Shown here piece after piece: positions 1-64,000 of a stretch of 64,000 nucleotides of DNA. The DNA is taken from contig JAFIEV010000082.1 in NCBI GenBank assembly GCA_020832305.1, positions 1 through 64,000 of the forward strand. Direction: 5' to 3'. This stretch comes from Cyclobacteriaceae bacterium. Its GTDB lineage: Bacteria > Bacteroidota > Bacteroidia > Cytophagales > Cyclobacteriaceae. Each line of letters starts with the position of its first letter. Positions within the stretch are counted from its first letter, which is position 1. The translations under genes and the position numbers were made by a program. The notes below the pieces were generated by a model. The model worked only from the letters and a program-made list of their open reading frames with translations, was not told the DNA's origin and did no database searches.

Positions 1-1
1 A

Positions 2-82
2 AAAGAGGCCTTGGCTATTTACCAGGCTACAAACACAAAATCAATGATACCTGCAAAGAAAAAATATGTAGTGTACCATTAA
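2..82 (+). CDS. 3' end of an unidentified protein (partial)
   Basis: The left edge is open in this frame for 26 codons before a TAA at 80-82, reading KEALAIYQAT and then a lysine-rich tail. Such an end would fit an oxidoreductase or isomerase like those nearby, but it is too short to assign. A rho-independent terminator at 181-210 in the same orientation supports a rightward gene ending here. Another frame is also open to 90, so the frame choice is a judgement. Confidence 0.3.
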   Translation, partial: KEALAIYQATNTKSMIPAKKKYVVYH

Positions 83-180
83 ATCTTTAACTAGCTGTTT
101 ATCAGAAATTAAACCTGATCAAATGGCAAGTTGGGTTAAAATCCACCATTTCTAAAAAATAATTTAATTCTAAATTAAAG

Positions 181-210
181 GCCGGAGGTTCACATCATCC
201 GGCTTTTTTA
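181..210 (+). terminator. Rho-independent terminator
   Basis: GCCGGA (181-186) pairs with TCCGGC (198-203) around an 11-base loop and is followed by a run of seven T. It would end the rightward transcript entering from the left edge. It lies just beyond the stop codon of the leftward ApbE gene. Confidence 0.75.
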
Positions 211-1221
211 TTGCACAATCACATATTTTGAAAACCCTTTACTCTTTCGGATACGGGTTTCACCCAACTCATTACGCATAATAGTATATTCAGTCTTTTT
301 CAGAGCTCTGGATATTTTTTCAATCTCTTGGTATGACAAAATACAAAAGGCAGAAGCGAGAGCATCAGCCCAGGCAGCAGATGAAGTTATTACTGTAGCC
401 TGAGCCTGATTTTGCAATGCATAACCGTCGCGCGGATCTATGATATGACTGTATTGTATACCATTAATTTCAACATATTGATATAAATCTCCACTCGTAG
501 CAATAGCAATATTTGCCATTTGTAAAAACATTGTATCCTTGGCAGCAGACTGTAATTCTACACGCCAGCCCTTCTGACGCGGTGGTGCCTTCCCGGCAAG
601 CAGGTCTCCCCCGGCATCAATCAGGAAAATTTTTATGCCTTTCCTTTTAAGGACCTTGGCTACCTCATCTGCAGCTATACCTTTCCCGATAGCCCCAAAA
701 TCAAGTACTAACTCATCCTGGTAAAATTCAATACTTCTAATATTGTGAACTAACCTGATGTTTTTAAAGCCTGAATGTCTCTGGGCTTTTTCCAAATCAA
801 GCGCAGATGGCAATTCATTTCTCCTTCTGCTTCTGCGCCATAGCCGAACCAGACTGCCAATGGTTGGATCAAAAGCGCCGTGTGTGCGTACATGTATAAA
901 TTCACTCAAAAGTAAAGCCTGCCACAGATCATCACCCGGCATATAAATCTTCTGAGTCTTTGTTCTGTCTGCGTTGAGTTGCCAGGTTTCACTTTTTTCA
1001 TCGTAATCACTGAGAGCCAGATTTAACGCTGAAATTTTTTGAAAAGCATCCCGAGCTGCATTTTTTGCAATAATGGAGTCATTGGCATAAAGGCTTATTT
1101 TAAATAAAGATCCCATATGCGGTTCAGAAAAATCATATCTGCTTAAACCGTTGTGGATTTTACACCCAAAACTGATCATGATAAGATTTGTAAAAAGGAT
1201 ATATTTCAAGGCCATTTCCAT
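208..1221 (-). CDS. apbE: FAD:protein FMN transferase (ApbE family), lipoprotein
   Basis: ApbE enzymes transfer FMN from FAD to a threonine of redox proteins such as Nqr and Rnf subunits, in the periplasm and with Mg2+. The 337-residue product starts with a hydrophobic segment ending in ISFGC, a lipobox, so it is probably a membrane-anchored lipoprotein. Family motifs are clear: DFGAIGKGIAAD and DAGGDLLAGK mid-protein, HIIDPRDG (the usual HIIDPRTG box with a T-to-D change) and SSAAWADALASAF near the end. Length is normal. It is divergent from the isomerase at 1289. No flavoprotein substrate is encoded in the window. A second Met two codons in (1215) is an equally good start. Confidence 0.93.
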   Translation of the reverse strand: MEMALKYILFTNLIMISFGCKIHNGLSRYDFSEPHMGSLFKISLYANDSIIAKNAARDAFQKISALNLALSDYDEKSETWQLNADRTKTQKIYMPGDDLWQALLLSEFIHVRTHGAFDPTIGSLVRLWRRSRRRNELPSALDLEKAQRHSGFKNIRLVHNIRSIEFYQDELVLDFGAIGKGIAADEVAKVLKRKGIKIFLIDAGGDLLAGKAPPRQKGWRVELQSAAKDTMFLQMANIAIATSGDLYQYVEINGIQYSHIIDPRDGYALQNQAQATVITSSAAWADALASAFCILSYQEIEKISRALKKTEYTIMRNELGETRIRKSKGFSKYVIVQ

Positions 1222-1288
1222 AAGTGATTCAAAAAGATTCTATAATTTAGCTTTTTCAATATTACATCGGAACAAAAGCCCAAAACAA

Positions 1289-2224
1289 ATGGAACGTAGA
1301 AATTTTTTAAAAAAAGGTGTAGTAGCGGCCGGCATCACCAGTATGGGTGGCAGCGTAATGGCTGAGACTTCTTCAAATCAAAAAGGTAAAAAAGGTCAGC
1401 AGCAAAAACATAGTTTTAAGCTGAAATATGCACCGCACTTTGGCATGTTTAAGCATCACGCCGGTGAAGACCTGATTGATCAATTAAAATTTATGGCCGA
1501 TCAGGGTTTTACCGCACTCGAAGACAATGGGTTGCTGAGAAGACCTGTAGAAATGCAGGAAAAAATTGGTAAGGAGCTCGAAAGACTGGGAATGACAATG
1601 GGTGTTTTTGTAGTAGATGGGGGAGATAACTGGAAAGTTTCTCTCACAACAGGAGATAAGGCATTTGTTGACAATTTTGTTGAAACCTGTAAAAAATGTG
1701 TTGATGCTGCAAAAAGAGTAAATGCCAAATGGATGACGGTAGTGCCTGGATTTTTTGAAAGAAGGACCCCTATCGGCATTCAAACCGCCAATGTAATTGA
1801 GGCATTGCGAAAAGGGGCCGAAGTTTTTGAACCGCATGGTCTGGTAATGGTGCTCGAACCTTTAAGCGATACGCCTGAGTTATTTTTGCGTACATCTGAC
1901 CAAACCTATATGATTTGCAAGGCCGTGAACAGCCCATCATGTAAAATTTTGTATGATATTTACCACATGCAACGCAATGAGGGTCATATTATTCCGAATA
2001 TTGATGCCTGTTGGAATGAAATCGCCTATATACAAATCGGAGATAATCCGGGCAGAAAGGAACCCACCACTGGTGAAATTAATTATAAAAATATATTTAA
2101 GCACTTGTATCACAAAGACCCAACTATGATTATGGGTATGGAGCATGGCAATGCAAAACCTGGTAAAGAGGGTGAGTTGGCACTGATCAATGCCTATAAA
2201 GAAGTTGACAGTTTTGAGATCTGA
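1289..2224 (+). CDS. Tat-exported sugar phosphate isomerase/epimerase-like TIM barrel
   Basis: A 311-residue protein of the xylose isomerase-like TIM-barrel superfamily, closest in character to hydroxypyruvate isomerase-type proteins. The frame is open further upstream to 1151, but I chose ATG 1289 because it gives a clean twin-arginine-type leader, MERRNFLKKG followed by a hydrophobic stretch and an AMA-like cleavage site. The upstream extension also overlaps apbE. Barrel elements that hold metal and substrate are visible: VLEPL, ILYDIYHMQ, IQIGDNPGR and MGMEHG. Such exported isomerase-like proteins are common in Bacteroidota beside Gfo/Idh oxidoreductases, as here. The substrate is unknown. 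Confidence 0.85.
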   Translation: MERRNFLKKGVVAAGITSMGGSVMAETSSNQKGKKGQQQKHSFKLKYAPHFGMFKHHAGEDLIDQLKFMADQGFTALEDNGLLRRPVEMQEKIGKELERLGMTMGVFVVDGGDNWKVSLTTGDKAFVDNFVETCKKCVDAAKRVNAKWMTVVPGFFERRTPIGIQTANVIEALRKGAEVFEPHGLVMVLEPLSDTPELFLRTSDQTYMICKAVNSPSCKILYDIYHMQRNEGHIIPNIDACWNEIAYIQIGDNPGRKEPTTGEINYKNIFKHLYHKDPTMIMGMEHGNAKPGKEGELALINAYKEVDSFEI

Positions 2225-2253
2225 TACACCAGCTTCTTAAGAATCTGATAAAA

Positions 2254-2287
2254 AAAGGCTGCCGAAAATGTCCGGCAGCCTTTTTAC
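2254..2287. terminator. Bidirectional rho-independent terminator
   Basis: AAAGGCTGCCG (2254-2264) pairs perfectly with CGGCAGCCTTT (2273-2283) around an 8-base loop, flanked by A-runs on the left and T-runs on the right. It sits between convergent genes and can end both transcripts. Confidence 0.85.
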
Positions 2288-2303
2288 TTTGGAAAGTTTT
2301 ATA

Positions 2304-3797
2304 CTAAAGTGTCCATCCTTTTCGATATTCCCTTTTCACAAAGGCATTGGCTGGATCATAATTGGTAATTTTCATATTTTTACCATCCCAGAGAAGCTTC
2401 TTACGACCATCAAATAGCTGTCTGTCCCTGTCATCTTTTCCAGATGCTGTCTGGAAGCTTCTGATCGCCAGGTTACCCATCAGCACAGTTTCAGTCAATG
2501 GGCCAGAATAATCAAAAGAGGAAGTAAGTTCCTTATGTTCCTTACTCTCAAAGCCTGCTTTACAAGCTCTCACCCAGGATGTTTGGTGCCCGTTTTCAGG
2601 GAATCCCTTGAATTTAAAATCCTCCCCATAATTTGCTGGCAGTGTGATTTTATTTCCATTTTTAAGGTAAATCTGTGGATGGCTGGCGCCTTCTCCACAT
2701 GTCATAATACCTTTATCTCCGATAAGGATGGATCCATTTGCGCTTCCAGGTTGACCCAAAAAGTCATCGGGAGGGATAAGATCAGGATGAAATGGCCTGA
2801 TACCACCGTCACTCCAGATGAATTTCACTTCAGACTTATTGTGTTGTGTAGCCGGGAATGTAAACTGTATTGTTGATGATGGCGGAGCACTTTCTGTTAC
2901 ATATGATGCATCTACATGGTGCAATCTTAGTGAACCCACACTACATTGTACATCTTTAGGATAACCAAGTCTCAGAATACGGAACGGAGGATCCATGATA
3001 TGGCATCCCATATCGCCGAGCGCTCCGGTACCAAAATTCCACCAGCCCCTCCAATTCCATGGATGATACAGCGGATGATAATCTACATACTCGGCAGGGC
3101 CTATAAATAAATCCCACTCCTTGGCACTGATATGATCGGGTAAAGCAGGCTTGTCGGTAGGTGCAGGTAAGCCCTGAGGCCATATAGGTCTGTTGGTCCA
3201 GCAATGAACGGTATGTACCTTACCAATAAGACCTTTATCAAACCATTCCATCATTAATTTCTGGGTAGGGTTTGAGGCACCCTGATTACCCATCTGGCTT
3301 ACTATTTTATATTTACGGGCGGCTTCTGTAAGCATACGGGTTTCGTAAATATTATGTGTAAGCGGCTTCTGTACATAAACATGTTTACCAAGCTGCATGG
3401 CAGCCATGGCAGCAACAGCATGGTGATGGTCAGGTGAAGATACTGTAACCGCATCTATATCTTTTTGCTTATCGAGCATCTCGCGAAAATCGGTGTAAAA
3501 CCTGGCCTTTGGCCAGCGTTCAATTGACGTCTGACAACGGTTTTTATCGATATCACATAGCGCTACTACATTTTCTGCCCCATTGTTGTATGCATTATTA
3601 ATATCGGATGTGCCTTTGCCACCAGCACCAATGGCTGCAAGGTTTAGTTTGTCACTAGGTGCAATAAATCCCGGACCTCCCAACACATGACGGGGAACGA
3701 TATAAACACTTGCCGCCGATAATGCAGCTTTGCCAATAAAGGAGCGCCTTCCCGGCGAATGATCTTTCTGGCGATTGTTACTCATAGAATCTTTCAT
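2304..3797 (-). CDS. Tat-exported Gfo/Idh/MocA-family oxidoreductase
   Basis: A 497-residue NAD(P)-dependent oxidoreductase-like protein. The N-terminus carries RRSFIGKAALSAAS, a twin-arginine signal, so it acts in the periplasm with cofactor loaded before export. The Rossmann segment reads LAAIGAGGKGTSDI, and the family's EKP motif appears as QKPLTHN. The C-terminal half has the tryptophan-rich region (HPWNWRGWWNFG, then GDMGCHI) typical of the large Bacteroidota/Planctomycetota members. The start is at 3797; Met at 3785 is an alternative. Substrate is probably a sugar or inositol derivative, which the sequence does not show. It is convergent with the TIM-barrel gene. Confidence 0.88.
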   Translation of the reverse strand: MKDSMSNNRQKDHSPGRRSFIGKAALSAASVYIVPRHVLGGPGFIAPSDKLNLAAIGAGGKGTSDINNAYNNGAENVVALCDIDKNRCQTSIERWPKARFYTDFREMLDKQKDIDAVTVSSPDHHHAVAAMAAMQLGKHVYVQKPLTHNIYETRMLTEAARKYKIVSQMGNQGASNPTQKLMMEWFDKGLIGKVHTVHCWTNRPIWPQGLPAPTDKPALPDHISAKEWDLFIGPAEYVDYHPLYHPWNWRGWWNFGTGALGDMGCHIMDPPFRILRLGYPKDVQCSVGSLRLHHVDASYVTESAPPSSTIQFTFPATQHNKSEVKFIWSDGGIRPFHPDLIPPDDFLGQPGSANGSILIGDKGIMTCGEGASHPQIYLKNGNKITLPANYGEDFKFKGFPENGHQTSWVRACKAGFESKEHKELTSSFDYSGPLTETVLMGNLAIRSFQTASGKDDRDRQLFDGRKKLLWDGKNMKITNYDPANAFVKREYRKGWTL

Positions 3798-4401
3798 TTT
3801 TGGATTACATTATTGCGAAAACTATATGTTGTTAAAAAATTACCTTCTTTGATTTTGTGCTGCCAGAACATGACACGAAAATTTCCAGGCTTTATCTGGT
3901 GCCACCTGGCAAATATAATTATCGCAATGCCTGACCCGAAGTTGTTAAAACTCGGGATTTATGTCCTGCTCCACCCTCGGTTTCTGCCTAACACAACCTA
4001 CATTAAAATACGCTAAAATTGCAGAGTCGGACTATTAACAAAACCAGGTTTGAATAAGAATTTTATAAAGCTAACAAATAATTTTCGTTGTTAATCCTCA
4101 TTTCTATTGAACCAAAGAAAAAGCAATCCATGAATGAAGACTTTTGTGGCATTACTCTAAAACAAGTTCATGCTTTTTTCTAACATCTGCGCTATAGCTT
4201 TCAATTAATAAATATAAAAAGTCTTTAGCTCACATAGCGCTAACTTTGTTGTTTATTCTTCCCGTTCCAATTAAAAAATCATCTGATATTTTTTAACATT
4301 GTCAGCTTGTTTACTTATAGGAGGGTAGAATTAACCGTATAATGGTGACACTGAACGTAAAATCTCTGCCTGATTTATCTGATATGGTCATTCAATTAAG
4401 C
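3798..4401. other. Intergenic stretch without a recognisable gene
   Basis: About 600 AT-rich bases between the start of the Gfo/Idh gene and the terminator of the MBL-rhodanese gene. Short open frames here lack initiation context or any family resemblance. It must hold the promoter of the leftward oxidoreductase, but I could not single out a convincing element. Confidence 0.5.
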
Positions 4402-4426
4402 AAAAAAAAAGCCCGGAAAACCGGGC
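4402..4426 (-). terminator. Rho-independent terminator of the MBL-rhodanese gene
   Basis: Read leftward, GCCCGG (4421-4426 complement) and its partner at 4411-4416 form a 6-bp GC stem with a 4-base loop followed by nine U (A-run 4402-4410). It lies about 65 bases past the stop of the gene at 4490. Confidence 0.85.
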
Positions 4427-4489
4427 TCTGCTTTTTACTTTTGCGTCTTTAATGATTGCCATGAGCAAAATAATCTTACAATTGACGCT

Positions 4490-5887
4490 TTACACCAACT
4501 GACGCAATTTAGAAGACCAGTCTGCCCAACCTCCAGCGTAGTTTTCGATGTTGTCAAATCCATTTGCCCTTAATATGGAATAGGCTATTGCCGATCTTGC
4601 ACCACTCTGACAGTGAATAATAACCGGCTTATCTTTTGCGATCTTGTCGAGGTTCTGTTGCAACTTTCCTACAAACAGATTGTCCGCTCCTTCAATATGT
4701 CCTTTGTTAAATTCTGAAACACCACGCACATCAACAATCTGAACATTGCCAACATTCAGTTTCGCTTCAACGGCATCCTTATCTATGGGCTCAAAAGTTT
4801 CAAGTTTTCCTTTCTCAAATTCATTGAGTTGCGCTGGTGTAATGTAACCATAGAAATTGTCAAGACCTATGCGCATAAGTTTTCTTGTAAGGTCTTCCAC
4901 CTGATTTTCATTGGCAATCAGCACAAAATTTTCATCGTAATTCACATACCAACCCATCCAGGTAGAGAATGAGTTGTTATTGGTAATGCTGAAAGTGCCT
5001 TTCAAAAATCCTTTGGCGTAGTCCTGCCAGGGTCTTGTGTCAATTATTTTAAGCCCTTCAGATTTAATTTGATCAAACTCTTTATTTGACAGATTTTTCA
5101 CTTTCGGAACCTCAGTCATAAGTTTTCTGTCAACCTTATTAAGTTTCTTCATCATAGCGAAGTATTTCGGAGGTTCAGGTTGACCCGACAATAATTCTTT
5201 TGTAAAAGCTGATTTATCATTCAATAATTGGAGGGCCCAGTTTCTGATTTTTTCATAACCCACGGTAGTCATGGGTACTGCGCCCAATGCTTTACCACAA
5301 GCAGATCCGGCACCATGACCAGGCCATACCTGAATGTAATCTCCCAACTTATTAAATTCATGAAGAGAGTCATACATTTGGGCAGCACCAATATCCTGGG
5401 TTCCTTTAAGACCTGCCGCCTGCTCCAGGAGATCTGGCCTGCCAACGTCACCCACAAAAACAAAATCACCTGTAAAAAACATTACGGGTTCCTGCGAAGC
5501 TGGTTTATCTGTTAAAAGAAAGCTTATACTTTCGGGGGTATGGCCAGGGGTATGGATCACTTCAAAAGTGAGGTTACCCATTTTAATTACATCACCACCT
5601 TTTACTTTGTTGTGAGGAAATTCGTACTTCCAGTTTTCATCACCTTCATCAGAAAGATACATTTCTGCTCCAGTCAAAGCAGCCAGTTCTCTGGAACCAC
5701 TTAGAAAATCGGCATGAATATGGGTTTCCAGAATATGCGTAATTTTCATATTGTTTGCTTTCGCCACCTGCAGGTAGGTATCTACATCTCTTTTAGGATC
5801 TATTACAGCTGCAACTCCCGCGGCCTGACATCCGATTACATAGCTGGCCTGGGCCAGACTTTTGTCATAAACTAATTCGAAAAACAT
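4490..5887 (-). CDS. MBL-fold hydrolase with two rhodanese domains (persulfide dioxygenase-like)
   Basis: A 465-residue fusion of a metallo-beta-lactamase-fold domain (about 1-250) and tandem rhodanese domains (about 265-355 and 370-465). The metal site is seen as THIHAD (H56, H58, D60), then HTPGHTPES, FTGDFVFVGDVGRPDL and VWPGHGAGSACGK. This matches persulfide dioxygenase-type proteins that oxidise glutathione or protein persulfides. The last rhodanese domain has an active-site loop with Cys426 (HCQSGARS). The first has LIANENQ where the cysteine should be, so it is probably structural. It would act in cytoplasmic sulfide/persulfide detoxification. Single gene with its own terminator. Confidence 0.92.
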   Translation of the reverse strand: MFFELVYDKSLAQASYVIGCQAAGVAAVIDPKRDVDTYLQVAKANNMKITHILETHIHADFLSGSRELAALTGAEMYLSDEGDENWKYEFPHNKVKGGDVIKMGNLTFEVIHTPGHTPESISFLLTDKPASQEPVMFFTGDFVFVGDVGRPDLLEQAAGLKGTQDIGAAQMYDSLHEFNKLGDYIQVWPGHGAGSACGKALGAVPMTTVGYEKIRNWALQLLNDKSAFTKELLSGQPEPPKYFAMMKKLNKVDRKLMTEVPKVKNLSNKEFDQIKSEGLKIIDTRPWQDYAKGFLKGTFSITNNNSFSTWMGWYVNYDENFVLIANENQVEDLTRKLMRIGLDNFYGYITPAQLNEFEKGKLETFEPIDKDAVEAKLNVGNVQIVDVRGVSEFNKGHIEGADNLFVGKLQQNLDKIAKDKPVIIHCQSGARSAIAYSILRANGFDNIENYAGGWADWSSKLRQLV

Positions 5888-6575
5888 AATTTTAACTTTT
5901 TATATTGTTTTATTTTTTTGCCGTATCTCATATTCACAATACAAAAATCAGCAATGCATTTTTTAAGTTCTGTGAGATTAGTTACTTAAGGAAGTTTTTT
6001 TATGGCACAAAAAGAAAATTATTAAATTTATCCAAATCGCAATCCTGCTGTACGCAGTATTGGCTATTAAAAGCACTTACGGACAGAACCATGCTTTTGT
6101 TAACTGAATCTAATGCTTTCTAAAATGCTCCTGCACTGGAATTCAGCGCTATCAAATTATCCCTTCCGAGACTGACCTAACAAAAAAGCCCAGCGCTTAA
6201 TATGCATTTAGGAACTGTAAAAAATCCAAATGTATTGGGAGGCTTTTTGGGCTATGATGGTCAAAAACCGGTTTAATGTTATCAGTCTGTGCAATATGCC
6301 CTCTTACAGTCAAATGATCCAGACAAGAAATACCCCTCCAAATTGGTTGGTATGCTTTAAAGAGGTAAGGAATAGTTACTAAGGGCGCGGTGAAATCGCC
6401 TGGTTTGTTGATTTATTTTATTTTGATATCCTGAATCTACATTATAGTTGGATCATTTTTGAGCTAATTACTAGAATTGTGCACAATATGAAGCCAGAAA
6501 AAGTGAATCGCTTTATTAATAGTACCCTGAAAGTCTAAATGATAAGTCAGGTTACTCTATGGTAATTTAAAACAT
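5888..6575. other. Intergenic stretch, no intact gene; possibly decayed coding DNA
   Basis: Nearly 690 bases with no convincing gene. Around 6201-6270 a short frame reads NPNVLGGFLGYDGQKP before a stop. This faintly recalls the C-terminal LGGFL..KSDGEPG stretch of IS4-type transposases, so an old transposase remnant is possible, but the match is too short to call. Confidence 0.35.
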
Positions 6576-7835
6576 TTATTTCAAAAAAGCATCTATTTTC
6601 TGGCCATTCAACAACCAGCTAAGGTTAAAGACAGCGAGGTGTACTCCTTCATGCGCATCTTCCTCACCCCCTTCAAAGGTGAGGTAAATTTTTCCTTGCG
6701 ATGATGTACCTGCCCTTCCGACACCAAGGCTTGAATAGGCAGAAGGGCCGTCATAGACAAGCCGGCTTACCGGCCAGGTTTTTCCACCATCAAAACTTGC
6801 CCAAACCGTCATGCGCTCCCTTTTATGACTGGGGGTATCTACATTGCTGTATAGGAGAATATCCCGGCCTTCTACTGGCAAACGCAATAATCCCCCCAAT
6901 AATCCATAATGCCCGTTGAAGTTCATTCCTACCGGTTCTTTACTTCTATGCCTCGGACCATCGGGGAGGTCTTTACTCAAATGCAGGTCTTCCCAGTTTT
7001 CACCACCATCGTAACTAATCGCATAGTGCAGTTCATGTTTGAAAATTTCAGGATACCAGGGATCAAAATAATGTTTGCGGGATGAATAGAAAATACTGCC
7101 ATCGGTCAATTCAGCCAGAGCGCCTTCGCCGGTACCTACACATGGAAAGGGAGAACTTGATTGCCAGGTTTTACCATTGTCATCACTATACAGCGCATTG
7201 CTGTATTGAAACATCCACCAGGGAAAAACCCTGGGGTTTTCATCTACACCCCAAACCCTTGAGGCCATTATTAATCTCCCTTTATGCTCACCATGCATAA
7301 GTGTAACCCCTGGCTGCATTGCCCATAAAACCAATGGTATTCCATCCGGTGACCCGTGTAGCATACTGTTGGGCAAGATTTTGATATCTTCCCGCTTCCA
7401 TGATTTACCATGATCCCCACTTTTCCAGATATAACCCGGTGCATGAACCAAAAGTATTTCACCCGTAACTTCATTCACTATGGAATTATAGCCACTTACA
7501 TCTGAACCAATATGTATAGGCTCACTCCACAATGCGCCACCATCTGTACTTTCAACGACAAAATTTTTGTGAAAAATAAGTACATTCCCATTTTGCGCGC
7601 TCAATATATTTCTACCACCCCTGCCTTCAAACATCTTTGTATGTTTGAAATGTGCGTCGCCCATAAACATGTCTATTGAATGACTTGAGGCATAGAGCTC
7701 AGCAGAAGCAGGTTTTTGATTTTTACTTCTTTTTGGTTTATCCTTATTATTTGCCTGACAATCTATAGTTGTAATTCCGAAGGCCATTAAAGCCACTAAA
7801 GCTAATCTGATCATATACCATGTTTTAATGCTCAT
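6576..7835 (-). CDS. Secreted sialidase-like BNR/Asp-box protein
   Basis: A 419-residue exported protein with a hydrophobic leader (residues 8-28) and a six-bladed propeller signature. At least five Asp-boxes (S-x-D-x-G-x-x-W) are visible: STDGGALW, SGDHGKSW, SDDNGKTW, SYDGGENW and SFDGGKTW. Sialidases cleave terminal sialic acids, but many Bacteroidota members of this fold act on other glycans or are uncharacterised. I could not confirm the arginine triad and catalytic Tyr/Glu pair. It may start a leftward unit, but it stands apart from the DUF1566 gene to its right by only about 30 bases, so the two could be co-transcribed. Confidence 0.8.
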   Translation of the reverse strand: MSIKTWYMIRLALVALMAFGITTIDCQANNKDKPKRSKNQKPASAELYASSHSIDMFMGDAHFKHTKMFEGRGGRNILSAQNGNVLIFHKNFVVESTDGGALWSEPIHIGSDVSGYNSIVNEVTGEILLVHAPGYIWKSGDHGKSWKREDIKILPNSMLHGSPDGIPLVLWAMQPGVTLMHGEHKGRLIMASRVWGVDENPRVFPWWMFQYSNALYSDDNGKTWQSSSPFPCVGTGEGALAELTDGSIFYSSRKHYFDPWYPEIFKHELHYAISYDGGENWEDLHLSKDLPDGPRHRSKEPVGMNFNGHYGLLGGLLRLPVEGRDILLYSNVDTPSHKRERMTVWASFDGGKTWPVSRLVYDGPSAYSSLGVGRAGTSSQGKIYLTFEGGEEDAHEGVHLAVFNLSWLLNGQKIDAFLK

Positions 7836-7868
7836 TCCACATTTGGTTTTGTATTGTCATGTAATAAT

Positions 7869-8555
7869 TTAAAAAGCCCTGATGGCCCTAACCCTGGCAC
7901 GGTCGCTTTTAAAGTAATAATGCTGGTTAATGCTGTAAAATAACTGAAGCCAGGCCAGGTTATCGGTATATTCATTTGAGCTCCAGTAAAAGGCTTTATT
8001 GGTAAAGGGCTTTCCACCATGTTGCACTGCAACTCGGTTTATCAGGTATCGTTGTTGCCACATAAGGTTTATTTCTTCCCTTGACGGCAAATACCAGTCG
8101 TCATAAGTCTTGTTGCTTTCTGTAATTACCAGTTCATTGCAAAGGCGGGCGGCATACATAATGGCAGTGTCACCTGCCGCTTCCTGGGCCGATATAATGG
8201 TTTGAGTATTGGTTTTACCGGCATAAATTCCGTCGGCATTGGCATGATTATCTATAAAAGAATATGCCCAGATGATAGATGCTGACTGATCTTCCTTTGC
8301 ACAAACCAATCCTTTTGTGCCGGTTTCATCAACCCAGAAAATAATACCACCTTGCGCAAAATCTCCAATTTTATACACCTGCTTTTTTTGGGGGGTCTTG
8401 TTTGAAGTTTGTAAAGGATTTTGCAGGGATTGGTTAACATAAGCTTTGTCTTCTTCACTATTTTCTCTGTTAATAGAAAAGGCGCCTGACAAAAGAAGTA
8501 AAATAAAGCCCAGGTTAATAAATAAAGCCCTGTGAACGAAATTTTTATTTACCAT
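7869..8555 (-). CDS. DUF1566 (Lcl C-terminal-like) secreted protein
   Basis: Residues about 70-228 match the DUF1566 pattern: GDFAQGGIIFWVDETG, GLVCAKEDQS, the DDWYLPSREEINLMW block and the closing FYWSSNEYTD...RARVRAIRAF. These domains have a C-lectin-like sulfatase-modifying-factor fold and are found on bacterial surfaces; function is unknown. I start at ATG 8555 because it begins directly before a signal-anchor segment. An upstream Met at 8597 adds 14 residues of poor leader. It lies upstream of the sialidase-like gene on the same strand. Confidence 0.8.
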   Translation of the reverse strand: MVNKNFVHRALFINLGFILLLLSGAFSINRENSEEDKAYVNQSLQNPLQTSNKTPQKKQVYKIGDFAQGGIIFWVDETGTKGLVCAKEDQSASIIWAYSFIDNHANADGIYAGKTNTQTIISAQEAAGDTAIMYAARLCNELVITESNKTYDDWYLPSREEINLMWQQRYLINRVAVQHGGKPFTNKAFYWSSNEYTDNLAWLQLFYSINQHYYFKSDRARVRAIRAF

Positions 8556-8755
8556 AATGTGAATATAGCTGTACCGAAAAATATACCTTGTGTACAAACA
8601 ATAATGAAAATACTGTTAAACAGACTATTGCTGAGAATAAAGATTTTTATGGTAATGTATGGGATTTAAAACGACCATTGTGAAAGCCTTATGAAAAATC
8701 CCACACAAGATCATGTGAGTTGTTCACAAAACCTGGCAGAGATAATTCAATGTAT

Positions 8756-10972
8756 TCAATAATTGGTGTTTCTGTTTTTGTACTGATCAAATCGGCTTGA
8801 TGGAGGTTTTGGTGGAAAATGATTATTGCTTTCGTCGACATCTGCTGTCTGCTTATCCGGATCAAGGATAATACTTGCAAGTTCCTTTGAGAAAGCAAAA
8901 ACTTTGGTGATTTCTTTTTCATTTAATCTCCAGACTTCAGCAGGTACTTTTTCCCGTTGTACAGTGCCGTCCTTAAATTCAAAATCGATAATCAAAGGCA
9001 TGACCAGTCCACCATGATTTGTGAATTTTATTTCATACATATTCAGGCCAGGTGTAAGTGTGATTCTTCCATCCGAGTATCCCATCCTGATACTCTGATA
9101 TTTACTAAGCTTTTCTGATGACGCCAAAATGCTCGCATCTTCAACCTGCCTTTGATCATTGGCTGAATTGCTTCTCTTTCTTCCAGTCCTTCCCGGATCA
9201 CCTTCCTGCGCTTCCAGCTCTGCCTCATATTTATACCATGTAACATCACTTACTTCTATGTCAACGTGGTCGGTAGTATAGAACCAGCCCCTCCAAAACC
9301 AATCGAGGTCAACACCGCTGGCATCCTCCATAGTTCTGAAAAAATCTGCCGGTGTTGGGTGTTTAAAAGCCCACCGGTTTGCATATTCTTTAAATGCATA
9401 ATCAAATAACTCACGGCCCATGATGGTTTCACGAAGAATATTAAGTGCTGTGGCTGGTTTTCCATATGCATTGTCGCCAAACTGAAGAATTTGCTCTGAG
9501 TTGGTCATTACAGGCACCATAGTATCCTTACCTCCCTTCATATAAGGAATTATTTTTTCAGCCGGACCTCTTCTGGAAGGATAATTGGGATCCCATTCCT
9601 GCTCTGCGAGATATTGCATAAAAGAATTTAAACCTTCATCCATCCAGGTCCATTGTCTTTCATCGGAGTTTACAATCATTGGAAAAAAATTATGGCCTAC
9701 TTCATGGATGATAACACTGATCATGCCATGTTTAAGTGCCTCTGAGTATTTCCCGTTTTTGTCTGGTCTTCCATAGTTAAAACATATCATTGGATATTCC
9801 ATACCATTGGCCGCCTCCACAGATATAGCCACAGGATAGGGGTAGTCAAAAGTATAGCGCGAGTACACTTTAAGCGTATGCGCAACTACCCTGGTCGAAT
9901 ATTCATCATATAATGGATTGGCCTCTTTTGGGTAATAAGACATTGCCATAATCTTTTTACCACCAATGTCGACACCCATGGCATCCCAGATAAATTTCCT
10001 TGAACTTCCAAATGCGAAATCCCTGACATTTTCAGCCTTATAGTGCCAGGTTTTTTTTCCGGGCTGTCTCTTCTTTTCTTTTTCCTCCGCTTCAGACTGG
10101 CTGACAATAATAACCGGTACATCAGCACTTTTTGATTTTTCAAAACGGGATATCTGCTCTGAGCTCAATACCTCCAGGGGATTTTGTAACTCCCCTGTTG
10201 ACGCAACAATATGATCAGCAGGAACGGTAATTCTGACATCGTAGTCTCCAAAGGGAAGGGCAAATTCACCGCGGCCCAGGAATTGCTTGTGCTGCCATCC
10301 TTCTACATCGTCATAGACACACATTCTGGGAAACCATTGTGCTATGGTATAGAGATAATTACCATCTTCTTCAAAATACTCAAAGCCACAGCGGCCTCCT
10401 ACTTTCATCCGGTCGTTGATATAAAAAAACCATTTGATACTAAAAGTGTAGGATTCTCCCGATTCGATTGGTGTGGGCAGGTCTACACGCATCATGGTTT
10501 TATTGACCGTATATTTGAGCGCATTTCCCTGTTTATCTTTTACTTCTATAATTCTATACCCCAAATCATCATTATGCCCTACGATATTTATCAATTCGCG
10601 GCTGCTCAGTCCTCTGCTTAAGGTATTGGTACTGGTACTATAGGTATCTGAACCTTCATGCATCATATTTTGATCGAGTTGCAGCCATAAATAATTCAGA
10701 CGGGAAGGTGAAATATTATGATACGTAATTTCCTCATATCCTCTGATGCTTTGATCATCATCATTGAGCTCCACATGTATTAGGTAATCAGCTTTTTGCT
10801 GCCAGTAATGTGGTCCAGGAGATCCATCGGCCGAGCGGTAGGTATTCGGTGTAGGCAGCAATGTTTCAAGCTGCTCAAATTTTCTCCTTTCAAAATTATT
10901 CTGAGCCAGGGCATCGAGCCCCATTAATAATAAACAGATTAATACACCAGATAGACAAAAGGAATTTTTCAT
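8756..10972 (-). CDS. Secreted M1-family zinc metallopeptidase (gluzincin)
   Basis: A 738-residue M1 peptidase with a signal peptide (about 1-23). Zinc ligands are H423 and H427 in HEVGHN, with E446 in WMDEGLNSF at the expected spacing. The exopeptidase motif GxMEN is replaced by NGMEYP (390-394), as in many Bacteroidota members, which may change substrate preference. The C-terminal third is beta-rich and ends in an extended polar tail. The gene starts 9 bases after the HupE/UreJ gene stop on the same strand, so the two form an operon. Confidence 0.92.
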   Translation of the reverse strand: MKNSFCLSGVLICLLLMGLDALAQNNFERRKFEQLETLLPTPNTYRSADGSPGPHYWQQKADYLIHVELNDDDQSIRGYEEITYHNISPSRLNYLWLQLDQNMMHEGSDTYSTSTNTLSRGLSSRELINIVGHNDDLGYRIIEVKDKQGNALKYTVNKTMMRVDLPTPIESGESYTFSIKWFFYINDRMKVGGRCGFEYFEEDGNYLYTIAQWFPRMCVYDDVEGWQHKQFLGRGEFALPFGDYDVRITVPADHIVASTGELQNPLEVLSSEQISRFEKSKSADVPVIIVSQSEAEEKEKKRQPGKKTWHYKAENVRDFAFGSSRKFIWDAMGVDIGGKKIMAMSYYPKEANPLYDEYSTRVVAHTLKVYSRYTFDYPYPVAISVEAANGMEYPMICFNYGRPDKNGKYSEALKHGMISVIIHEVGHNFFPMIVNSDERQWTWMDEGLNSFMQYLAEQEWDPNYPSRRGPAEKIIPYMKGGKDTMVPVMTNSEQILQFGDNAYGKPATALNILRETIMGRELFDYAFKEYANRWAFKHPTPADFFRTMEDASGVDLDWFWRGWFYTTDHVDIEVSDVTWYKYEAELEAQEGDPGRTGRKRSNSANDQRQVEDASILASSEKLSKYQSIRMGYSDGRITLTPGLNMYEIKFTNHGGLVMPLIIDFEFKDGTVQREKVPAEVWRLNEKEITKVFAFSKELASIILDPDKQTADVDESNNHFPPKPPSSRFDQYKNRNTNY

Positions 10973-10981
10973 GTTTTAAAA

Positions 10982-11569
10982 TTACCAGAATTTATATTCA
11001 AACATCATAGTCAGTGCAATACCGGCTATTCCAGAGGATATAACCATTACCCAATCCCTTCTGTTTATTCCGAATAGGTTTACAAAAAGAAAAGATATCA
11101 ATAAGAACGTCACCACTACAGCAATTTGTCCTACTTCAATGCCCAGGTTGAATGCCAGTAATGGGGTAGTAACGGAGGCTTCCTGACCCAGCAGGCCCCG
11201 AAGGTAATTAGAAAATCCAAAGCCGTGAATTAATCCGAAAAACATAGCCAGAAAATAATTCCTTTGCAGATTTCTGGTAATATTGAAATGGTCCTTTTTT
11301 CTAAAAATATTTGATAAAGCGGTTAGAAAAATGGTGACGGGTATTAAAAACTCTACAAGTGCCTCATTAACTTTTACAACGTTTAGTGCGGCCAAACCCA
11401 AAGTAAGCGAATGACCCACGGTGAAGGAGGTAACCAGAATGATAACACGTTTCCAGTCACGCAGTAAAAAAATCACGTTAAGCGACAAAATAAATAATAT
11501 ATGATCTACGGCATATATGTCGAGTATATGCTGAACACCCAGTTTAAAATATAGTGAAAATTGAGACAT
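10982..11569 (-). CDS. HupE/UreJ-family integral membrane protein
   Basis: A 195-residue, roughly six-helix membrane protein. Family features include DHILFILSLNVIFLL near the N-terminus, TSFTVGHSLTLGLA and FGLIHGFGFSNYLRG, whose conserved histidines suggest metal-ion transport (nickel or cobalt in characterised HupE/UreJ). It is upstream of, and nearly contiguous with, the M1 peptidase and divergent from the DUF6702 gene. No hydrogenase or urease genes are present, so the usual nickel link is not supported here. Confidence 0.88.
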   Translation of the reverse strand: MSQFSLYFKLGVQHILDIYAVDHILFILSLNVIFLLRDWKRVIILVTSFTVGHSLTLGLAALNVVKVNEALVEFLIPVTIFLTALSNIFRKKDHFNITRNLQRNYFLAMFFGLIHGFGFSNYLRGLLGQEASVTTPLLAFNLGIEVGQIAVVVTFLLISFLFVNLFGINRRDWVMVISSGIAGIALTMMFEYKFW

Positions 11570-11594
11570 ATCCGGAATTCATCGTTAAAGCCTT

Positions 11595-11614
11595 CAAAAT
11601 TATGTATAATTTTG
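11595..11614. promoter_or_regulatory. Palindromic divergent promoter element
   Basis: CAAAATTAT (11595-11603) and its exact complement ATAATTTTG (11606-11614) form a perfect dyad with a 2-base spacer. On each strand the arm contains TAATTTTG, matching the Bacteroidota -7 consensus TAnnTTTG. The dyad centre lies almost exactly midway between the two divergent starts (26 and 27 bases from each). I saw no good -33 TTG. Confidence 0.45.
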
Positions 11615-11640
11615 CAATTTAGAATTTCTTTTTTTGTACT

Positions 11641-12129
11641 ATGCCAATATTTCTTATCAGGTACCTCATCAGTATATACCTCCTGGGAACTCATCCCTTT
11701 TATGTTGGTATTACCGAAATAAACTACAATAAAAACATTGACAATCTGGAGATTACCCTTCGTCTTTTTACAGATGATTTCGAAAATGCCCTAAGGAATC
11801 GCTCGGGTTTAAATATTTTACTGAGCAATGAAGAAGCGCTTCAGAAATACTCACCTCTGATTGAATCCTATATTAAAGAAAAACTACGTGTTTCGTTTTC
11901 AGATAAGGCGGGCGAAATAATTTTTTTAGGTAGCGAAATTGATGATGAAGCCATTTGGAGCTACCTTGAAGTGAAAAACATTCATGGCGCTTCAGATATA
12001 ATTATTCGGAATGAAATTTTTTTTGAATTATTTGACACTCAAATGCATCTGATTCATTTCAATATTGCAGGTAAAAAAAAGAGTTATCAGTTAAATCGAA
12101 AAAATCCTGAAGCAAAATTCACCAGGTAA
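11641..12129 (+). CDS. DUF6702-family protein
   Basis: A 162-residue protein with an N-terminal hydrophobic leader followed by THPFYVGITEINYN, the signature opening of DUF6702 proteins in Bacteroidota, then ITLRLFTDDFENAL. These small exported proteins are typically encoded beside an M1 peptidase and HupE/UreJ protein, the same neighbourhood seen here, which suggests joint function at the envelope. Biochemistry is unknown. It converges with the 2'-5' RNA ligase-like gene, 2 bases apart. Confidence 0.8.
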   Translation: MPIFLIRYLISIYLLGTHPFYVGITEINYNKNIDNLEITLRLFTDDFENALRNRSGLNILLSNEEALQKYSPLIESYIKEKLRVSFSDKAGEIIFLGSEIDDEAIWSYLEVKNIHGASDIIIRNEIFFELFDTQMHLIHFNIAGKKKSYQLNRKNPEAKFTR

Positions 12130-12131
12130 AT

Positions 12132-12701
12132 TCATTTCGTAAACTTCTGATACAGATCCCAACCTGTTTTACCGTTATGCTTTAAAAGGTATACTGCCTC
12201 CAGGGGAAATACATATTGAACCGGGAAATCCTTATACTTCTCCCATGCCATATGAAAAGTTTTTGGCTTCAAATCCCTAAAGGCTAAAGTTATATGTGGG
12301 GTAAACTTTCGGTGGGGATAATGCTCTATGTTTATTCCTGAATTCTTTTGAAACTGTGTCAAACATTTTTTTTGAAGTTGTATTAACTCATCCTCTATTA
12401 CCACCTGAAGGTAAATTACTCTTGGGGGAAAGGCCCCCAGTCCGTCAATTTTTATAAACAAAGGCTGCCCTGGCAGATTCTCCTTAGCTATGTTTTCAAC
12501 AGTATCCAGCAAAAAAGGCTCATCATCTGAATTCATTGAAAATGGAGGAATAATCGTAATATGCGGGGGAGATTTTAAGGCCGCCATAGTTTTGTATTCC
12601 TGAGATAACCTTTCTTTAAAACGGCTTATTGAACTTCGCAAGGGCTCCGGGGGTACCACCGCAATAAAATATAATGTATTGCCTTTCGTCATATTGGACA
12701 T
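12132..12701 (-). CDS. 2'-5' RNA ligase / 2H phosphoesterase family protein
   Basis: About 189 residues with the two HxT motifs of the 2H superfamily: PPHITIIPPF near the N-terminus and TPHITLAFRD near the C-terminus. Together these form the cyclic-phosphodiesterase active site. Members act on 2',3'-cyclic phosphates or 2'-5' linkages in RNA. I chose ATG 12701 (MSNMTKGN) because the family starts just before the LYFIAVVPP strand. The frame stays open to 12758 but adds a cysteine-rich, non-homologous leader. Confidence 0.85.
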   Translation of the reverse strand: MSNMTKGNTLYFIAVVPPEPLRSSISRFKERLSQEYKTMAALKSPPHITIIPPFSMNSDDEPFLLDTVENIAKENLPGQPLFIKIDGLGAFPPRVIYLQVVIEDELIQLQKKCLTQFQKNSGINIEHYPHRKFTPHITLAFRDLKPKTFHMAWEKYKDFPVQYVFPLEAVYLLKHNGKTGWDLYQKFTK

Positions 12702-12905
12702 GGTTTCAAACAATTTTAAAAAAAATGTGAAACATCCATATTTACAATGTTTTAGCAAATTTCATGTACTCTGTCGAAATACTTTCGTGAATAATCGAAA
12801 TTCCACCAATAGTTTGCATCTAATATTTTATAATGTTTAATATAAAAGTTACATTGGCATGTTCTAAAGATCATTTGCTCCGTAGATTTTGCGGTGCCTG
12901 TCTTC

Positions 12906-12935
12906 AATTTTCGTAATTTAGTATAAACGAAAATT
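12906..12935. promoter_or_regulatory. Inverted repeat over the OmpA-family gene promoter
   Basis: AATTTTCGT (12906-12914) and ACGAAAATT (12927-12935) are perfect 9-base inverted copies 21 bases centre to centre. They end 3 bases before the start codon at 12939. A TAATTTAG box (12914-12921), one mismatch from TAnnTTTG, lies inside. It could be an operator or a 5' leader hairpin. Confidence 0.4.
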
Positions 12936-12938
12936 ACT

Positions 12939-13685
12939 ATGCAAGCTTATATATTTTTGTTCATAAAAGTATGTCTGTTAATATTCTACTTATTATCAGG
13001 TCAGTATGCTTATTCAAATTATCCCGGTGAAAATATTTCCACGGATAGTCTGATAATGATTTATGGTTATGTACTTGATACTACAAGTCTAAACGGTGAA
13101 ATAAAGCCGGTTAGGGCAAAATTAGTTTTTGAACGTATGCCATATGGTAATGAAATAGCCATTATTTCATCAAAAGATTCCACTGGTTATTATGAATATT
13201 ACCTCACCAACCATCAAAGTTATAAGCTGGCAGTTACCTCTACGGACTATTTGAGAAAAGATAAAGTTGTTGTTCCCACTGAGTTGCACAAAAACCATCA
13301 GTTAAAAATGGACATTTACCTGCAGCCGCAATTTAAGGCCAATCAGGTGATCAGGCTTGAAAAACTAATATTCGAACAGGGTAAATCATCCATTACCAAG
13401 GAATCAAACTTAGAGCTTAACCGTCTGGTAAGTTTGCTAAATGAGTACCCAAAAATGACTATTCAACTTGAAGGGCACACCGATTGGCGAGGTGACCGGG
13501 ATTTAAACCAAAAACTATCAGAAGAACGGGTAGATGAGGTAAAAAATTATCTTGTAAATTATGGCGTAAAATCTAAGCGCATTAAAACCAAGGCCTATGG
13601 AGGCAGTCAGCCAATAACACGACAGGCATCTGTTGAGGCTTCTGAGATCAACCGGCGTGTTGAAGTACGTATTTTAAAGTTATAA
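12939..13685 (+). CDS. OmpA-family peptidoglycan-associated protein
   Basis: A 248-residue exported protein: signal peptide (about 1-25), a beta-sandwich region that looks carboxypeptidase-regulatory-like (about 40-130) and a C-terminal OmpA domain (about 142-248). The OmpA domain shows LIFEQGKSSIT, IQLEGHTDWRGDRDLNQKLSEER and the closing NRRVEVRIL, so it should bind diaminopimelate in peptidoglycan. The usual GHTD is present, with the D and R that contact the ligand. It is followed 56 bases later by a larger OmpA-type gene, probably in the same transcript. Confidence 0.9.
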   Translation: MQAYIFLFIKVCLLIFYLLSGQYAYSNYPGENISTDSLIMIYGYVLDTTSLNGEIKPVRAKLVFERMPYGNEIAIISSKDSTGYYEYYLTNHQSYKLAVTSTDYLRKDKVVVPTELHKNHQLKMDIYLQPQFKANQVIRLEKLIFEQGKSSITKESNLELNRLVSLLNEYPKMTIQLEGHTDWRGDRDLNQKLSEERVDEVKNYLVNYGVKSKRIKTKAYGGSQPITRQASVEASEINRRVEVRILKL

Positions 13686-13741
13686 ATTATTTTACCGTTT
13701 TGGAAAAATTTTATTTGATTTGTAGTGTTAAATATTTGAAC

Positions 13742-15820
13742 ATGTATAGAAATATTTTTATAATAATATTCTTTCTTTCAATAAGTACATTATCATTGGG
13801 GCAAAAGGTATTTTGGGCCGAGAAGGTGGTAGGTTTTTCATCCCAGCTGTCAGAATATGAATATTCAGCAGCACAGGTACTGGGAAAACCCAATGCCATG
13901 CCGCAAGGAGGAGACAACCCAACAGCCTGGCTTCCGTCAAGGCCCAACAGACAAGAGTATATCCATGTTACATTTGCCAGACCTATTCATGTAGAGCAAA
14001 TTGTTCTTGCCGAATCCTATAATCCAAGTGCATTATTTCAAATATACCTTATGGATCGCCAAGGCACCGAACATTTGGTGCATACATTTGAACCAAAGCC
14101 CATTGATGTCAGAGGAAGAATATTAAATATTTATATTGAAAAAACACCCTACAGGGTCCATGGTCTCAGGCTCGTTTTAGATGGGAAAGCCGTTCCCGGT
14201 TACAGTGGTGTAGATGCCATTGGGATATCATCATCTAAAGAACCTGTGACTGTAGAAATTGATTTTGCTGAAAATCTTCAGGAATTTATAGTTACTGAGA
14301 AATTATCCGATGCTGTTAATAGTCCCTATGCAGAGACCAGACCTTTAATTGCACCTGATGGTAAAACTTTATACTTCAGCAGGGCCTTTCATCCGCAAAA
14401 TATTGGTGGGGATAATGACCCCAACGATATATGGTATTCAGAATATGATGAAGCCACAGGAAAGTGGAAGCTGGCTGTAAATGCAGGCCCCACTTTGAAT
14501 AATAAAGGGTCTAATTTTATAAGTTCTATTACACCCGATGGCCTGAGCATGACTGTATTGCTCGGAAATATATACGGTAAAAGAGATAAGATGAAACCGG
14601 GTGTATCTATTGCCACCAAAACCGCAGATGGATGGTCAGAGCCCATGGAAATAAGTATAATAAATGCATATATAGAAGATTATGATGGGAATTATTTCTT
14701 AGCCAATGACCGTCGGACCATAATTATGGCAGTAAACCGGTATGATTCATATGGAGGAAAAGACCTGTATGTAAGTTTTCTGCAGGAGGACGGGCGATGG
14801 ACAGAACCTTTAAACCTTGGGAACGATCTAAATACAGCCCATGATGAATTTTCTCCATTTCTGGCAGCAGATAATGAAACATTATACTTTTCGAGCAAAG
14901 GTTATAGTGGATTTGGTGGTGCAGATATTTATATAAGCAGAAGACTTGATGATACCTGGAGACGTTGGACAGAACCTGAAAATCTGGGTTCCGATATCAA
15001 TTCGGTAGGTGATGATGTATTCTTTAGTATACCACCATCAGGAACACACGCGTATTTTGCCAAAGGTGCCTCAGAAAGAGATCTGGATATTCACCGCATT
15101 GAAATGCCGATATTTTTTCAACCATCTCCAGTGGTTTCTGTAAAAGGACTGGTTTTGGATGAGTTGGATAAATCGCCTTTACCGGCAAAAATTTCCTATA
15201 AGATTCTGCCTGAGAATAAAGAGGTTGGATTTACTTTTACCGATATCGTAACCGGAGAATATCAGATTCTGCTCCCATCAGGTTCAGCCTATATTTATGA
15301 GGTAGATGCCGATGGGTATGAACTAAAAGAAGAAAAAGTTGATTTGATGGAGGCAACCGATTATCGTGAAATTGAAGCAGACCTTCTTTTGACCCGATCA
15401 GAAAAACTAGAAGCTGAAGAAATCACACTAACTTCAGAAGATGAGCAGAAAATAAGAGATTTTACAGGTGGAAAAACAGCAAAACTCGATTTAAATAATG
15501 CCCTGATGTTTGATTTTGCCTCAGAGGATGTTTTGAATAAAGTAAAACCATATCTTGACAGAATAGCAGCCTATTTGAAAGAAAATACAATGGCTAAGCT
15601 GTTAATAGAAGGACATACAGATACGATAGGGTCTACTGCGTATAACCAGGGACTTTCGGAGCGCAGAGCCAGAAGTGTTAAAGATTATTTTGTAGAAACT
15701 CATAAAATAGATAAGGATCGAATTGAATATAAAGGTTACGGGGCTACCCGACCGATTGACTCCAATGATACCTCTGCCGGACGGGCAAGAAACCGCAGGG
15801 TGGAGTTTAGTTGGAAATGA
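13742..15820 (+). CDS. OmpA-family protein with PD40 beta-propeller repeats
   Basis: A 692-residue protein. I chose ATG 13742, which begins directly at a signal peptide ending LSLGQ; an upstream Met at 13700 adds 14 poorly fitting residues. After an N-terminal region of about 180 residues come WD40/PD40-type repeats, with recurring PDGKTLYFSR, NETLYFSSKGYSGFGGADIYIS and similar units. A carboxypeptidase-regulatory-like segment follows, then a C-terminal OmpA domain (GHTDTIGS, then RRARSVKDYF and RARNRRVEFSW). The architecture resembles PorE/type IX secretion-associated and other cell-wall-anchored Bacteroidota proteins, but the N-terminus differs and the role is open. Confidence 0.88.
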   Translation: MYRNIFIIIFFLSISTLSLGQKVFWAEKVVGFSSQLSEYEYSAAQVLGKPNAMPQGGDNPTAWLPSRPNRQEYIHVTFARPIHVEQIVLAESYNPSALFQIYLMDRQGTEHLVHTFEPKPIDVRGRILNIYIEKTPYRVHGLRLVLDGKAVPGYSGVDAIGISSSKEPVTVEIDFAENLQEFIVTEKLSDAVNSPYAETRPLIAPDGKTLYFSRAFHPQNIGGDNDPNDIWYSEYDEATGKWKLAVNAGPTLNNKGSNFISSITPDGLSMTVLLGNIYGKRDKMKPGVSIATKTADGWSEPMEISIINAYIEDYDGNYFLANDRRTIIMAVNRYDSYGGKDLYVSFLQEDGRWTEPLNLGNDLNTAHDEFSPFLAADNETLYFSSKGYSGFGGADIYISRRLDDTWRRWTEPENLGSDINSVGDDVFFSIPPSGTHAYFAKGASERDLDIHRIEMPIFFQPSPVVSVKGLVLDELDKSPLPAKISYKILPENKEVGFTFTDIVTGEYQILLPSGSAYIYEVDADGYELKEEKVDLMEATDYREIEADLLLTRSEKLEAEEITLTSEDEQKIRDFTGGKTAKLDLNNALMFDFASEDVLNKVKPYLDRIAAYLKENTMAKLLIEGHTDTIGSTAYNQGLSERRARSVKDYFVETHKIDKDRIEYKGYGATRPIDSNDTSAGRARNRRVEFSWK

Positions 15821-15873
15821 CAGCATCTTCATTTTATCGTTTGAATAAAATGTATCTTGTTGTCGTTAAATAC

Positions 15874-17172
15874 TCATTTTTTTCGCTTTTTTTTAGTTAG
15901 GAATTTTGATTTCTTAGCTGCAACATTTTTTTTCTCATGAAAGGCTCCTTTAAAATCAGGGTTTTCAGCGCGTTTGATTTTATCGATATCCATCTCAATA
16001 CTTTTTCTTTCCTCCTTTCCGGTAGGTAAAATCACTACGCCCTCAGGCCAGTTTCTTTCAATCACATTTTGCCGGATTAGCTTTTCTATTTTCCTGAAAT
16101 GCATAAATTCAGCATCATTAAGAAACGAAATTGCGGTACCCAGATTAGCAGCACGACCTGTCCTTCCTATACGATGTACATAATCCTCGTACACCATAGG
16201 AAGATCAAAATTTATCACATGACTCACATAGCTTATATCATGTCCCCTGGCAGATACATCGGTACTTACTAAAATCCGAATATCGCCTTCCTTGAAATCT
16301 CTCATAGCATTAAGACGGGTTTGCTGGGCCTTGTTACTGTGAATTACCCGTACACTTTCCTCAATTTTTCTATGAATGAATTTGAAAACATTATTTGCTG
16401 TTTCTTTTGTCCTTACAAAAATAATCACCTTCGTAAGGCTTTTATCCTGCAGTAAATATTGAAGCAAATTGATTTTACTCAGAAAATTGGGAACCTTATA
16501 ATAAAACTGCGAAACGGTTTCGGCCGGAGTGGCTTGGGGGCTCACTTCTACCTTTATAGGATATTCAAGAAATTCAGATGCCAGCCTTTCAACCTTTTCA
16601 GCAAAGGTTGCTGAGAACAATAAATTCTGTCTTTTTACAGGAATTTTCTCCAGTATTTCTCTGATCTGAGGCATAAAACCCATATCCATCATTTTGTCGG
16701 CTTCGTCCAAGACCATAGTTTTTATTTCACGCGTATTAATGTGCCCTTTGCGATATAAATCTAAAAACCTGCCTGGCGTACAAATGAGTATATCTAAGCC
16801 GTTTTCTATAGCTTCTATCTGTTGCTTAGTACCAGTTCCGCCGTATATAGACACAATTCTTATATCGAGGTATTTGGTAAAGGAACGTGCATTATTTTCC
16901 ACTTGCACGACCAGTTCGCGGGTTGGCACTATAATTATAGCTCTGCAAAACATACCTTGTGCAAATTTTATCTTCATAAGTAATGGCAATAAATATGCAG
17001 CTGTCTTTCCCGTTCCGGTTTGGGCAATACCTAATACATCATGACCTGCTGATATCAGAGGAATTGTCTGAATCTGCACTGGTGTAGGGTTTTGGTATCC
17101 ATTATCTTCAATGGCCCTTAACAACTGTGGATTAAGCTTGAAAATATCGAATTCAGAATTTTTTTTTGACAT
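15874..17172 (-). CDS. DEAD-box ATP-dependent RNA helicase
   Basis: A 432-residue DEAD-box helicase of the RhlE/SrmB type that unwinds short RNA duplexes in ribosome assembly or mRNA decay. All motifs are present: Q motif NPTPVQIQTIPL, motif I AQTGTGKT, PTREL, DEAD, SAT, the second-domain STDVSARGHD and HRIGRTGR. The C-terminus is a short lysine-rich tail (KKSKFLTKKKRKK), suited to nonspecific RNA binding. It is divergent from dihydroorotase with 49 bases between starts, and convergent with the OmpA/PD40 gene. Confidence 0.95.
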   Translation of the reverse strand: MSKKNSEFDIFKLNPQLLRAIEDNGYQNPTPVQIQTIPLISAGHDVLGIAQTGTGKTAAYLLPLLMKIKFAQGMFCRAIIIVPTRELVVQVENNARSFTKYLDIRIVSIYGGTGTKQQIEAIENGLDILICTPGRFLDLYRKGHINTREIKTMVLDEADKMMDMGFMPQIREILEKIPVKRQNLLFSATFAEKVERLASEFLEYPIKVEVSPQATPAETVSQFYYKVPNFLSKINLLQYLLQDKSLTKVIIFVRTKETANNVFKFIHRKIEESVRVIHSNKAQQTRLNAMRDFKEGDIRILVSTDVSARGHDISYVSHVINFDLPMVYEDYVHRIGRTGRAANLGTAISFLNDAEFMHFRKIEKLIRQNVIERNWPEGVVILPTGKEERKSIEMDIDKIKRAENPDFKGAFHEKKNVAAKKSKFLTKKKRKK

Positions 17173-17221
17173 GGCAGGGGGATTGTGTATTTTAGGCAGC
17201 AGAATTTTTTAATATAAATGT

Positions 17222-18556
17222 ATGAAGACTATCCTGATACGCAATGCAAATATCGTAAATGAAGGTCAGCTCACAAATGCCGATATTTTTATTAAAGATA
17301 GGAGAATCGAAAAGATTGCTCCGGTCATTTCAAATATCGATGCTGATATCGAAATTGAAGCTGAGAATAAATATATACTTCCCGGAGTAATTGATGATCA
17401 GGTGCATTTCAGAGAACCAGGTCTCACGCATAAGGCAGATATAGCCAGCGAAGCTAGAGCTGCTGTTGCCGGAGGTACTACTTCTTTTATGGAAATGCCC
17501 AATACAGTGCCTCAAACGACAAGCCATAGTCTGCTGGAAGAAAAATTTTCTATCGCCGCAGAAAAATCTCTGGCCAATTTCAGCTTTTACATGGGGGCAA
17601 CCAATGACAATATTGATGAAATTGTTAAAATCAATCCTAAAAAAATTTGTGGGGTCAAAATTTTTATGGGGTCCTCCACTGGTAATATGCTGGTTGATGA
17701 TACCCGGGCTCTCGAAAAAATATTTTCTGAAAGCCCTGTATTAATTGCTACGCATTGTGAAGATGAAAAAACAATACAAAAGAACCTTGCCATTTTTAAA
17801 AAAGAATTTGGCGATAATATACCGGTTGAATATCATCCTGTAATACGAAGTGCAGAAGCCTGTTATCTTTCTTCTTCACTGGCTGTTGAACTTGCCAAAA
17901 AACACCAGGCCAGACTGCATGTATTGCACATCTCTACAGAAAAAGAATTGGAACTTTTTGAGCAGAAGCCCCTAAAAGAGAAAAAAATAACCGCTGAAGC
18001 TTGTATACACCATTTGTGGTTCGACAAGAGCTATTACGCAAGCAAAGGATCATTTATCAAATGGAACCCGGCGGTGAAAGATGAAAAAGACCGCACAGCA
18101 ATTTTACAAGCTCTGATTGATGGCAGAATTGATGTTGTGGCAACAGACCATGCACCCCATACATTGGAAGAAAAGGAACTTTCTTACCTCAAATGTCCTT
18201 CCGGAGGACCTATGGTCCAGCATAGCCTTGTAGCAATGTTGGAACTATATCATAAACAGCGTATTGATTTGCCCCTAATTGCAGAAAAAATGGCGCATAA
18301 TGTAGCTGATATTTACAATATTAAAGATCGCGGATACATAAGAGAAGGTTATTATGCAGACCTGGCTATTGTAGATCTGAATTTCCCATGGACAGTTGAT
18401 AAAGCCAGTCTATTATACAAATGTCAATGGTCGCCATTTTTAAACCATCTCTTCCACAGCAAAGTAACCCATACTATTGTATCAGGTCATCTGGCTTTTG
18501 CAGAAGAGGAATTTTTCTTCAACCAAAAAGGTATACCCCTGGAATTTGATAGATAA
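17222..18556 (+). CDS. pyrC: Dihydroorotase
   Basis: A 444-residue amidohydrolase that cyclises carbamoyl-aspartate to dihydroorotate in pyrimidine synthesis. The metal-binding DDQVHFREPGLTHK (H62 region), a FMEMPNT block, the KIFMGSSTGN lysine segment, HCEDE, LHISTEKEL and ATDHAPHT are all visible, and length fits class I enzymes. No other pyr genes are adjacent. Hydantoinase or allantoinase are alternatives within the superfamily, but the REPG and ATDHAPH forms favour dihydroorotase. Confidence 0.92.
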   Translation: MKTILIRNANIVNEGQLTNADIFIKDRRIEKIAPVISNIDADIEIEAENKYILPGVIDDQVHFREPGLTHKADIASEARAAVAGGTTSFMEMPNTVPQTTSHSLLEEKFSIAAEKSLANFSFYMGATNDNIDEIVKINPKKICGVKIFMGSSTGNMLVDDTRALEKIFSESPVLIATHCEDEKTIQKNLAIFKKEFGDNIPVEYHPVIRSAEACYLSSSLAVELAKKHQARLHVLHISTEKELELFEQKPLKEKKITAEACIHHLWFDKSYYASKGSFIKWNPAVKDEKDRTAILQALIDGRIDVVATDHAPHTLEEKELSYLKCPSGGPMVQHSLVAMLELYHKQRIDLPLIAEKMAHNVADIYNIKDRGYIREGYYADLAIVDLNFPWTVDKASLLYKCQWSPFLNHLFHSKVTHTIVSGHLAFAEEEFFFNQKGIPLEFDR

Positions 18557-18753
18557 AATATATAATAGCTGCTGTTACGTATAATAACCTATTGTGATTT
18601 TTCACGTAAAAATATATGTAGACTGTTAGCTGCTTCTATACATGAAATTAAGCTGAGATTAAAATAAAATTAGTTTTTGCGTATTTTACCCCACTTATTT
18701 TCATTAATTATAATTTCAGCTGTCGTCTTTAACACTTAAAACAGCTAGTTATT

Positions 18754-19380
18754 ATGAAGAATTCATTTCAATTTTTATTCTATATATCATTTCTTATTTC
18801 ATTCACGGCATTTGGGCAGGAAAAAAAGCATCCAAGCATAGAGTTACAAGGAATTGTGTCTGAAGAAGACACTGGTCAGCCCATTGGTTTTGTACATATA
18901 AGCCATAAAGGATTACAAGGAACCGTAAGTCAGCAAGATGGTTACTTTGTATTGAATGTTCAGGCTGGTGATACTATCCATTTATCACATATGGCATATG
19001 AAGATAAAAGGATTATTATACCTGAGAGCTATAACCTGGCAACCTATTTTGTGAAGCTTAGACTTAACCCCAGAGAATTTATCCTGGACAATATCGATGT
19101 AGTTGACTTTCTTCCAATGGATATTGAGGCATTTAAAGAATTGATTTTACAAACTCATATGGCTGATGATATGTGGACAGAAAATTTTATCCTGAATGAT
19201 GCTCAACTTCAGCGAAAATTAGAAGGCAGATATTTTCAAAACATTGAAATGTCTGATTATGAAAATTTCAGAAGATATTTAGAAGGCCCTCAGGGTGTTG
19301 ATCTATTAGGACTTTTCGGCCTAATTACGCAACGCCAGCATATAAAAAACAAATCATTCGGTTTGTTGAGTAGAAACTAA
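18754..19380 (+). CDS. Exported carboxypeptidase-regulatory-like domain protein
   Basis: A 208-residue protein with a signal peptide ending FGQ and one CarboxypepD_reg-like beta-sandwich (about 30-110: ELQGIVSEEDTGQPIGFVHIS, GTVSQQDGYFVLNV, DTIHLSHMAYE). The acidic second half (110-208) has no recognisable domain. Domains like this usually precede outer-membrane barrels, but here the protein ends without one. A terminator follows directly, so it is a single-gene unit. Confidence 0.75.
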   Translation: MKNSFQFLFYISFLISFTAFGQEKKHPSIELQGIVSEEDTGQPIGFVHISHKGLQGTVSQQDGYFVLNVQAGDTIHLSHMAYEDKRIIIPESYNLATYFVKLRLNPREFILDNIDVVDFLPMDIEAFKELILQTHMADDMWTENFILNDAQLQRKLEGRYFQNIEMSDYENFRRYLEGPQGVDLLGLFGLITQRQHIKNKSFGLLSRN

Positions 19381-19404
19381 AAATAGAATAAAACTGTATA
19401 ATGG

Positions 19405-19436
19405 AGGCTGTTCCGCTAGTGGACAGCCTATTTTTT
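19405..19436 (+). terminator. Rho-independent terminator
   Basis: AGGCTGT (19405-19411) pairs with ACAGCCT (19423-19429), followed by A and six T. It lies 25 bases past the stop of the gene at 18754. Confidence 0.8.
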
Positions 19437-19490
19437 CTATATAAGGAAAGTGTCTATAATAAAATAATCCATCAGGGCTAAGCATTCACA

Positions 19491-20438
19491 TTAGATTTCT
19501 ATTCCACAAAAAAAGCTTCTATGAACTGTAAATTCATTCCAGATTTCCTTTACAATATCACCTGCTGGAAGTATTTCACTGATATCAGCAGAGATTTGTC
19601 CTATTTCAAGCTCTCCATCGTTGAGATTCCCTTCAAACATGCCCATCTTTGCTCGGCCTTTCCCGAGAAGTAATCTGAGTTCATCTTTGCCGGCACCTTG
19701 TAGTTCTGCTTCCTTTACAAGTTGATAAAAATCATTTTTAAGTAAACGAACAGGAGTAAGCTGTTTCATGATCAATTCTGTATCTCCCTCCTGAGCCTGA
19801 ATAATTTTTTCTTTAAATAATGGATGCGCCGACGATTCAACACTGGCTGCAAAACGACTTCCAACCTGTACACCATCAGCACCCAGTGCCATTGCCCCCA
19901 GCATTGCCCTGCCACTGGCAATTCCGCCTGCTGCCAGCAGAGGCAAATCGACCGCCTTTCTCACCATGGGAATCAGACAGAAGGTCGTTGTCTCCTCCCT
20001 GCCATTGTGTCCTCCAGCTTCAAATCCTTCAGCAACAATAGCATCGACACCCGCGGACTGGCTTTTTTCAGCAAACTTTACATTCGAAACAACATGCACA
20101 ACAGTAATACCATGATCCTTCAATTTCTGAGTCCAGGTCTTAGGATTACCGGCAGAGGTAAAAACAATCTGAACCCCTTCATTTATGATTATTTCCATAT
20201 GCTTCTCAATATCGGGGTAAAGCAGGGGAACATTTACACCAAAAGGTTTTGAAGTTGCCTTTTTACATTTCTGGATATGTTCACGCAGTACTTCGGGGTA
20301 CATTGAACCTGAACCAATTAAACCCAATCCTCCGGCATTGCTAACCGAAGATGCAAGCCTCCAGCCACTACACCATACCATGCCTGCCTGTATAATCGGG
20401 TATTGGATACTGAATAAAGAAGTTATCTTGTTTGCCAT
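19491..20438 (-). CDS. Nitronate monooxygenase / FabK-like FMN enzyme
   Basis: A 315-residue FMN-dependent TIM barrel of the 2-nitropropane dioxygenase superfamily. Motifs include YPIIQAGMVW at the N-terminus, SNAGGLGLIGSG, FGVNVPL, VAEGFEAGGHNGR and AAGGIASGRAM...GADGVQVGSRF, which hold FMN phosphate. The family splits into nitronate monooxygenases and enoyl-ACP reductase II (FabK). EAGGHNG fits either, and I cannot decide from sequence alone. It is transcribed leftward, away from the candidate origin. Confidence 0.88.
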   Translation of the reverse strand: MANKITSLFSIQYPIIQAGMVWCSGWRLASSVSNAGGLGLIGSGSMYPEVLREHIQKCKKATSKPFGVNVPLLYPDIEKHMEIIINEGVQIVFTSAGNPKTWTQKLKDHGITVVHVVSNVKFAEKSQSAGVDAIVAEGFEAGGHNGREETTTFCLIPMVRKAVDLPLLAAGGIASGRAMLGAMALGADGVQVGSRFAASVESSAHPLFKEKIIQAQEGDTELIMKQLTPVRLLKNDFYQLVKEAELQGAGKDELRLLLGKGRAKMGMFEGNLNDGELEIGQISADISEILPAGDIVKEIWNEFTVHRSFFCGIEI

Positions 20439-21010
20439 ATAATTAAATGATCTTATTATCTATTTTTAAACTAATTTATGTGTTTACAATAACAATATAA
20501 TACGCTAATCTTACCTTAACTTTCGGAAAATGTTACCGTAATTCCGCCTTTTTTAATCAAACTTTTCTTTGAGCCATTAATTTAAAATTCTTTAATCAAA
20601 ACGTTTGTAAAAATGCAAGTTCATAAATTTGATAAACTTATCCACAAAGAAAAAAATCATATACAAGAACTCATATCCCTATGTATCAATTATTTATGAT
20701 ATTTACAGCAATAATTGTGGATAACTTATCAATTTTGTGGATAAGTTTTTTTCTTTTTTCTTGCTTTTATTCTTTTACGGCAAATTTCTATCTATAACCC
20801 GCTTTCACGTAACAATACATCGTCAGAATTGTTGATATAGAGTAGATCTCCTGTAATAAATATCTAATAATATCTTTAAAATAAGAATTATTTTGATGAA
20901 CCATAAAAACATATCATGAATAACAATTATAACTTTTCATGGTATTTGATTAATAGAATCTAATCGTGCAGATGACTTTCTTCCTATCAATTATTAATAC
21001 CGAGACAAAG
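20439..21010. other. Gene-free AT-rich region with DnaA boxes (candidate oriC)
   Basis: About 570 AT-rich bases without a gene between divergent transcription units. Three perfect copies of the DnaA-box consensus TTATCCACA are present: 20638-20646 on plus, and TGTGGATAA at 20716-20724 and 20736-20744 (minus orientation, 20 bases apart). AT-rich sequence that could serve as a DNA unwinding element surrounds them. Three exact nonamers within 107 bases is far above chance. No dnaA gene is nearby, but dnaA is often not adjacent to oriC in Bacteroidota. Confidence 0.55.
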
Positions 21011-21487
21011 ATGAAAAAAATATGTGTTTTTTTACTGATTTTAATAGTATCGGATGTAAGAGGGCAGGACGTTGAGGTTATTCGGTACCAGAAACTACTC
21101 GAGATTCTGGAAAATGGACAGGGTTCTGACATTGAGGTTTACAATTTCTGGGCTACCTGGTGCAGGCCCTGTGTTAAAGAGATTCCATACTTTGAAGAAA
21201 TAAATAATAGGTATGAAAATGTAGATGTAATATTGATAAGCTTCGATGATGTTGAAAAGCTGGAAAGCCGAGTGAAACCTTTTATTCGCAACAAAAAGCT
21301 AAAATCCAGAGTATACCTTATAGATGAAACAGATTACAATGCCTTCATCGACAAAGTAGATTCCCAATGGTCTGGCGCTATCCCTGCTACCATAATAATT
21401 GACCGAAGAAATGGAAAAAGATTTTTTTACGAAAAAGAATTCGAGAGAGAAGAATTAATGGAACTTATTAAACAACTAAACCCTTAA
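21011..21487 (+). CDS. TlpA-like periplasmic thioredoxin-fold protein
   Basis: About 158 residues with a signal peptide (MKKICVFLLILIVS up to RGQ) and a thioredoxin domain with NFWATWCRPCVKEIPYFE, whose CRPC redox pair is intact. The cis-proline segment is AIPATIIIDR. Such proteins reduce disulfides in the periplasm. ATG 21011 was chosen because it starts exactly at the signal peptide, while the upstream Met at 20966 would extend past it. It is followed 4 bases later by another thioredoxin-fold gene, so the two are co-transcribed. Confidence 0.9.
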   Translation: MKKICVFLLILIVSDVRGQDVEVIRYQKLLEILENGQGSDIEVYNFWATWCRPCVKEIPYFEEINNRYENVDVILISFDDVEKLESRVKPFIRNKKLKSRVYLIDETDYNAFIDKVDSQWSGAIPATIIIDRRNGKRFFYEKEFEREELMELIKQLNP

Positions 21488-21491
21488 AATT

Positions 21492-22097
21492 ATGAAGAGC
21501 ATAAATCTTTTACTCATTGCAATCATTTCTTTTGCAATGCTTTCTCTAACAGGAAGATCGGCTGAACCTGATGTAGGTCAGAAAGCCAGTGATTTCAATT
21601 TGAAAAATGTAGATGGAAAAATGATTTCACTATCAGATTTCAAGGGGGCACCAGCCTATGTGGTTATTTTCACTTGTAACAGTTGCCCCTATGCCAAAGA
21701 TTGGGAAGACCGCATAATCGACTTACACGCAAAATATGCCTCCCGGGGAATACCTGTATTGGCCATCAACCCAAATGATCCTTCCATTTCCGGGGATGAT
21801 TCTTTTGAAAAGATGGTTGAAATTTCTAAAAAACAAAATTATACGTTTCCCTATTTGTTTGATCAGCAGCAAACTGCGGCACGCGCTTACGGAGCCACAC
21901 GTACGCCTCACGCATATGTACTGGATAAAAATATGGTGATTCGCTATATTGGCGCTATAGACAATAATCATAAAAACGCAAAAGCTGCTGATAAAAAATA
22001 TGTAGAAGAGGCCGTTGAGGCTATTCTTCAAAACAAGGAAGTAAAAACCAAAAGTACAAAAGCCATCGGCTGTACAATAAAATGGACTAAATCTTAG
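21492..22097 (+). CDS. AhpC/TSA-type thioredoxin-fold protein, exported
   Basis: A 201-residue exported thiol-redox protein: signal peptide (about 1-23), then DVGQKASDFNLKNVDGK, the peroxiredoxin-like opening, and FTCNSCPYAKDWEDR with a CxxC pair. The segment TRTPHAYVLDKN provides the cis-proline. It resembles the Bacteroidota redoxin proteins with a CxxCP motif. It is in an operon with the TlpA-like gene at 21011 and ends before a strong terminator. Together the pair suggests a periplasmic disulfide-reduction module. Confidence 0.88.
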   Translation: MKSINLLLIAIISFAMLSLTGRSAEPDVGQKASDFNLKNVDGKMISLSDFKGAPAYVVIFTCNSCPYAKDWEDRIIDLHAKYASRGIPVLAINPNDPSISGDDSFEKMVEISKKQNYTFPYLFDQQQTAARAYGATRTPHAYVLDKNMVIRYIGAIDNNHKNAKAADKKYVEEAVEAILQNKEVKTKSTKAIGCTIKWTKS

Positions 22098-22160
22098 ATC
22101 ATTTAATGGTTAAAGGTTTTCTGGTGCAGTCAAAAAATGAAAACCAAGCCCATTAAAACA

Positions 22161-22188
22161 AATGCCGGCATTTCTGTCCGGCATTTTT
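22161..22188 (+). terminator. Rho-independent terminator
   Basis: ATGCCGG (22161-22167) pairs with CCGGCAT (22177-22183) around a 9-base loop, followed by a T-run. It closes the two-gene thioredoxin operon. Confidence 0.85.
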
Positions 22189-22233
22189 TATTGAGGTTTA
22201 TATATGGTTTTGATAGGTTTCTAACCATTTATT

Positions 22234-22641
22234 CTATGCATTTATCTTGGATTTGCATTTTTGCGTCTGATAAGAATTATGGATAGCAATACTTGGTAAG
22301 TATGCCTCACTACCGGCCAATACCACGCTATCATTTAGTTTTCTTATCAAATCATTGAGTGGTATGGCAATTCTTCTGATAGAATGAATAAGCATAATGT
22401 CTTTTTTAATTTCCTGTACATCCACATCCCCTGGAACAACTTCGGGATGATTCTCAGCAATTTCAAGACATTCATGTACAAATTGCACCATATTTTGTCG
22501 CATTTTGGGTAGCGCAGCTTTTTCTTCCTGGCTAAGAGCTACAAGGTCTTTCAGCTTTTCATCAATAAAATGAATTGCATCGAGGATTTCCTTTAGATCT
22601 TCATCTGGAATATTAACTGAAATGAGATTGCTATATACCAT
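22234..22641 (-). CDS. Hypothetical helical protein
   Basis: A 135-residue acidic protein, predicted mostly helical (PDEDLKEILDAIHFIDEKL, QEEKAALPKMRQNMVQFVH). It has no signal peptide or membrane segment, and its C-terminal 25 residues are polar and probably disordered. I do not recognise a family. It stands alone, leftward, between the thioredoxin operon's terminator and the EamA transporter. Confidence 0.65.
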   Translation of the reverse strand: MVYSNLISVNIPDEDLKEILDAIHFIDEKLKDLVALSQEEKAALPKMRQNMVQFVHECLEIAENHPEVVPGDVDVQEIKKDIMLIHSIRRIAIPLNDLIRKLNDSVVLAGSEAYLPSIAIHNSYQTQKCKSKINA

Positions 22642-22765
22642 CGCTCCTCCTAACTTACTTTAAAAAAATATAAATGTAGCCAATTAATGACCCTTCTTAT
22701 TATAAACGTAAACGCATGTTGAAAAGGTTCCGCAAACCATATTATATAATTAAGTATTTATAGAA

Positions 22766-23641
22766 TTATTTCCTGTTTGACAAGAAAACGCCTGCAAAAA
22801 TCACCAGCATGCCAATAATATGGGTTTTTTGTGTGTTTTCACCATCCATTATTCCCCAAAAAATAGAAACCACAGGAATAAAATAGGTTACTGACCCTGA
22901 AAATACAGGTTTTGTAAGCTTTATTAATCGGTTAAACAAAATCAGAGCCATTCCTGTACCAAATATACCCAGTATAAGCACACTTATCAGGGAGTTACGT
23001 ATTAGTTGTAAATGATACACTTTTTCGCCAAATTCTGTATAGAAAGTCAAAAAAACAAAAGTGATGGGACCAAGAGCCAGAAGTGATACCGTGGAGATGG
23101 TAAGCGCCGGAACTTTCACCAGCATAAACTTTATAATATTGAGATTTATACCATAACAAGCTGTAGCAAGAATTACAAAGAATATGTAATAATTGAGCTT
23201 GCCAAAATCCCCGCCTGAACCAGCAAAAAGTAAAATTACAGAACCGGAAAACCCTAAAAAAAGTCCTGCCATTTCCCGTCCCCTGAGTTTGTAATTAAAA
23301 AAAACAAAACTTACAGATACAATCCAGATAGGGGTTAATGCATTTAAAATTCCTGTTATGGCACTTTCAAGCTGTGTTTCGGCATAAGCAAATAAAAAGG
23401 CGGGCAACATTGTACCAAAAAGACCCGTGAGTACGATGATTGACAATTCCCTAAAATTAAGACTTCTCAATCTGCTCAGTGCAATTGGAGCAACCACCAA
23501 TGATGCGCTTAATACCCGTACAGCAGCTACTTCGGCCGGAGTCAGATGTATAAGCCCTTTTTTAATTAAAATAAATGAACTTCCCCATATCAGAGAAAGG
23601 AGTATCAACAGACCCCAGGCTTCCAAATACTTTTTATCCAA
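22766..23641 (-). CDS. EamA-family (DMT superfamily) transporter
   Basis: A 291-residue protein with ten hydrophobic segments in two five-helix EamA repeats. The first repeat has LSLIWGSSFILIKKGL and LTPAEVAAVRVLSASLVV; the second is at about 150-288 and ends VSIFWGIMDGE...GMLVIFAGVFLSNRK. Members export metabolites or amino acids across the inner membrane, and substrate cannot be predicted. It lies 17 bases downstream of dusB on the same strand, so it is probably co-transcribed. Confidence 0.9.
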   Translation of the reverse strand: MDKKYLEAWGLLILLSLIWGSSFILIKKGLIHLTPAEVAAVRVLSASLVVAPIALSRLRSLNFRELSIIVLTGLFGTMLPAFLFAYAETQLESAITGILNALTPIWIVSVSFVFFNYKLRGREMAGLFLGFSGSVILLFAGSGGDFGKLNYYIFFVILATACYGINLNIIKFMLVKVPALTISTVSLLALGPITFVFLTFYTEFGEKVYHLQLIRNSLISVLILGIFGTGMALILFNRLIKLTKPVFSGSVTYFIPVVSIFWGIMDGENTQKTHIIGMLVIFAGVFLSNRK

Positions 23642-23658
23642 GGTCTTTATGTCTAATA

Positions 23659-24648
23659 TTATTGAACAGGAAGACCGACATCTGCAGTAATTTCATTAAG
23701 AATATCCTCAATTTCAGCATGTGACTCTGCAGATACCAGTCTGATTCTAAAAGGTTTAAAATTGGGTATCCCTCTAAAGTAATTTGTGTAATGGCGACGC
23801 ATTTCAAAAATCCCGGTTTTTTCGCCTTTCCATCGTATTGAAAAATCAAGGTGCTTGAGTACTACCCTGATGCGTTCCTTCATACCGGGCCCATCGGGTA
23901 TAGTTTTGTGTCTAAAATAATGTTTAATTTCATTGAATATCCAGGGATTTCCGATACTTGCCCTGCCAATCATAATACCGTCAACACCATATTTGTTTTT
24001 ATATTCCCATGCTTTTTCAGGAGAATCTATGTCACCATTGCCAAATATTGGTATTTGAATTAATGGGTCATTTTTTACCTGGGCGATGTATTCCCAATTT
24101 GCTGTACCGCTATACATTTGAGCACGGGTTCTCCCATGAATGGTAAGTCCTTTAACACCTACATCCTGAAGTCTTTTAGCAACTTCCAATATCTTTATGG
24201 TGCTGTCATCCCAACCGAGGCGGGTTTTTACGGTCACTGGCTTATTTACCCTGTTAACGATTTCCTTTGTCATGGCCTGCATTTTTGGCAGGTCCAGCAA
24301 AATTCCGGCACCTGCACCTTTGCATGCTACTTTTTTTACAGGGCATCCGTAATTTATATCAATAATTTCAGGATTTGCTTCTTCTGCTTTGGCTGCTGCT
24401 TCTCGCATGGATTCAATTTTGTCACCAAAAATCTGTATCCCGATGGGTCTCTCATAATCATAAATATCGAGCTTAGCCAGACTTTTGTCTGCATCTCGAA
24501 TCAATCCTTCAGCAGATATAAATTCTGTAAACATTAGGTCTGCACCTTGTTCTTTACAAACAGCCCTGAAAGGCGGGTCACTGACATCCTCCATGGGAGC
24601 CAGCAATAAGGGAAAATCACCGATATTTAAGTCACCTATCTTTATCAC
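23659..24648 (-). CDS. dusB: tRNA-dihydrouridine synthase
   Basis: A 329-residue FMN enzyme that reduces uridine to dihydrouridine in the tRNA D-loop. Seen are LLAPMEDVSDPPFRAVCKEQGADLMFTEF, INYGCPVKKVACKGAGAG containing the catalytic cysteine, VKTRLGWDDS, LTIHGRTRAQMYSG and FGNGDI...GVDGIMIGRA. Length and motifs fit the DusB subgroup found across Bacteroidota. It is divergent from the CPBP protease gene with about 34 bases between starts. Confidence 0.93.
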   Translation of the reverse strand: MIKIGDLNIGDFPLLLAPMEDVSDPPFRAVCKEQGADLMFTEFISAEGLIRDADKSLAKLDIYDYERPIGIQIFGDKIESMREAAAKAEEANPEIIDINYGCPVKKVACKGAGAGILLDLPKMQAMTKEIVNRVNKPVTVKTRLGWDDSTIKILEVAKRLQDVGVKGLTIHGRTRAQMYSGTANWEYIAQVKNDPLIQIPIFGNGDIDSPEKAWEYKNKYGVDGIMIGRASIGNPWIFNEIKHYFRHKTIPDGPGMKERIRVVLKHLDFSIRWKGEKTGIFEMRRHYTNYFRGIPNFKPFRIRLVSAESHAEIEDILNEITADVGLPVQ

Positions 24649-24682
24649 CTCTAATTTTTTTTGCCGTAAATTTAACGCAATT

Positions 24683-25636
24683 ATGAATAATATTGTATAT
24701 CAATACATACTTCCGGAGAAGACGCCCCCCTGGGTGGGTGTATTCTCACTTATTTTAATTGTTACCGGAGCACTTTTGTTTATTTCTCCACTTATAATTT
24801 TCGTTATTTTGTATTTTATACCGGGTATTGATTTTGTTATGCTTAATAATATATTGCAAGACATAACTCAGCATAGCGATAAAAGAACCCTGGTACTGGT
24901 AGTTCAAGGTATTTCCTCTTTTTGTGTATTCATTATTGCCCCACTTATTTTTCATTTTACCCTGGTAAATCAACCGCTCAAAGGCTTATTTGGTGGTAAT
25001 AAAGCCAATGGGGCTCTTATTTTAAAAACACTGGGTATATTGATAAGTTTTATGATTGTAAACTCTTTATTTATCGATTTGAATGCAAATATGAAGTTTC
25101 CAGAGGCTTTAAGTGAAATTGAACAATTTCTTACCCAAACCGAAGATCACCTTAAAGTACTCACTCAATATCTCACCAGATTTGAAAGTTTTGAGTATTT
25201 TTTACTAACATTTCTGATTGTGGCCATACTACCGGGAATTGGTGAAGAATGGGTCTTCAGAGGATATCTCCAACCTTTATTTACCAAAATATTTGGCAAT
25301 AACATGCATACAGGTATATGGGTAGCTGCCATCATATTTAGCGCCTTTCATATGCAATTTTACGGTTTTATACCAAGGTTGCTCCTTGGTGCACTGTTTG
25401 GATATTTATTTGCCTGGTCTGGGAATCTTTTGTACCCTATTTTAGCTCATATTTTCAATAACGGGCTGTCACTTATTTTTTTATATATTTACCAGGTAAG
25501 TAATTTAGGCTTCGATCTGGAATCGAGTGAATCTGCCCCATGGCCTGCCATTCTACTAGCAGGTCTGGTTTGTACATTGCTCATGATGAGTTTCTACCGT
25601 CAGATATATAATAAACTTTCTTTGTCGAAGCAATGA
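24683..25636 (+). CDS. CPBP-family intramembrane glutamic protease
   Basis: A 317-residue multi-pass protein of the CAAX-protease/bacteriocin-processing family. Catalytic motifs are GEEWVFRGYLQ (EExxxR), FSAFHMQ (FxxxH) and HIFNNG (HxxxN). The frame is open far upstream to 24485, but that segment overlaps dusB antisense; ATG 24683 begins at the first hydrophobic run. It overlaps the DUF2007 gene by 4 bases (ATGA). Confidence 0.9.
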   Translation: MNNIVYQYILPEKTPPWVGVFSLILIVTGALLFISPLIIFVILYFIPGIDFVMLNNILQDITQHSDKRTLVLVVQGISSFCVFIIAPLIFHFTLVNQPLKGLFGGNKANGALILKTLGILISFMIVNSLFIDLNANMKFPEALSEIEQFLTQTEDHLKVLTQYLTRFESFEYFLLTFLIVAILPGIGEEWVFRGYLQPLFTKIFGNNMHTGIWVAAIIFSAFHMQFYGFIPRLLLGALFGYLFAWSGNLLYPILAHIFNNGLSLIFLYIYQVSNLGFDLESSESAPWPAILLAGLVCTLLMMSFYRQIYNKLSLSKQ

Positions 25637-25839
25637 AAGATTGGAGCAAAGTTTTTGAAACACAAATTCTGCACAGGGCAGAGATTGTTCGTGCTGTGCT
25701 GGATGTAACCGGTATGGAAGCCGTAATAGTGAATAAAAAGGACAGTATGTATAATTTAGGTTTTTTTGAAGTTTACGTAAAGGCAGATCATGTGCTCAAA
25801 GCTATTAAACTTATAAAAGATGAAATCTTCTTTGAATAA
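25633..25839 (+). CDS. DUF2007 (putative signal-transducing) small protein
   Basis: A 68-residue protein of the DUF2007 family: KVFETQILHRAEIVRAVLDVTGMEAVIVN and FFEVYVKADHVLKAIKLIKDE, a ferredoxin-like fold related to the PII/GlnB regulators. It overlaps the CPBP gene by 4 bases upstream and cdsA by 20 bases downstream, so translation is probably coupled across all three. Confidence 0.88.
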   Translation: MKDWSKVFETQILHRAEIVRAVLDVTGMEAVIVNKKDSMYNLGFFEVYVKADHVLKAIKLIKDEIFFE

Positions 25840-26653
25840 ATACAGCAATCTAAAACAAAGGGTAATCGTTGCTCTTATCGGTGCCCCTTGTATATTGTTC
25901 ATGATTTATTACAATCAATGGACTTATTTTGGTATATTTCTTATTATTTGCGTCATCTCTCAATTAGAATTTTATAAACTGGCCGGTATAGATGGCCTGT
26001 TACCCTTAAAGACATGGGGTATTTTGACTGGCATGAGTTTATTTGTCCTGAGCTTTTTAATTCAGTCAGGAAATTTAAGTCCCAGGTACTTGTATCTGAT
26101 TTTTCCTATGGGTGCGATTATTTTTTTTATTAAACTTTACAAAAAATCTGATCTAAAGCCATTTACAAATATTGCATATACCTTCCTTGGAATATTATAT
26201 GTGGCCCTGCCATTTGCATTACTCAATACCATTGCATTTTGTAGGGGTGAGTACAATTTCAGACTGATTTTTGGCCTCATGTTTCTGATCTGGGCAAGTG
26301 ATACAGGAGCCTATTTTGTTGGTGTGCGCTTCGGCAAGAAAAAACTTTTTGCACGTGTTTCACCGAATAAATCATGGGAGGGATTTGCTGGCGGTTTGGT
26401 TACAAGCTTACTTGTTTCTCTGGCAATTGCCTATTTTTTCCCGGTTTTACCTATTTGGCAATGGCTGGTGATTTCTGTGTTGGCTGTTACAGCTGGCACT
26501 TATGGCGATTTAGTAGAATCATTGTTTAAAAGGTCTATTTTAATAAAAGATTCCGGTCAAATATTGCCAGGTCATGGAGGCTTTTTGGATCGATTCGATG
26601 CATTAATATTGGCTATCCCCTTTATTGCTGCATTTTTGATATTTTCAAATTAA
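25820..26653 (+). CDS. cdsA: Phosphatidate cytidylyltransferase
   Basis: A 277-residue integral membrane enzyme that makes CDP-diacylglycerol from phosphatidate and CTP, the branch point of phospholipid synthesis. It has about eight hydrophobic segments and the family signature near the C-terminus, SLFKRSILIKDSGQILPGHGGFLDRFDAL, whose acidic and PGHGG residues bind metal and substrate. It is the last gene of the overlapping CPBP-DUF2007-cdsA trio and converges with the TPR gene. Confidence 0.94.
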   Translation: MKSSLNKYSNLKQRVIVALIGAPCILFMIYYNQWTYFGIFLIICVISQLEFYKLAGIDGLLPLKTWGILTGMSLFVLSFLIQSGNLSPRYLYLIFPMGAIIFFIKLYKKSDLKPFTNIAYTFLGILYVALPFALLNTIAFCRGEYNFRLIFGLMFLIWASDTGAYFVGVRFGKKKLFARVSPNKSWEGFAGGLVTSLLVSLAIAYFFPVLPIWQWLVISVLAVTAGTYGDLVESLFKRSILIKDSGQILPGHGGFLDRFDALILAIPFIAAFLIFSN

Positions 26654-26667
26654 CCGGATAGTCAAAA

Positions 26668-27318
26668 TCAGCGTCTGGGCTCGAGCTTTCCTTGAAGTAA
26701 GAGGTTATATTCTTCGCATGTCAGCAAACCATGTTCATCGCCGAAAGGACATGTTTTATAACTTCGCTCACCAAAAACACTGGTTTTGATGATGACCCCT
26801 CTTCCATTGCATACCGGGCAAACAACTTTTGTATCACCACAGTCCACAAGCGCAAAAACCCGATCTTCTGAATTTCTTGTACGCAATGTATCCCGCTCAG
26901 TAGTTTCTGGTGATCTGGTACTTGCCATATTTATCTCTCTGTATTTATCTTCTGCCAATTGCAACATTTCTGTTGATTTGTCAAAAAACTGACCAGAGGT
27001 GCCTTTGAGTTCTATATATTTGTTAAGCCAATTGATACTTTGCTTATATCGTTCAAGGTAATAAGAATTTGCCCCGAAGTAAAAAGCAATATCAGCAGGA
27101 AGGACACGTGAATTATCAAGTACAAATCTAAACCGTCGGTCTGCTTCCTGATATCTCCCTTCTGCCATCAATCTGGCTCCGGTTTCCATTTCCCTGATCA
27201 TCAGTTCTTCATCCTGAGCCACAAGATTATGGCCTGGCATTAGAAGAAATGCAATTATAATCACCTTGCCGGCAACAGCCACATATCTGAAAAAATTTGG
27301 TACTTGCGTCACTATCAC
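26668..27318 (-). CDS. Exported TPR-like protein with a cysteine-rich zinc-knuckle tail
   Basis: A 216-residue protein. A signal segment (about 12-34) precedes TPR-type helices (EMETGARLMAEGRYQEADRRFRFVLDNS, AFYFGANSYYLERYKQSINWLNKYIEL). The tail has CPVCNGRGVII, one CxxCxGxG unit as in the DnaJ zinc-binding domain, plus TCPFGDEHGLLTCEE. It is a single gene separated from recR by 66 bases on the same strand. Function is unknown; a periplasmic scaffold with a metal-binding tail is an inference. Confidence 0.7.
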   Translation of the reverse strand: MIVTQVPNFFRYVAVAGKVIIIAFLLMPGHNLVAQDEELMIREMETGARLMAEGRYQEADRRFRFVLDNSRVLPADIAFYFGANSYYLERYKQSINWLNKYIELKGTSGQFFDKSTEMLQLAEDKYREINMASTRSPETTERDTLRTRNSEDRVFALVDCGDTKVVCPVCNGRGVIIKTSVFGERSYKTCPFGDEHGLLTCEEYNLLLQGKLEPRR

Positions 27319-27384
27319 TTAAAGTTTTAAAGGGCCTATGGAATTTTAATCATACTTCAAAGATACACAAATACAAGTTAATTA

Positions 27385-28002
27385 TCACTCGCCGGTTTCA
27401 TAGGTCATACGTTTGACAATGCTTCGACCAAGGGTGATTTCATCAGTATATTCAAGTTCTCCACCAACCGGCACTCCACGTGCCAATGTAGTTATCTTTA
27501 CATTGTATGCCTTAAGTTTACGCGCTATGTAAAAACTGGTAGTATCACCTTCCATTGTGGCGCTCAAAGCCAGAATTACCTCCTTGACCTGAGATTCAGG
27601 ACTTGCAATCCTGCTTATAAGCGTCTCAATATTAAGTTCACCCGGGCCTATCCCTTCCAAAGGCGAAATTACACCTCCCAGGACATGAAAATAGCCATTA
27701 TATTGGGCAGTATTCTGGATAGCCATTACATCTGGAGTATCTTCTACAACACATACTGTTGTTGGATCCTTACGAAAATGCATACATGTGCATTCCTCGG
27801 TATCTGACAGCATATGACAGGTGCTGCATCGCTTAATATTATCTCTTAAATTTAATAGCGATCCTGCCAGTCTGTGAGTAAATTCCGGATCCTGCTTAAG
27901 TAAATGCAATGCCAACCTAAAAGCGGTTTTTCTGCCAATACCAGGTAGCCTGGATATTTCTGTTACAGCTTCTTCAATAAGTTTTGAGGGGTAATCCATC
28001 AT
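27385..28002 (-). CDS. recR: Recombination mediator protein RecR
   Basis: A 205-residue protein acting with RecO in loading RecA at gaps. Domains in order: helix-hairpin-helix (ISRLPGIGRKTAFRLALHLL), C4 zinc finger (CSTCHMLSDTEECTC), Toprim (VCVVEDTPDVMAIQ...ALSATMEGDTT) and the C-terminal LARGVPVGGELEYTDEITLGRS. Length is typical. Two Met codons open the frame; the second is an equally plausible start. Confidence 0.95.
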   Translation of the reverse strand: MMDYPSKLIEEAVTEISRLPGIGRKTAFRLALHLLKQDPEFTHRLAGSLLNLRDNIKRCSTCHMLSDTEECTCMHFRKDPTTVCVVEDTPDVMAIQNTAQYNGYFHVLGGVISPLEGIGPGELNIETLISRIASPESQVKEVILALSATMEGDTTSFYIARKLKAYNVKITTLARGVPVGGELEYTDEITLGRSIVKRMTYETGE

Positions 28003-28164
28003 TCGCCTCGCCTGCTTCTAATCTTTTAAACGATAAAACTACATCATTTTGATAAAAGTTTTATCAGACTTTGCATTTTTGCACTGTTGAACTAAATAAA
28101 TTAATTTTATACACTTAAATGCCCTAGGTCAAAAGGTATAATACAAATTGATTTTTTCATAATT

Positions 28165-29433
28165 ATGAGTAATAAAGCGGTTGTAGTTTATTCTTTTATC
28201 CTGGCAGGAATTCTTATTCTTTTCTTATCCAGGAGCTATGTACCGGTCACATACAATAATTTTGCAGAAGTGACTGATAGTACAGAAAATTTTACCCTTC
28301 TGGCTGAAAAACTTTTCGGGGTAGAAATCGACAGTCTCGAGATTATACAGGATCATGTAAAGCCAAATGAACATCTTTCGATAATACTCAACAAATACAA
28401 TATTAGTACCAGTCAGCAGGTTTTGGTAAATAATCTAAACCCTTCTGACTTTGATGTCAGAAAGATTCAGTCTAAAAAACCTTATGTAGTGATGCTAACA
28501 GCAGATTCACTCAAGGCTCTTAAATATTTTGTCTATCAGCCTAACCTTATAGACTATGTTGTACTGGATTTTACTGAAGACCTCAAAGTAAAGCGTGAAA
28601 GGCATAAAGTAGATACCATTCAAAAGGTACTGACAGCCCAGATTAACAGCTCCCTGTATAATGCTATAGTAAAGGAAGGTGAATCGCCCATTTTGGTAAA
28701 TGCACTTTCAGATATTTATGCCTGGGTAATAGATTTTTTTGGATTACAAAAAGGAGATGCCTTAAAGGCCCATTTTGAGATTTATGAAGTTAACGGTGAA
28801 TTTGCAGGAATAGGAAAAATTCACAGTGCACATTTTATGCATATGGGAAAAGATTTTTATGCTGTTCATTATGATCAGGGTGAAGGTGGGGAATATTTCG
28901 ATGAAGAAGGAAACAGCTTGAGAAAAGCTTTTTTAAAAGCACCTTTACAATTTTCGCGTATCAGTTCAAGATTTTCAAATGCCAGAAAACACCCGGTTCT
29001 TAAAATTACACGTCCGCATCATGGGGTAGATTATGCTGCACCAGTCGGTACACCAGTAATGACGGTAGGTGATGGCGTGGTGACGGAAAGAAAATACAGC
29101 GGTGGGGCTGGCAATATGGTTACCATTCGTCACAATAGTGTTTATACTACTTCCTATTTACATTTATCAAAATATGGTGAAGGCATTAAGATTGGATCCC
29201 ATGTAAAGCAAGGACAGGTTATAGGGTATGTGGGGAGTACCGGATTATCAACCGGACCTCATCTCGACTTCAGGTTTTATATGAACGGAAGGCCCGTAGA
29301 CCCCTTGAAGGTTGATCCGCCATCGGCAGAGCCAGTAAAAAAGGAATTGCTCGCCGAATATTTTGCACATCGCGATAGTGTATTAACCTTCTTAAACAAG
29401 CATCAGATTCCATTATATAATGGTGCTCTGTAA
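28165..29433 (+). CDS. M23-family peptidoglycan endopeptidase
   Basis: A 422-residue protein with an N-terminal membrane anchor (about 6-24), an extended region with LysM-like character (about 50-230) and a C-terminal LytM/M23 zinc domain. Metal ligands sit in HHGVDYAAPVGTPV and GPHLDFRFYM, where the usual HLH is HLD, common in Bacteroidota, and YLHLSKYGEG carries another histidine. Such enzymes cut peptide cross-links during growth and division. It is divergent from recR. Confidence 0.9.
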   Translation: MSNKAVVVYSFILAGILILFLSRSYVPVTYNNFAEVTDSTENFTLLAEKLFGVEIDSLEIIQDHVKPNEHLSIILNKYNISTSQQVLVNNLNPSDFDVRKIQSKKPYVVMLTADSLKALKYFVYQPNLIDYVVLDFTEDLKVKRERHKVDTIQKVLTAQINSSLYNAIVKEGESPILVNALSDIYAWVIDFFGLQKGDALKAHFEIYEVNGEFAGIGKIHSAHFMHMGKDFYAVHYDQGEGGEYFDEEGNSLRKAFLKAPLQFSRISSRFSNARKHPVLKITRPHHGVDYAAPVGTPVMTVGDGVVTERKYSGGAGNMVTIRHNSVYTTSYLHLSKYGEGIKIGSHVKQGQVIGYVGSTGLSTGPHLDFRFYMNGRPVDPLKVDPPSAEPVKKELLAEYFAHRDSVLTFLNKHQIPLYNGAL

Positions 29434-29482
29434 AAAAACAATTTCTCCCCAAACATATTAAATATCAGGTGGTTTGATAAGT

Positions 29483-29701
29483 ATGGAAAATATCAAATTC
29501 CCTGTTGTCATTACAACGCTTATCGTATTAATTTACCATATTTCACCATTTATCGGTGCAACGTACACCTGGATCCTGTTTTTGTTTACCCTGAGTACAG
29601 TGGCATATTTCTGGATGGTTTACATAATCCTGGTCAAAGGAAAACCATCTGGTCATACCTTTGAAGATAAATGGTACGATGATCAGGAAAAACAACATTA
29701 A
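29483..29701 (+). CDS. Small two-helix membrane protein
   Basis: A 72-residue protein with two transmembrane segments (about 9-27 and 31-51) and a charged C-terminus ending in a WYDDQEK-like tail. I chose ATG 29483 over the TTG at 29474. It lies 49 bases past the M23 gene and overlaps the convergent sialidase-like gene by 4 bases. No family is recognised. Confidence 0.6.
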   Translation: MENIKFPVVITTLIVLIYHISPFIGATYTWILFLFTLSTVAYFWMVYIILVKGKPSGHTFEDKWYDDQEKQH

Positions 29702-30993
29702 AAATCAATGATTGCCGTCCATATGCTGAGTGCCCTGTTTTCAAACTGGGTCCAGACAGGCCTTATCTTATTATTGAAAGCAGCTATGTCTATTTTATCC
29801 CCAACAAATATATCAGGATCAGTTTCAAAAGGTCTGGCGCTTATCTTTTCATTTTTAAATGTCGAACCTCCATCTTCAGAAAACCCCAAATACACTTCAG
29901 TTAAAGCACCGTCCAGATTTCGTCGGTCGTAAAATACGCTATAAATATTTCCCGACACCTGGTCTACCGTAAACCATGAAAAAAACTGATGGTTTCCGGG
30001 GGGATCATTGTTTACCTTAACAGGTTGCGACCATGTGTTACCTCCATTTTCAGAGCGAATTAGCCAGACATCAGTATCGAAATCTCCATTTCTTTGATCA
30101 GACCAGCTAACATATAAATTGCCTGCATATTTACTTTCACTTCTGTCACAATCTATTACCGGATAGCATGACACCCTGCCAAATTCAGGAATACTATATT
30201 GTGTGCCACCGGGAATTTCAGCCAGTAGGATATCATTTCTTAACCAGCTAATTCCCCCATCGTCAGAACGGTCAAAGTAAATTTTATTGTTCAGGGTCCA
30301 AACCACACAAATGCTGCCATCAGCAGAGGTTGTGATTGTTGGATTCGAAACTGTAGTTTCATTGCCCAGACAAGTTCCACTAAATTCATTTATCCTGCCT
30401 GGCGGTTGCCATGTGCGGCCACGATCATCAGAGTATGAAAACATAATGTTGGATTGATGACCTGGATCCTGACTTCCAAATCGGTCATACTGAACCCACA
30501 CAAGGTAAATATTACCTGAGTGGGGATCAAAAACCGCTGATGGTCTGTCGTTTTGCCTGGGTGGATTAAATCCTGTAAATGTACCGCTATTCCATTTTTT
30601 TCCATTAAAGGTCTTCTGGCAAACTATGCGATCAATAACCATTTTACCAGACCATCCGGTTTGCTCAGGATCAGATAAATGAAAATAGTAAAAGCTTTCT
30701 TCATCGGATATTACGGCAGGATCACCAAAGACCCCAAAACCAGATTTTAATTTCCGTGTACGCCATTTTTTTCCAGAATTTTGAGAAAATGAAACACGGT
30801 CAACCATTGCGCCTACAACCATTCTTCCGTTGTTGTTCGGATCTATGGCGATGGTTGGTTCACAAGGAGTAAACAATCCTCCTTTTCCCTTATCTATTCT
30901 TACATTCTGATATTGGGCCTTCACTGAATATGTAACCAGACACATTAAACAGCCTATTATAAAAGAAAAATTAGAATGAAGCATTCGCATCAT
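29698..30993 (-). CDS. Exported Asp-box (BNR) sialidase-like protein
   Basis: A 431-residue protein with a signal peptide (about 8-26) and repeated Asp-boxes: SQNSGKKW, SDDRGRTW, SDDGGISW, SENGGNTW and SEDGGSTF. This marks a six-bladed propeller of the sialidase/BNR superfamily. Unlike the sialidase-like protein at 6576, it starts with QNVRIDKGKGGLFTPCEPTIAIDP, a form common in secreted BNR proteins of unknown substrate, so I would not call it a sialidase. The leftward gene ends over the small membrane protein. Confidence 0.78.
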   Translation of the reverse strand: MMRMLHSNFSFIIGCLMCLVTYSVKAQYQNVRIDKGKGGLFTPCEPTIAIDPNNNGRMVVGAMVDRVSFSQNSGKKWRTRKLKSGFGVFGDPAVISDEESFYYFHLSDPEQTGWSGKMVIDRIVCQKTFNGKKWNSGTFTGFNPPRQNDRPSAVFDPHSGNIYLVWVQYDRFGSQDPGHQSNIMFSYSDDRGRTWQPPGRINEFSGTCLGNETTVSNPTITTSADGSICVVWTLNNKIYFDRSDDGGISWLRNDILLAEIPGGTQYSIPEFGRVSCYPVIDCDRSESKYAGNLYVSWSDQRNGDFDTDVWLIRSENGGNTWSQPVKVNNDPPGNHQFFSWFTVDQVSGNIYSVFYDRRNLDGALTEVYLGFSEDGGSTFKNEKISARPFETDPDIFVGDKIDIAAFNNKIRPVWTQFENRALSIWTAIIDF

Positions 30994-31187
30994 ATGATCT
31001 GAAATTATTAATCTATATTACTGATATACAGAAAGTTTGATCTTTCAGCGTTTGAACCTTTGGTCTAAAGTATTATAGGAAAACCCTAAGTTAGATAAAT
31101 TATTTGAAAAAAAGTTTCAGTCATTCCAACGTTTTTGACAAAAAGTGACTCTTAGGTATGTAATCAATTTTTTAAAACCAAACAATT

Positions 31188-32147
31188 ATGATACTTACAG
31201 AATATTTTAGAGAAAACAAGCTGGTAACCTTTCTCTGTGTTATAGCGAGTATTTCGATTTCCTCATGCCTGATTCAGGAAACCGAATATGAAAAAGAAGT
31301 AAAAAGAGCTAATGAAGCTCTTGAGGCATTTATCCATGAGAATCAAATAAATGCAACCCGCAATCTCAATGGTTTTTATTTTGAAAGAATTGCAGAAAAT
31401 CCGTCTGGTAAAACAATTAATACCGGAGATGTCGTAAGTATTAAGTACCAAATGAAAACACTCCGGGGAACCCTGGTAGATGAAACCACGCAAGATGAGA
31501 CCCTGATGTTTGGCCATCAGGAAAGAGCCTTAATACCATCAGGCCTCAATACGGGTGTTAGTCTGATGAGAGAAGGAGAAAAGTACAGGTTCTATATTCC
31601 TTTCTATCTGGCATTCGGTTCCTTTTCAAGCAGTAAATTTTTTCAACCTTATGAAAATTTTATCATCGAAACAGAAATAGTGAAAATTCAGAATATGGAT
31701 GCGATCGCATTATCAGAACTCGATTCCATTACGCAGTACCTTGAAGTAAAAGAGATAGAAAATGTAGAGGTCAGAAACTCTGGTTTACATTATTACACAG
31801 TAAAAGAAGGTACAGGAAAACAACCCAAAGCTTATGATGTAGTAACTTTCTATTTTGGAAGAAAATATCTTAACGGCCAGCTTATTGAAGAGACTCCCTA
31901 TCAACAACCGGTTACCATAAGGCTTAATACCGGCCGGGCAGTGCCGGGTTTGGAAGAAGGTCTCAGACAAATGAAAGAAGGAGGAATATCCGTTTTAATA
32001 ATGCCCTCTAAACTTGCTTTTGGTGCGAGTGTACAGGTTATTCCCCCTGAATTGAGGCCTATATTGGTTGGAAACGGAATTATTAATACCAGAACAAGAC
32101 CCTTTGCTCCAGTACTTTATGAGGTAGAACTGGTATCTGTCAATTAA
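31188..32147 (+). CDS. Two-domain FKBP-type peptidyl-prolyl isomerase lipoprotein
   Basis: A 319-residue lipoprotein (lipobox SISSC after a hydrophobic leader) with two FKBP domains at about 60-170 and 205-318. Each shows the FKBP pattern: IPSGLNTGVSLMREGEKYRFYIP in the first and RAVPGLEEGLRQMKEGGISVLIMPSKLAFG in the second. FKBPs of this layout assist folding of exported proteins. The gliding/type IX-associated GldI is a related Bacteroidota FKBP lipoprotein but has a single domain. A terminator follows directly. Confidence 0.88.
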   Translation: MILTEYFRENKLVTFLCVIASISISSCLIQETEYEKEVKRANEALEAFIHENQINATRNLNGFYFERIAENPSGKTINTGDVVSIKYQMKTLRGTLVDETTQDETLMFGHQERALIPSGLNTGVSLMREGEKYRFYIPFYLAFGSFSSSKFFQPYENFIIETEIVKIQNMDAIALSELDSITQYLEVKEIENVEVRNSGLHYYTVKEGTGKQPKAYDVVTFYFGRKYLNGQLIEETPYQQPVTIRLNTGRAVPGLEEGLRQMKEGGISVLIMPSKLAFGASVQVIPPELRPILVGNGIINTRTRPFAPVLYEVELVSVN

Positions 32148-32164
32148 TAACCATGCAAGCCTTC

Positions 32165-32196
32165 AGGTGCGCTTCAAACGAGTGCACCTTTTTTTT
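32165..32196 (+). terminator. Rho-independent terminator
   Basis: AGGTGC (32165-32170) pairs with GCACCT (32184-32189), followed by a T-run to 32196. It ends the FKBP gene and lies inside the upstream part of the frame open from 32167. That supports the downstream start at 32257 for the next gene. Confidence 0.8.
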
Positions 32197-32256
32197 GAAA
32201 AGAAGCACCACTTCGGTATATTTGATCAGGCAAGTTTACCTAAACGCCGTTTTTTT

Positions 32257-33183
32257 ATGAGAAGGAGATTGTTCATTAAGTCCGCGGGTGCCATAGGCAG
32301 TTTTATACCCTTTGTTTCATCACAAAATGTTTATGCCGCCAAAGAAAGTTTCAAAGGTGTCGGAATGTGCGATTGGAACCTGGGCACTTCAGCCGATCCG
32401 TCTTTCATAGAAAGGGCCAGGGAAGCACACCTTGAAGGCATTCAGGTAAGTGTTGGCACTGCTCCGGATCGAATGCCTTTACGTGAAATGAGGGTTCGAA
32501 AACAATACATAGAGCTGGGTAGAAGGCACAACATAGCCTTTCATTCTGTAGCAGCAGGAAGCATTCTCAATAGAATTCCGTTAAAAACAGAACCACAATC
32601 CGCAGTTTATGTTATAGATGCCCTTGAAGCAGCCAAAGCATTGGGAGCGGATAATATTTTAATAGCTTTTTTTGGCAATGGGGACCTGAGGTTGCAAAAT
32701 CCAAATGGAGAATTCAGAGATCTTAAGGATGGAGAATATTCGTCTTATGAACTCGATGGCAGGGCTATAGACCGCGTAGTTGAAGTATTGCAGCAAATTG
32801 CACCAAGGGCCGAAGATATGGGGGTGGCATTGGGTCTCGAAAACACCCTCACCGCCAAACAAAACCTGGAGATTATTGAACGAATTGGTTCAGAAATGGC
32901 CAAGGTGTATTACGATGTAGGTAATTCTACCCGCTTTGGATACAATCCACCTGAAGAAATTCGACTATTGGGTACCCGACATATTTGCGAAGTGCATATC
33001 AAAGACCCCGGCACACCTTTATTGGGTTCATCTGAAGGCATAGTAGATATGAAAGCTTGTGCTGAAGCCCTCAAAGGAATAGGTTATAACAAATGGTATG
33101 TACTGGAAACCAGTGGTCGCAAAGACCAATTTCTGGAAGATACGCAAAGTAATGTGGCTTTTGTGAAAGAGGTATATGGATAA
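32257..33183 (+). CDS. Tat-exported sugar isomerase/epimerase-like TIM barrel
   Basis: A 308-residue xylose isomerase-like TIM-barrel protein. ATG 32257 gives a twin-arginine-type leader (MRRRLFIKSAGAIGSF then QNVYA), whereas the open frame upstream runs through a terminator. Barrel motifs include LGLENTLTAKQNLEII, VYYDVGNSTRFG, EVHIKDPGTPL and YVLETSGR. Its relation to the protein at 1289 is that of distant paralogues. It would act on a sugar or polyol in the periplasm; the substrate is unknown. Confidence 0.85.
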   Translation: MRRRLFIKSAGAIGSFIPFVSSQNVYAAKESFKGVGMCDWNLGTSADPSFIERAREAHLEGIQVSVGTAPDRMPLREMRVRKQYIELGRRHNIAFHSVAAGSILNRIPLKTEPQSAVYVIDALEAAKALGADNILIAFFGNGDLRLQNPNGEFRDLKDGEYSSYELDGRAIDRVVEVLQQIAPRAEDMGVALGLENTLTAKQNLEIIERIGSEMAKVYYDVGNSTRFGYNPPEEIRLLGTRHICEVHIKDPGTPLLGSSEGIVDMKACAEALKGIGYNKWYVLETSGRKDQFLEDTQSNVAFVKEVYG

Positions 33184-33295
33184 AAGCTATAAATTTACTT
33201 AAGTAGGAGATTTTTTTTACATCATGTTAGTTTTTTAAACCCATATTCATATATTTAAGTTTTTTCCGAATATATAAGTAACAAAACCATACGGA

Positions 33296-36200
33296 ATGAA
33301 GCTTATTTGTATAAAAAGCTCGTGGCTTAAAAAACAAACTACCACAGCAAAAATCAAAGTAATTCAAAACCAAAGCCGTAGAAAAACGCTGAAAGTACTT
33401 GGTTCATCAGCAATATTCTCAAGTCCTTTAGCCAGTCTTGCAGCCCATGCAATGGAGAAACCATACTGGCATCATAAAATTTCAGGCAATAGGCTTTCAT
33501 TTTTCGTTCGCAATGAGGAGCGGTGGATTGTTGATGCGTCAAAGTTTGGAGCTTCCTGTAAACTTAACATACAAGAATCTGAACAATATCTGGATTTTCA
33601 CCTTGAAAATGCCTGCCTTCCGGGCTCTGCGCATCCCTTTTATTTTAATGCCCGTGTAGCAAGAGCACCATCGGAAAAGTCAGTATTCAAATTGGCTCAT
33701 TGTAAAGCAGAAATGGAACTGGATTTTCCTGATTGGCTTCTCCAAATATCTAATGCTGAAGCTGAATGTCAACAAGATTGGCGACTTCAATTTAACAACG
33801 ATTCAGTGCTGGGTATTCCTGCCAAAAGCAGACTTAGGATGTATCCCGATTGGTCTATGCATTATACATGCCGTTCAAAAGCGAAATGGAGTTATCACCA
33901 ACGCAGTTTTGAATTTAAGAAATTACACTTTACACTTTCGCAAATTCGAAATAAAGATAAATTTCAAGAGGGCTTCAAACCACTTAGCAGCATTCATATA
34001 GATAAGGTTGAACCCTCGGCTGAATTTCTTGATCTTTTTAAAATTGACAATCTGCGATTGGCCGCACAGCATGATTTTTCTTTTGACGATGTAAACATCT
34101 ATCTGGGTCAGCTACCGGGTAAAGTACCTGCCGCCGTACTTACAGCAGTCAGTGGACATGACTTGAATTGCCAGCTTAAAACAGAAAGCAGACATCAGGT
34201 TTTGCTACTTACACAGCCCTCCTTTGCCATTGAAATGCAAAGAGAACACAGTGATTTTATTTTGACAGCTTCAAACCGCGAACAACCCATGGTATTGGGG
34301 GATGGCCTGCAAAATTATGTAATTGGTGATGTAAAGCATAAGGCGGTATTTGAGCTGAAAGGAAAAAAAGGAAAGGTACTTAAAGCGAATTACAATGCGC
34401 AACTTCTGGCAACCCGATTCGAAATACCCGGTGGAATTAGTTTGCCTCATAAATTTGCACAACCTCAAAAGGTCGAAATCAATTTTGATAAGAAAACGTC
34501 TGCTAGAAAGAAAAAGAGAGATCAGCAAATAATGGTTCACCCCGAAACCGGTGATATCGAATGGATTCATCAGCGAGGTGCGCTGCAGTTTGATCTGCTG
34601 AGACCTGAGGATCTTGTGCTCCTTACTTTTAATTTTTACAATTGCCGTTTTTTAAGAAGAAATCAGCAGGGGTTTATACAGAAGGATAATCAAAGACAAC
34701 CCACTTATCTGGTCATTCAATTTCAACCACAACATACCCTGGAAGAAGCTTTTATTGAAGGAAATGCGTTGCCGGGGCCAAGCTCCGGTGCGACACCTGA
34801 TTTGCCTGTCAGATTTGTAAGGAGCGGTGCATCCAGACTGGTTTTTGAAATGCCTGAAGATTTTGAAGGTATTCCGGCTACTATGGACCAGATGCTGGAT
34901 TGGTCAAAATTCAGTCTGAGAGTAAATTACAGGGCAAGGGCTTCATTGCCATCCATTCAAAACCTGTATCTGGCACCACAAACAACACAAATGAGATTGA
35001 TGCGTCCCCAGACCTCCACTCCTTCCTCACCCGTATCGCCAGAAACAGATGTATCGGTAACCGAAATGAAGGTGTTTGAACCTAAAACACAAAACCTTAA
35101 AATTGCCCGTCATCCCAGATATACCATAAGAGAAGAGTCGGTTACCTATCAGCCAGAAAAAATTCAACAGTTGCTTCCTGCCCGCAATCTACAGGATTTC
35201 AATACAAATATAGCCGATGATCCACCCAGGAGGGCATTTTTGAGATTAAGAGAGCCAGATGATCTAGATACAGCCCTTGAAGTACCGGCCCGTTTGATCA
35301 TTTCTCCCAATCAACTTTCCCATTTTACCCACCGAATCCAAATTACTGAGAAGGAAAGATCTGAAGGCGATTCAAATTCTAATATTGTAGAATTGTGGCA
35401 TACCCGCCTGGGTGTTTTGCTCTCGAATGGCAAGGTAGACGAAACCAGTTTAGCAGCCTTTAAAACCATTCGGGCAATATGGAGCTCTGATTACGGAAAA
35501 CCCAGACGTGATAATCCGTTCAGGGCCTCTCTTGATGCGCATCAAAGACATTATCTGGTAGAGCAAACATCCAATTATAATATAAAGAACTATACGCCAA
35601 GGCCTGTAAAAGCCAAAAAACTGATGCTTTCAACGCTGGGTGCCTGGGCAGACTTCCATGCAGATTTTGATTTTCCCGACCGGGAAGGAAAAAATCTACC
35701 CTTGCTGGAATGGGAACACAGGGCTACTATGGGAAGAGATCATTTCGTAAAAGTAGCAGAGGCCGGTTATTTATACCCATTCGGACATAAGGCCGCCATT
35801 GTCACCATCACAGAGCGCAAGATGGATGCAAATCACATGGCTGCCGTCAACCGCCAAAGAATGTTTATAGTGGTACGCGAACCCGTAAAGTCTTTTATGC
35901 CGTATGGTCCGGAAAATGAATTTATGGGCTTTCCGTTTCAAAAAATAATGCTCCGAACCACCGCCACTCCAGACATCGATGCACCGCAAAACCTACTAAA
36001 CATCCCCATCCCCGGAAACAGAAAAGATCCCGACCTGGTCTATAATTTCTGGATTAATGTTAATAATCAACCATTCTACTTCGATTTTCAATGCATAGAC
36101 CGAGATGGACTGATTTCTGAAATGCGTCTGCCTCTCATTTTTATTGGAGAAGCCGTTGCTACTTCAGCCCAACATATCAACAGTCTTAACAATGCCTATG

Positions 36201-37990
36201 CTTCAGCCCAAATCCAAAGGCGCAGATCTTTGTTCAGAGGGCAATTGATCGGATATGCCGAAAGTCTCCTACCTGATGATACCGTCATGCCCACCGATGA
36301 AATGGATTTTCTGGTGCGTACAGTAAATGCTGCAGGAAGTGGATCCATTCGCTTTGCTCCGGTTATGGAGAAAGCCAAAGTTCATGTAAAAAGCCTGGAA
36401 GAACTGCTCAATCTTTCCCTGCCTGTAGATATCCGTTTATTCGATGACCGCAACCCTTCAGGTGTTTTTGCCGAATTTATCAGCGCCATCCCCTTGGATT
36501 TCAACGGCCTTGCCGACCGGGCAGGCGCTTTCATTTGTCCGAATGCACCTCTAACCGCCTTATCCAGGGTACATGGTGTGGTTGCAGGGAAAATTGAAGA
36601 TATTGCCAGCCTTCAGTTCAATGCGCTGGATTTTTTCAACAATAACCTCGACCTGGGCGGCCTGGCCAAAATTTTTGGCGTAATACCCATCCACGAATTG
36701 CTTCAAACGGGCCTGCAGATACAAAATCAGGTAGCTCAATATGTTGATACCATTCAGCAGTTGGTGGCTCAATTGCGGGCAATCAGGGCAGATATTGAAA
36801 ATGCCAGATTGCTGCTCGAAGAAGCGGCCGAACAGGCCCGGTTTCAAATACAACAGGAAATACAAAACCTGCAGGCACAACTCCTGGAAAAACAAAATCA
36901 ACTTCAAAGCGAACTTCTGAACCATGTTCCCAGAATACCGGGCCTGAAAATATACAAAAAGGAAGATGCCGTTGTGGTGGAATATACCTGGCAACCTGTG
37001 CTTAAGCCGAACCTCGATATATTTGACATACTTCGTTTCAAAGTAGATGATACCCAAAACAGCTTAAGTATATTTTCAAGGGTCGAACGTCCTTTTGATA
37101 CCAGCAGACCTACTTTGTCTTCTGTCGAGTCCCGCCTGCAAAGTTTCCATATAGAATTGAAAAACATCTTAAGGGTATCTTTTGCATCGCTTGATTTCGT
37201 GAAATTACCTGGTGAAAAGGCCAATGTAAAGGTGAGCATGGCCGGGAATAAACCCATCGTCTTCCTGGGCCCGCTTACTTTTGTTAACGGACTGCAAAGG
37301 CTTATTCCCGGCGATGGTTTTGCCAAAGGGCCGCACCTGGATATACAGCCATCAGGTATACGAGCGGGCTATGAACTTGGCATTCCTTCGGTTGAAGTTG
37401 GAATATTAAGCATTGCCAACATAGCCCTCGGTGCGCGAATGCAGCTTCCGTTTACCGGTGCCCCACTGAGTTTTGCCTTTAACTTTTGCCGTCGGGAAAA
37501 TCCTTTTTTACTCACAGTTTCATGCTTTGGCGGGGGTGGCTTTTTTGCCCTGGAAAATTCAGTAAGAGGCCTTATGATGATGGAGGCAGCCTTTGAGTTT
37601 GGCGCTTCGGTATCCATTAACCTAGGCATTGCCAGTGGTGGAGCTTCTGTTATGGGAGGTTTCTATTTTAAGATGGAAATAGAAAATGAGTCGGGAAATA
37701 CACTTACTCAACTATGTGGCTATTTACGCATAAATGGTCACCTGAGTGTAATGGGACTCATCAGCCTGGCTATGGAATTCTTTCTGGCATTGTCATATGT
37801 AATCAGAAATAATAAATCCAACGAATTGTATGGTGAAGCTTCCATAAAGGTGAAAATATCTGTGCTCTTTTTTAAGAAAACCGTATCCGTTACGGCAAGA
37901 AGAACCCTCAAAGGAGCTGATGCCGATCCCACTTTTGCAGAAATGATTGAACCACAAGACTGGCTGGATTACTGCCGGGCTTTTGCTTAA
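33296..37990 (+). CDS. Giant Tat-exported protein of unknown function (1564 aa)
   Basis: A 1564-residue protein with a twin-arginine leader: residues 28-33 read RRKTLK, then VLGSSAIFSSPLASLAAHA with a likely cleavage near 52. The first 1100 residues are mixed and beta-rich, with no domain I can name. A basic, tryptophan/histidine-bearing block lies near 760-840 (LSTLGAWADFH and then EWEHRATMGRDHFVKV). A glutamine-rich coiled coil spans about 1128-1211. Residues about 1358-1500 are glycine-rich and hydrophobic (SCFGGGGFFALE, ASVMGGFYFKME) and look like membrane or barrel-forming beta strands. The stop is 16 bases before the next giant gene. I recall similar large paired hypotheticals in actinobacteria and myxobacteria, but this is unverified memory. 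Confidence 0.85.
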   Translation: MKLICIKSSWLKKQTTTAKIKVIQNQSRRKTLKVLGSSAIFSSPLASLAAHAMEKPYWHHKISGNRLSFFVRNEERWIVDASKFGASCKLNIQESEQYLDFHLENACLPGSAHPFYFNARVARAPSEKSVFKLAHCKAEMELDFPDWLLQISNAEAECQQDWRLQFNNDSVLGIPAKSRLRMYPDWSMHYTCRSKAKWSYHQRSFEFKKLHFTLSQIRNKDKFQEGFKPLSSIHIDKVEPSAEFLDLFKIDNLRLAAQHDFSFDDVNIYLGQLPGKVPAAVLTAVSGHDLNCQLKTESRHQVLLLTQPSFAIEMQREHSDFILTASNREQPMVLGDGLQNYVIGDVKHKAVFELKGKKGKVLKANYNAQLLATRFEIPGGISLPHKFAQPQKVEINFDKKTSARKKKRDQQIMVHPETGDIEWIHQRGALQFDLLRPEDLVLLTFNFYNCRFLRRNQQGFIQKDNQRQPTYLVIQFQPQHTLEEAFIEGNALPGPSSGATPDLPVRFVRSGASRLVFEMPEDFEGIPATMDQMLDWSKFSLRVNYRARASLPSIQNLYLAPQTTQMRLMRPQTSTPSSPVSPETDVSVTEMKVFEPKTQNLKIARHPRYTIREESVTYQPEKIQQLLPARNLQDFNTNIADDPPRRAFLRLREPDDLDTALEVPARLIISPNQLSHFTHRIQITEKERSEGDSNSNIVELWHTRLGVLLSNGKVDETSLAAFKTIRAIWSSDYGKPRRDNPFRASLDAHQRHYLVEQTSNYNIKNYTPRPVKAKKLMLSTLGAWADFHADFDFPDREGKNLPLLEWEHRATMGRDHFVKVAEAGYLYPFGHKAAIVTITERKMDANHMAAVNRQRMFIVVREPVKSFMPYGPENEFMGFPFQKIMLRTTATPDIDAPQNLLNIPIPGNRKDPDLVYNFWINVNNQPFYFDFQCIDRDGLISEMRLPLIFIGEAVATSAQHINSLNNAYASAQIQRRRSLFRGQLIGYAESLLPDDTVMPTDEMDFLVRTVNAAGSGSIRFAPVMEKAKVHVKSLEELLNLSLPVDIRLFDDRNPSGVFAEFISAIPLDFNGLADRAGAFICPNAPLTALSRVHGVVAGKIEDIASLQFNALDFFNNNLDLGGLAKIFGVIPIHELLQTGLQIQNQVAQYVDTIQQLVAQLRAIRADIENARLLLEEAAEQARFQIQQEIQNLQAQLLEKQNQLQSELLNHVPRIPGLKIYKKEDAVVVEYTWQPVLKPNLDIFDILRFKVDDTQNSLSIFSRVERPFDTSRPTLSSVESRLQSFHIELKNILRVSFASLDFVKLPGEKANVKVSMAGNKPIVFLGPLTFVNGLQRLIPGDGFAKGPHLDIQPSGIRAGYELGIPSVEVGILSIANIALGARMQLPFTGAPLSFAFNFCRRENPFLLTVSCFGGGGFFALENSVRGLMMMEAAFEFGASVSINLGIASGGASVMGGFYFKMEIENESGNTLTQLCGYLRINGHLSVMGLISLAMEFFLALSYVIRNNKSNELYGEASIKVKISVLFFKKTVSVTARRTLKGADADPTFAEMIEPQDWLDYCRAFA

Positions 37991-38006
37991 ATAATTAAAA
38001 TTAATT

Positions 38007-41000
38007 ATGTCTAAGGATATTATATTTACCTGTTTGCCACATAAAAGGCATGCCTCAAAAAATAATACACTGCTCCTGTCTGTTGCGGTTGAAATACACC
38101 TCAAGCCATCATCGCCCACAACCCTGGGCAGTTTTCCCGATGTGCTCAATTTTGCAGAAAAAATTAAAAATGCAAGTTATTCCTTCAGGCTGTCAAATGG
38201 ACAACCCGTACAGGGCAAGTTAATTGAACAAAATATTGAACCCGCTCTATGGACATCGCTCATGCATGCTGGCATAAAAGTGCGTGCTTTCGAAAATCCG
38301 GATATGGCCGAATACCGCATTCACAGTTATCCTGCCTCCCATATCAGCAGATTTATTCACCAACAGTATCAGCGTTTTGCCATCAGCCATCCCGACAAGC
38401 ATATAGAACCCGAACAAATTACTGCATCTGATGGATTGGGCAGGATATCGAGATATAAACCGGTTGAAGATAAGGATTTGGCTCCACGCCGGGATACAGG
38501 TACGACCCGCAGAATGGATACACCAGAGCTCGATGAAAGGGATTATTTGCGCAAGGATGACAGCTTCGATCAGCGGGTTAAAAAAATGATAGAAGCCAAT
38601 AAGTTTTACCCTCACAGTCAGGAATCTGAACCTGAATTTGACTTTGCCCGATTCAGAGATTTCTTTCAATATGACAGAAAGGGAAGAGAGGCAGGCTTAC
38701 CGCGATTGCCAAAGCCCGATTTTGAATTTCATGATATTCTCAGCATCATAAGCAGTTATCCGCAAATTCAGAGAAAGTTGGGCCTGGTCCTTGATTTTGA
38801 AATACAAACACCCGGAAGTAATTCAGGCAACATTCATATCGTGGTGCAAGACATCTCCTGGGATTCTCCCACCCGGGTATCATGTCCCAAAACAGCTTTT
38901 GAGGTCACTCAAAAAGGGTTTTATGCTGCTTCCGGCCAAAACAGCAATATTGACAAAGGCTTTCTTCGTGTCAATACCTCTGAATTTTCGGCAATACAGA
39001 TTGACACCGAAGGGGCTGCCATGAAAATACAAAATACAGTTGAGGACCAGGCCATACGCCAAACCAAGATCAAGGTATTGTCCTTCAACGTAAATGCCAG
39101 CCGCTTACTTCAATTGCAGGGATTGCCACCAGAGACACAGGAACCTGAAGCATTGCCAGCCAATCGCTCAGCCGGTATAGCGATTGTACAAAATGGACTG
39201 GCGGCTGATGTTCATCAAAAATTTAAGGTAGCCAATATTTTAAAAGGCAAGCTGCTCGACAGCAGTGCCATGATTCCTGCCTTTCAAGCCATTGTTTCAG
39301 ATGAAATACTTCGCGCTGATGAATTGGTGCAGGGTTATCGCATGGATATTGCCTATGCCGAGGACCCTGAAAAATGGTTTTCACTTCACTTTAAAAAAGA
39401 TGAATACACCTGGTTTGACGCGCAGGGCAATCCAAATAAAATTGAAGGCATAGAAGCCGATGAGGGTTACCTGCAATTTCAACTGGCAGGTGATCCTGAG
39501 CAGGAAGATGATGTGTACCTGCCCGAAAGTATTGCCCGATGGGAGGGCTGGAGTTTGTCTGTAAACCGCCCGGGTTACGCCATCAACGAAGCCGAAACAG
39601 AAGATGGCCGTGATTATGTTCATACAAACCGCAATCTGGAAGAACAAAAGTACCGTTTAGACAGCAGCCTGGATTTTCGTCTTGAAGCCAGGCCTTCGAT
39701 CGTTCCTGGCACCTTACCCCGGCTTCGTTTTGGGAGGAAATATCTGGTGCGCATCCGTACGGTTGATCTCGCTGGCAACAGTGTAGATGTTGGTCATCAG
39801 CCGGAAAATGCATCAGCCTGTGTGATGCCGGCAATACGCTATCTGCGTTATGAGCCGGTAGCCAGCCCGGTAGTATTGCCCGGTACTGAATTCAGACAGG
39901 GTGAAAGCCTGGAAAGAATGGTCATCCGCAGTAATTTCAATATCAGTTCTTCAGTCTATGAAGATGGCCTGCCAGCTGTGCATCGGAGGTCACCGGAGTC
40001 GATAAGGCATTTACTGGCACCGAAACAAGGGCAAATAATAGCTGAAAAACATGGCAAGTTTGATCTGGCTATGGGCGCCAAGCCCCAGATAGCAGCAGAA
40101 ATGTATCAGCTGATTACCAGCCGTGATGGCCTTTTTGAAGCCGGACCTGATGGAAATCAAAAAGTTTACGTCCAAAATCATGTGGAAATAGTTTATTTGC
40201 CAGATCCTATGGCTGCCGGTGTATCTTTTTTTCTGGCACCCTTCGCAGAAGATTCGCATAGCCAGCAATTTCAACCCCAAATGTTTTCATTTTTCAGCAA
40301 TCAGCAGTTTAATGAAAACAACAGCGATGTTGATATTCCCGAAAATGAATGGTATAAACCTAAATCTATGCGCATCCGCTTGCAGGAAGGCTCACTTAAC
40401 TCAATCTGGGATGCGGCCAACCGCATGCTTACCATTGCACTTCCCAAAGGGGAAAGAATGAAACTCCGCTACAGTTGCTGGTGGAGGAAAAAAGACCTTG
40501 AAGAATTTTCAGCCATGTGGGATGTGCTGGATCGCTCAGGGTCAAGCAACCTATCCGCTTTAAAACGTCTTGCTCAGGGAGGCCGACATTGGATGATCAG
40601 CCCTTTCAGAGAAATCGAACTGGTACATGCATTGCAGCAGCCGCTTCGGTTGCCGGTGATTAAAGCGATGGAGGCAGACAGAAATTATGGAGATACAACG
40701 GCCCAGATCAGTTTCAGATGTGAGGTTCATGCCCCTTCGACACAGCAATTAGATTTAACCTGTATCTGGAAGGAGCCGGAGGATTTAATTTATAAAGCCA
40801 ATCCCGAAGAAATAGAAAAAACAGGATCATTACATGATATCGCGGTGGCATATCGCGAAAATGAAGTTGGCAGAGGGACCCTCAGCGATGCTATGCAGCA
40901 AGGTTCCGGAGATGTCCGATTGAAATTGAGACAAAGAGCGCTGATCCAGGATTTTGGAGACACAAAATTCAGAAAAGTTCAATACAATGCCATAGCCATC

Positions 41001-42116
41001 AGCCGCTATCAGGAACACTTTGACGATTTGGTTAGACAACAAAATCTTGCTGTCAGCCGAAAGGGCCAGGGTTTTGATTATATTATTATTCCCAGCTCAT
41101 CCCGGCCACATAAGCCTGAAATAGAATACCTGATACCTACTTTTGAGTGGCAAAAATCGGAAAGCAGCACCAGAATGCAACACCGGCGCATGGGAGGGGG
41201 TGTGAGGGTATACCTTAAAAGACCATGGTACTCTTCAGGAGAGGGGGAAAAACTTGCCGTGGTACTGCCCAGAGGAGGTGCGGCAATGGGCCAATTGCAT
41301 ATGGCGGTTTCGGCACAAAATATTCAGCCTTTTAACCCCAATCTTACCTATTGGGCCATCGACCCAATAAAGCCTTCTGTTCCGGCCAATACATATTTTC
41401 CCAGGAGTGCAGATTTCAGATACAATCCGCATACCGAACAAGGACTTACCTTGCCCGGGACAGACCCTAATGCCAAAGTTGATGTGGTGGCCTATCCGGT
41501 AGAGTTTGATGCAGAAAGAAAACTGTGGTATGCCGATATGGCACTCAATACCCGGGAAATGTATTTTCCTTTTGTAAAGTTTGCCCTGGCCCGTTATCAA
41601 CAATATTCAGTAAGAAAGAACAATGCAGATGTTTGTCTTTCGGATTTAGTACAGGCTGATTTTATACAACTTGCCCCTGAGCGAATTTGTACCGTAGAGT
41701 TCAGAAGGGACGATCAAAACCGAAGGTTTACCATTACCATTGAAGGGGAAATGAGTCGAATTGAAGGAAGAAGAGGAGCGCCGGTCAATTATTTCGACAT
41801 TACTTTTCTCAAGCCCGGCTTTGGTCAGCCTGTGCAGATGATCATTGATGATGGTTCTACTGAGCGAAACCTTAGTGGAGAAAATGTACGGATAGTCATC
41901 AGCGCAAGTGATGTACAGGGTAGTCGTTTTAAAATCAACAGAAGTTTTAGCCTTCCGCGGCGATATAGAAATGAAAATTTTCTGATTGTAGTACAGGAAT
42001 TTGAATTGGGCGATACCCGGCAGCCGGGAAATGAAATTGGCAAATCATCCACCAGCTCAGACGAAAATCAGCCCAGGTTGGTCTTCGCCGATCGCTTTGA
42101 TGTGGATGCGGTTTAG
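38007..42116 (+). CDS. Giant protein of unknown function (1369 aa), partner of the preceding gene
   Basis: A 1369-residue protein without a signal peptide or clear membrane helix. Its composition is beta-rich and acidic/polar. A fibronectin/Ig-like segment at about 570-600 (RFGRKYLVRIRTVDLAGNSVD) is the only domain-like hint. The N-terminal hundred residues have an ALWTSLM...KVRAFENPD block. It follows the Tat-exported giant by 16 bases and the codon use looks alike, so the pair is surely an operon. Because the partner is exported and this one is not, the two may act in different compartments, or it may leave by a signal I cannot see. Confidence 0.85.
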   Translation: MSKDIIFTCLPHKRHASKNNTLLLSVAVEIHLKPSSPTTLGSFPDVLNFAEKIKNASYSFRLSNGQPVQGKLIEQNIEPALWTSLMHAGIKVRAFENPDMAEYRIHSYPASHISRFIHQQYQRFAISHPDKHIEPEQITASDGLGRISRYKPVEDKDLAPRRDTGTTRRMDTPELDERDYLRKDDSFDQRVKKMIEANKFYPHSQESEPEFDFARFRDFFQYDRKGREAGLPRLPKPDFEFHDILSIISSYPQIQRKLGLVLDFEIQTPGSNSGNIHIVVQDISWDSPTRVSCPKTAFEVTQKGFYAASGQNSNIDKGFLRVNTSEFSAIQIDTEGAAMKIQNTVEDQAIRQTKIKVLSFNVNASRLLQLQGLPPETQEPEALPANRSAGIAIVQNGLAADVHQKFKVANILKGKLLDSSAMIPAFQAIVSDEILRADELVQGYRMDIAYAEDPEKWFSLHFKKDEYTWFDAQGNPNKIEGIEADEGYLQFQLAGDPEQEDDVYLPESIARWEGWSLSVNRPGYAINEAETEDGRDYVHTNRNLEEQKYRLDSSLDFRLEARPSIVPGTLPRLRFGRKYLVRIRTVDLAGNSVDVGHQPENASACVMPAIRYLRYEPVASPVVLPGTEFRQGESLERMVIRSNFNISSSVYEDGLPAVHRRSPESIRHLLAPKQGQIIAEKHGKFDLAMGAKPQIAAEMYQLITSRDGLFEAGPDGNQKVYVQNHVEIVYLPDPMAAGVSFFLAPFAEDSHSQQFQPQMFSFFSNQQFNENNSDVDIPENEWYKPKSMRIRLQEGSLNSIWDAANRMLTIALPKGERMKLRYSCWWRKKDLEEFSAMWDVLDRSGSSNLSALKRLAQGGRHWMISPFREIELVHALQQPLRLPVIKAMEADRNYGDTTAQISFRCEVHAPSTQQLDLTCIWKEPEDLIYKANPEEIEKTGSLHDIAVAYRENEVGRGTLSDAMQQGSGDVRLKLRQRALIQDFGDTKFRKVQYNAIAISRYQEHFDDLVRQQNLAVSRKGQGFDYIIIPSSSRPHKPEIEYLIPTFEWQKSESSTRMQHRRMGGGVRVYLKRPWYSSGEGEKLAVVLPRGGAAMGQLHMAVSAQNIQPFNPNLTYWAIDPIKPSVPANTYFPRSADFRYNPHTEQGLTLPGTDPNAKVDVVAYPVEFDAERKLWYADMALNTREMYFPFVKFALARYQQYSVRKNNADVCLSDLVQADFIQLAPERICTVEFRRDDQNRRFTITIEGEMSRIEGRRGAPVNYFDITFLKPGFGQPVQMIIDDGSTERNLSGENVRIVISASDVQGSRFKINRSFSLPRRYRNENFLIVVQEFELGDTRQPGNEIGKSSTSSDENQPRLVFADRFDVDAV

Positions 42117-42522
42117 GCTGGGTAATGTTTTGAGGAGTAATTGTTGAGGACAGGCTGAAGAAGGCTAACAATTGCCATTAGAATCATTGACATTCGAAGG
42201 TATATTACTAAATAATACTTCGTAGTTCGATTCAATATTTCTGTGAAAGCTTTCCGGCAGCTGCGCCCAGTCGAATAGATCAGTATGCGTGTATAAAAGT
42301 GCAGTAGCAGATTAGATGCTCTTTTATATCCGTTTAGAACGAAGTTTATTAGAACTACTGACTTGTATTTTTATTTACCACTTTACACACTAATGCCACA
42401 AAAGTTGTTGTGAGCTGGCGTTCTTAACGATGGTATCTGTAAACCATTGTCATTATTGCGTTTCACGGACATTGTCGTGTCGGCTGGTGCGACTTGGCAA
42501 TGTGTGTGCTTTTGTGTTTTGG
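42117..42522. other. Intergenic stretch at the left flank of the defence operon
   Basis: About 400 bases between convergent transcription units with no gene. It changes partway from ordinary AT-rich sequence to a G/T-rich run near 42390-42520. CACAAAAG (42397-42404) and CTTTTGTG (42509-42516) are inverted copies enclosing this run. No rho-independent terminator with a clear T-run was found. Confidence 0.4.
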
Positions 42523-43422
42523 TTATTTATTTTCTTTTCCATTAAATGCTAGTTCAAATTCATCTTTTAATATTGATTGCGTTTTAGATGTTATAAATTC
42601 ATCATTTATAAAGCAATGATTTATAAAAAACATCCAATTGTCAAATGTTACAGGAAATGAAAGTGTGGAATCAATGTAGGTTATAAGAATTTTGTTTCTA
42701 TTTAACTTGAATATTGATTTGCCAACTTCAGGTTTTTCGTTTAAATAATTGATTATGTCAGCATCAAGTCCCTTTAGTAAAAAGCGTAAACGCAATTTGT
42801 TTCTCAACATAGCTTCCCACTTTTTTGCCTTGTAATGTTGGTATGAAATGTCGTCAAATAATGCTTTTAAGGCTTGGTCATTAGTTTCAAGAGTTGCATA
42901 TATTCCATTCAACATTCTGCCTTCTGTTGTAAGAGGTTCCCAGTCGGGTTTACATTTGTACCTCATTAAATGGTCAACTTCGTGCCAACCTTCTGATAAA
43001 GTTGTCCTGAACTGAATTTCAAAGGTGTTGTCAATCAATTCGTATTGAGGATTATTCGGCTTCATTTCTTGAAAAAAGCTCGTTTCAGACTCTGGCATTC
43101 GACAAATCATATTTTTTCTAAGTGGTTTAAACACTTCTGATTCTGGTTCATCATATACTAATTCCACTTTCTCGAAAATCTTTTCGCACAAGTCAACGAC
43201 TATTTTAATATCGTCACTAAAGTAAGTTGTAATCCGAAAACCAACGAGGTCTTGCATCAATTCTGTGCCAGGAGAATATGTTTTTCTTGTAAATTTTTCA
43301 TCAATAGAAGTTTGCTCCTTAACTCTGGAAAAAAGGCGAAATAGCAAGCCTGTCCTTGTCAACTCGTTAACAAGTTTTTCCTTTAAACGCTTTTCAATTA
43401 GTTCTAATCCGTATTCTGACAT
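42523..43422 (-). CDS. RelA/SpoT-type nucleotide pyrophosphotransferase in a defence operon
   Basis: A 299-residue single-domain RelA/SpoT-like protein. The ATP-site motif RxKxxxSIxxK is intact (R33, K35, S39, I40, K43). DLVGFRI (58-64) gives the metal-binding Asp58, and EIQFRT (135-140) gives Glu135 with WHEVDHLMRYK (146-156) as the closing element. No HD hydrolase domain is present. Between 64 and 135 the usual G-loop with Y-x-S-x-H, where the pyrophosphate acceptor guanine stacks, is absent; the segment instead reads KPLRKNMICR...FFQEMKPNN. The acceptor may therefore not be GTP/GDP. The C-terminal 120 residues are unassigned. It starts 3 bases after the NACHT gene stop, as the last gene of the operon. 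It may be an effector like the toxSAS/CapRel synthetases, but no antitoxin domain is seen. Confidence 0.87.
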   Translation of the reverse strand: MSEYGLELIEKRLKEKLVNELTRTGLLFRLFSRVKEQTSIDEKFTRKTYSPGTELMQDLVGFRITTYFSDDIKIVVDLCEKIFEKVELVYDEPESEVFKPLRKNMICRMPESETSFFQEMKPNNPQYELIDNTFEIQFRTTLSEGWHEVDHLMRYKCKPDWEPLTTEGRMLNGIYATLETNDQALKALFDDISYQHYKAKKWEAMLRNKLRLRFLLKGLDADIINYLNEKPEVGKSIFKLNRNKILITYIDSTLSFPVTFDNWMFFINHCFINDEFITSKTQSILKDEFELAFNGKENK

Positions 43423-43425
43423 TTC

Positions 43426-45588
43426 TTAACTATTTCTGTATTTATCATTGTAGTAGGAGATACCGTGCCGGGTTAAGAAACTTAAATCACCATTAAGTTG
43501 AATGATGCTTTCTGCTTCTAGCTTGTGCAAAATTCTGCTTATAGACTTGGTGTCTAGTTCTGAAAGTTCATTTTTGATGTAAGAAAGTTGTCTATGACGT
43601 GGTTTGAAACTGCCTTTCTTAAAATAGAGATCAAGAATTTCTTTTTCAATGTTGATATTCTCATTTACTATTACCTCTTCACAATCAAAGATGTTTTGAA
43701 CGAAATCATTGTCACCAGTGCAACCAAATATTGTAAAATAACTATCAGAATAAGCAATTCCTGTATCAACTAAGTGGCAATTGAAAAATCTACAATTTAC
43801 AAATGAGGAATTTTTGAATGCTTCAAATGAAAATTCACAATTTGTAAAAGTACAAGCGGTAAATATTGCCGATTCAAATTGCCCCTTTTTGGTAAATGAA
43901 TATGTATCTAGACTGAAATCGTTTAAAATAGCATGTTTATAATTGCGAACAATTTCATTTTTGAAATCAATATCTATTTTGAAATAAAATTGAGGGTCAA
44001 ATGGAAAAGGGAACTCATTAAATACTTTCCAAAGTTTTTCCTTGTTTTCTTTTGGTTGAACTTGATATGCTTGAGTTGCAAGAAGAGCAAACATTTGTGA
44101 AATTTTCTCATAGAAAGTTTTACTGTATTGTAAATATTTTCCTAATATCAAATTTTCACCGATTAGTGTACCCAAAACAAACTCATTAACTATTCCTATC
44201 ATTCCTTTTTCTTTTCTGTCTAAAAAGGCGTGATTTGATAGAATGTCAGCAAGTTGGTCTGTTCTTGGTCTTTTGTCAGGAGTATACTTCCTCTTCGTTT
44301 CTTCTAAAATTGTTTTGTTGTAATCTAGAATTAAATCTTTAATAAATTCTTTTGATTCCGCTTTTACATCCCATTCAGTAAGGAATCGAACTAATTTTCT
44401 AAAAATCCGCAGTTGTGTTTCAGGTTCAATTAACAAGCCTTGGCGTGTTTGCTCCCTTGTGAGTAAGAAATCAAAGTAGCGATCAACTATAGATTTACCT
44501 TCAACACCCATTTCTTTGAGTTCGTCAATTTTCACATATCGTAAATAGGTTAGAAGTACAGGGTTTGCAATTTGCTCAACTGGAAAGTTATTTGACTGAA
44601 CAATTTCAAGTCTTTCACGTGGTAACCAATTTTCAATTGATGGCTCTGAAATGGTCACCTTTGAAAGTGTATAATCAATATTCCTATCAATCATCCAATT
44701 GTGAAATTCTTCACTATTGAAAATCGCTGTTTTACGAGAAGTGATTATTACCTTGGCGTTGTCTGTCAGCAAGTCCACAATTGTTGAAAGCATACTTTCA
44801 ACTTGTTCAAATTGATTTGAAGAAAATGAAAAGTCTTTTGAAATTAACTCATCAAATCCATCAATGATAAGCGGTATACGACCTTTTTTGATTTGATGTA
44901 TTACAACATTAGAATCTACTCGATTTGAAAATTGTTCTTCAATTTCAAATGCCAAAATATGCTTGAAAATAGATGCCTTTCTATCTCTTGAAAGTTCAGT
45001 AAAGAATGGAAGTTTGTTGGAAGGTATTGAAATGAATTCGTTTAAGATTTCATAAGCGGTACAAGTCTTACCATAACCAGCAGCGGCTTCAAGGATTATT
45101 AAAAGTGGCCCAACGTGTTCATTAATTTGTTTTGTAATTGAAGCTACTAATGCATTGTTGTCATCATCTGCTCTAATTGAAATGGTTTTTGTATCGTCTT
45201 GGTTAAGTTCGTAGTTAGTATAATCGTATGAGCTTCTTATGTATTCATATTTGGCATTTTCAGGTAAGTTATTCATTAATTTACCAACGAAAGATTCATA
45301 TCTTCTTTTTAGATTTTGGATTACTCCTTCTGCTTTGAAAAAATCTTTGAATAGAAAGTCTTCTGCTTCCTCAATATTCTTAAAGGTTCTGACTTTAACA
45401 GCATAACCAGAATCAGCATATTGCTTTTTCAATTCTTCGGCTTCTTCATCCGTTCCAGTTTTTACAATGTCTGCACCATTGTAAATACTCTTTGTAAACA
45501 AGTAAACACGAGTTGCTTTGTTCTTACGGGGTTCATATCCGTAACGAATGTAAAGATTATCTAACTCATTTATGAATGCTTCAATCAT
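43426..45588 (-). CDS. NACHT-type STAND NTPase with pentapeptide-like C-terminus
   Basis: A 720-residue STAND ATPase. The N-terminal 130 residues are an alpha/beta region without a known fold that I recognise. The NTPase core has Walker A AAAGYGKT (168-175), Walker B IPLIIDGFDELI (238-249) with the NACHT-style DGFDE, and a sensor VIITSRKTAIF (280-290). A helical winged region follows, then a stretch near 585-660 with pentapeptide-like repeats (FTACTFTNCEF, SSFVNCRFFNC), and a winged-helix-like end. STAND proteins sense a trigger and oligomerise to activate an effector. Here no effector domain is fused, and the RelA/SpoT gene 3 bases downstream is the natural candidate. It begins 25 bases after hsdR. 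Confidence 0.88.
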   Translation of the reverse strand: MIEAFINELDNLYIRYGYEPRKNKATRVYLFTKSIYNGADIVKTGTDEEAEELKKQYADSGYAVKVRTFKNIEEAEDFLFKDFFKAEGVIQNLKRRYESFVGKLMNNLPENAKYEYIRSSYDYTNYELNQDDTKTISIRADDDNNALVASITKQINEHVGPLLIILEAAAGYGKTCTAYEILNEFISIPSNKLPFFTELSRDRKASIFKHILAFEIEEQFSNRVDSNVVIHQIKKGRIPLIIDGFDELISKDFSFSSNQFEQVESMLSTIVDLLTDNAKVIITSRKTAIFNSEEFHNWMIDRNIDYTLSKVTISEPSIENWLPRERLEIVQSNNFPVEQIANPVLLTYLRYVKIDELKEMGVEGKSIVDRYFDFLLTREQTRQGLLIEPETQLRIFRKLVRFLTEWDVKAESKEFIKDLILDYNKTILEETKRKYTPDKRPRTDQLADILSNHAFLDRKEKGMIGIVNEFVLGTLIGENLILGKYLQYSKTFYEKISQMFALLATQAYQVQPKENKEKLWKVFNEFPFPFDPQFYFKIDIDFKNEIVRNYKHAILNDFSLDTYSFTKKGQFESAIFTACTFTNCEFSFEAFKNSSFVNCRFFNCHLVDTGIAYSDSYFTIFGCTGDNDFVQNIFDCEEVIVNENINIEKEILDLYFKKGSFKPRHRQLSYIKNELSELDTKSISRILHKLEAESIIQLNGDLSFLTRHGISYYNDKYRNS

Positions 45589-45613
45589 AGTTGCTTAAAT
45601 TATATTTTTCTCA

Positions 45614-48523
45614 TTACACTGTCATTCCGTTAATAAATGTTTCTACAAAATCTTTTATGCGTTGCAGAATTCTGTCGCCTAATTTTTTGCGTTGAAGTAA
45701 ACTTGGTTTTTCGCCTTCAATGAGTTCTAGAACTTCATCACGGAGTGGCTCTCTTTCCGCAAATAAGTAGTCTTCAATGAGTTTTTCTGTTTTTTCGGCA
45801 GATAGATTTTCTTCTGAAACAATTTTAGAAAACTCCTTTTGCTGTTCTTCATTCCAAAACTGCTCAAATGCAGGAGTAATGTTGTCGGGGTCGTTTATAA
45901 TTGGAAGATTCTCCAAAATGAATTTCTCTATGAGCTCTCGTTTACTTCTTAATGTTGCTTCGGTGCTCAATAAGTTGAAAATTTCCTTTTCTGCTTTTGT
46001 CGTGTCTTTCTGTGTTTGTGATTTCAGCTTGATTAAAAGCTGAATGATGTATGAAACATTGATTTCATCACGGTGTATCAACTCCAATTCAAAGTCCACA
46101 TCTTCCAAAATAGAGACTTTCTCCTTTTGATGGTTGCTTTTTACTTTGTCGTATAAGTCAAGGTATTTGCTTTTAAAATCCTCAAATTGCTGTTCGTTCA
46201 TTTTCAAATCTTCCCATTTGAAGTCTGAAAAGGCTGTGAGAATGTTTTTTATCCTCATTAAATCACGGAACGCCTTAATGAAGTTCAGTTCGTCATCTTC
46301 GGTTTCAAGGTCGTTTACTGCGTCTGTTGTCGGTGTAACTTCCAACAACTTTTCAAATGCTTCATCAAACTTGGCAACATAATCTTCATAAGGTTTCATT
46401 ATGATAACCTCAATCGCTTCTTTGTTGCTGAATAGGGTAATGGCTTCATCTGTTCGGTTTTTCAGGTTTCTGAAAACAACAATATTTCCCTGTGATTTCT
46501 GTTCGTTTAAAATTCGGTTAGTTCGGCTGAATGCTTGAATCAATCCGTGATATTTTAAGTTCTTGTCAACGTAAAGCGTGTTCACTTTCTTGGCATCAAA
46601 ACCTGTTAAAAACATATTAACCACCAATAAAACATCAATGCGATTGTTTACATTTTCGGGTTGGCGTTCTCTGTCTTTCAGTTTCTTTGAAATATCGTTG
46701 TAGTAGTTGTAAAAATCCTCACTGGTTTTGGTAGAATATTTTACATCATACAATTGATTGTAGTCTTCAATATACTCGTCCAATTTTTCACGGCTGTGGG
46801 CTTGCAAGCCATATAAAGCCCTTGGTTCTTCTACAACAGAAACTTCTTCGGGAATAAAGCCATTGGCATCTGCATCATCTTCATTGGCTGCATAGCTGAA
46901 AATGGTTGCAATATTTAGATTGTGTTCTCCTGCTAATTTTTTGCGTTTGAAAATGTCGTAATAGCGAATCAATGACTTTACACTGTCCACACAAAACATT
47001 GCTGAAAAATCTTTGCTATGTGTTTTTCGGTTGTGATTGTTGATGATGTAATCGGCAATTTTTTCTAATCGCTTTTCATCTTCCATCAACTCCTGCGTGT
47101 CAATGTCTTCAACCTCAATATCTATTTCGGTTGCAGTATCTTTTTGCTTGTATCTGCCTACATACTCAACTGAAAACTTCAACACGTTTTCGTCTTTAAT
47201 GGCATCTGTAATTACGTATTTGTGCAAACAGTCTTCAAAAAGGTCTTTGGTTGTTCGTTTGCCCAATTCGTTTTTGTTGGCATTGTCGGCAAAAATGGGA
47301 GTTCCTGTAAATCCGAACATTTGAGCATTGTTGAAATACTCTTTTATTCTATTGTGTGTTTCTCCAAACTGGCTTCGGTGGCACTCGTCAAAAATGAAAA
47401 TGATTCGCTTGTCTTTCAAGTCAGCCATTTTCTTTTCGTACTTCAATTTGCTGATGGCAGTATTGAGTTTTTGAATGGTGGTAACAATCAATTTGGTGTT
47501 TTTGGCTTCACCTTTTTTGTCTTTGTATGTGCCAATAAACTGTTTTACCAAATTGGCGGTATTGTCTGTGCCATCAATGCAACCATCACTAAAACTGTTG
47601 AACTCTTTTGTGGTTTGGTAGTCCAAATCTTTTCTGTCCACTACAAAAACAACTTTGTGAACTTCAGGGAAATTCATCAAAATTTGACTGGCTTTAAAAC
47701 TGGTTAAGGTCTTGCCCGAACCTGTGGTATGCCATATATAACCGTTTTTGTTGGAGTTTTTTACTCGTTCAATTAGTGCTTCTACTGCATAAAATTGATA
47801 CGGACGAAGTACCATTGGAATTTTATAGGCTTCATTGAGTACAATGTATTTGCAAATCATTTTACTGATGTGGCAAGGCTCTAAAAAAGCATCTGTAAAA
47901 CCATTGAGAATATTGGTCAATCGCTTGTTTTCAAAATCTGTCCAATAGAAAGTTTGCTTGAAACTTTGGTTTCGGTTGTTGGCGTAATACTTTGTATTTA
48001 CTCCGTTGCTGATGATGAAAATCTGAACGTATTGATACAAAGCCGAATTTGCACCAAATGAATGCCGTTGATAGCGGTTGACTTGGTTAAAGGCTTCTTT
48101 GAGTTCCAATCCTCTGCGTTTGAGTTCAATTTGAACCAAGGGCAAACCATTGATTAAAATCGTAACATCATAACGGTTTTTATATTTCCCCTCTTGGGTT
48201 ACTTGGTTGGTTACTTGGTATTGGTTTTGACACCAATGCTCTGTATTCAGAAATTCAAAATAGAGGTTGTCTCCGTTATCCCTTACAATATGTTGTTTTT
48301 GGCGAAGTGTTTTTGACTTTTCAAAAATCGAACCTTTGTTTAATAGGTTAAGTACCTTGTCAAATTCAGCATCTGAAAACGAAATTTGATTGTGTTTTTC
48401 TAATTGACTTTTAAGGTTTGCTATCAGTGCTTTTTCGTCTGCAATAGGAAAGTAAGCATAACCCAATTTTTGTAACTGGGCAATCAATTGTTCTTCTAAT
48501 ATTTGTTCGCTTTGTTTAGACAT
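45614..48523 (-). CDS. hsdR: Type I restriction enzyme, R (translocase/endonuclease) subunit
   Basis: A 969-residue HsdR. The PD-(D/E)xK nuclease is near the N-terminus: D119, E133-x-K135 (QIELKRRG) and the QxxxY helix (Q147, Y151). The SF2 translocase has Walker A TTGSGKT (266-272), the IFDECHRSQFGE motif II, FGFTGTPIF motif III and the FLTGFDAKKVNTLYVDK/QAFSRTNR motifs V and VI. A helical C-terminal region joins it to the methylase. All catalytic residues are intact. It starts 1 base after the wHTH-TM gene stop. Confidence 0.95.
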   Translation of the reverse strand: MSKQSEQILEEQLIAQLQKLGYAYFPIADEKALIANLKSQLEKHNQISFSDAEFDKVLNLLNKGSIFEKSKTLRQKQHIVRDNGDNLYFEFLNTEHWCQNQYQVTNQVTQEGKYKNRYDVTILINGLPLVQIELKRRGLELKEAFNQVNRYQRHSFGANSALYQYVQIFIISNGVNTKYYANNRNQSFKQTFYWTDFENKRLTNILNGFTDAFLEPCHISKMICKYIVLNEAYKIPMVLRPYQFYAVEALIERVKNSNKNGYIWHTTGSGKTLTSFKASQILMNFPEVHKVVFVVDRKDLDYQTTKEFNSFSDGCIDGTDNTANLVKQFIGTYKDKKGEAKNTKLIVTTIQKLNTAISKLKYEKKMADLKDKRIIFIFDECHRSQFGETHNRIKEYFNNAQMFGFTGTPIFADNANKNELGKRTTKDLFEDCLHKYVITDAIKDENVLKFSVEYVGRYKQKDTATEIDIEVEDIDTQELMEDEKRLEKIADYIINNHNRKTHSKDFSAMFCVDSVKSLIRYYDIFKRKKLAGEHNLNIATIFSYAANEDDADANGFIPEEVSVVEEPRALYGLQAHSREKLDEYIEDYNQLYDVKYSTKTSEDFYNYYNDISKKLKDRERQPENVNNRIDVLLVVNMFLTGFDAKKVNTLYVDKNLKYHGLIQAFSRTNRILNEQKSQGNIVVFRNLKNRTDEAITLFSNKEAIEVIIMKPYEDYVAKFDEAFEKLLEVTPTTDAVNDLETEDDELNFIKAFRDLMRIKNILTAFSDFKWEDLKMNEQQFEDFKSKYLDLYDKVKSNHQKEKVSILEDVDFELELIHRDEINVSYIIQLLIKLKSQTQKDTTKAEKEIFNLLSTEATLRSKRELIEKFILENLPIINDPDNITPAFEQFWNEEQQKEFSKIVSEENLSAEKTEKLIEDYLFAEREPLRDEVLELIEGEKPSLLQRKKLGDRILQRIKDFVETFINGMTV

Positions 48524-48524
48524 T

Positions 48525-48914
48525 TTACGATTTTATTAAAGCTATTATTGCTACTGCAAGCGATAGCAAAGAAATAAGAATCGGAATCCACCAATATTTA
48601 ACTGAAAGCTCTTTTGCTTTTTCAACTTTCGATTTTGGGTCAATTACTTTCTTTTTATAATCATCCCAACCATTATATTTTTCAAAAACTTCGTAGCCGT
48701 TACTTTCAAGTTGTAACCCCCATTTTCCACCACCACTTACTGATTTTAGATTAGAAACTAAATTGTGATTTAATAGGTAAGTTACAAATCGTTTTTCAGT
48801 CTGTATGACAGCCCGCTTTATTTTAGTTTCACCCATATTGATAGGATTATTATACAATTCATTCAATATGCGGACAATTTCTTCCTGAAATATTTTGTCG
48901 TAATCTTTATTCAT
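48525..48914 (-). CDS. Small winged-helix-like protein with a C-terminal membrane anchor
   Basis: A 129-residue protein inserted between hsdS and hsdR with no spacing to either (0 and 1 base). Residues about 1-80 look like a winged helix (EEIVRILNELYNN, KRAVIQTEKRFVTYLLNHNLV, GGGKWGLQLESNGYEVFEKY). A single transmembrane helix occupies about 107-128 (WWIPILISLLSLAVAIIALI) after a lysine-rich linker. I do not know a type I R-M subunit like this. Tail anchoring could tether the complex or sense the membrane. Confidence 0.7.
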   Translation of the reverse strand: MNKDYDKIFQEEIVRILNELYNNPINMGETKIKRAVIQTEKRFVTYLLNHNLVSNLKSVSGGGKWGLQLESNGYEVFEKYNGWDDYKKKVIDPKSKVEKAKELSVKYWWIPILISLLSLAVAIIALIKS

Positions 48915-50141
48915 TTAGCAAAACATTTTTTGTAAAAGTCCTTTTTTCCAAGTTTCAACTTTTGAAATCTGGTTTTCAGAAATACCAATTTTCACATCAA
49001 TCTCGGATAGGAAGTTTGAAATTTTTATTTGTTCGTTATTATTTGGAATGGAAATTTCCATTTTGACTAGGCTTTCATAACTTAATGTGTTTCTAACACT
49101 GCCTTCAAAAGAACTATTCATTTGTCTAATAAATTCTTGTGAGGAAAACCAATTCAACAGAAAACTGTCCTTTAAATAATCCTTGTTTGATTTGAAAGAA
49201 ATATATAAAGGGCTGATAACAGATATTTCATCATCAAATTTATAGGCTAAAGAACCTACATTAATTCTTGAAGGATTATAGGCAAAATGTCCTTTTTCAA
49301 TCACATAATAATTTGAAGTATCTTTACTAGCAACTCGCCTGTCTTCAAACATTTCATCTTGATTTATAAAACCGTGTTTATTACTAACACTTTGGACTAA
49401 TGAATATTTTTGACCTTTGTTTTTAACTGAATTCTTAATCAAAACCTTTCCCAAATTTCTAATTTCCCAATCAGGAAAATCATTTCCATTTTCATCTTTA
49501 AAGCGTAACTCTTGCGAAAACAGTTTTTGCATTACGCCTTTCTTGTATTGTTCTAAATGGGCTTTTTTATTTTTTAAAGCTTGGAGTTTCTTTTCTATGG
49601 AAGTTAGGAAACTTGCAACTTTAATTTGTTCGGGAAGCTTCGGAAGCATTATTTCTAATGTTTTCAAATCAGAATTATACACATTGCTAATGCTTACGCC
49701 TTTGGCTAAAGTCGAGATAGTTTTCCTTAATTTTTCATTGATGTAGTATGAAACATAAATTTGAGAATATATATTTTCCTTTGCTGGTTTTAAAATATTA
49801 ATGGTTCTTCCAATAGCTACGTTTCTAATTGTTAAGGCAGAAGCTGAACCAATATCTAAAGGGTCTTCCCCTGCTGATGGAAGTAAGATTTCGTCACCAT
49901 TACTAAAAAGCAATTCAGATTTATCTAGGTTTGTCTTATTTATAACTTCACTTATTACCTCATTATACATATGATATAATTCGCCATATCTAACACACGG
50001 AATTTCAAATTCGGGTGATGCTTCATTTTGCTTTATATTTTTTCCTGTTGAGAAAAGAAAGATTTCCTTGAAAAAGTGTTTTTTGTACAAATTTTCTTTT
50101 TCAACCCTAAATTCAGGAAAACGCAACTTCGGTATATTCAT
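48915..50141 (-). CDS. hsdS: Type I restriction enzyme, S (specificity) subunit
   Basis: A 408-residue HsdS with two target-recognition domains (about 1-180 and 205-380) separated by coiled-coil spacers (SIEKKLQALKNKKAHLEQYKKGVMQKLF, then a second near the C-terminus). It sets the bipartite DNA target; the target sequence cannot be read from the protein. I start at ATG 50141, which gives a TAATG overlap with the phosphatase-like gene, matching the TGATG overlap upstream. An earlier Met at 50153 adds four residues. Confidence 0.93.
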   Translation of the reverse strand: MNIPKLRFPEFRVEKENLYKKHFFKEIFLFSTGKNIKQNEASPEFEIPCVRYGELYHMYNEVISEVINKTNLDKSELLFSNGDEILLPSAGEDPLDIGSASALTIRNVAIGRTINILKPAKENIYSQIYVSYYINEKLRKTISTLAKGVSISNVYNSDLKTLEIMLPKLPEQIKVASFLTSIEKKLQALKNKKAHLEQYKKGVMQKLFSQELRFKDENGNDFPDWEIRNLGKVLIKNSVKNKGQKYSLVQSVSNKHGFINQDEMFEDRRVASKDTSNYYVIEKGHFAYNPSRINVGSLAYKFDDEISVISPLYISFKSNKDYLKDSFLLNWFSSQEFIRQMNSSFEGSVRNTLSYESLVKMEISIPNNNEQIKISNFLSEIDVKIGISENQISKVETWKKGLLQKMFC

Positions 50142-50626
50142 TAAATTCCCCATCTTCTTTTTATGTATAGTAGGTTTCCATTCTTCGGTTGGTAGTTCGG
50201 ATAATATTCGTTTTTAAAAATTTGAAAAGTATTGGTTGATTTTTCTATCAGATTGTTTTCCAATAAATACATCAAAGCAATTGACGGGCTTCTTGATTCT
50301 CCCAAACTACAATACACAAATACTTCATTTCCGCTCGATATGTGTTCGTGTATAAATTCTAATGCAGGATTAATCATTGCATCATTTACATATTTTGGGT
50401 CGTCTCCGTCAATCATATTCAAGTAAATAGCACTTTCATCACGTCTGAATAAATAATGTGGGTGTCGAGGGTCGCAACCTCTTCCTTGCCAACCCACCAC
50501 AGATTGATGCGTAACAAAACCATTAGCACGATTCAAAGCACAAACAATCTTCATTTCTCTTTGTCGAGCAATTCCGTATTGTTCTTTTACTCCTACAAAT
50601 AGAGGTATGTCTTTAATTTGCTTCAT
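50141..50626 (-). CDS. Dual-specificity phosphatase-like protein embedded in the hsd operon
   Basis: A 161-residue protein of the cysteine-based phosphatase superfamily. The P-loop is YCSLGESRSPS, so C106 and R112 give the CX5R signature, with tyrosine where histidine usually precedes the cysteine. Acidic residues D73, D75 and D76 (MIDGDD) lie where the general acid would be. The substrate could be phosphoprotein, RNA or a nucleotide. It overlaps hsdM (TGATG) and hsdS (TAATG) by one base each, so it is translationally coupled into the R-M operon. Confidence 0.8.
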   Translation of the reverse strand: MKQIKDIPLFVGVKEQYGIARQREMKIVCALNRANGFVTHQSVVGWQGRGCDPRHPHYLFRRDESAIYLNMIDGDDPKYVNDAMINPALEFIHEHISSGNEVFVYCSLGESRSPSIALMYLLENNLIEKSTNTFQIFKNEYYPNYQPKNGNLLYIKRRWGI

Positions 50627-52221
50627 CAGAAAGGCGTTGAAATATTTAATTCTTTACAAAAATCAGCAATGGTTTTATCTGTCTCTTTTATACTTTCATC
50701 AATGGCTTTAATTTCATTGGCAATGGCTTCAATATCAATATCGGCTTCTGCCTCAAAAGTGTCCACATACCTTGGAATGTTTAGGTTATAGTCGTTTGAT
50801 GTAAGTTCTGTTAATAATGCTTTTTTACTGTATTTGTCTTTTTCTGTTCTGTTTCGGAAAGTGTTAATGATTTTATCAATGTGTTCGTCACGCAACACGT
50901 TTTGAGTTTTTACTTTCTCATAATCATTACTGGCATCAATAAATAAAACATCTTCAGGATTTTCACGGCATTTTTTGAAAACCAATATGCAAGTGGGAAT
51001 ACTTGTACCATAGAATATATTGGCAGGTAATCCAATAACCGTATCTAAATAGTTTTTATTCTCAATCAGGAATTTACGAATGTGCTGTTCTGCACCGCCT
51101 CTAAATAAAGCACCGTGAGGTAAAACAATTGCCATAGTTCCATTTTCTGCCAAATGATAAATCATATGTTGCACAAAGGCAAAATCGGCTTTACTGCTTG
51201 GTGCTAATTTACCGTATTGGCTAAAGCGGTCGTCACTCGTAAAAATAGGGTTTGCACTCCAATTCGCAGAAAAAGGCGGATTGGCAACAATGGCTTCAAA
51301 AGGTAAATCGTCAATATGTTGCGGATGTTCAAGTGTGTCTTCTTGTTTGATATCAAACTGGCGATAATGTACACCGTGCAGAATCATATTCATTCGGGCA
51401 AGGTTGTAGGTGGTACGGTTCATTTCTTGTCCGTAAAACATTGCCACATCTTTTACTTCTCTTGCCACTCGCAACAATAATGAACCTGAACCACAAGTAG
51501 GGTCGTAAACTGATTTAAGTTTTTGCTTTCCTGTGGTAACAATCTTTGCCAATATTTTAGAAACTTCCTGCGGTGTATAAAATTCACCTGCTTTTTTACC
51601 TGCACCGCTGGCAAATTGTCCAATCAAATATTCGTAAGCATCACCCAAAACATCTAATTCCGTATTTTCCAACTTGAAATCAATCTTGTCAAGGTGCGTC
51701 AGCACCTTTGCAATAATTGTATTTCTTGCTTCTGGAGTTTTGCCAAGTTTGGTACTGTTCAAGTCCATATCTTCAAAGAGGTTGTCAAAATCCTCTTCGC
51801 TGTCAGTACCCATTGTACTCAACTGTATGTTGGTCAGTATTTTTTGAATGTCTTCAAGTATGAAGTTTGTTTTGCTTTCGTCAAAAAGGTCAATGTCTTC
51901 ATTGTTGCCCATTCCTCTTTTAGCCACTTCGGTAAAGAGTTCTTCGGGTCTAAGGAAATAGCCTAATTTTTCCAAAGCTTCTTCTTTTATAGCTTCTAAA
52001 AAGTCATTGGCTTGTGCTGTTTTTGGAGTTATATCCCGAAACTTAATTTTGTCTTGCTTCAAAATAACATTAGCGAAAATTTCCATTTTCTCGCTCAGAT
52101 ATTTATAGAAAATGAAGCCCAAAATATAGTCACGGAACTCGTCCGCATTCATTTTGCCTCTCAGCGTATTGGCTATATTCCAAAGTTGTTGTTCTAATAC
52201 TCGTTTTTGGTCTTCACTCAT
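50626..52221 (-). CDS. hsdM: Type I restriction enzyme, M (N6-adenine methylase) subunit
   Basis: A 531-residue HsdM. An N-terminal helical domain (LRGKMNADEFRDYILGFIFYKYLSEKM) precedes the methylase core with motif I DPTCGSGSLLLRV, where S-adenosylmethionine binds, and motif IV IVANPPFSANW, the NPPF catalytic box for N6-adenine. FYTPQEVSKIL is the usual approach segment. A C-terminal helical arm follows. Complete and first in the operon, so the promoter should lie within 52222-52431. Confidence 0.96.
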   Translation of the reverse strand: MSEDQKRVLEQQLWNIANTLRGKMNADEFRDYILGFIFYKYLSEKMEIFANVILKQDKIKFRDITPKTAQANDFLEAIKEEALEKLGYFLRPEELFTEVAKRGMGNNEDIDLFDESKTNFILEDIQKILTNIQLSTMGTDSEEDFDNLFEDMDLNSTKLGKTPEARNTIIAKVLTHLDKIDFKLENTELDVLGDAYEYLIGQFASGAGKKAGEFYTPQEVSKILAKIVTTGKQKLKSVYDPTCGSGSLLLRVAREVKDVAMFYGQEMNRTTYNLARMNMILHGVHYRQFDIKQEDTLEHPQHIDDLPFEAIVANPPFSANWSANPIFTSDDRFSQYGKLAPSSKADFAFVQHMIYHLAENGTMAIVLPHGALFRGGAEQHIRKFLIENKNYLDTVIGLPANIFYGTSIPTCILVFKKCRENPEDVLFIDASNDYEKVKTQNVLRDEHIDKIINTFRNRTEKDKYSKKALLTELTSNDYNLNIPRYVDTFEAEADIDIEAIANEIKAIDESIKETDKTIADFCKELNISTPF

Positions 52222-52296
52222 TTAAAATTCTCTTTATTTATTAGTTCGCTAAATTACTTTTTATTGTCGGTCTTTCTTTCCGTGCGTTGGCTAAAA

Positions 52297-52357
52297 AATG
52301 GCTCTTTTGGTTTTTTGAGCGTTGGCTCGTGTGTTGGAAAAAACCAAATGTGCCATT
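52297..52357. repeat. Long imperfect stem-loop upstream of hsdM
   Basis: TTTGGTTTTTT (52306-52316) pairs with AAAAAACCAAA (52338-52348), extended outward by AATGGC (52297-52302) with GCCATT (52352-52357). An inner GAGC/GCTC pair lies at 52317-52320 and 52325-52328. The same block holds two copies of GCGTTGGCT (52285-52293 and 52319-52327). It is the only strong structure between the island operon and the MNT remnant. Confidence 0.6.
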
Positions 52358-52431
52358 TGTGCGGTGGCTATTTCTTTTATGTCTTTATGCAGCAATAATT
52401 TCATCGTCATATTGTTGAATGGTAGTTATCT

Positions 52432-52671
52432 TTAAAATTTAGCGTTAACTTCCAATATATGAACATTGCTTTTTTGAATTTTTTCTTTCAAATCCAGAAA
52501 AAAGTAGGCGGGCAGCCTTTGCAGGTTGGAGCTTCTTATCACGAGGTCCAAATCACTACCTTCAAAGGCATCACCGGTGACTCTGCTGCCATAAGCCCAG
52601 ATTTCTATTGGAAAATCTATCGTATTAAAAATTTCTATTAGACGTATGCGGTCTTTATCCCTCAATAGCAT
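52432..52671 (-). pseudogene. Truncated MNT-type nucleotidyltransferase (HEPN/MNT antitoxin remnant)
   Basis: A 79-residue product with the minimal nucleotidyltransferase motif: YGSRVTGDA (27-35) and SDLDLVI (39-45), the GSx...DxD site that AMPylates HEPN toxins. Intact proteins usually run to about 95-110 residues with a C-terminal D..W..I stretch and third acidic residue; here the frame stops after ILEVNAKF. No downstream frame restores the end, so it is probably inactive or a remnant. It lies between the R-M operon and the Gfo/Idh gene. Confidence 0.65.
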
Positions 52672-52720
52672 CGTTATGTCTCTTAATTATTTCAACAAGT
52701 TCCCTGGTATCAATTTTCAT
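52655..52720 (-). pseudogene. Possible remnant of a HEPN toxin C-terminus
   Basis: A 21-codon frame (MKIDTRELVEIIKRHNDAIEG) overlaps the start of the MNT gene by 17 bases, a position and overlap common for HEPN-MNT pairs. Translation of the upstream in-frame codons ends at a stop at 52748-52750, so at most the last helix survives. This is weak evidence by itself. Confidence 0.25.
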
Positions 52721-52838
52721 GCACGCTGCCTTTATGAATAAGTAAATCTAACAAATTAACCTTGTTCCTATGTAACATCACTTTTTGTTTTTTTCATAAA
52801 TAATTCTTCAATACCTTGAGCCATTAAAGCAAAATAAT

Positions 52839-53840
52839 ATGTCGGGCAAAATAAAATGGGGTATTTTGGGAGTAGCCAATATTGCCATAAAAAAAGTTAT
52901 TCCTGCTATGCAAAAGGACCCGCTTTGTGAAGTTTATGCCATAGCATCCAGAGACCTCCTAAAAGCCAAAGAAGCTGCGCATCAACTTAGTATTCCCGTG
53001 GCCCACGGTAGCTATGAGGCTTTGATCACTGACCCTGAAGTACAGGCTGTCTATATTCCTCTACCTAATCATTTACATGTCGAATGGACTGCCAAAGCCA
53101 TTCAGGCAGGGAAGCATGTGTTATGTGAAAAGCCTCTTTCACTAAGGTCAGATGATCTGATCCCACTGATGCGGCTGCGGGATGCACACAATGTAAAAGT
53201 AGGTGAGGCTTTTATGGTGCATACGGCCTCACAGTGGATAAAGGCCATGGGACTCATTAAAGGGGGAGAACTCGGTAGTCTGAAAAGTATTATGGGCTAT
53301 TTCAGCTATTATAAAATAGACCCTGAAAACTATAGAAATAAGCTCGATTTCGGCGGAGGTGGAGTCTATGACATAGGTTGTTACCCGGTGCATATGTCAC
53401 GCTGGGCTTTTAACGAGGAACCCAACAGGGTAGTATCCACACTGGAGTATGATCCTGTAATGAAAATAGATCGCCTGGCATCCGTAATTATGGAATTTCC
53501 TTCGGGCCAAAGTATTTTTAGCTGTGGTACCCAGATTGCACCTTATCAGCGGATGCATTTTTTCGGTGATAAAAAAAGACTTGAAGTATGTATCCCCTTT
53601 AACGCACCTCCCGACCGTACTACAGAAATCATCCTTGATGAAGGGGGCCTGGTAGTAGAAAAGGAATCAAAAATCTATATCGATCCGGCAGACCAGTATA
53701 CAGAACAATCACACGCTTTCAATACAGCCATTATGGAGGATACCGAAGTGCCCGTTCCGCTGGAGGATGCTTATGCCAATATGAAGGTGCTCGATGCCAT
53801 ATTTGCCTCGGCCAGCACAGGAGGCTGGGTAATTGTTTGA
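52839..53840 (+). CDS. Gfo/Idh/MocA-family dehydrogenase (cytoplasmic)
   Basis: A 333-residue NAD(P)-dependent sugar dehydrogenase-like protein. The Rossmann motif is WGILGVANIA, the EKP motif is HVLCEKPLSL and the substrate domain has FGGGGVYDIGCYPVHMSRW, which resembles D-xylose 1-dehydrogenase/dihydrodiol dehydrogenase-type members. There is no signal peptide, unlike the relative at 2304. Next to it are decayed MFS sugar transporter and AraC pieces, so it may be the surviving enzyme of a sugar-utilisation cluster. Confidence 0.9.
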   Translation: MSGKIKWGILGVANIAIKKVIPAMQKDPLCEVYAIASRDLLKAKEAAHQLSIPVAHGSYEALITDPEVQAVYIPLPNHLHVEWTAKAIQAGKHVLCEKPLSLRSDDLIPLMRLRDAHNVKVGEAFMVHTASQWIKAMGLIKGGELGSLKSIMGYFSYYKIDPENYRNKLDFGGGGVYDIGCYPVHMSRWAFNEEPNRVVSTLEYDPVMKIDRLASVIMEFPSGQSIFSCGTQIAPYQRMHFFGDKKRLEVCIPFNAPPDRTTEIILDEGGLVVEKESKIYIDPADQYTEQSHAFNTAIMEDTEVPVPLEDAYANMKVLDAIFASASTGGWVIV

Positions 53841-53875
53841 TGAAAAGGTAAGGTATCCAGACCATTTCCAATAGA

Positions 53876-53899
53876 TCAGGTTTTAGACCAAAAACCTGA
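53876..53899. repeat. Inverted repeat downstream of the dehydrogenase
   Basis: TCAGGTTTT (53876-53884) and AAAACCTGA (53891-53899) form a 9-bp stem with a 6-base loop. It lacks a T-run, so it is at best a weak terminator or mRNA end stabiliser of the gene at 52839. Confidence 0.4.
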
Positions 53900-54007
53900 C
53901 TTAAATGCCCACCAAAGGCAAATTATCATTTCCATTAGGATAGCGAATGTCCCTTTAGGGTAATGCCTATTGAGGTCACAAATAAGCTTTACAATTGTGC
54001 CCAGGCT

Positions 54008-54133
54008 TTATCCCTGTTTAAGCATCTCTTTTGCCATATCTAAATGAATCTTTGCTCCGAAGTGTGACTGATCCAGCTGTATTACTTCCGAAAAATATTG
54101 AATGGCCTCTTCAGTCCTTCCTAAACCAAGATA
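54008..54133 (-). pseudogene. TPR-repeat fragment
   Basis: The last 41 codons of a leftward frame read YLGLGRTEEAIQYFSEVIQLDQSHFGAKIHLDMAKEM, a single tetratricopeptide unit and its capping helix, ending in a normal stop. The upstream part of the open frame belongs to unrelated, frameshifted sequence, so this is the stranded end of a once larger gene. Confidence 0.55.
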
Positions 54134-54218
54134 TCCCATGAATTTACAAAGTCTTGAACACCGATTGTAAGAGTTAATTTTCGGTGGTTGTTTTCTTCCC
54201 AAAAGGGGTCTAGCACAC

Positions 54219-54380
54219 CTACCAGTGCAGTGCCGGCAAATGAACGATATCGAAAAAGCGCTCGTAAAAAGGTTTGGCCCCACCAATGACTACCCAGTCG
54301 TATCCAAAAAGTAATCCCCCCAGCGCCGAAATCATCGTGATGGTTACAATATATTTTTTGTTGAATTTCAAGGCTTCCAT
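54219..54380 (-). pseudogene. N-terminal fragment of an MFS sugar porter
   Basis: From ATG 54380 leftward, 53 codons encode MEALKFNKKYIVTITMISAL and then GGLLFGYDWVVIGGAKPFYE, the first helix and the GxLFGYD signature of sugar porters, then a stop. A second frame just below reads TALVGVL, matching the next helix, so a frameshift or deletion has occurred there. Beyond it the sequence no longer resembles a transporter; about 400 residues are missing. Confidence 0.75.
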
Positions 54381-54458
54381 TTTTAATGGATTTAACATGC
54401 TAAAGATACAATGGCTACTACTTTGTGACCATACATAATTTTATGATTGTATGGATAA

Positions 54459-54995
54459 TCCTATTTAATTGGGGCCAACTCCTGTTTTGTGATTCCAGCG
54501 CATGAGCCCCATATATATTGGGCTGATGAAAAAGATCCCTGGTCTATATACTGGATTCATTTCGGAGGAGCAAAAAGCCACTGTTTCGAAAAGTATTTTG
54601 GCCATCCAATTAATATAAAGGCCACAGTGAACTCTCGTATTGCAGATCGTATAACCTGTTTAACGAGATACTGACCGCACTTGAGCTGGGTTTTTCTAAA
54701 GAGAATATTGAATTTGCCAATTTAAATCTAAACGCTTTGCTGGCTTCCTTTTTTTACATGGAAACATATTGGGCTTCAAAAGGGTATCAAAGTAAAAATC
54801 CGGTTGAACAGACCATTTTTTTTATGCAGAAAAACCTGAGCAGTAATATCAAAATTCAGGATATTGCTCAACATGTGTAATTGTCTGAATCCCACCTTTC
54901 CAAAATTTTTCGGAACAAAACAGGGTCATCGCCTTTTGAATATTTTATTAACCTGAAAATGCAGGAGGCCATCCGTTTGCTCACAAATAAACAGT
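54459..54995 (+). pseudogene. Decayed AraC-family transcriptional regulator
   Basis: Two frames together encode an AraC-type regulator. The first (54459-54674) has CFVIPAHEPHIYWAD and DPWSIYWIHFGG, the cupin-like ligand domain. A one-base shift near 54650-54660 moves the match to the next frame, FNEILTALELGF through to NIKIQDIAQHV. An in-frame TAA at 54878-54880 then interrupts the first DNA-binding helix, before LSESHLSKIFRNKTGSSPFEYF...QEAIRLL. The second helix-turn-helix is missing; the sequence runs into the end of the barrel gene at 54996. It was probably the regulator of the neighbouring sugar transporter. Confidence 0.82.
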
Positions 54996-57809
54996 TTACT
55001 GCTGCATCATCATTCTGGGGCCCTGTCCTCTTCCACGACCTGTACCACTCATAGGATTAAGCTGCTTATTCAGTGAATAGGTAAGGGTAACCATAAAATA
55101 TCTGCCGAGGGCATTGGTTACAGATCTTTCGACAAAATTCACATCGGCCCTTTGGCTTATTCCTATATTTTGATCGAGCAGGTTGCTGGCAGACAGCTTA
55201 CCTTCCAGACTATTATTTTTTAAGAATGACCTGGCAATGCTCAGGTCCAGTAGTGGAATTGCCTGATTGAAATCGTTTTGCTGACCCTGAAAAATCAGAT
55301 AACTATAATTGGTGCTAAAGCGATACTTCTTTAGAAAATTTAAATTAAACTCTGCACCGTACGTCTGATTTAAAAAAACCTGGTTCAGGTCGGTAAATTC
55401 ATACCTTGTGAGCTGATGGTTCCAGTTGGCGGTTAAAAATGTTTCAACTACTTCCTTGTATGTAAATACATATCTAAGATTGCCGCCTAAAGAATTGTTG
55501 ACAATGGTTTCCTCAACGTCGTTCAGCAGGTTTACACCCCTTCTTTGATTGATGTTGGTACCCAAATTTACACGACTGCTCAATTTTTTAATTGGAAAGG
55601 TCATATTGGCACTTCCTCTGAAATTAATATTGTTACTCACATTCACCGGCGTAGTGGTTCTTACCAGGTTTTCGTCGATCAGCTGGGCATATACAATGGC
55701 ATTGCTGATATATTCCGCCGTACCGAAGAGAAAAAAGCCTACGGAGTTTACAATGTTGAAGTTATTGTATCTGGCCTGTAATGACTGACGATAGGCAGGT
55801 CTCAGGTTTGGATTGCCCACATAAATATTTAATGGGTCACGGTTATCGACCAAAGGTTGCAATTCCTGAATGCCGGGCTCCTGTACGCTGGTCTCATAAT
55901 CCATAGATAACCTTTTGGATGTACTGAATTCATAGTTAAACCGGGCCAGCGGCAGAAAATTTAAAAACTGATTGTCTATGGTGAAATCCTGAATTTCTGA
56001 CGCGCCTTTTAAACGGGTAAGCTGCATACCACTTCCCAAGGTAAAATTATAGGAATCACGGTTTATCCTAAGGTTTAATCCGCCCCTTTGATAGAGGTAA
56101 TTGCTTTTAAATCGGTTACTCAGCAAAGTGTTGAAAACCCGTGCGCCTTCTTCGAGGTCGTAAACATCCTGATTAACCTGATTGCGGTTTTGAGCTAAAA
56201 CATAATTCACTTCCAGATACCGGCGGTTACCCAAAGGTTCAGTGAAATTAAAGTTAGTGCCTATTGTCTGGTTAGAGGTATTTTGCTCGTTTTCCTGATT
56301 GAGTATTATCTCGCGAAAATCTCCCGCATAAAATCGATTCACAGCTTGCAGGTAGCCTTCATTTTCACTTTGATTGGCGGCAAAATCAAGTCCGGCAGAC
56401 AAGGTCCGCCCTTTTTTGGTAAAACGATGTCTCCAGAGCAGATTGGTATTAACATTGGCCGACTTGCCCTGATTAAAGGTTTCCTGTTCGCTGTCATTTT
56501 GCAAAAATCCATCAGCCCGGGTGTTGGAGCTTTCAGTGTTTTGAAAAGAGCGGGTATTGCTCAGGCTGGCATCTGCGGTTATTAATAAACTATTTGCGGT
56601 ATCGAGTTTACTGTCGATTCGTACATTGCTACGGTGGCTTTCATTTTGAGTGTTTCGCTGGCTGTTTTGCAGAAAGTCGAAATTACCGGAAGGCAAGAAG
56701 TTTTCCCTTTCCAGGTCGGTTTCAACGTTGGTATTCATATAATTATAAAAGTAGCTGCCATTGACTTCGGTTTTATCCGTAACTTTTTGGTTGGCATTTA
56801 CACCCCCCGCCCAGGTTTCGGTTATACCTGTTGTACCTGCCCTTCCACCGAAGTTTATAGGTACCATAGAGTTACTTCCTCCGCCGCGATTGAATGTCAT
56901 AGCCCCGCCACCCAGCATTCTTTGGGAGTTACCAGAAAAATTCATAAACTCTCCAAAAGAAAAGCCTTGCTGATTGATGTTGTTTCCTTGCCCCAGGAAA
57001 GAAAGCTGTCCCTTCTTACTAAAGCGATTAACATTGGTTTTCAAAGCAAAGCGGTCATCTGATCCATATCCCGCACTTGTGTTCCCGAAAGCACCAGCTT
57101 TTTTATCATCTTTGAGTTCAAGGTTGATGGTTTTCTCACGTTGGCCATCGTCGATGCCTGAAAACTGAGCTTGCTCTGATTTGCGGTCAAACACCTGCAC
57201 TTTAGACACTGCATCGGCAGGAAGATTTTGTGTAGCCATTTTTGGGTCTCTGCCAAAAAATTCTTTACCATCTACCAGCACCCTACGTACTTGTTCACCC
57301 TGCGCAGTTATGGTTCCCTCATTATCAACCTCTATACCCGGTAATCTCTTAAGCAGGTCTTCTACAACGGCATTTTCCCGCACTTTAAATGCCAAAGCAT
57401 CATATTCAATGGTATCTTTTTTAATAATCATGGGAATACGCTCTCCCTCGATCACCACACCTGATAAAAGCTGATCTTCCTGACCCATTTTAATCACACC
57501 CAGTTGCACTTCTCCATTTTGGGGCTCACCAACTCTTAAAAACTGATTGGCATATCCAATAAATGAGACCCTTAACAGATAGTTTCCGGGGTTTACATTT
57601 TTAACTTCAAAATATCCGTTTTTATCTGTGATGGCAAAATTGACCATTGTGGAATCCCTTGACTGTATCAGCATTATCGTTGCTGAGGGCAATTCTACCA
57701 TTGTGGAATCCTTTACCTGGCCTTTTATGCTAAATTTCTGTGCCAGGCCCCAGTGGGAGGAAGCCAATAACAAAACAAAAAACAGTATTTTCTTCATGTC
57801 GGTTTTCAT
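54996..57809 (-). CDS. Outer-membrane beta-barrel protein with carboxypeptidase-regulatory domain and plug
   Basis: A 937-residue TonB-receptor-like outer-membrane protein. The signal peptide ends GLAQ. A CarboxypepD_reg domain (about 25-110: IKGQVKDSTMVELPSATIML) and a plug-like region (about 120-220: VVEDLLKRLPGIEVDNEGTITAQGEQVRRVLVDGKEFFG) precede the barrel. There is no clear TonB box. Low-complexity Gly/Met/Arg segments occur near 285-325 (GGGAMTFNRGGG) and at the C-terminus (GTGRGRGQGPRMMMQQ). It starts 9 bases after the GLPGLI gene stop, so they form an operon. Met 57797 is an alternative start that begins the signal peptide directly. Confidence 0.9.
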   Translation of the reverse strand: MKTDMKKILFFVLLLASSHWGLAQKFSIKGQVKDSTMVELPSATIMLIQSRDSTMVNFAITDKNGYFEVKNVNPGNYLLRVSFIGYANQFLRVGEPQNGEVQLGVIKMGQEDQLLSGVVIEGERIPMIIKKDTIEYDALAFKVRENAVVEDLLKRLPGIEVDNEGTITAQGEQVRRVLVDGKEFFGRDPKMATQNLPADAVSKVQVFDRKSEQAQFSGIDDGQREKTINLELKDDKKAGAFGNTSAGYGSDDRFALKTNVNRFSKKGQLSFLGQGNNINQQGFSFGEFMNFSGNSQRMLGGGAMTFNRGGGSNSMVPINFGGRAGTTGITETWAGGVNANQKVTDKTEVNGSYFYNYMNTNVETDLERENFLPSGNFDFLQNSQRNTQNESHRSNVRIDSKLDTANSLLITADASLSNTRSFQNTESSNTRADGFLQNDSEQETFNQGKSANVNTNLLWRHRFTKKGRTLSAGLDFAANQSENEGYLQAVNRFYAGDFREIILNQENEQNTSNQTIGTNFNFTEPLGNRRYLEVNYVLAQNRNQVNQDVYDLEEGARVFNTLLSNRFKSNYLYQRGGLNLRINRDSYNFTLGSGMQLTRLKGASEIQDFTIDNQFLNFLPLARFNYEFSTSKRLSMDYETSVQEPGIQELQPLVDNRDPLNIYVGNPNLRPAYRQSLQARYNNFNIVNSVGFFLFGTAEYISNAIVYAQLIDENLVRTTTPVNVSNNINFRGSANMTFPIKKLSSRVNLGTNINQRRGVNLLNDVEETIVNNSLGGNLRYVFTYKEVVETFLTANWNHQLTRYEFTDLNQVFLNQTYGAEFNLNFLKKYRFSTNYSYLIFQGQQNDFNQAIPLLDLSIARSFLKNNSLEGKLSASNLLDQNIGISQRADVNFVERSVTNALGRYFMVTLTYSLNKQLNPMSGTGRGRGQGPRMMMQQ

Positions 57810-57818
57810 GTGGTTACA

Positions 57819-58589
57819 TTAATTGAAGCGTCTGAATCCGCCGCCGCCTTGGTTTCGCATTTTTTCCATTTGTTCGCGCATCATAGCAGTAAATTTTTCA
57901 CGGGATATTTTCTCGCCTTTATCCGGCTTTTTAATGTCTTGCTTTTGAAGGGTTTTAAACTCAATTTTTCGGGCAATGAAAACACGTTCTCCATTGTTGA
58001 TATCGAGCGCAAGTATGGTGCCCGGCAGGCTGGCATAACTTTCCGGGCCATTAAATGGTGGCAACTGCAAGGCAAACCAGGCCGTGATTTCCTGGATGTT
58101 TTCTGCATTACTGCTATCGGTATAATATGCCATCTGACATAGATATCCGGATATTTCCATTTGTTCACTCCCTATTTTCCATGGCGCAATATTCAGAGTA
58201 TCTTCTATCAGGTATTTTTTGCCCATAAATTCCTGCTGAACCGTTCTGATCCTGGAGGTTTTTTCAAGATGTGTTTCCATACCCGGCATCCTGAACATCA
58301 TCCGGCGGCCACCACCCTGCTGTGTTGCTTCTGCCTCCTCATCTATGATAATTTTATATAAAGATTCCGTTTCGTTGAAAAACAACTGGTAATTGTCACT
58401 TCTGAATTGGGGTATCATGGCTTTCATTTCCTCACGTTCGGCCGGAATTCTTCTATGTACATCCATACGGACCTCATATTCTATAATACCCGATGTTTTT
58501 TGCGACATCAATGCCGGGCTGATCAATAAAGAAATTGCCAGCGAAATGAAAAATGAAATGAGCGGTACTTTTCCTATCAGACGGTTCAT
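57819..58589 (-). CDS. GLPGLI-family exported protein
   Basis: A 256-residue protein of the GLPGLI family of Bacteroidota exported proteins. It has a signal-anchor (about 8-28) and the family pattern GIIEYEVRMDV, DEEAEATQQ...RMMFRMPG and AWFALQLPPFNGPESYASLPGTILALDINNGE, where the signature is seen in the degenerate form SLPGTIL. Its tail is Met/Gly/Arg-rich (MREQMEKMRNQGGGGFRRFN). Such proteins are nearly always encoded with an outer-membrane barrel, as here. Function is unknown. Confidence 0.88.
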   Translation of the reverse strand: MNRLIGKVPLISFFISLAISLLISPALMSQKTSGIIEYEVRMDVHRRIPAEREEMKAMIPQFRSDNYQLFFNETESLYKIIIDEEAEATQQGGGRRMMFRMPGMETHLEKTSRIRTVQQEFMGKKYLIEDTLNIAPWKIGSEQMEISGYLCQMAYYTDSSNAENIQEITAWFALQLPPFNGPESYASLPGTILALDINNGERVFIARKIEFKTLQKQDIKKPDKGEKISREKFTAMMREQMEKMRNQGGGGFRRFN

Positions 58590-58620
58590 ATGATTAAATT
58601 TTGAATTTGCCTTATTTCGA

Positions 58621-58690
58621 TGCTCAAAATTAGTTGCTCAAAATTTATAATGAGGTTAACCAAACTGGAAACAAGGTTAATTAAGGTTAA
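58621..58690. promoter_or_regulatory. Phased direct repeats between the barrel operon and the two-component genes
   Basis: Three exact AGGTTAA copies start at 58653, 58674 and 58684, that is 21 and 10 bases apart, two turns and one turn of DNA. Just left, TGCTCAAAATT occurs at 58621 and 58635. OmpR-type regulators bind such direct repeats on one helix face, so this is a likely operator for the regulator encoded at 60182. Confidence 0.6.
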
Positions 58691-58731
58691 AGCCTGATGA
58701 TTTTCATAAATAATGGATATACTTTAGTGTT

Positions 58732-60195
58732 GTGAAACGCAAATCATATATAGCAAAGGTCTTGATCGCCATAAGCCTGGTTATGCTGGTTATGCTTCAA
58801 TTGTTATGGTTGAAAAGAGAGTTTCAATCGGGCGTAGAGGCATTTGACCGGGAGACCAACCTGGTGTTTCGAAGTACTATACAACACATTACCGATTCAT
58901 TGATTTTCAGCAACCTTGAATTGAGCGGATTGGATACTGTGCAATTTCAATCTGTAAGGGAAATGCTCAGATCGATGCGCAGGGGAGAACCGGGTATGAA
59001 CAGAGGTTTAAGAAATCTTGAAATGTATCGGAAAAATACTGAAAATAGCCCTGACAAGTCAGATACGGTTTTACATTGGAACTTGCAGCGACCTGTGGAG
59101 GATGATAGTATTGCCCAAAGTGGAAATGATGCTCCTATGCAAACTCAATCAGGTCCGATGCGATACTTTTCACTTTTTGCCATAGAAGCCATCGACCCTG
59201 AGGTTTTGGAGGCTGAGTTCAGACAAGGTCTTAGCGAAAAATTAAAAAGACTTGATGTAAATGTGTTGATAAAAGAAGCAGGCGAGAGAGATTTTTTTCA
59301 GAACAGTGATTCCATATCCTTTACAACTCATTTCATGAGATTGGGAAGAAAAAATTTATATGCCATCGAATTTCCCAAAGGGGCAAAACATGTACTGAAT
59401 GGTATTTTACCTCAGATCGGCTTCTCCATAGTTCTTACAGGCTTGATGGTACTATCTTTTACTTTTCTGCTGAATAACATGAGGGCACAGGAAAAACTCA
59501 TTGTGCAAAAAAATACTTTTATAAGCAATGTAAGCCATGAATTGAAAACCCCGGTAGCTACCGTTAGCGTGGCACTGGAGGCTTTAAAAAATTTCAATGT
59601 ATTGCAACAACCTGAAAAAACAAGAGAATATCTTCAAATCGCTGAAAATGAAGTAAAAAGGCTTGACTTGATGGTGGAGAAAATTCTCAAAACCACGGTA
59701 TTTGATACCGATGGCCATCAGCATATTGCCTTCAGGCCGCTTGACCTTGCTGTGCTGCTAAGAAAAATCACCCAGACTTTCTACCTGCTGGCCTCGAAAA
59801 AAAATACCGAAATTCAATATCAGGCTGAGAATCAGGTGCTCGTCAATGGAAATGAAGAATATCTCGAACTTATGATCTATAACCTTATTGACAATGCCTT
59901 AAAATATGGCGGTAACGGAAGTATTATTAAATTAGAATTATTCTGTGATGGTCCCTGGGCTTTTCTGGTGGTAGAGGATGAAGGTTTTGGAATCGCAAGG
60001 GAATATCATGAAAAGATATTTGACAGGTTTTTTAGGGTACCCAGTGGTAATGTTCATGATATTAAAGGTTATGGTCTGGGATTAAGCTTTGTAGCAGGTG
60101 TAGTCAAAAGTCATAAAGGATTGGTTACTCTGGAAAGTGCGCCGGGAAAAGGATCAAAATTCACAGTAAAATTGCCCTTATATGCCGGGAATTAA
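58732..60195 (+). CDS. Membrane sensor histidine kinase
   Basis: A 487-residue kinase starting at GTG 58732 (the nearby ATG at 58713 meets a stop). Membrane helices at about 8-26 and 224-248 bracket a periplasmic sensor of about 195 residues, which contains a Met/Arg/Gly-rich stretch (MLRSMRRGEPGMNRGLRN, 78-95). HisKA has H269 in SNVSHELKTP; the ATPase has NLIDNALKYGG, EDEGFGIA and GYGLGLSFV. Its stop overlaps the response regulator start by 14 bases. It is divergent from the GLPGLI/barrel operon, probably its target. Confidence 0.94.
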   Translation: MKRKSYIAKVLIAISLVMLVMLQLLWLKREFQSGVEAFDRETNLVFRSTIQHITDSLIFSNLELSGLDTVQFQSVREMLRSMRRGEPGMNRGLRNLEMYRKNTENSPDKSDTVLHWNLQRPVEDDSIAQSGNDAPMQTQSGPMRYFSLFAIEAIDPEVLEAEFRQGLSEKLKRLDVNVLIKEAGERDFFQNSDSISFTTHFMRLGRKNLYAIEFPKGAKHVLNGILPQIGFSIVLTGLMVLSFTFLLNNMRAQEKLIVQKNTFISNVSHELKTPVATVSVALEALKNFNVLQQPEKTREYLQIAENEVKRLDLMVEKILKTTVFDTDGHQHIAFRPLDLAVLLRKITQTFYLLASKKNTEIQYQAENQVLVNGNEEYLELMIYNLIDNALKYGGNGSIIKLELFCDGPWAFLVVEDEGFGIAREYHEKIFDRFFRVPSGNVHDIKGYGLGLSFVAGVVKSHKGLVTLESAPGKGSKFTVKLPLYAGN

Positions 60196-60883
60196 AGTTT
60201 TATATGTAGAGGATGAACCCTTTCTGGCTCAAATTGTCAAGGAAAGTCTCCAAAGCAGAGGCTATCAGGTAGAACACATCTCACATGGCAGCCTTGCGCT
60301 AAAGGCCTTTGAAACTCTGCAGCCAGAGATTTGCATTTTAGATGTTATGTTACCTGGTGCTGACGGTTTTGAGATAGGAAAAACCATTCGAAATCTGAAT
60401 AAACAGATCCCCATCATTTTTCTGACGGCAAAAACCCAAACCGGTGATGTTTTGCAGGGCTTTTCCAGCGGCGGCAATGACTATCTCAAAAAGCCATTCA
60501 GTATGGAAGAGCTGATTGTCAGGATAGAAAACCTGCTGAGTCTCACCAGAGGACAAGGTGAAGAAAATCAACCCGAAAACCACCAAATCGGGGCTTATGT
60601 TTTTTCTCCAAAAACCTATGAACTAAAAATAAATGGTCATCCGGTTAAAAAACTATCGCATCGTGAAACTACATTACTGCTCATGCTGGTCAATGGTAAA
60701 AATGAACCTGTGTTGCGAAAAGACATCCTGATGAAACTCTGGGGCGATGATTCTTTTTACAATTCCAGAAATCTGGACGTGTACCTTACAAGGCTCAGGG
60801 ATTATCTCAAAAATGACCCTTGCATTGAAATTATTACTATAAAAGGCATAGGTTATCATATGATTGTAAAGTCGTCACCCTGA
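60182..60883 (+). CDS. OmpR/PhoB-family response regulator
   Basis: A 233-residue regulator: receiver domain with E10, D11, phosphoacceptor D54 (CILDVMLPGADGF), T82 and K104 (KKPFS), then a winged-helix effector (about 140-230: LSHRETTLLLMLV, RKDILMKLWGDDSFYNSRNLDVYLTRLRDYL). All phosphotransfer residues are present. It overlaps the kinase gene, so both are translated together. The phased AGGTTAA repeats upstream of the kinase are a likely binding site, implying autoregulation as well as control of the barrel operon. Confidence 0.94.
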   Translation: MPGIKVLYVEDEPFLAQIVKESLQSRGYQVEHISHGSLALKAFETLQPEICILDVMLPGADGFEIGKTIRNLNKQIPIIFLTAKTQTGDVLQGFSSGGNDYLKKPFSMEELIVRIENLLSLTRGQGEENQPENHQIGAYVFSPKTYELKINGHPVKKLSHRETTLLLMLVNGKNEPVLRKDILMKLWGDDSFYNSRNLDVYLTRLRDYLKNDPCIEIITIKGIGYHMIVKSSP

Positions 60884-60901
60884 AAAAGAAACGATACATT
60901 T

Positions 60902-61933
60902 TCAGCCTTGCACAGCTGGTTCCTGATAGGTCATTTTTAGTTTATCTGCATCAAGTTTCACTTGGAGACCCATGGGCATGATACATTGGGCGGTGATATT
61001 ATGGCCAAAAGGCATACCGTAGACTATGGGCATTCTGAGTGGTTTGAGACGATCCCACAAAGTTTCCCTGAGGGTGAATGTATCCACTATGCCAGAGCGG
61101 GAAGGAGCTGGATCGCAGCGGGTAAATATTCCCAGTACAATGGCTGCTGCGCGGCCTAAATTGGCCGTTGCTATCAGTTGAGTAAGCATGCGGTCTATGC
61201 GGTAGGGTTCCTCTCCAACATCTTCAATAAATACAATATTATCCTTTAAATCCAGTGCATATCCAGTGCCGGCCAGTGCTGCCATAAGGGTGAGATTACC
61301 ACCTACCAGTTTGCCCTCAGCTATTCCACCGTTGATTACATAACTTTTTTCTGCCGATTCAGTCAGTTCAGAAGCATGGATTTCTATATTTGATTTTCCT
61401 GCAAGAACGCTGAGCAAATGATCATTTCCCCATGCGTCGCCCAATGAAAATGCATCAGGTCCATGAAAACCGCTGAGCCTCGTTTTCGACATCAAAGCGT
61501 AATGCATTGCTGTAATATCGCTGAATCCCAGAAAAACTTTAGGATTTCTTTTCACTGCCCGGTAATCTACAAGTGATAACATCCGGGTGCTTCCATAACC
61601 TCCACGTATACAAATAATTCCTTTTACCTCAGTACTTTTGAAAGCCTGGTTTACTATTTCAGCCCTTTGGATATCTGAACCGGCCAGGTAACCTGTTCGC
61701 TGCACAATTCTTTCGTCAAATTTGACCCTAAAACCCAGGTCTTCTACATTCTTGATGCATTTTTGAATTTTTTCCACAGACATCCCTGACGCAGGTGCAA
61801 CCAGCGCCAATTGATCTCCTGGTTTTAATGGAAGCGGTTTGATAATCCTGCGAATTTTTGCCGGTTTATATTTGCTCCCAAAGGACATAATCGGCATAGC
61901 TATGGCCCCTTTCAGGAAAGTTCTCCGTTGCAT
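60902..61933 (-). CDS. LD-carboxypeptidase (peptidase S66), Tat-exported
   Basis: A 343-residue S66 peptidase that removes the terminal D-Ala of muropeptide tetrapeptides during wall recycling. A twin-arginine leader (MQRRTFLKGA) implies export before the catalytic domain. The nucleophile segment is CIRGGYGSTRML with the GGYGS serine; the glutamate and histidine partners are likely in VFIEDVGEEPYRIDRML and GMPFGHN. It converges with the response regulator; 18 bases separate the two stops. Confidence 0.92.
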   Translation of the reverse strand: MQRRTFLKGAIAMPIMSFGSKYKPAKIRRIIKPLPLKPGDQLALVAPASGMSVEKIQKCIKNVEDLGFRVKFDERIVQRTGYLAGSDIQRAEIVNQAFKSTEVKGIICIRGGYGSTRMLSLVDYRAVKRNPKVFLGFSDITAMHYALMSKTRLSGFHGPDAFSLGDAWGNDHLLSVLAGKSNIEIHASELTESAEKSYVINGGIAEGKLVGGNLTLMAALAGTGYALDLKDNIVFIEDVGEEPYRIDRMLTQLIATANLGRAAAIVLGIFTRCDPAPSRSGIVDTFTLRETLWDRLKPLRMPIVYGMPFGHNITAQCIMPMGLQVKLDADKLKMTYQEPAVQG

Positions 61934-62091
61934 AGAAATTGTTGAAACAATTTTTTTATTGCTATTCTTTTAGAAATTATTCTATCAACAGCCAATTTAA
62001 AGAACAGTTTTCAGTATAGAATAGCTTAACCCTATTTAATTATTCACGCTAAAATATGTAAATTTGGATTTTTATTACTAACCATTTTTTT

Positions 62092-64000
62092 ATGTATAAT
62101 CCCTTAAACCTAATCCTTTGTTTTGGATTGTTGTGTGGTACAATGATAGCATGCAAACAAAAAGAACCTGTTTCCGGCATCCAGGTTTTAAAAATTGACA
62201 ACTGGCGTTTTCGGCAGGCAGATACCATTTCAGAATGGATGTATGCCTCTGTGCCAGGTACTGTGCATACAGATTTATACCGCAATGGCAAAGTAGATGA
62301 TCCATTTTACAGAACCAATGAACGCGATCAGCAGTGGATTGATAAAGTCGACTGGGAGTATCAGGGTACTTTTGAAGTAAGCCCCGGTTTCCTGGATAAT
62401 GACCAGATTGAAGTAAATTTCGAAGGTCTCGATACCTATGCAGATGTATTTATCAATGATCAAAAAGTATTGAGTACCGAAAATATGTTTGTTCGCTACA
62501 AAGCCGATATAAAACCTTATATTACATTGGGGACCAATAAGGTGCGGGTATATTTTCATTCCCCGATCCAAAAAGGTCTTGAAAAATTAGAAGCACATGG
62601 TTTTGGTCTGCCTGCGAGCAATGATCAGTCTGAAAATGGCGGATTGGAAGATAAGCGTGTAAGTGTTTTCAGCCGTAAAGCAGGTTATCATTACGGTTGG
62701 GACTGGGGCCCTCGTTTTGTTACTTCCGGCATCTGGAAACCAATGAGCATCAGGGGTTGGAAAAATGCCCTCTTACGGGATGTTTTTATTCGTCAAATGG
62801 ACTTAAGCGATGAATTGGCCAAACTCAGGGCTGTATCAGAAGTAGAGGCATTTGAAGCTACCGAAGCAGTATATGGCGTATACCACGAAGATAAGCTTCT
62901 GGCAGAAACCGGTGTTAAGCTTCAAACGGGTCTTAACATACTCAAACTCGATTTCAACATCGAAAAACCGAAACGATGGTGGAGTAACGGGCTTGGAGAG
63001 CCTCATCTATATGAATTGGAAGTAAAATTATTGGTCGATAAAACATACCAGGAGAGCGTTACTCAAAACGTGGGATTACGCACACTCAGACTTATTCAGG
63101 AACCGGATGAAAAGGGAAAAACCTTTTACTTCGAACTCAACGGTGTACCAGTATTTGCCAAAGGTGCCAATTATATCCCAAATGATAATTTTTTGCCTCG
63201 GGTCAGTAACCGTGAATATGAAACCGTGGTAATGTCGGCTAAAAATGCCAATATGAATATGCTCCGGATTTGGGGTGGAGGTATATATGAAAATAAAATT
63301 TTTTATGACCTCTGCGATAAAAATGGCATCATGGTATGGCAGGATTTTATGTTTGCCTGTTCTATGTACCCGGGCGATCAGGCATTTCTGAATAATGTGC
63401 GACTTGAAGCGGTCGATAATGTAAAGCGCTTGCGACAGCATCCTTCCATTGTATTGTGGTGTGGTAATAATGAAATTGATGGGGCGTGGTCTAATTATGA
63501 TGAAAAAGCCGGATGGGGCTGGAAACAACAATATACAGCTGAACAAAGAAAATATATATGGCAGGCCTACGAAGATGTATTTCATGAAATTTTACCAGAA
63601 GTAGTCCAGGAGTGGGATCCCGACCGGTACTACTGGCCTTCCTCTCCAATGGCAGGTTTAACCGGTGGGCCGGATCAACATGCCAATGATTTTACAAGGG
63701 GAGATATCCACTACTGGGGCGTTTGGCATGGGCTCGAACCCTTTGAAAATTTTAAAACCAATGTCGGTCGTTTTATGAGTGAATATGGATTTCAGTCTTT
63801 TCCTGAATATAATACCGTGCGAAGGTACTCCGAGCCGGAAGATTGGGATATCGAATCAGAAGTAATGGCCGCACATCAGCGCAGTGGAATAGGCAACCTG
63901 CGGATTAAAGAATATATGTCATGGGATTACAGAATACCCAAAAATTTTGAACACTTTCTGTATGTTGGTCAATTGCTGCAGGCTGAAGGGATGAAAGCTG
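62092..64000 (+). CDS. GH2-family beta-mannosidase (partial, 3' end beyond window)
   Basis: 636 codons of a GH2 enzyme are present, running off the right edge. The N-terminus is a lipoprotein-type leader (hydrophobic run, then TMIAC, Cys21). The sugar-binding jelly-roll and immunoglobulin-like domains lead to the (beta/alpha)8 core. The acid/base is Glu461 in WCGNNEIDGAW and the nucleophile Glu564 in FMSEYGFQSFP, the spacing and context of beta-mannosidases such as the Bacteroides enzyme. YHYGWDWGPRF is the family's substrate-contact block. It should release mannose from mannan or N-glycan fragments at the cell surface or in the periplasm. Confidence 0.94.
   Translation, partial: MYNPLNLILCFGLLCGTMIACKQKEPVSGIQVLKIDNWRFRQADTISEWMYASVPGTVHTDLYRNGKVDDPFYRTNERDQQWIDKVDWEYQGTFEVSPGFLDNDQIEVNFEGLDTYADVFINDQKVLSTENMFVRYKADIKPYITLGTNKVRVYFHSPIQKGLEKLEAHGFGLPASNDQSENGGLEDKRVSVFSRKAGYHYGWDWGPRFVTSGIWKPMSIRGWKNALLRDVFIRQMDLSDELAKLRAVSEVEAFEATEAVYGVYHEDKLLAETGVKLQTGLNILKLDFNIEKPKRWWSNGLGEPHLYELEVKLLVDKTYQESVTQNVGLRTLRLIQEPDEKGKTFYFELNGVPVFAKGANYIPNDNFLPRVSNREYETVVMSAKNANMNMLRIWGGGIYENKIFYDLCDKNGIMVWQDFMFACSMYPGDQAFLNNVRLEAVDNVKRLRQHPSIVLWCGNNEIDGAWSNYDEKAGWGWKQQYTAEQRKYIWQAYEDVFHEILPEVVQEWDPDRYYWPSSPMAGLTGGPDQHANDFTRGDIHYWGVWHGLEPFENFKTNVGRFMSEYGFQSFPEYNTVRRYSEPEDWDIESEVMAAHQRSGIGNLRIKEYMSWDYRIPKNFEHFLYVGQLLQAEGMKA

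Follow-up and report, generated by a model that had tools for sequence, protein, structure and literature searches.

The locus examined here raises the question of what a RelA/SpoT-like enzyme modifies, and under whose control, when its ATP-donor site is intact and the motif that ordinarily holds the pyrophosphate acceptor has been replaced. The window, which is the whole 64,000-nt stretch of DNA that was analysed, contains a minus-strand gene for a 299-aa protein (P0001; 42523..43422), whose reading frame, strand and coordinates were given correctly in a first-pass annotation, and which is a RelA/SpoT-like effector candidate by its ORF, its Pfam family, its AlphaFold2 model and its structural matches to RelP and RelQ. 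In particular, it matches PF04607 (RelA_SpoT) above the curated cut-off (1.4e-12; 48.3 bits against 27), and its model, built from an alignment of 60 sequences, has a mean pLDDT of 91.8. The nearest solved structures to this model are RelP/RelQ (6fgk; Z 15.9, rmsd 2.8 over 170 residues), followed at lower scores by CapRel (Z 11.2) and Tas1 (Z 10.9); sequence profiles also return RelP/RelQ as the best solved matches, and the best Foldseek match has an E-value of 1.6e-6 and a TM-score of 0.44 by query length. The C-terminus continues for approximately 100 residues beyond RelP/RelQ and is mostly helical in the model. The genome that carries the window (6.48 Mb, 89 contigs) encodes one further protein that matches PF04607, a 739-aa long Rel on a different contig from the pair (G000:C56), and this Rel has an ordinary NGYESLH loop.

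The family was sampled by scanning one genome per species across 84,980 species, using peptide patterns drawn from two stretches of the protein, SEGWHE and DxTFExQ; the scan returned 197 relatives, and the best 80 were analysed. The alignment of 85 rows consists of these 80, the window protein and four plasmid members, and excludes a plasmid relative at 212 bits, below the 250-bit line (L016), a second copy of one plasmid protein (L015, identical to L014) and a copy of the window (L002). An 84-row set, used for entropy counts, omits the truncated L045. The best 80 relatives are mostly labelled Bacteroidota or Pseudomonadota. Several others are Bacillota, two records that share a metagenome project are labelled Campylobacteraceae, and Myxococcales and Cyanobacteria are each represented by one metagenome-assembled record; the Campylobacteraceae, Myxococcales and Cyanobacteria records, and L039, may be mis-binned. 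A scan of viral contigs with the single protein found no relative, and the same scan with an alignment found seven. Within the phylum of the window, a search of 395 genomes with P0001 returned the window genome and eight remote RelA-type proteins only, and PF22723, a domain of the partner protein described below, occurs in one of the 395, which is the window's own, so the family is sparse.

The first-pass annotation had assigned R33, K35, S39, K43, D58 and E135 to ATP-donor and metal binding, and all six residues are present and unvaried across the 84 rows. The donor motif R33-x-K35-x3-S39-x3-K43 (43294..43326, minus strand) is kept in 84/84 rows, or in 84/85 when L045 is included; that protein, which has lost its N-terminus and adjoins IS-like ORFs, is the single departure in the donor motif. 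The ORFs ahead of it are presumably IS21-like. The D58-x2-G-x-R63 motif (43234..43251, minus strand) would supply a metal-binding Asp and an adenine-contacting Arg, by analogy with FaRel2 and RelP, and its residues are conserved in 85/85 (D58), 80/85 (G61) and 85/85 (R63) rows. On the predicted strand beta5, E135-x-Q137-x-R139 (43006..43020, minus strand) is found in 85/85 rows and its Glu is expected, by analogy with RelP, to bind metal; all six residues of the S143-E-G-W-H-E148 motif (42979..42996, minus strand) are likewise found in 85/85 rows. Both of these stretches supplied search patterns, so they are in part conserved by construction; no such bias touches the donor motif, D58 or the acceptor loop. 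The roles of the donor-site residues are carried over by analogy from RelP and FaRel2, as described in the available excerpts of PMC5794853 and PMC11782079. Overall, 24 positions show no variation in the 84 rows; R33, K35, S39, K43, D58, R63, E135, Q137, R139 and H151 are among the unvaried residues, and the 24 include donor and metal residues together with F98 and N104 of the altered loop, which fits the expectation for a working enzyme.

On the acceptor side, the loop between beta3 (residues 84-90) and beta4 (103-108) of the model spans residues 91-102, which is where the G-loop lies in small alarmone synthetases (PMC5794853, in part). Alignment of the family profile to a profile of 16 outgroup proteins (hhalign; probability 99.7, E 3.8e-26) places F98-KPLRK-N104 (43111..43131, minus strand; the end of the beta3-beta4 loop and the start of beta4) in register with FGYxSxH and free of gaps, pairing P100 with Tyr, R102 with Ser and N104 with His. 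When HMMER is used to align the protein to a solved chain of the RelQ type, the register at the loop shifts by one residue, and P0001 has no Tyr at the site there either. Across the family alignment, position 100 is Pro in 56 rows, Ala in 22 and Val in 7, with Tyr in 0/85, and it is flanked by F98 (85/85), R102 (78/85) and N104 (85/85), so that FGYxSxH becomes Fx[P/A/V]xRxN. The outgroup comprises 16 of the proteins that lie outside the family but nearest to it (eight returned by the search of the phylum, L017, five other plasmid proteins and two phage proteins; the host Rel was excluded from the hhalign comparison), and the pattern [G/A]Y-x-[S/G]-x-H matches 14 of these as well as the host Rel. 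By eye, L108 (RYSSVH) also fits, so that 15/16 keep Y-x-[S/G]-x-H; the sole departing protein, L104 from Lactococcus, has His in the place of Tyr. F98 is common to most outgroup proteins, and R102 and N104 are not.

These alignments refine what had been proposed for the loop. The first-pass annotation had reported that the usual G-loop is absent and that KPLRKNMICR and EMKPNN stand in its stead: the Y-x-S-x-H motif is indeed gone, but the loop itself is not missing, and KPLRKN is the altered G-loop, whereas EMKPNN lies outside residues 98-104. EMKPNN was considered as a G-loop remnant and rejected because hhalign puts the loop at 98-104. F98 was considered as a stand-in for Tyr and also rejected, since among the 16 proteins that keep the Tyr (15 outgroup proteins and the host Rel) the residue two positions before it is already Phe in 14, Trp in one and Asn in the host Rel. 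As judged from the aligned residues, the G-loop is rebuilt and has gone beyond mere loss. A change of the acceptor site is well supported, because donor and metal residues that do not vary go together with family-wide replacement at the Tyr, Ser and His positions, and to that extent the earlier suggestion of a non-standard acceptor holds; the candidates it offered, tRNA or ATP/ADP, do not follow. In the excerpts available, the G-loop Tyr is described as critical for GDP/GTP (PMC5794853), for the tRNA-modifying FaRel2 (PMC11782079) and for the antiphage CapRel (PMC9712102), and a conserved acceptor-base Tyr is also cited for the (p)ppApp maker Tas1 (PMC11782079). Relatives that use tRNA or ATP thus use the same Tyr, so its loss does not favour these acceptors over GTP. 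Arg in place of Ser could still engage a base or a phosphate by stacking or by clamping.

Two plasmid proteins bear separately on the loop. The L104 protein (L104:745-1893, Lactococcus plasmid pUCCL630B) also belongs to the RelA/SpoT group and has no Tyr in its G-loop (KNGHKIYKV); the motif may have been lost here a second time and independently. The part examined of its downstream gene matches DndB. Further, the relative on an [Eubacterium] eligens plasmid (L016:5905-7734) is 609 aa long; its loop is altered in a similar way (FRAMKING), its C-terminus is extended by a long stretch that matches no Pfam family, and no NACHT gene adjoins it.

The gene that precedes P0001, which the first-pass annotation did not include, encodes a 720-aa NACHT protein (P0002; 43426..45588, minus strand) and ends 3 bases upstream of it. 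Its N-terminal domain belongs to an inactive-nuclease family (PF22723, NA-iREase2; 45220..45567, minus strand; Pfam 5e-34), followed by a NACHT domain (44722..45099, minus strand) with Walker A GYGKT and Walker B IIDGFDE, and, near the C-terminus, by a pentapeptide-like stretch (43726..43929, minus strand) that scores 0.0025 with Pentapeptide_4, below the cut-off, and appears as a row of short strands in the model. The Pfam NACHT model (PF05729, cut-off 26.7) scores the window protein at 25.4 bits and L012 at 22.9, both below the cut-off, and L013 at 29.1, above it. The AlphaFold2 model of P0002 (mean pLDDT 82.3) resembles the NACHT of NLRP3 (Z 13.5, 237 residues, rmsd 4.8) and NOD2 (Z 12.7), and scores lower against AAA+ ATPases such as ORC and NSF (Z 10-11). 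Moreover, G171, G173, K174, T175 and D243-E247 are invariant among 55 NACHT sequences. P0002 therefore has a NACHT fold with both Walker motifs, and its N-terminal PF22723 domain, of an inactive-nuclease family, does not qualify as an active effector domain. No Asp, Glu or Lys stands among the invariant or near-invariant columns of that domain in the 55 sequences, which agrees with an inactive nuclease. According to excerpts of PMC12169576, other bacterial NACHT proteins carry an N-terminal effector, and in one NACHT clade some proteins lack a discernible effector domain yet defend; since such effector-less proteins still defend, an inactive N-terminus is no proof that the neighbor is the effector.

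The two genes are the conserved unit. Among the best 80 of the 197 relatives, a NACHT frame immediately precedes the RelA-like gene on its strand in 73 loci; 69 of these frames are full-length (at least 690 aa) and four short or split (cut at a contig edge in L072; split in L076, L077 and L092), with a gap between the stop-to-stop frames of -73 to +175 bases. The scan query was built from NACHT-paired members, so the pairing rate may be lower beyond these 80. The NACHT gene is also present in 4/5 distinct plasmid relatives examined (L012, L013, L014 and L018, with L016 lacking it; L015 encodes the same RelA protein as L014, and H3 and H8 were left out) and in 7/7 viral contigs, one of them split and four being near-copies of the E. 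coli allele. The pair is thus found across several phyla, on plasmids and in viral contigs. Across 72 loci, the pairwise identities of the RelA-like and NACHT proteins correlate (r = 0.91), as expected if both proteins travel together. When the genes are compared with those of the three closest relatives, dN/dS lies at 0.016-0.060 for the RelA-like gene and at 0.023-0.039 for the NACHT gene; dS exceeds 1 in four of the six comparisons, and it was undefined in six of eight comparisons with more distant relatives.

Seven of the 80 loci have no NACHT frame: L043 begins at a contig end, L045 lies behind its IS-like ORFs, and five look intact and show no NACHT frame in the stretch examined (L029, L032, L036, L064 and L074). 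These five imply that the RelA-like enzyme may have a role of its own. Four of them, L029, L032, L036 and L064, form one Bacteroidales clade that keeps all donor residues and has possibly been recruited to a different function. A tree built by a quick method, with several long branches, needs three changes to explain the members without NACHT, which fits repeated NACHT loss.

In the window, 25 bases separate the pair from the type I restriction-modification operon that precedes it on the same strand, and the G+C content of this region is 0.30-0.37 against 0.40-0.41 in the flanks. The operon (45614..52221, minus strand; assigned by Pfam) contains hsdM, hsdS and hsdR together with a dual-specificity-phosphatase-like gene between hsdM and hsdS (50141-50626, minus strand; PF00782, 2.6e-9) and a 129-aa ORF with a hydrophobic C-terminal stretch between hsdS and hsdR (48525-48914, minus strand), which has no Pfam or PADLOC family and no NCBIfam model at cut-off. 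Upstream of hsdM, a 79-aa ORF (52432-52671, minus strand; GSRVTGDAFEGSDLDL) reads as what we take to be a small nucleotidyltransferase, and on the plus strand two adjacent, very large ORFs of 1564 and 1369 aa (33296-42116) have no Pfam match at 0.001. The restriction-modification genes were considered as a constant part of the module and rejected: hsdR- or hsdM-like matches occur in only 6/84 loci searched, four of which (L022-L025) carry close relatives of the window gene. Among neighbors of up to 900 aa, 112/131 upstream and 107/131 downstream proteins were scanned, the remainder belonging mainly to NACHT-less loci, near-duplicate loci and contig ends, and family counts refer to the best 25 of 117-195 families per scan. 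Among the matches listed, restriction-modification families account for at most 5/112 upstream and 2/107 downstream proteins; upstream, type I specificity and methylase families reach 4-5/112 and integrases 3/112, and the largest downstream Pfam groups reach 3/107. Away from the window the neighbors thus vary and are mostly ordinary, and they give modest evidence for a defense island.

Natural breaks in E. coli bear on how the two proteins depend on each other. Of 5,426 complete genomes, 67 have any match to the RelA-like gene (60 at 80% of the query or more) and 60 have a match to the NACHT gene (54 at 80% or more); the best 60 of the 67 RelA-like matches were taken row by row, and an allele from a Klebsiella plasmid has no match among these genomes. 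In strains ML35 (L100) and RM10410 (L101), the pair sits at ssrA, the tmRNA gene, next to an integrase gene; in both, IS elements mark the points at which the NACHT gene is broken. The NACHT gene is visibly broken in 20 genomes (6 with a shortened match, 2 with an inserted IS and 12 with a 2,135-base match annotated as two proteins; the doubtful case MLI104K2, with 2,131 bases, was excluded), and in 17 of these the matched part of the RelA-like gene, 795 of 906 bases, is unbroken; the other three (OY754443, E2 and Z1323CEC0017) have an indel in the RelA-like gene as well. The reverse state, a broken RelA-like gene beside a full NACHT match, occurs in at least four genomes, and five listed genomes have the second half of the RelA-like gene only and are absent from the NACHT matches. 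Many of the matching genomes look clonal, so that the counts are not independent events. The persistence of the RelA part in 17/20 genomes indicates that the NACHT protein is not needed to keep the RelA-like gene harmless. Tolerated NACHT breaks agree with an activating role for the NACHT protein, although an inserted IS may silence the gene that follows as well.

Taken together, these observations point, with a probability just short of even, to a two-gene and probably antiphage module in which a NACHT sensor controls a RelA-like effector that holds its acceptor in a new way. The analysis itself establishes the fold, the preserved ATP-donor residues, the replacement of the loop in register, the conservation of the pair, its wide distribution and the tolerance of NACHT loss among natural isolates; we infer the defense role, the activation by NACHT and the pyrophosphate transfer. 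Carriage on plasmids, on viral contigs and next to an integrase at ssrA counts in favor of this reading as a whole. In the proposed mechanism, the NACHT protein would act as sensor and switch, perhaps triggered by a phage protein; once triggered, it would assemble, bind the RelA-like enzyme and activate it. Because the NACHT protein's own N-terminal domain is an inactive nuclease, the RelA-like protein would be the effector in trans, moving pyrophosphate from ATP to an acceptor so that growth stops. The acceptor would be held through the Fx[P/A/V]xRxN loop, and not by the Tyr of the (p)ppGpp, (p)ppApp and tRNA pyrophosphokinases. A more specific version, that the acceptor of the NACHT-gated module is neither a Tyr-stacked guanine or adenine nucleotide nor the CCA end of tRNA, and that the module makes a new immune product or pyrophosphorylates a target of a new kind, is put forward tentatively.

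Two alternatives retain the enzyme and assign it a familiar acceptor. It is doubtful, and still worth weighing, that P0001 pyrophosphorylates the tRNA 3′-CCA end, as FaRel2 and CapRel do, and that R102 and nearby residues take over from Tyr in holding the terminal adenine. CapRel is an antiphage effector (PMC9712102, in part) and, as its structural score indicates, has the same fold; toxSASs are described with a basic groove for the CCA end (excerpts of PMC11559606); and several basic residues away from the donor site are conserved in at least 90% of the 84 rows (R102, R154, R169, K198, R207, K209, R211, K235 and R242). However, the excerpts available indicate that FaRel2 Y128F is catalytically impaired (PMC11782079) and that CapRel Y155A loses defense (PMC9712102), the best structural matches are RelP/RelQ rather than CapRel, and the near-neutral net charge (median -2 across 63 family proteins; -6 and pI 5.5 for the window protein) is mildly against the reading. 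Synthesis of a standard purine alarmone, be it (p)ppGpp or (p)ppApp, with R102 stacking on the base in Tyr's stead, would agree with RelP/RelQ being the nearest solved relatives and with the Arg-base stacking that RelP already uses on its ATP side (PMC5794853, in part), but it is unlikely when Tyr and His are replaced in every row, Ser has mostly become Arg, R102 itself is absent from some rows, and nearly all outgroup proteins keep the motif.

The remaining alternatives change the relationship between the two proteins. If the RelA-like protein were a pseudoenzyme that only binds ATP and regulates the NACHT protein, a replaced acceptor motif beside a kept ATP site would, taken by itself, suit a mere ATP sensor too; a pure ATP sensor, however, need not keep both D58 and E135 unvaried along with the donor residues, nor an unvaried F98/N104 loop, and this reading is considered very improbable. 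The least probable reading is a toxin-antitoxin pair in which the NACHT protein neutralizes a RelA-like toxin: the genes are adjacent, the partner comes first and some pairs are plasmid-borne, but the E. coli genomes with a broken NACHT gene and a whole RelA part argue against it, not finally, as an IS may silence the toxin, and so do the five intact members without an adjoining NACHT frame. The reading of a NACHT-controlled enzyme with a rebuilt acceptor loop is therefore the one preferred here. If it is true, a bacterial relative of NLR immune receptors makes use of a branch of RelA/SpoT chemistry that adds to those known for nucleotide alarmones and tRNA, and a simple signature in the loop, Fx[P/A/V]xRxN where FGYxSxH would stand, sets this branch apart. 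The presence of the RelA-like gene in E. coli makes the module testable in standard hosts and against standard phage collections.

Among known systems, the PADLOC 2023 models recognize neither protein of the pair (the best match of the RelA-like protein is PDC-S33, at 0.0016, and the NACHT protein has none), and no description of a NACHT-RelA/SpoT pair was found in the openly accessible literature; it may already be on record in Kibby et al. 2023 (Cell) or in Jimmy et al. 2020 (PNAS), the likeliest places for it. In excerpts, RelA domains are mentioned in other NTPase-based conflict systems (PMC7159879), RelA/SpoT-like proteins are listed among toxins on Tn7-like transposons (PMC8649781), and the DefensePredictor study reports a large number of validated E. 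coli systems (PMC13092281). RelP and RelQ, also PF04607 proteins, have the same fold and ATP-donor site as P0001, whereas P0001 has replaced the Tyr, Ser and His of the loop, is longer at its C-terminus and has a NACHT partner. The host's long Rel shares PF04607 with P0001, but it keeps its NGYESLH loop and is a separate gene on another contig. The toxSASs FaRel2 and CapRel have the RelA/SpoT fold in common with P0001; in contrast, they need the G-loop Tyr, according to the excerpts cited above, and P0001 lacks it. Their controller is a known antitoxin or a pseudo-zinc-finger domain; the constant neighbor of P0001 is a NACHT protein. The bacterial, NLR-related NACHT antiphage proteins have an NLRP3-like NACHT ATPase and an NA-iREase2 N-terminus in common with P0002, and unlike them P0002 has an N-terminus that is an inactive nuclease, its likely effector being the separate RelA-like protein.
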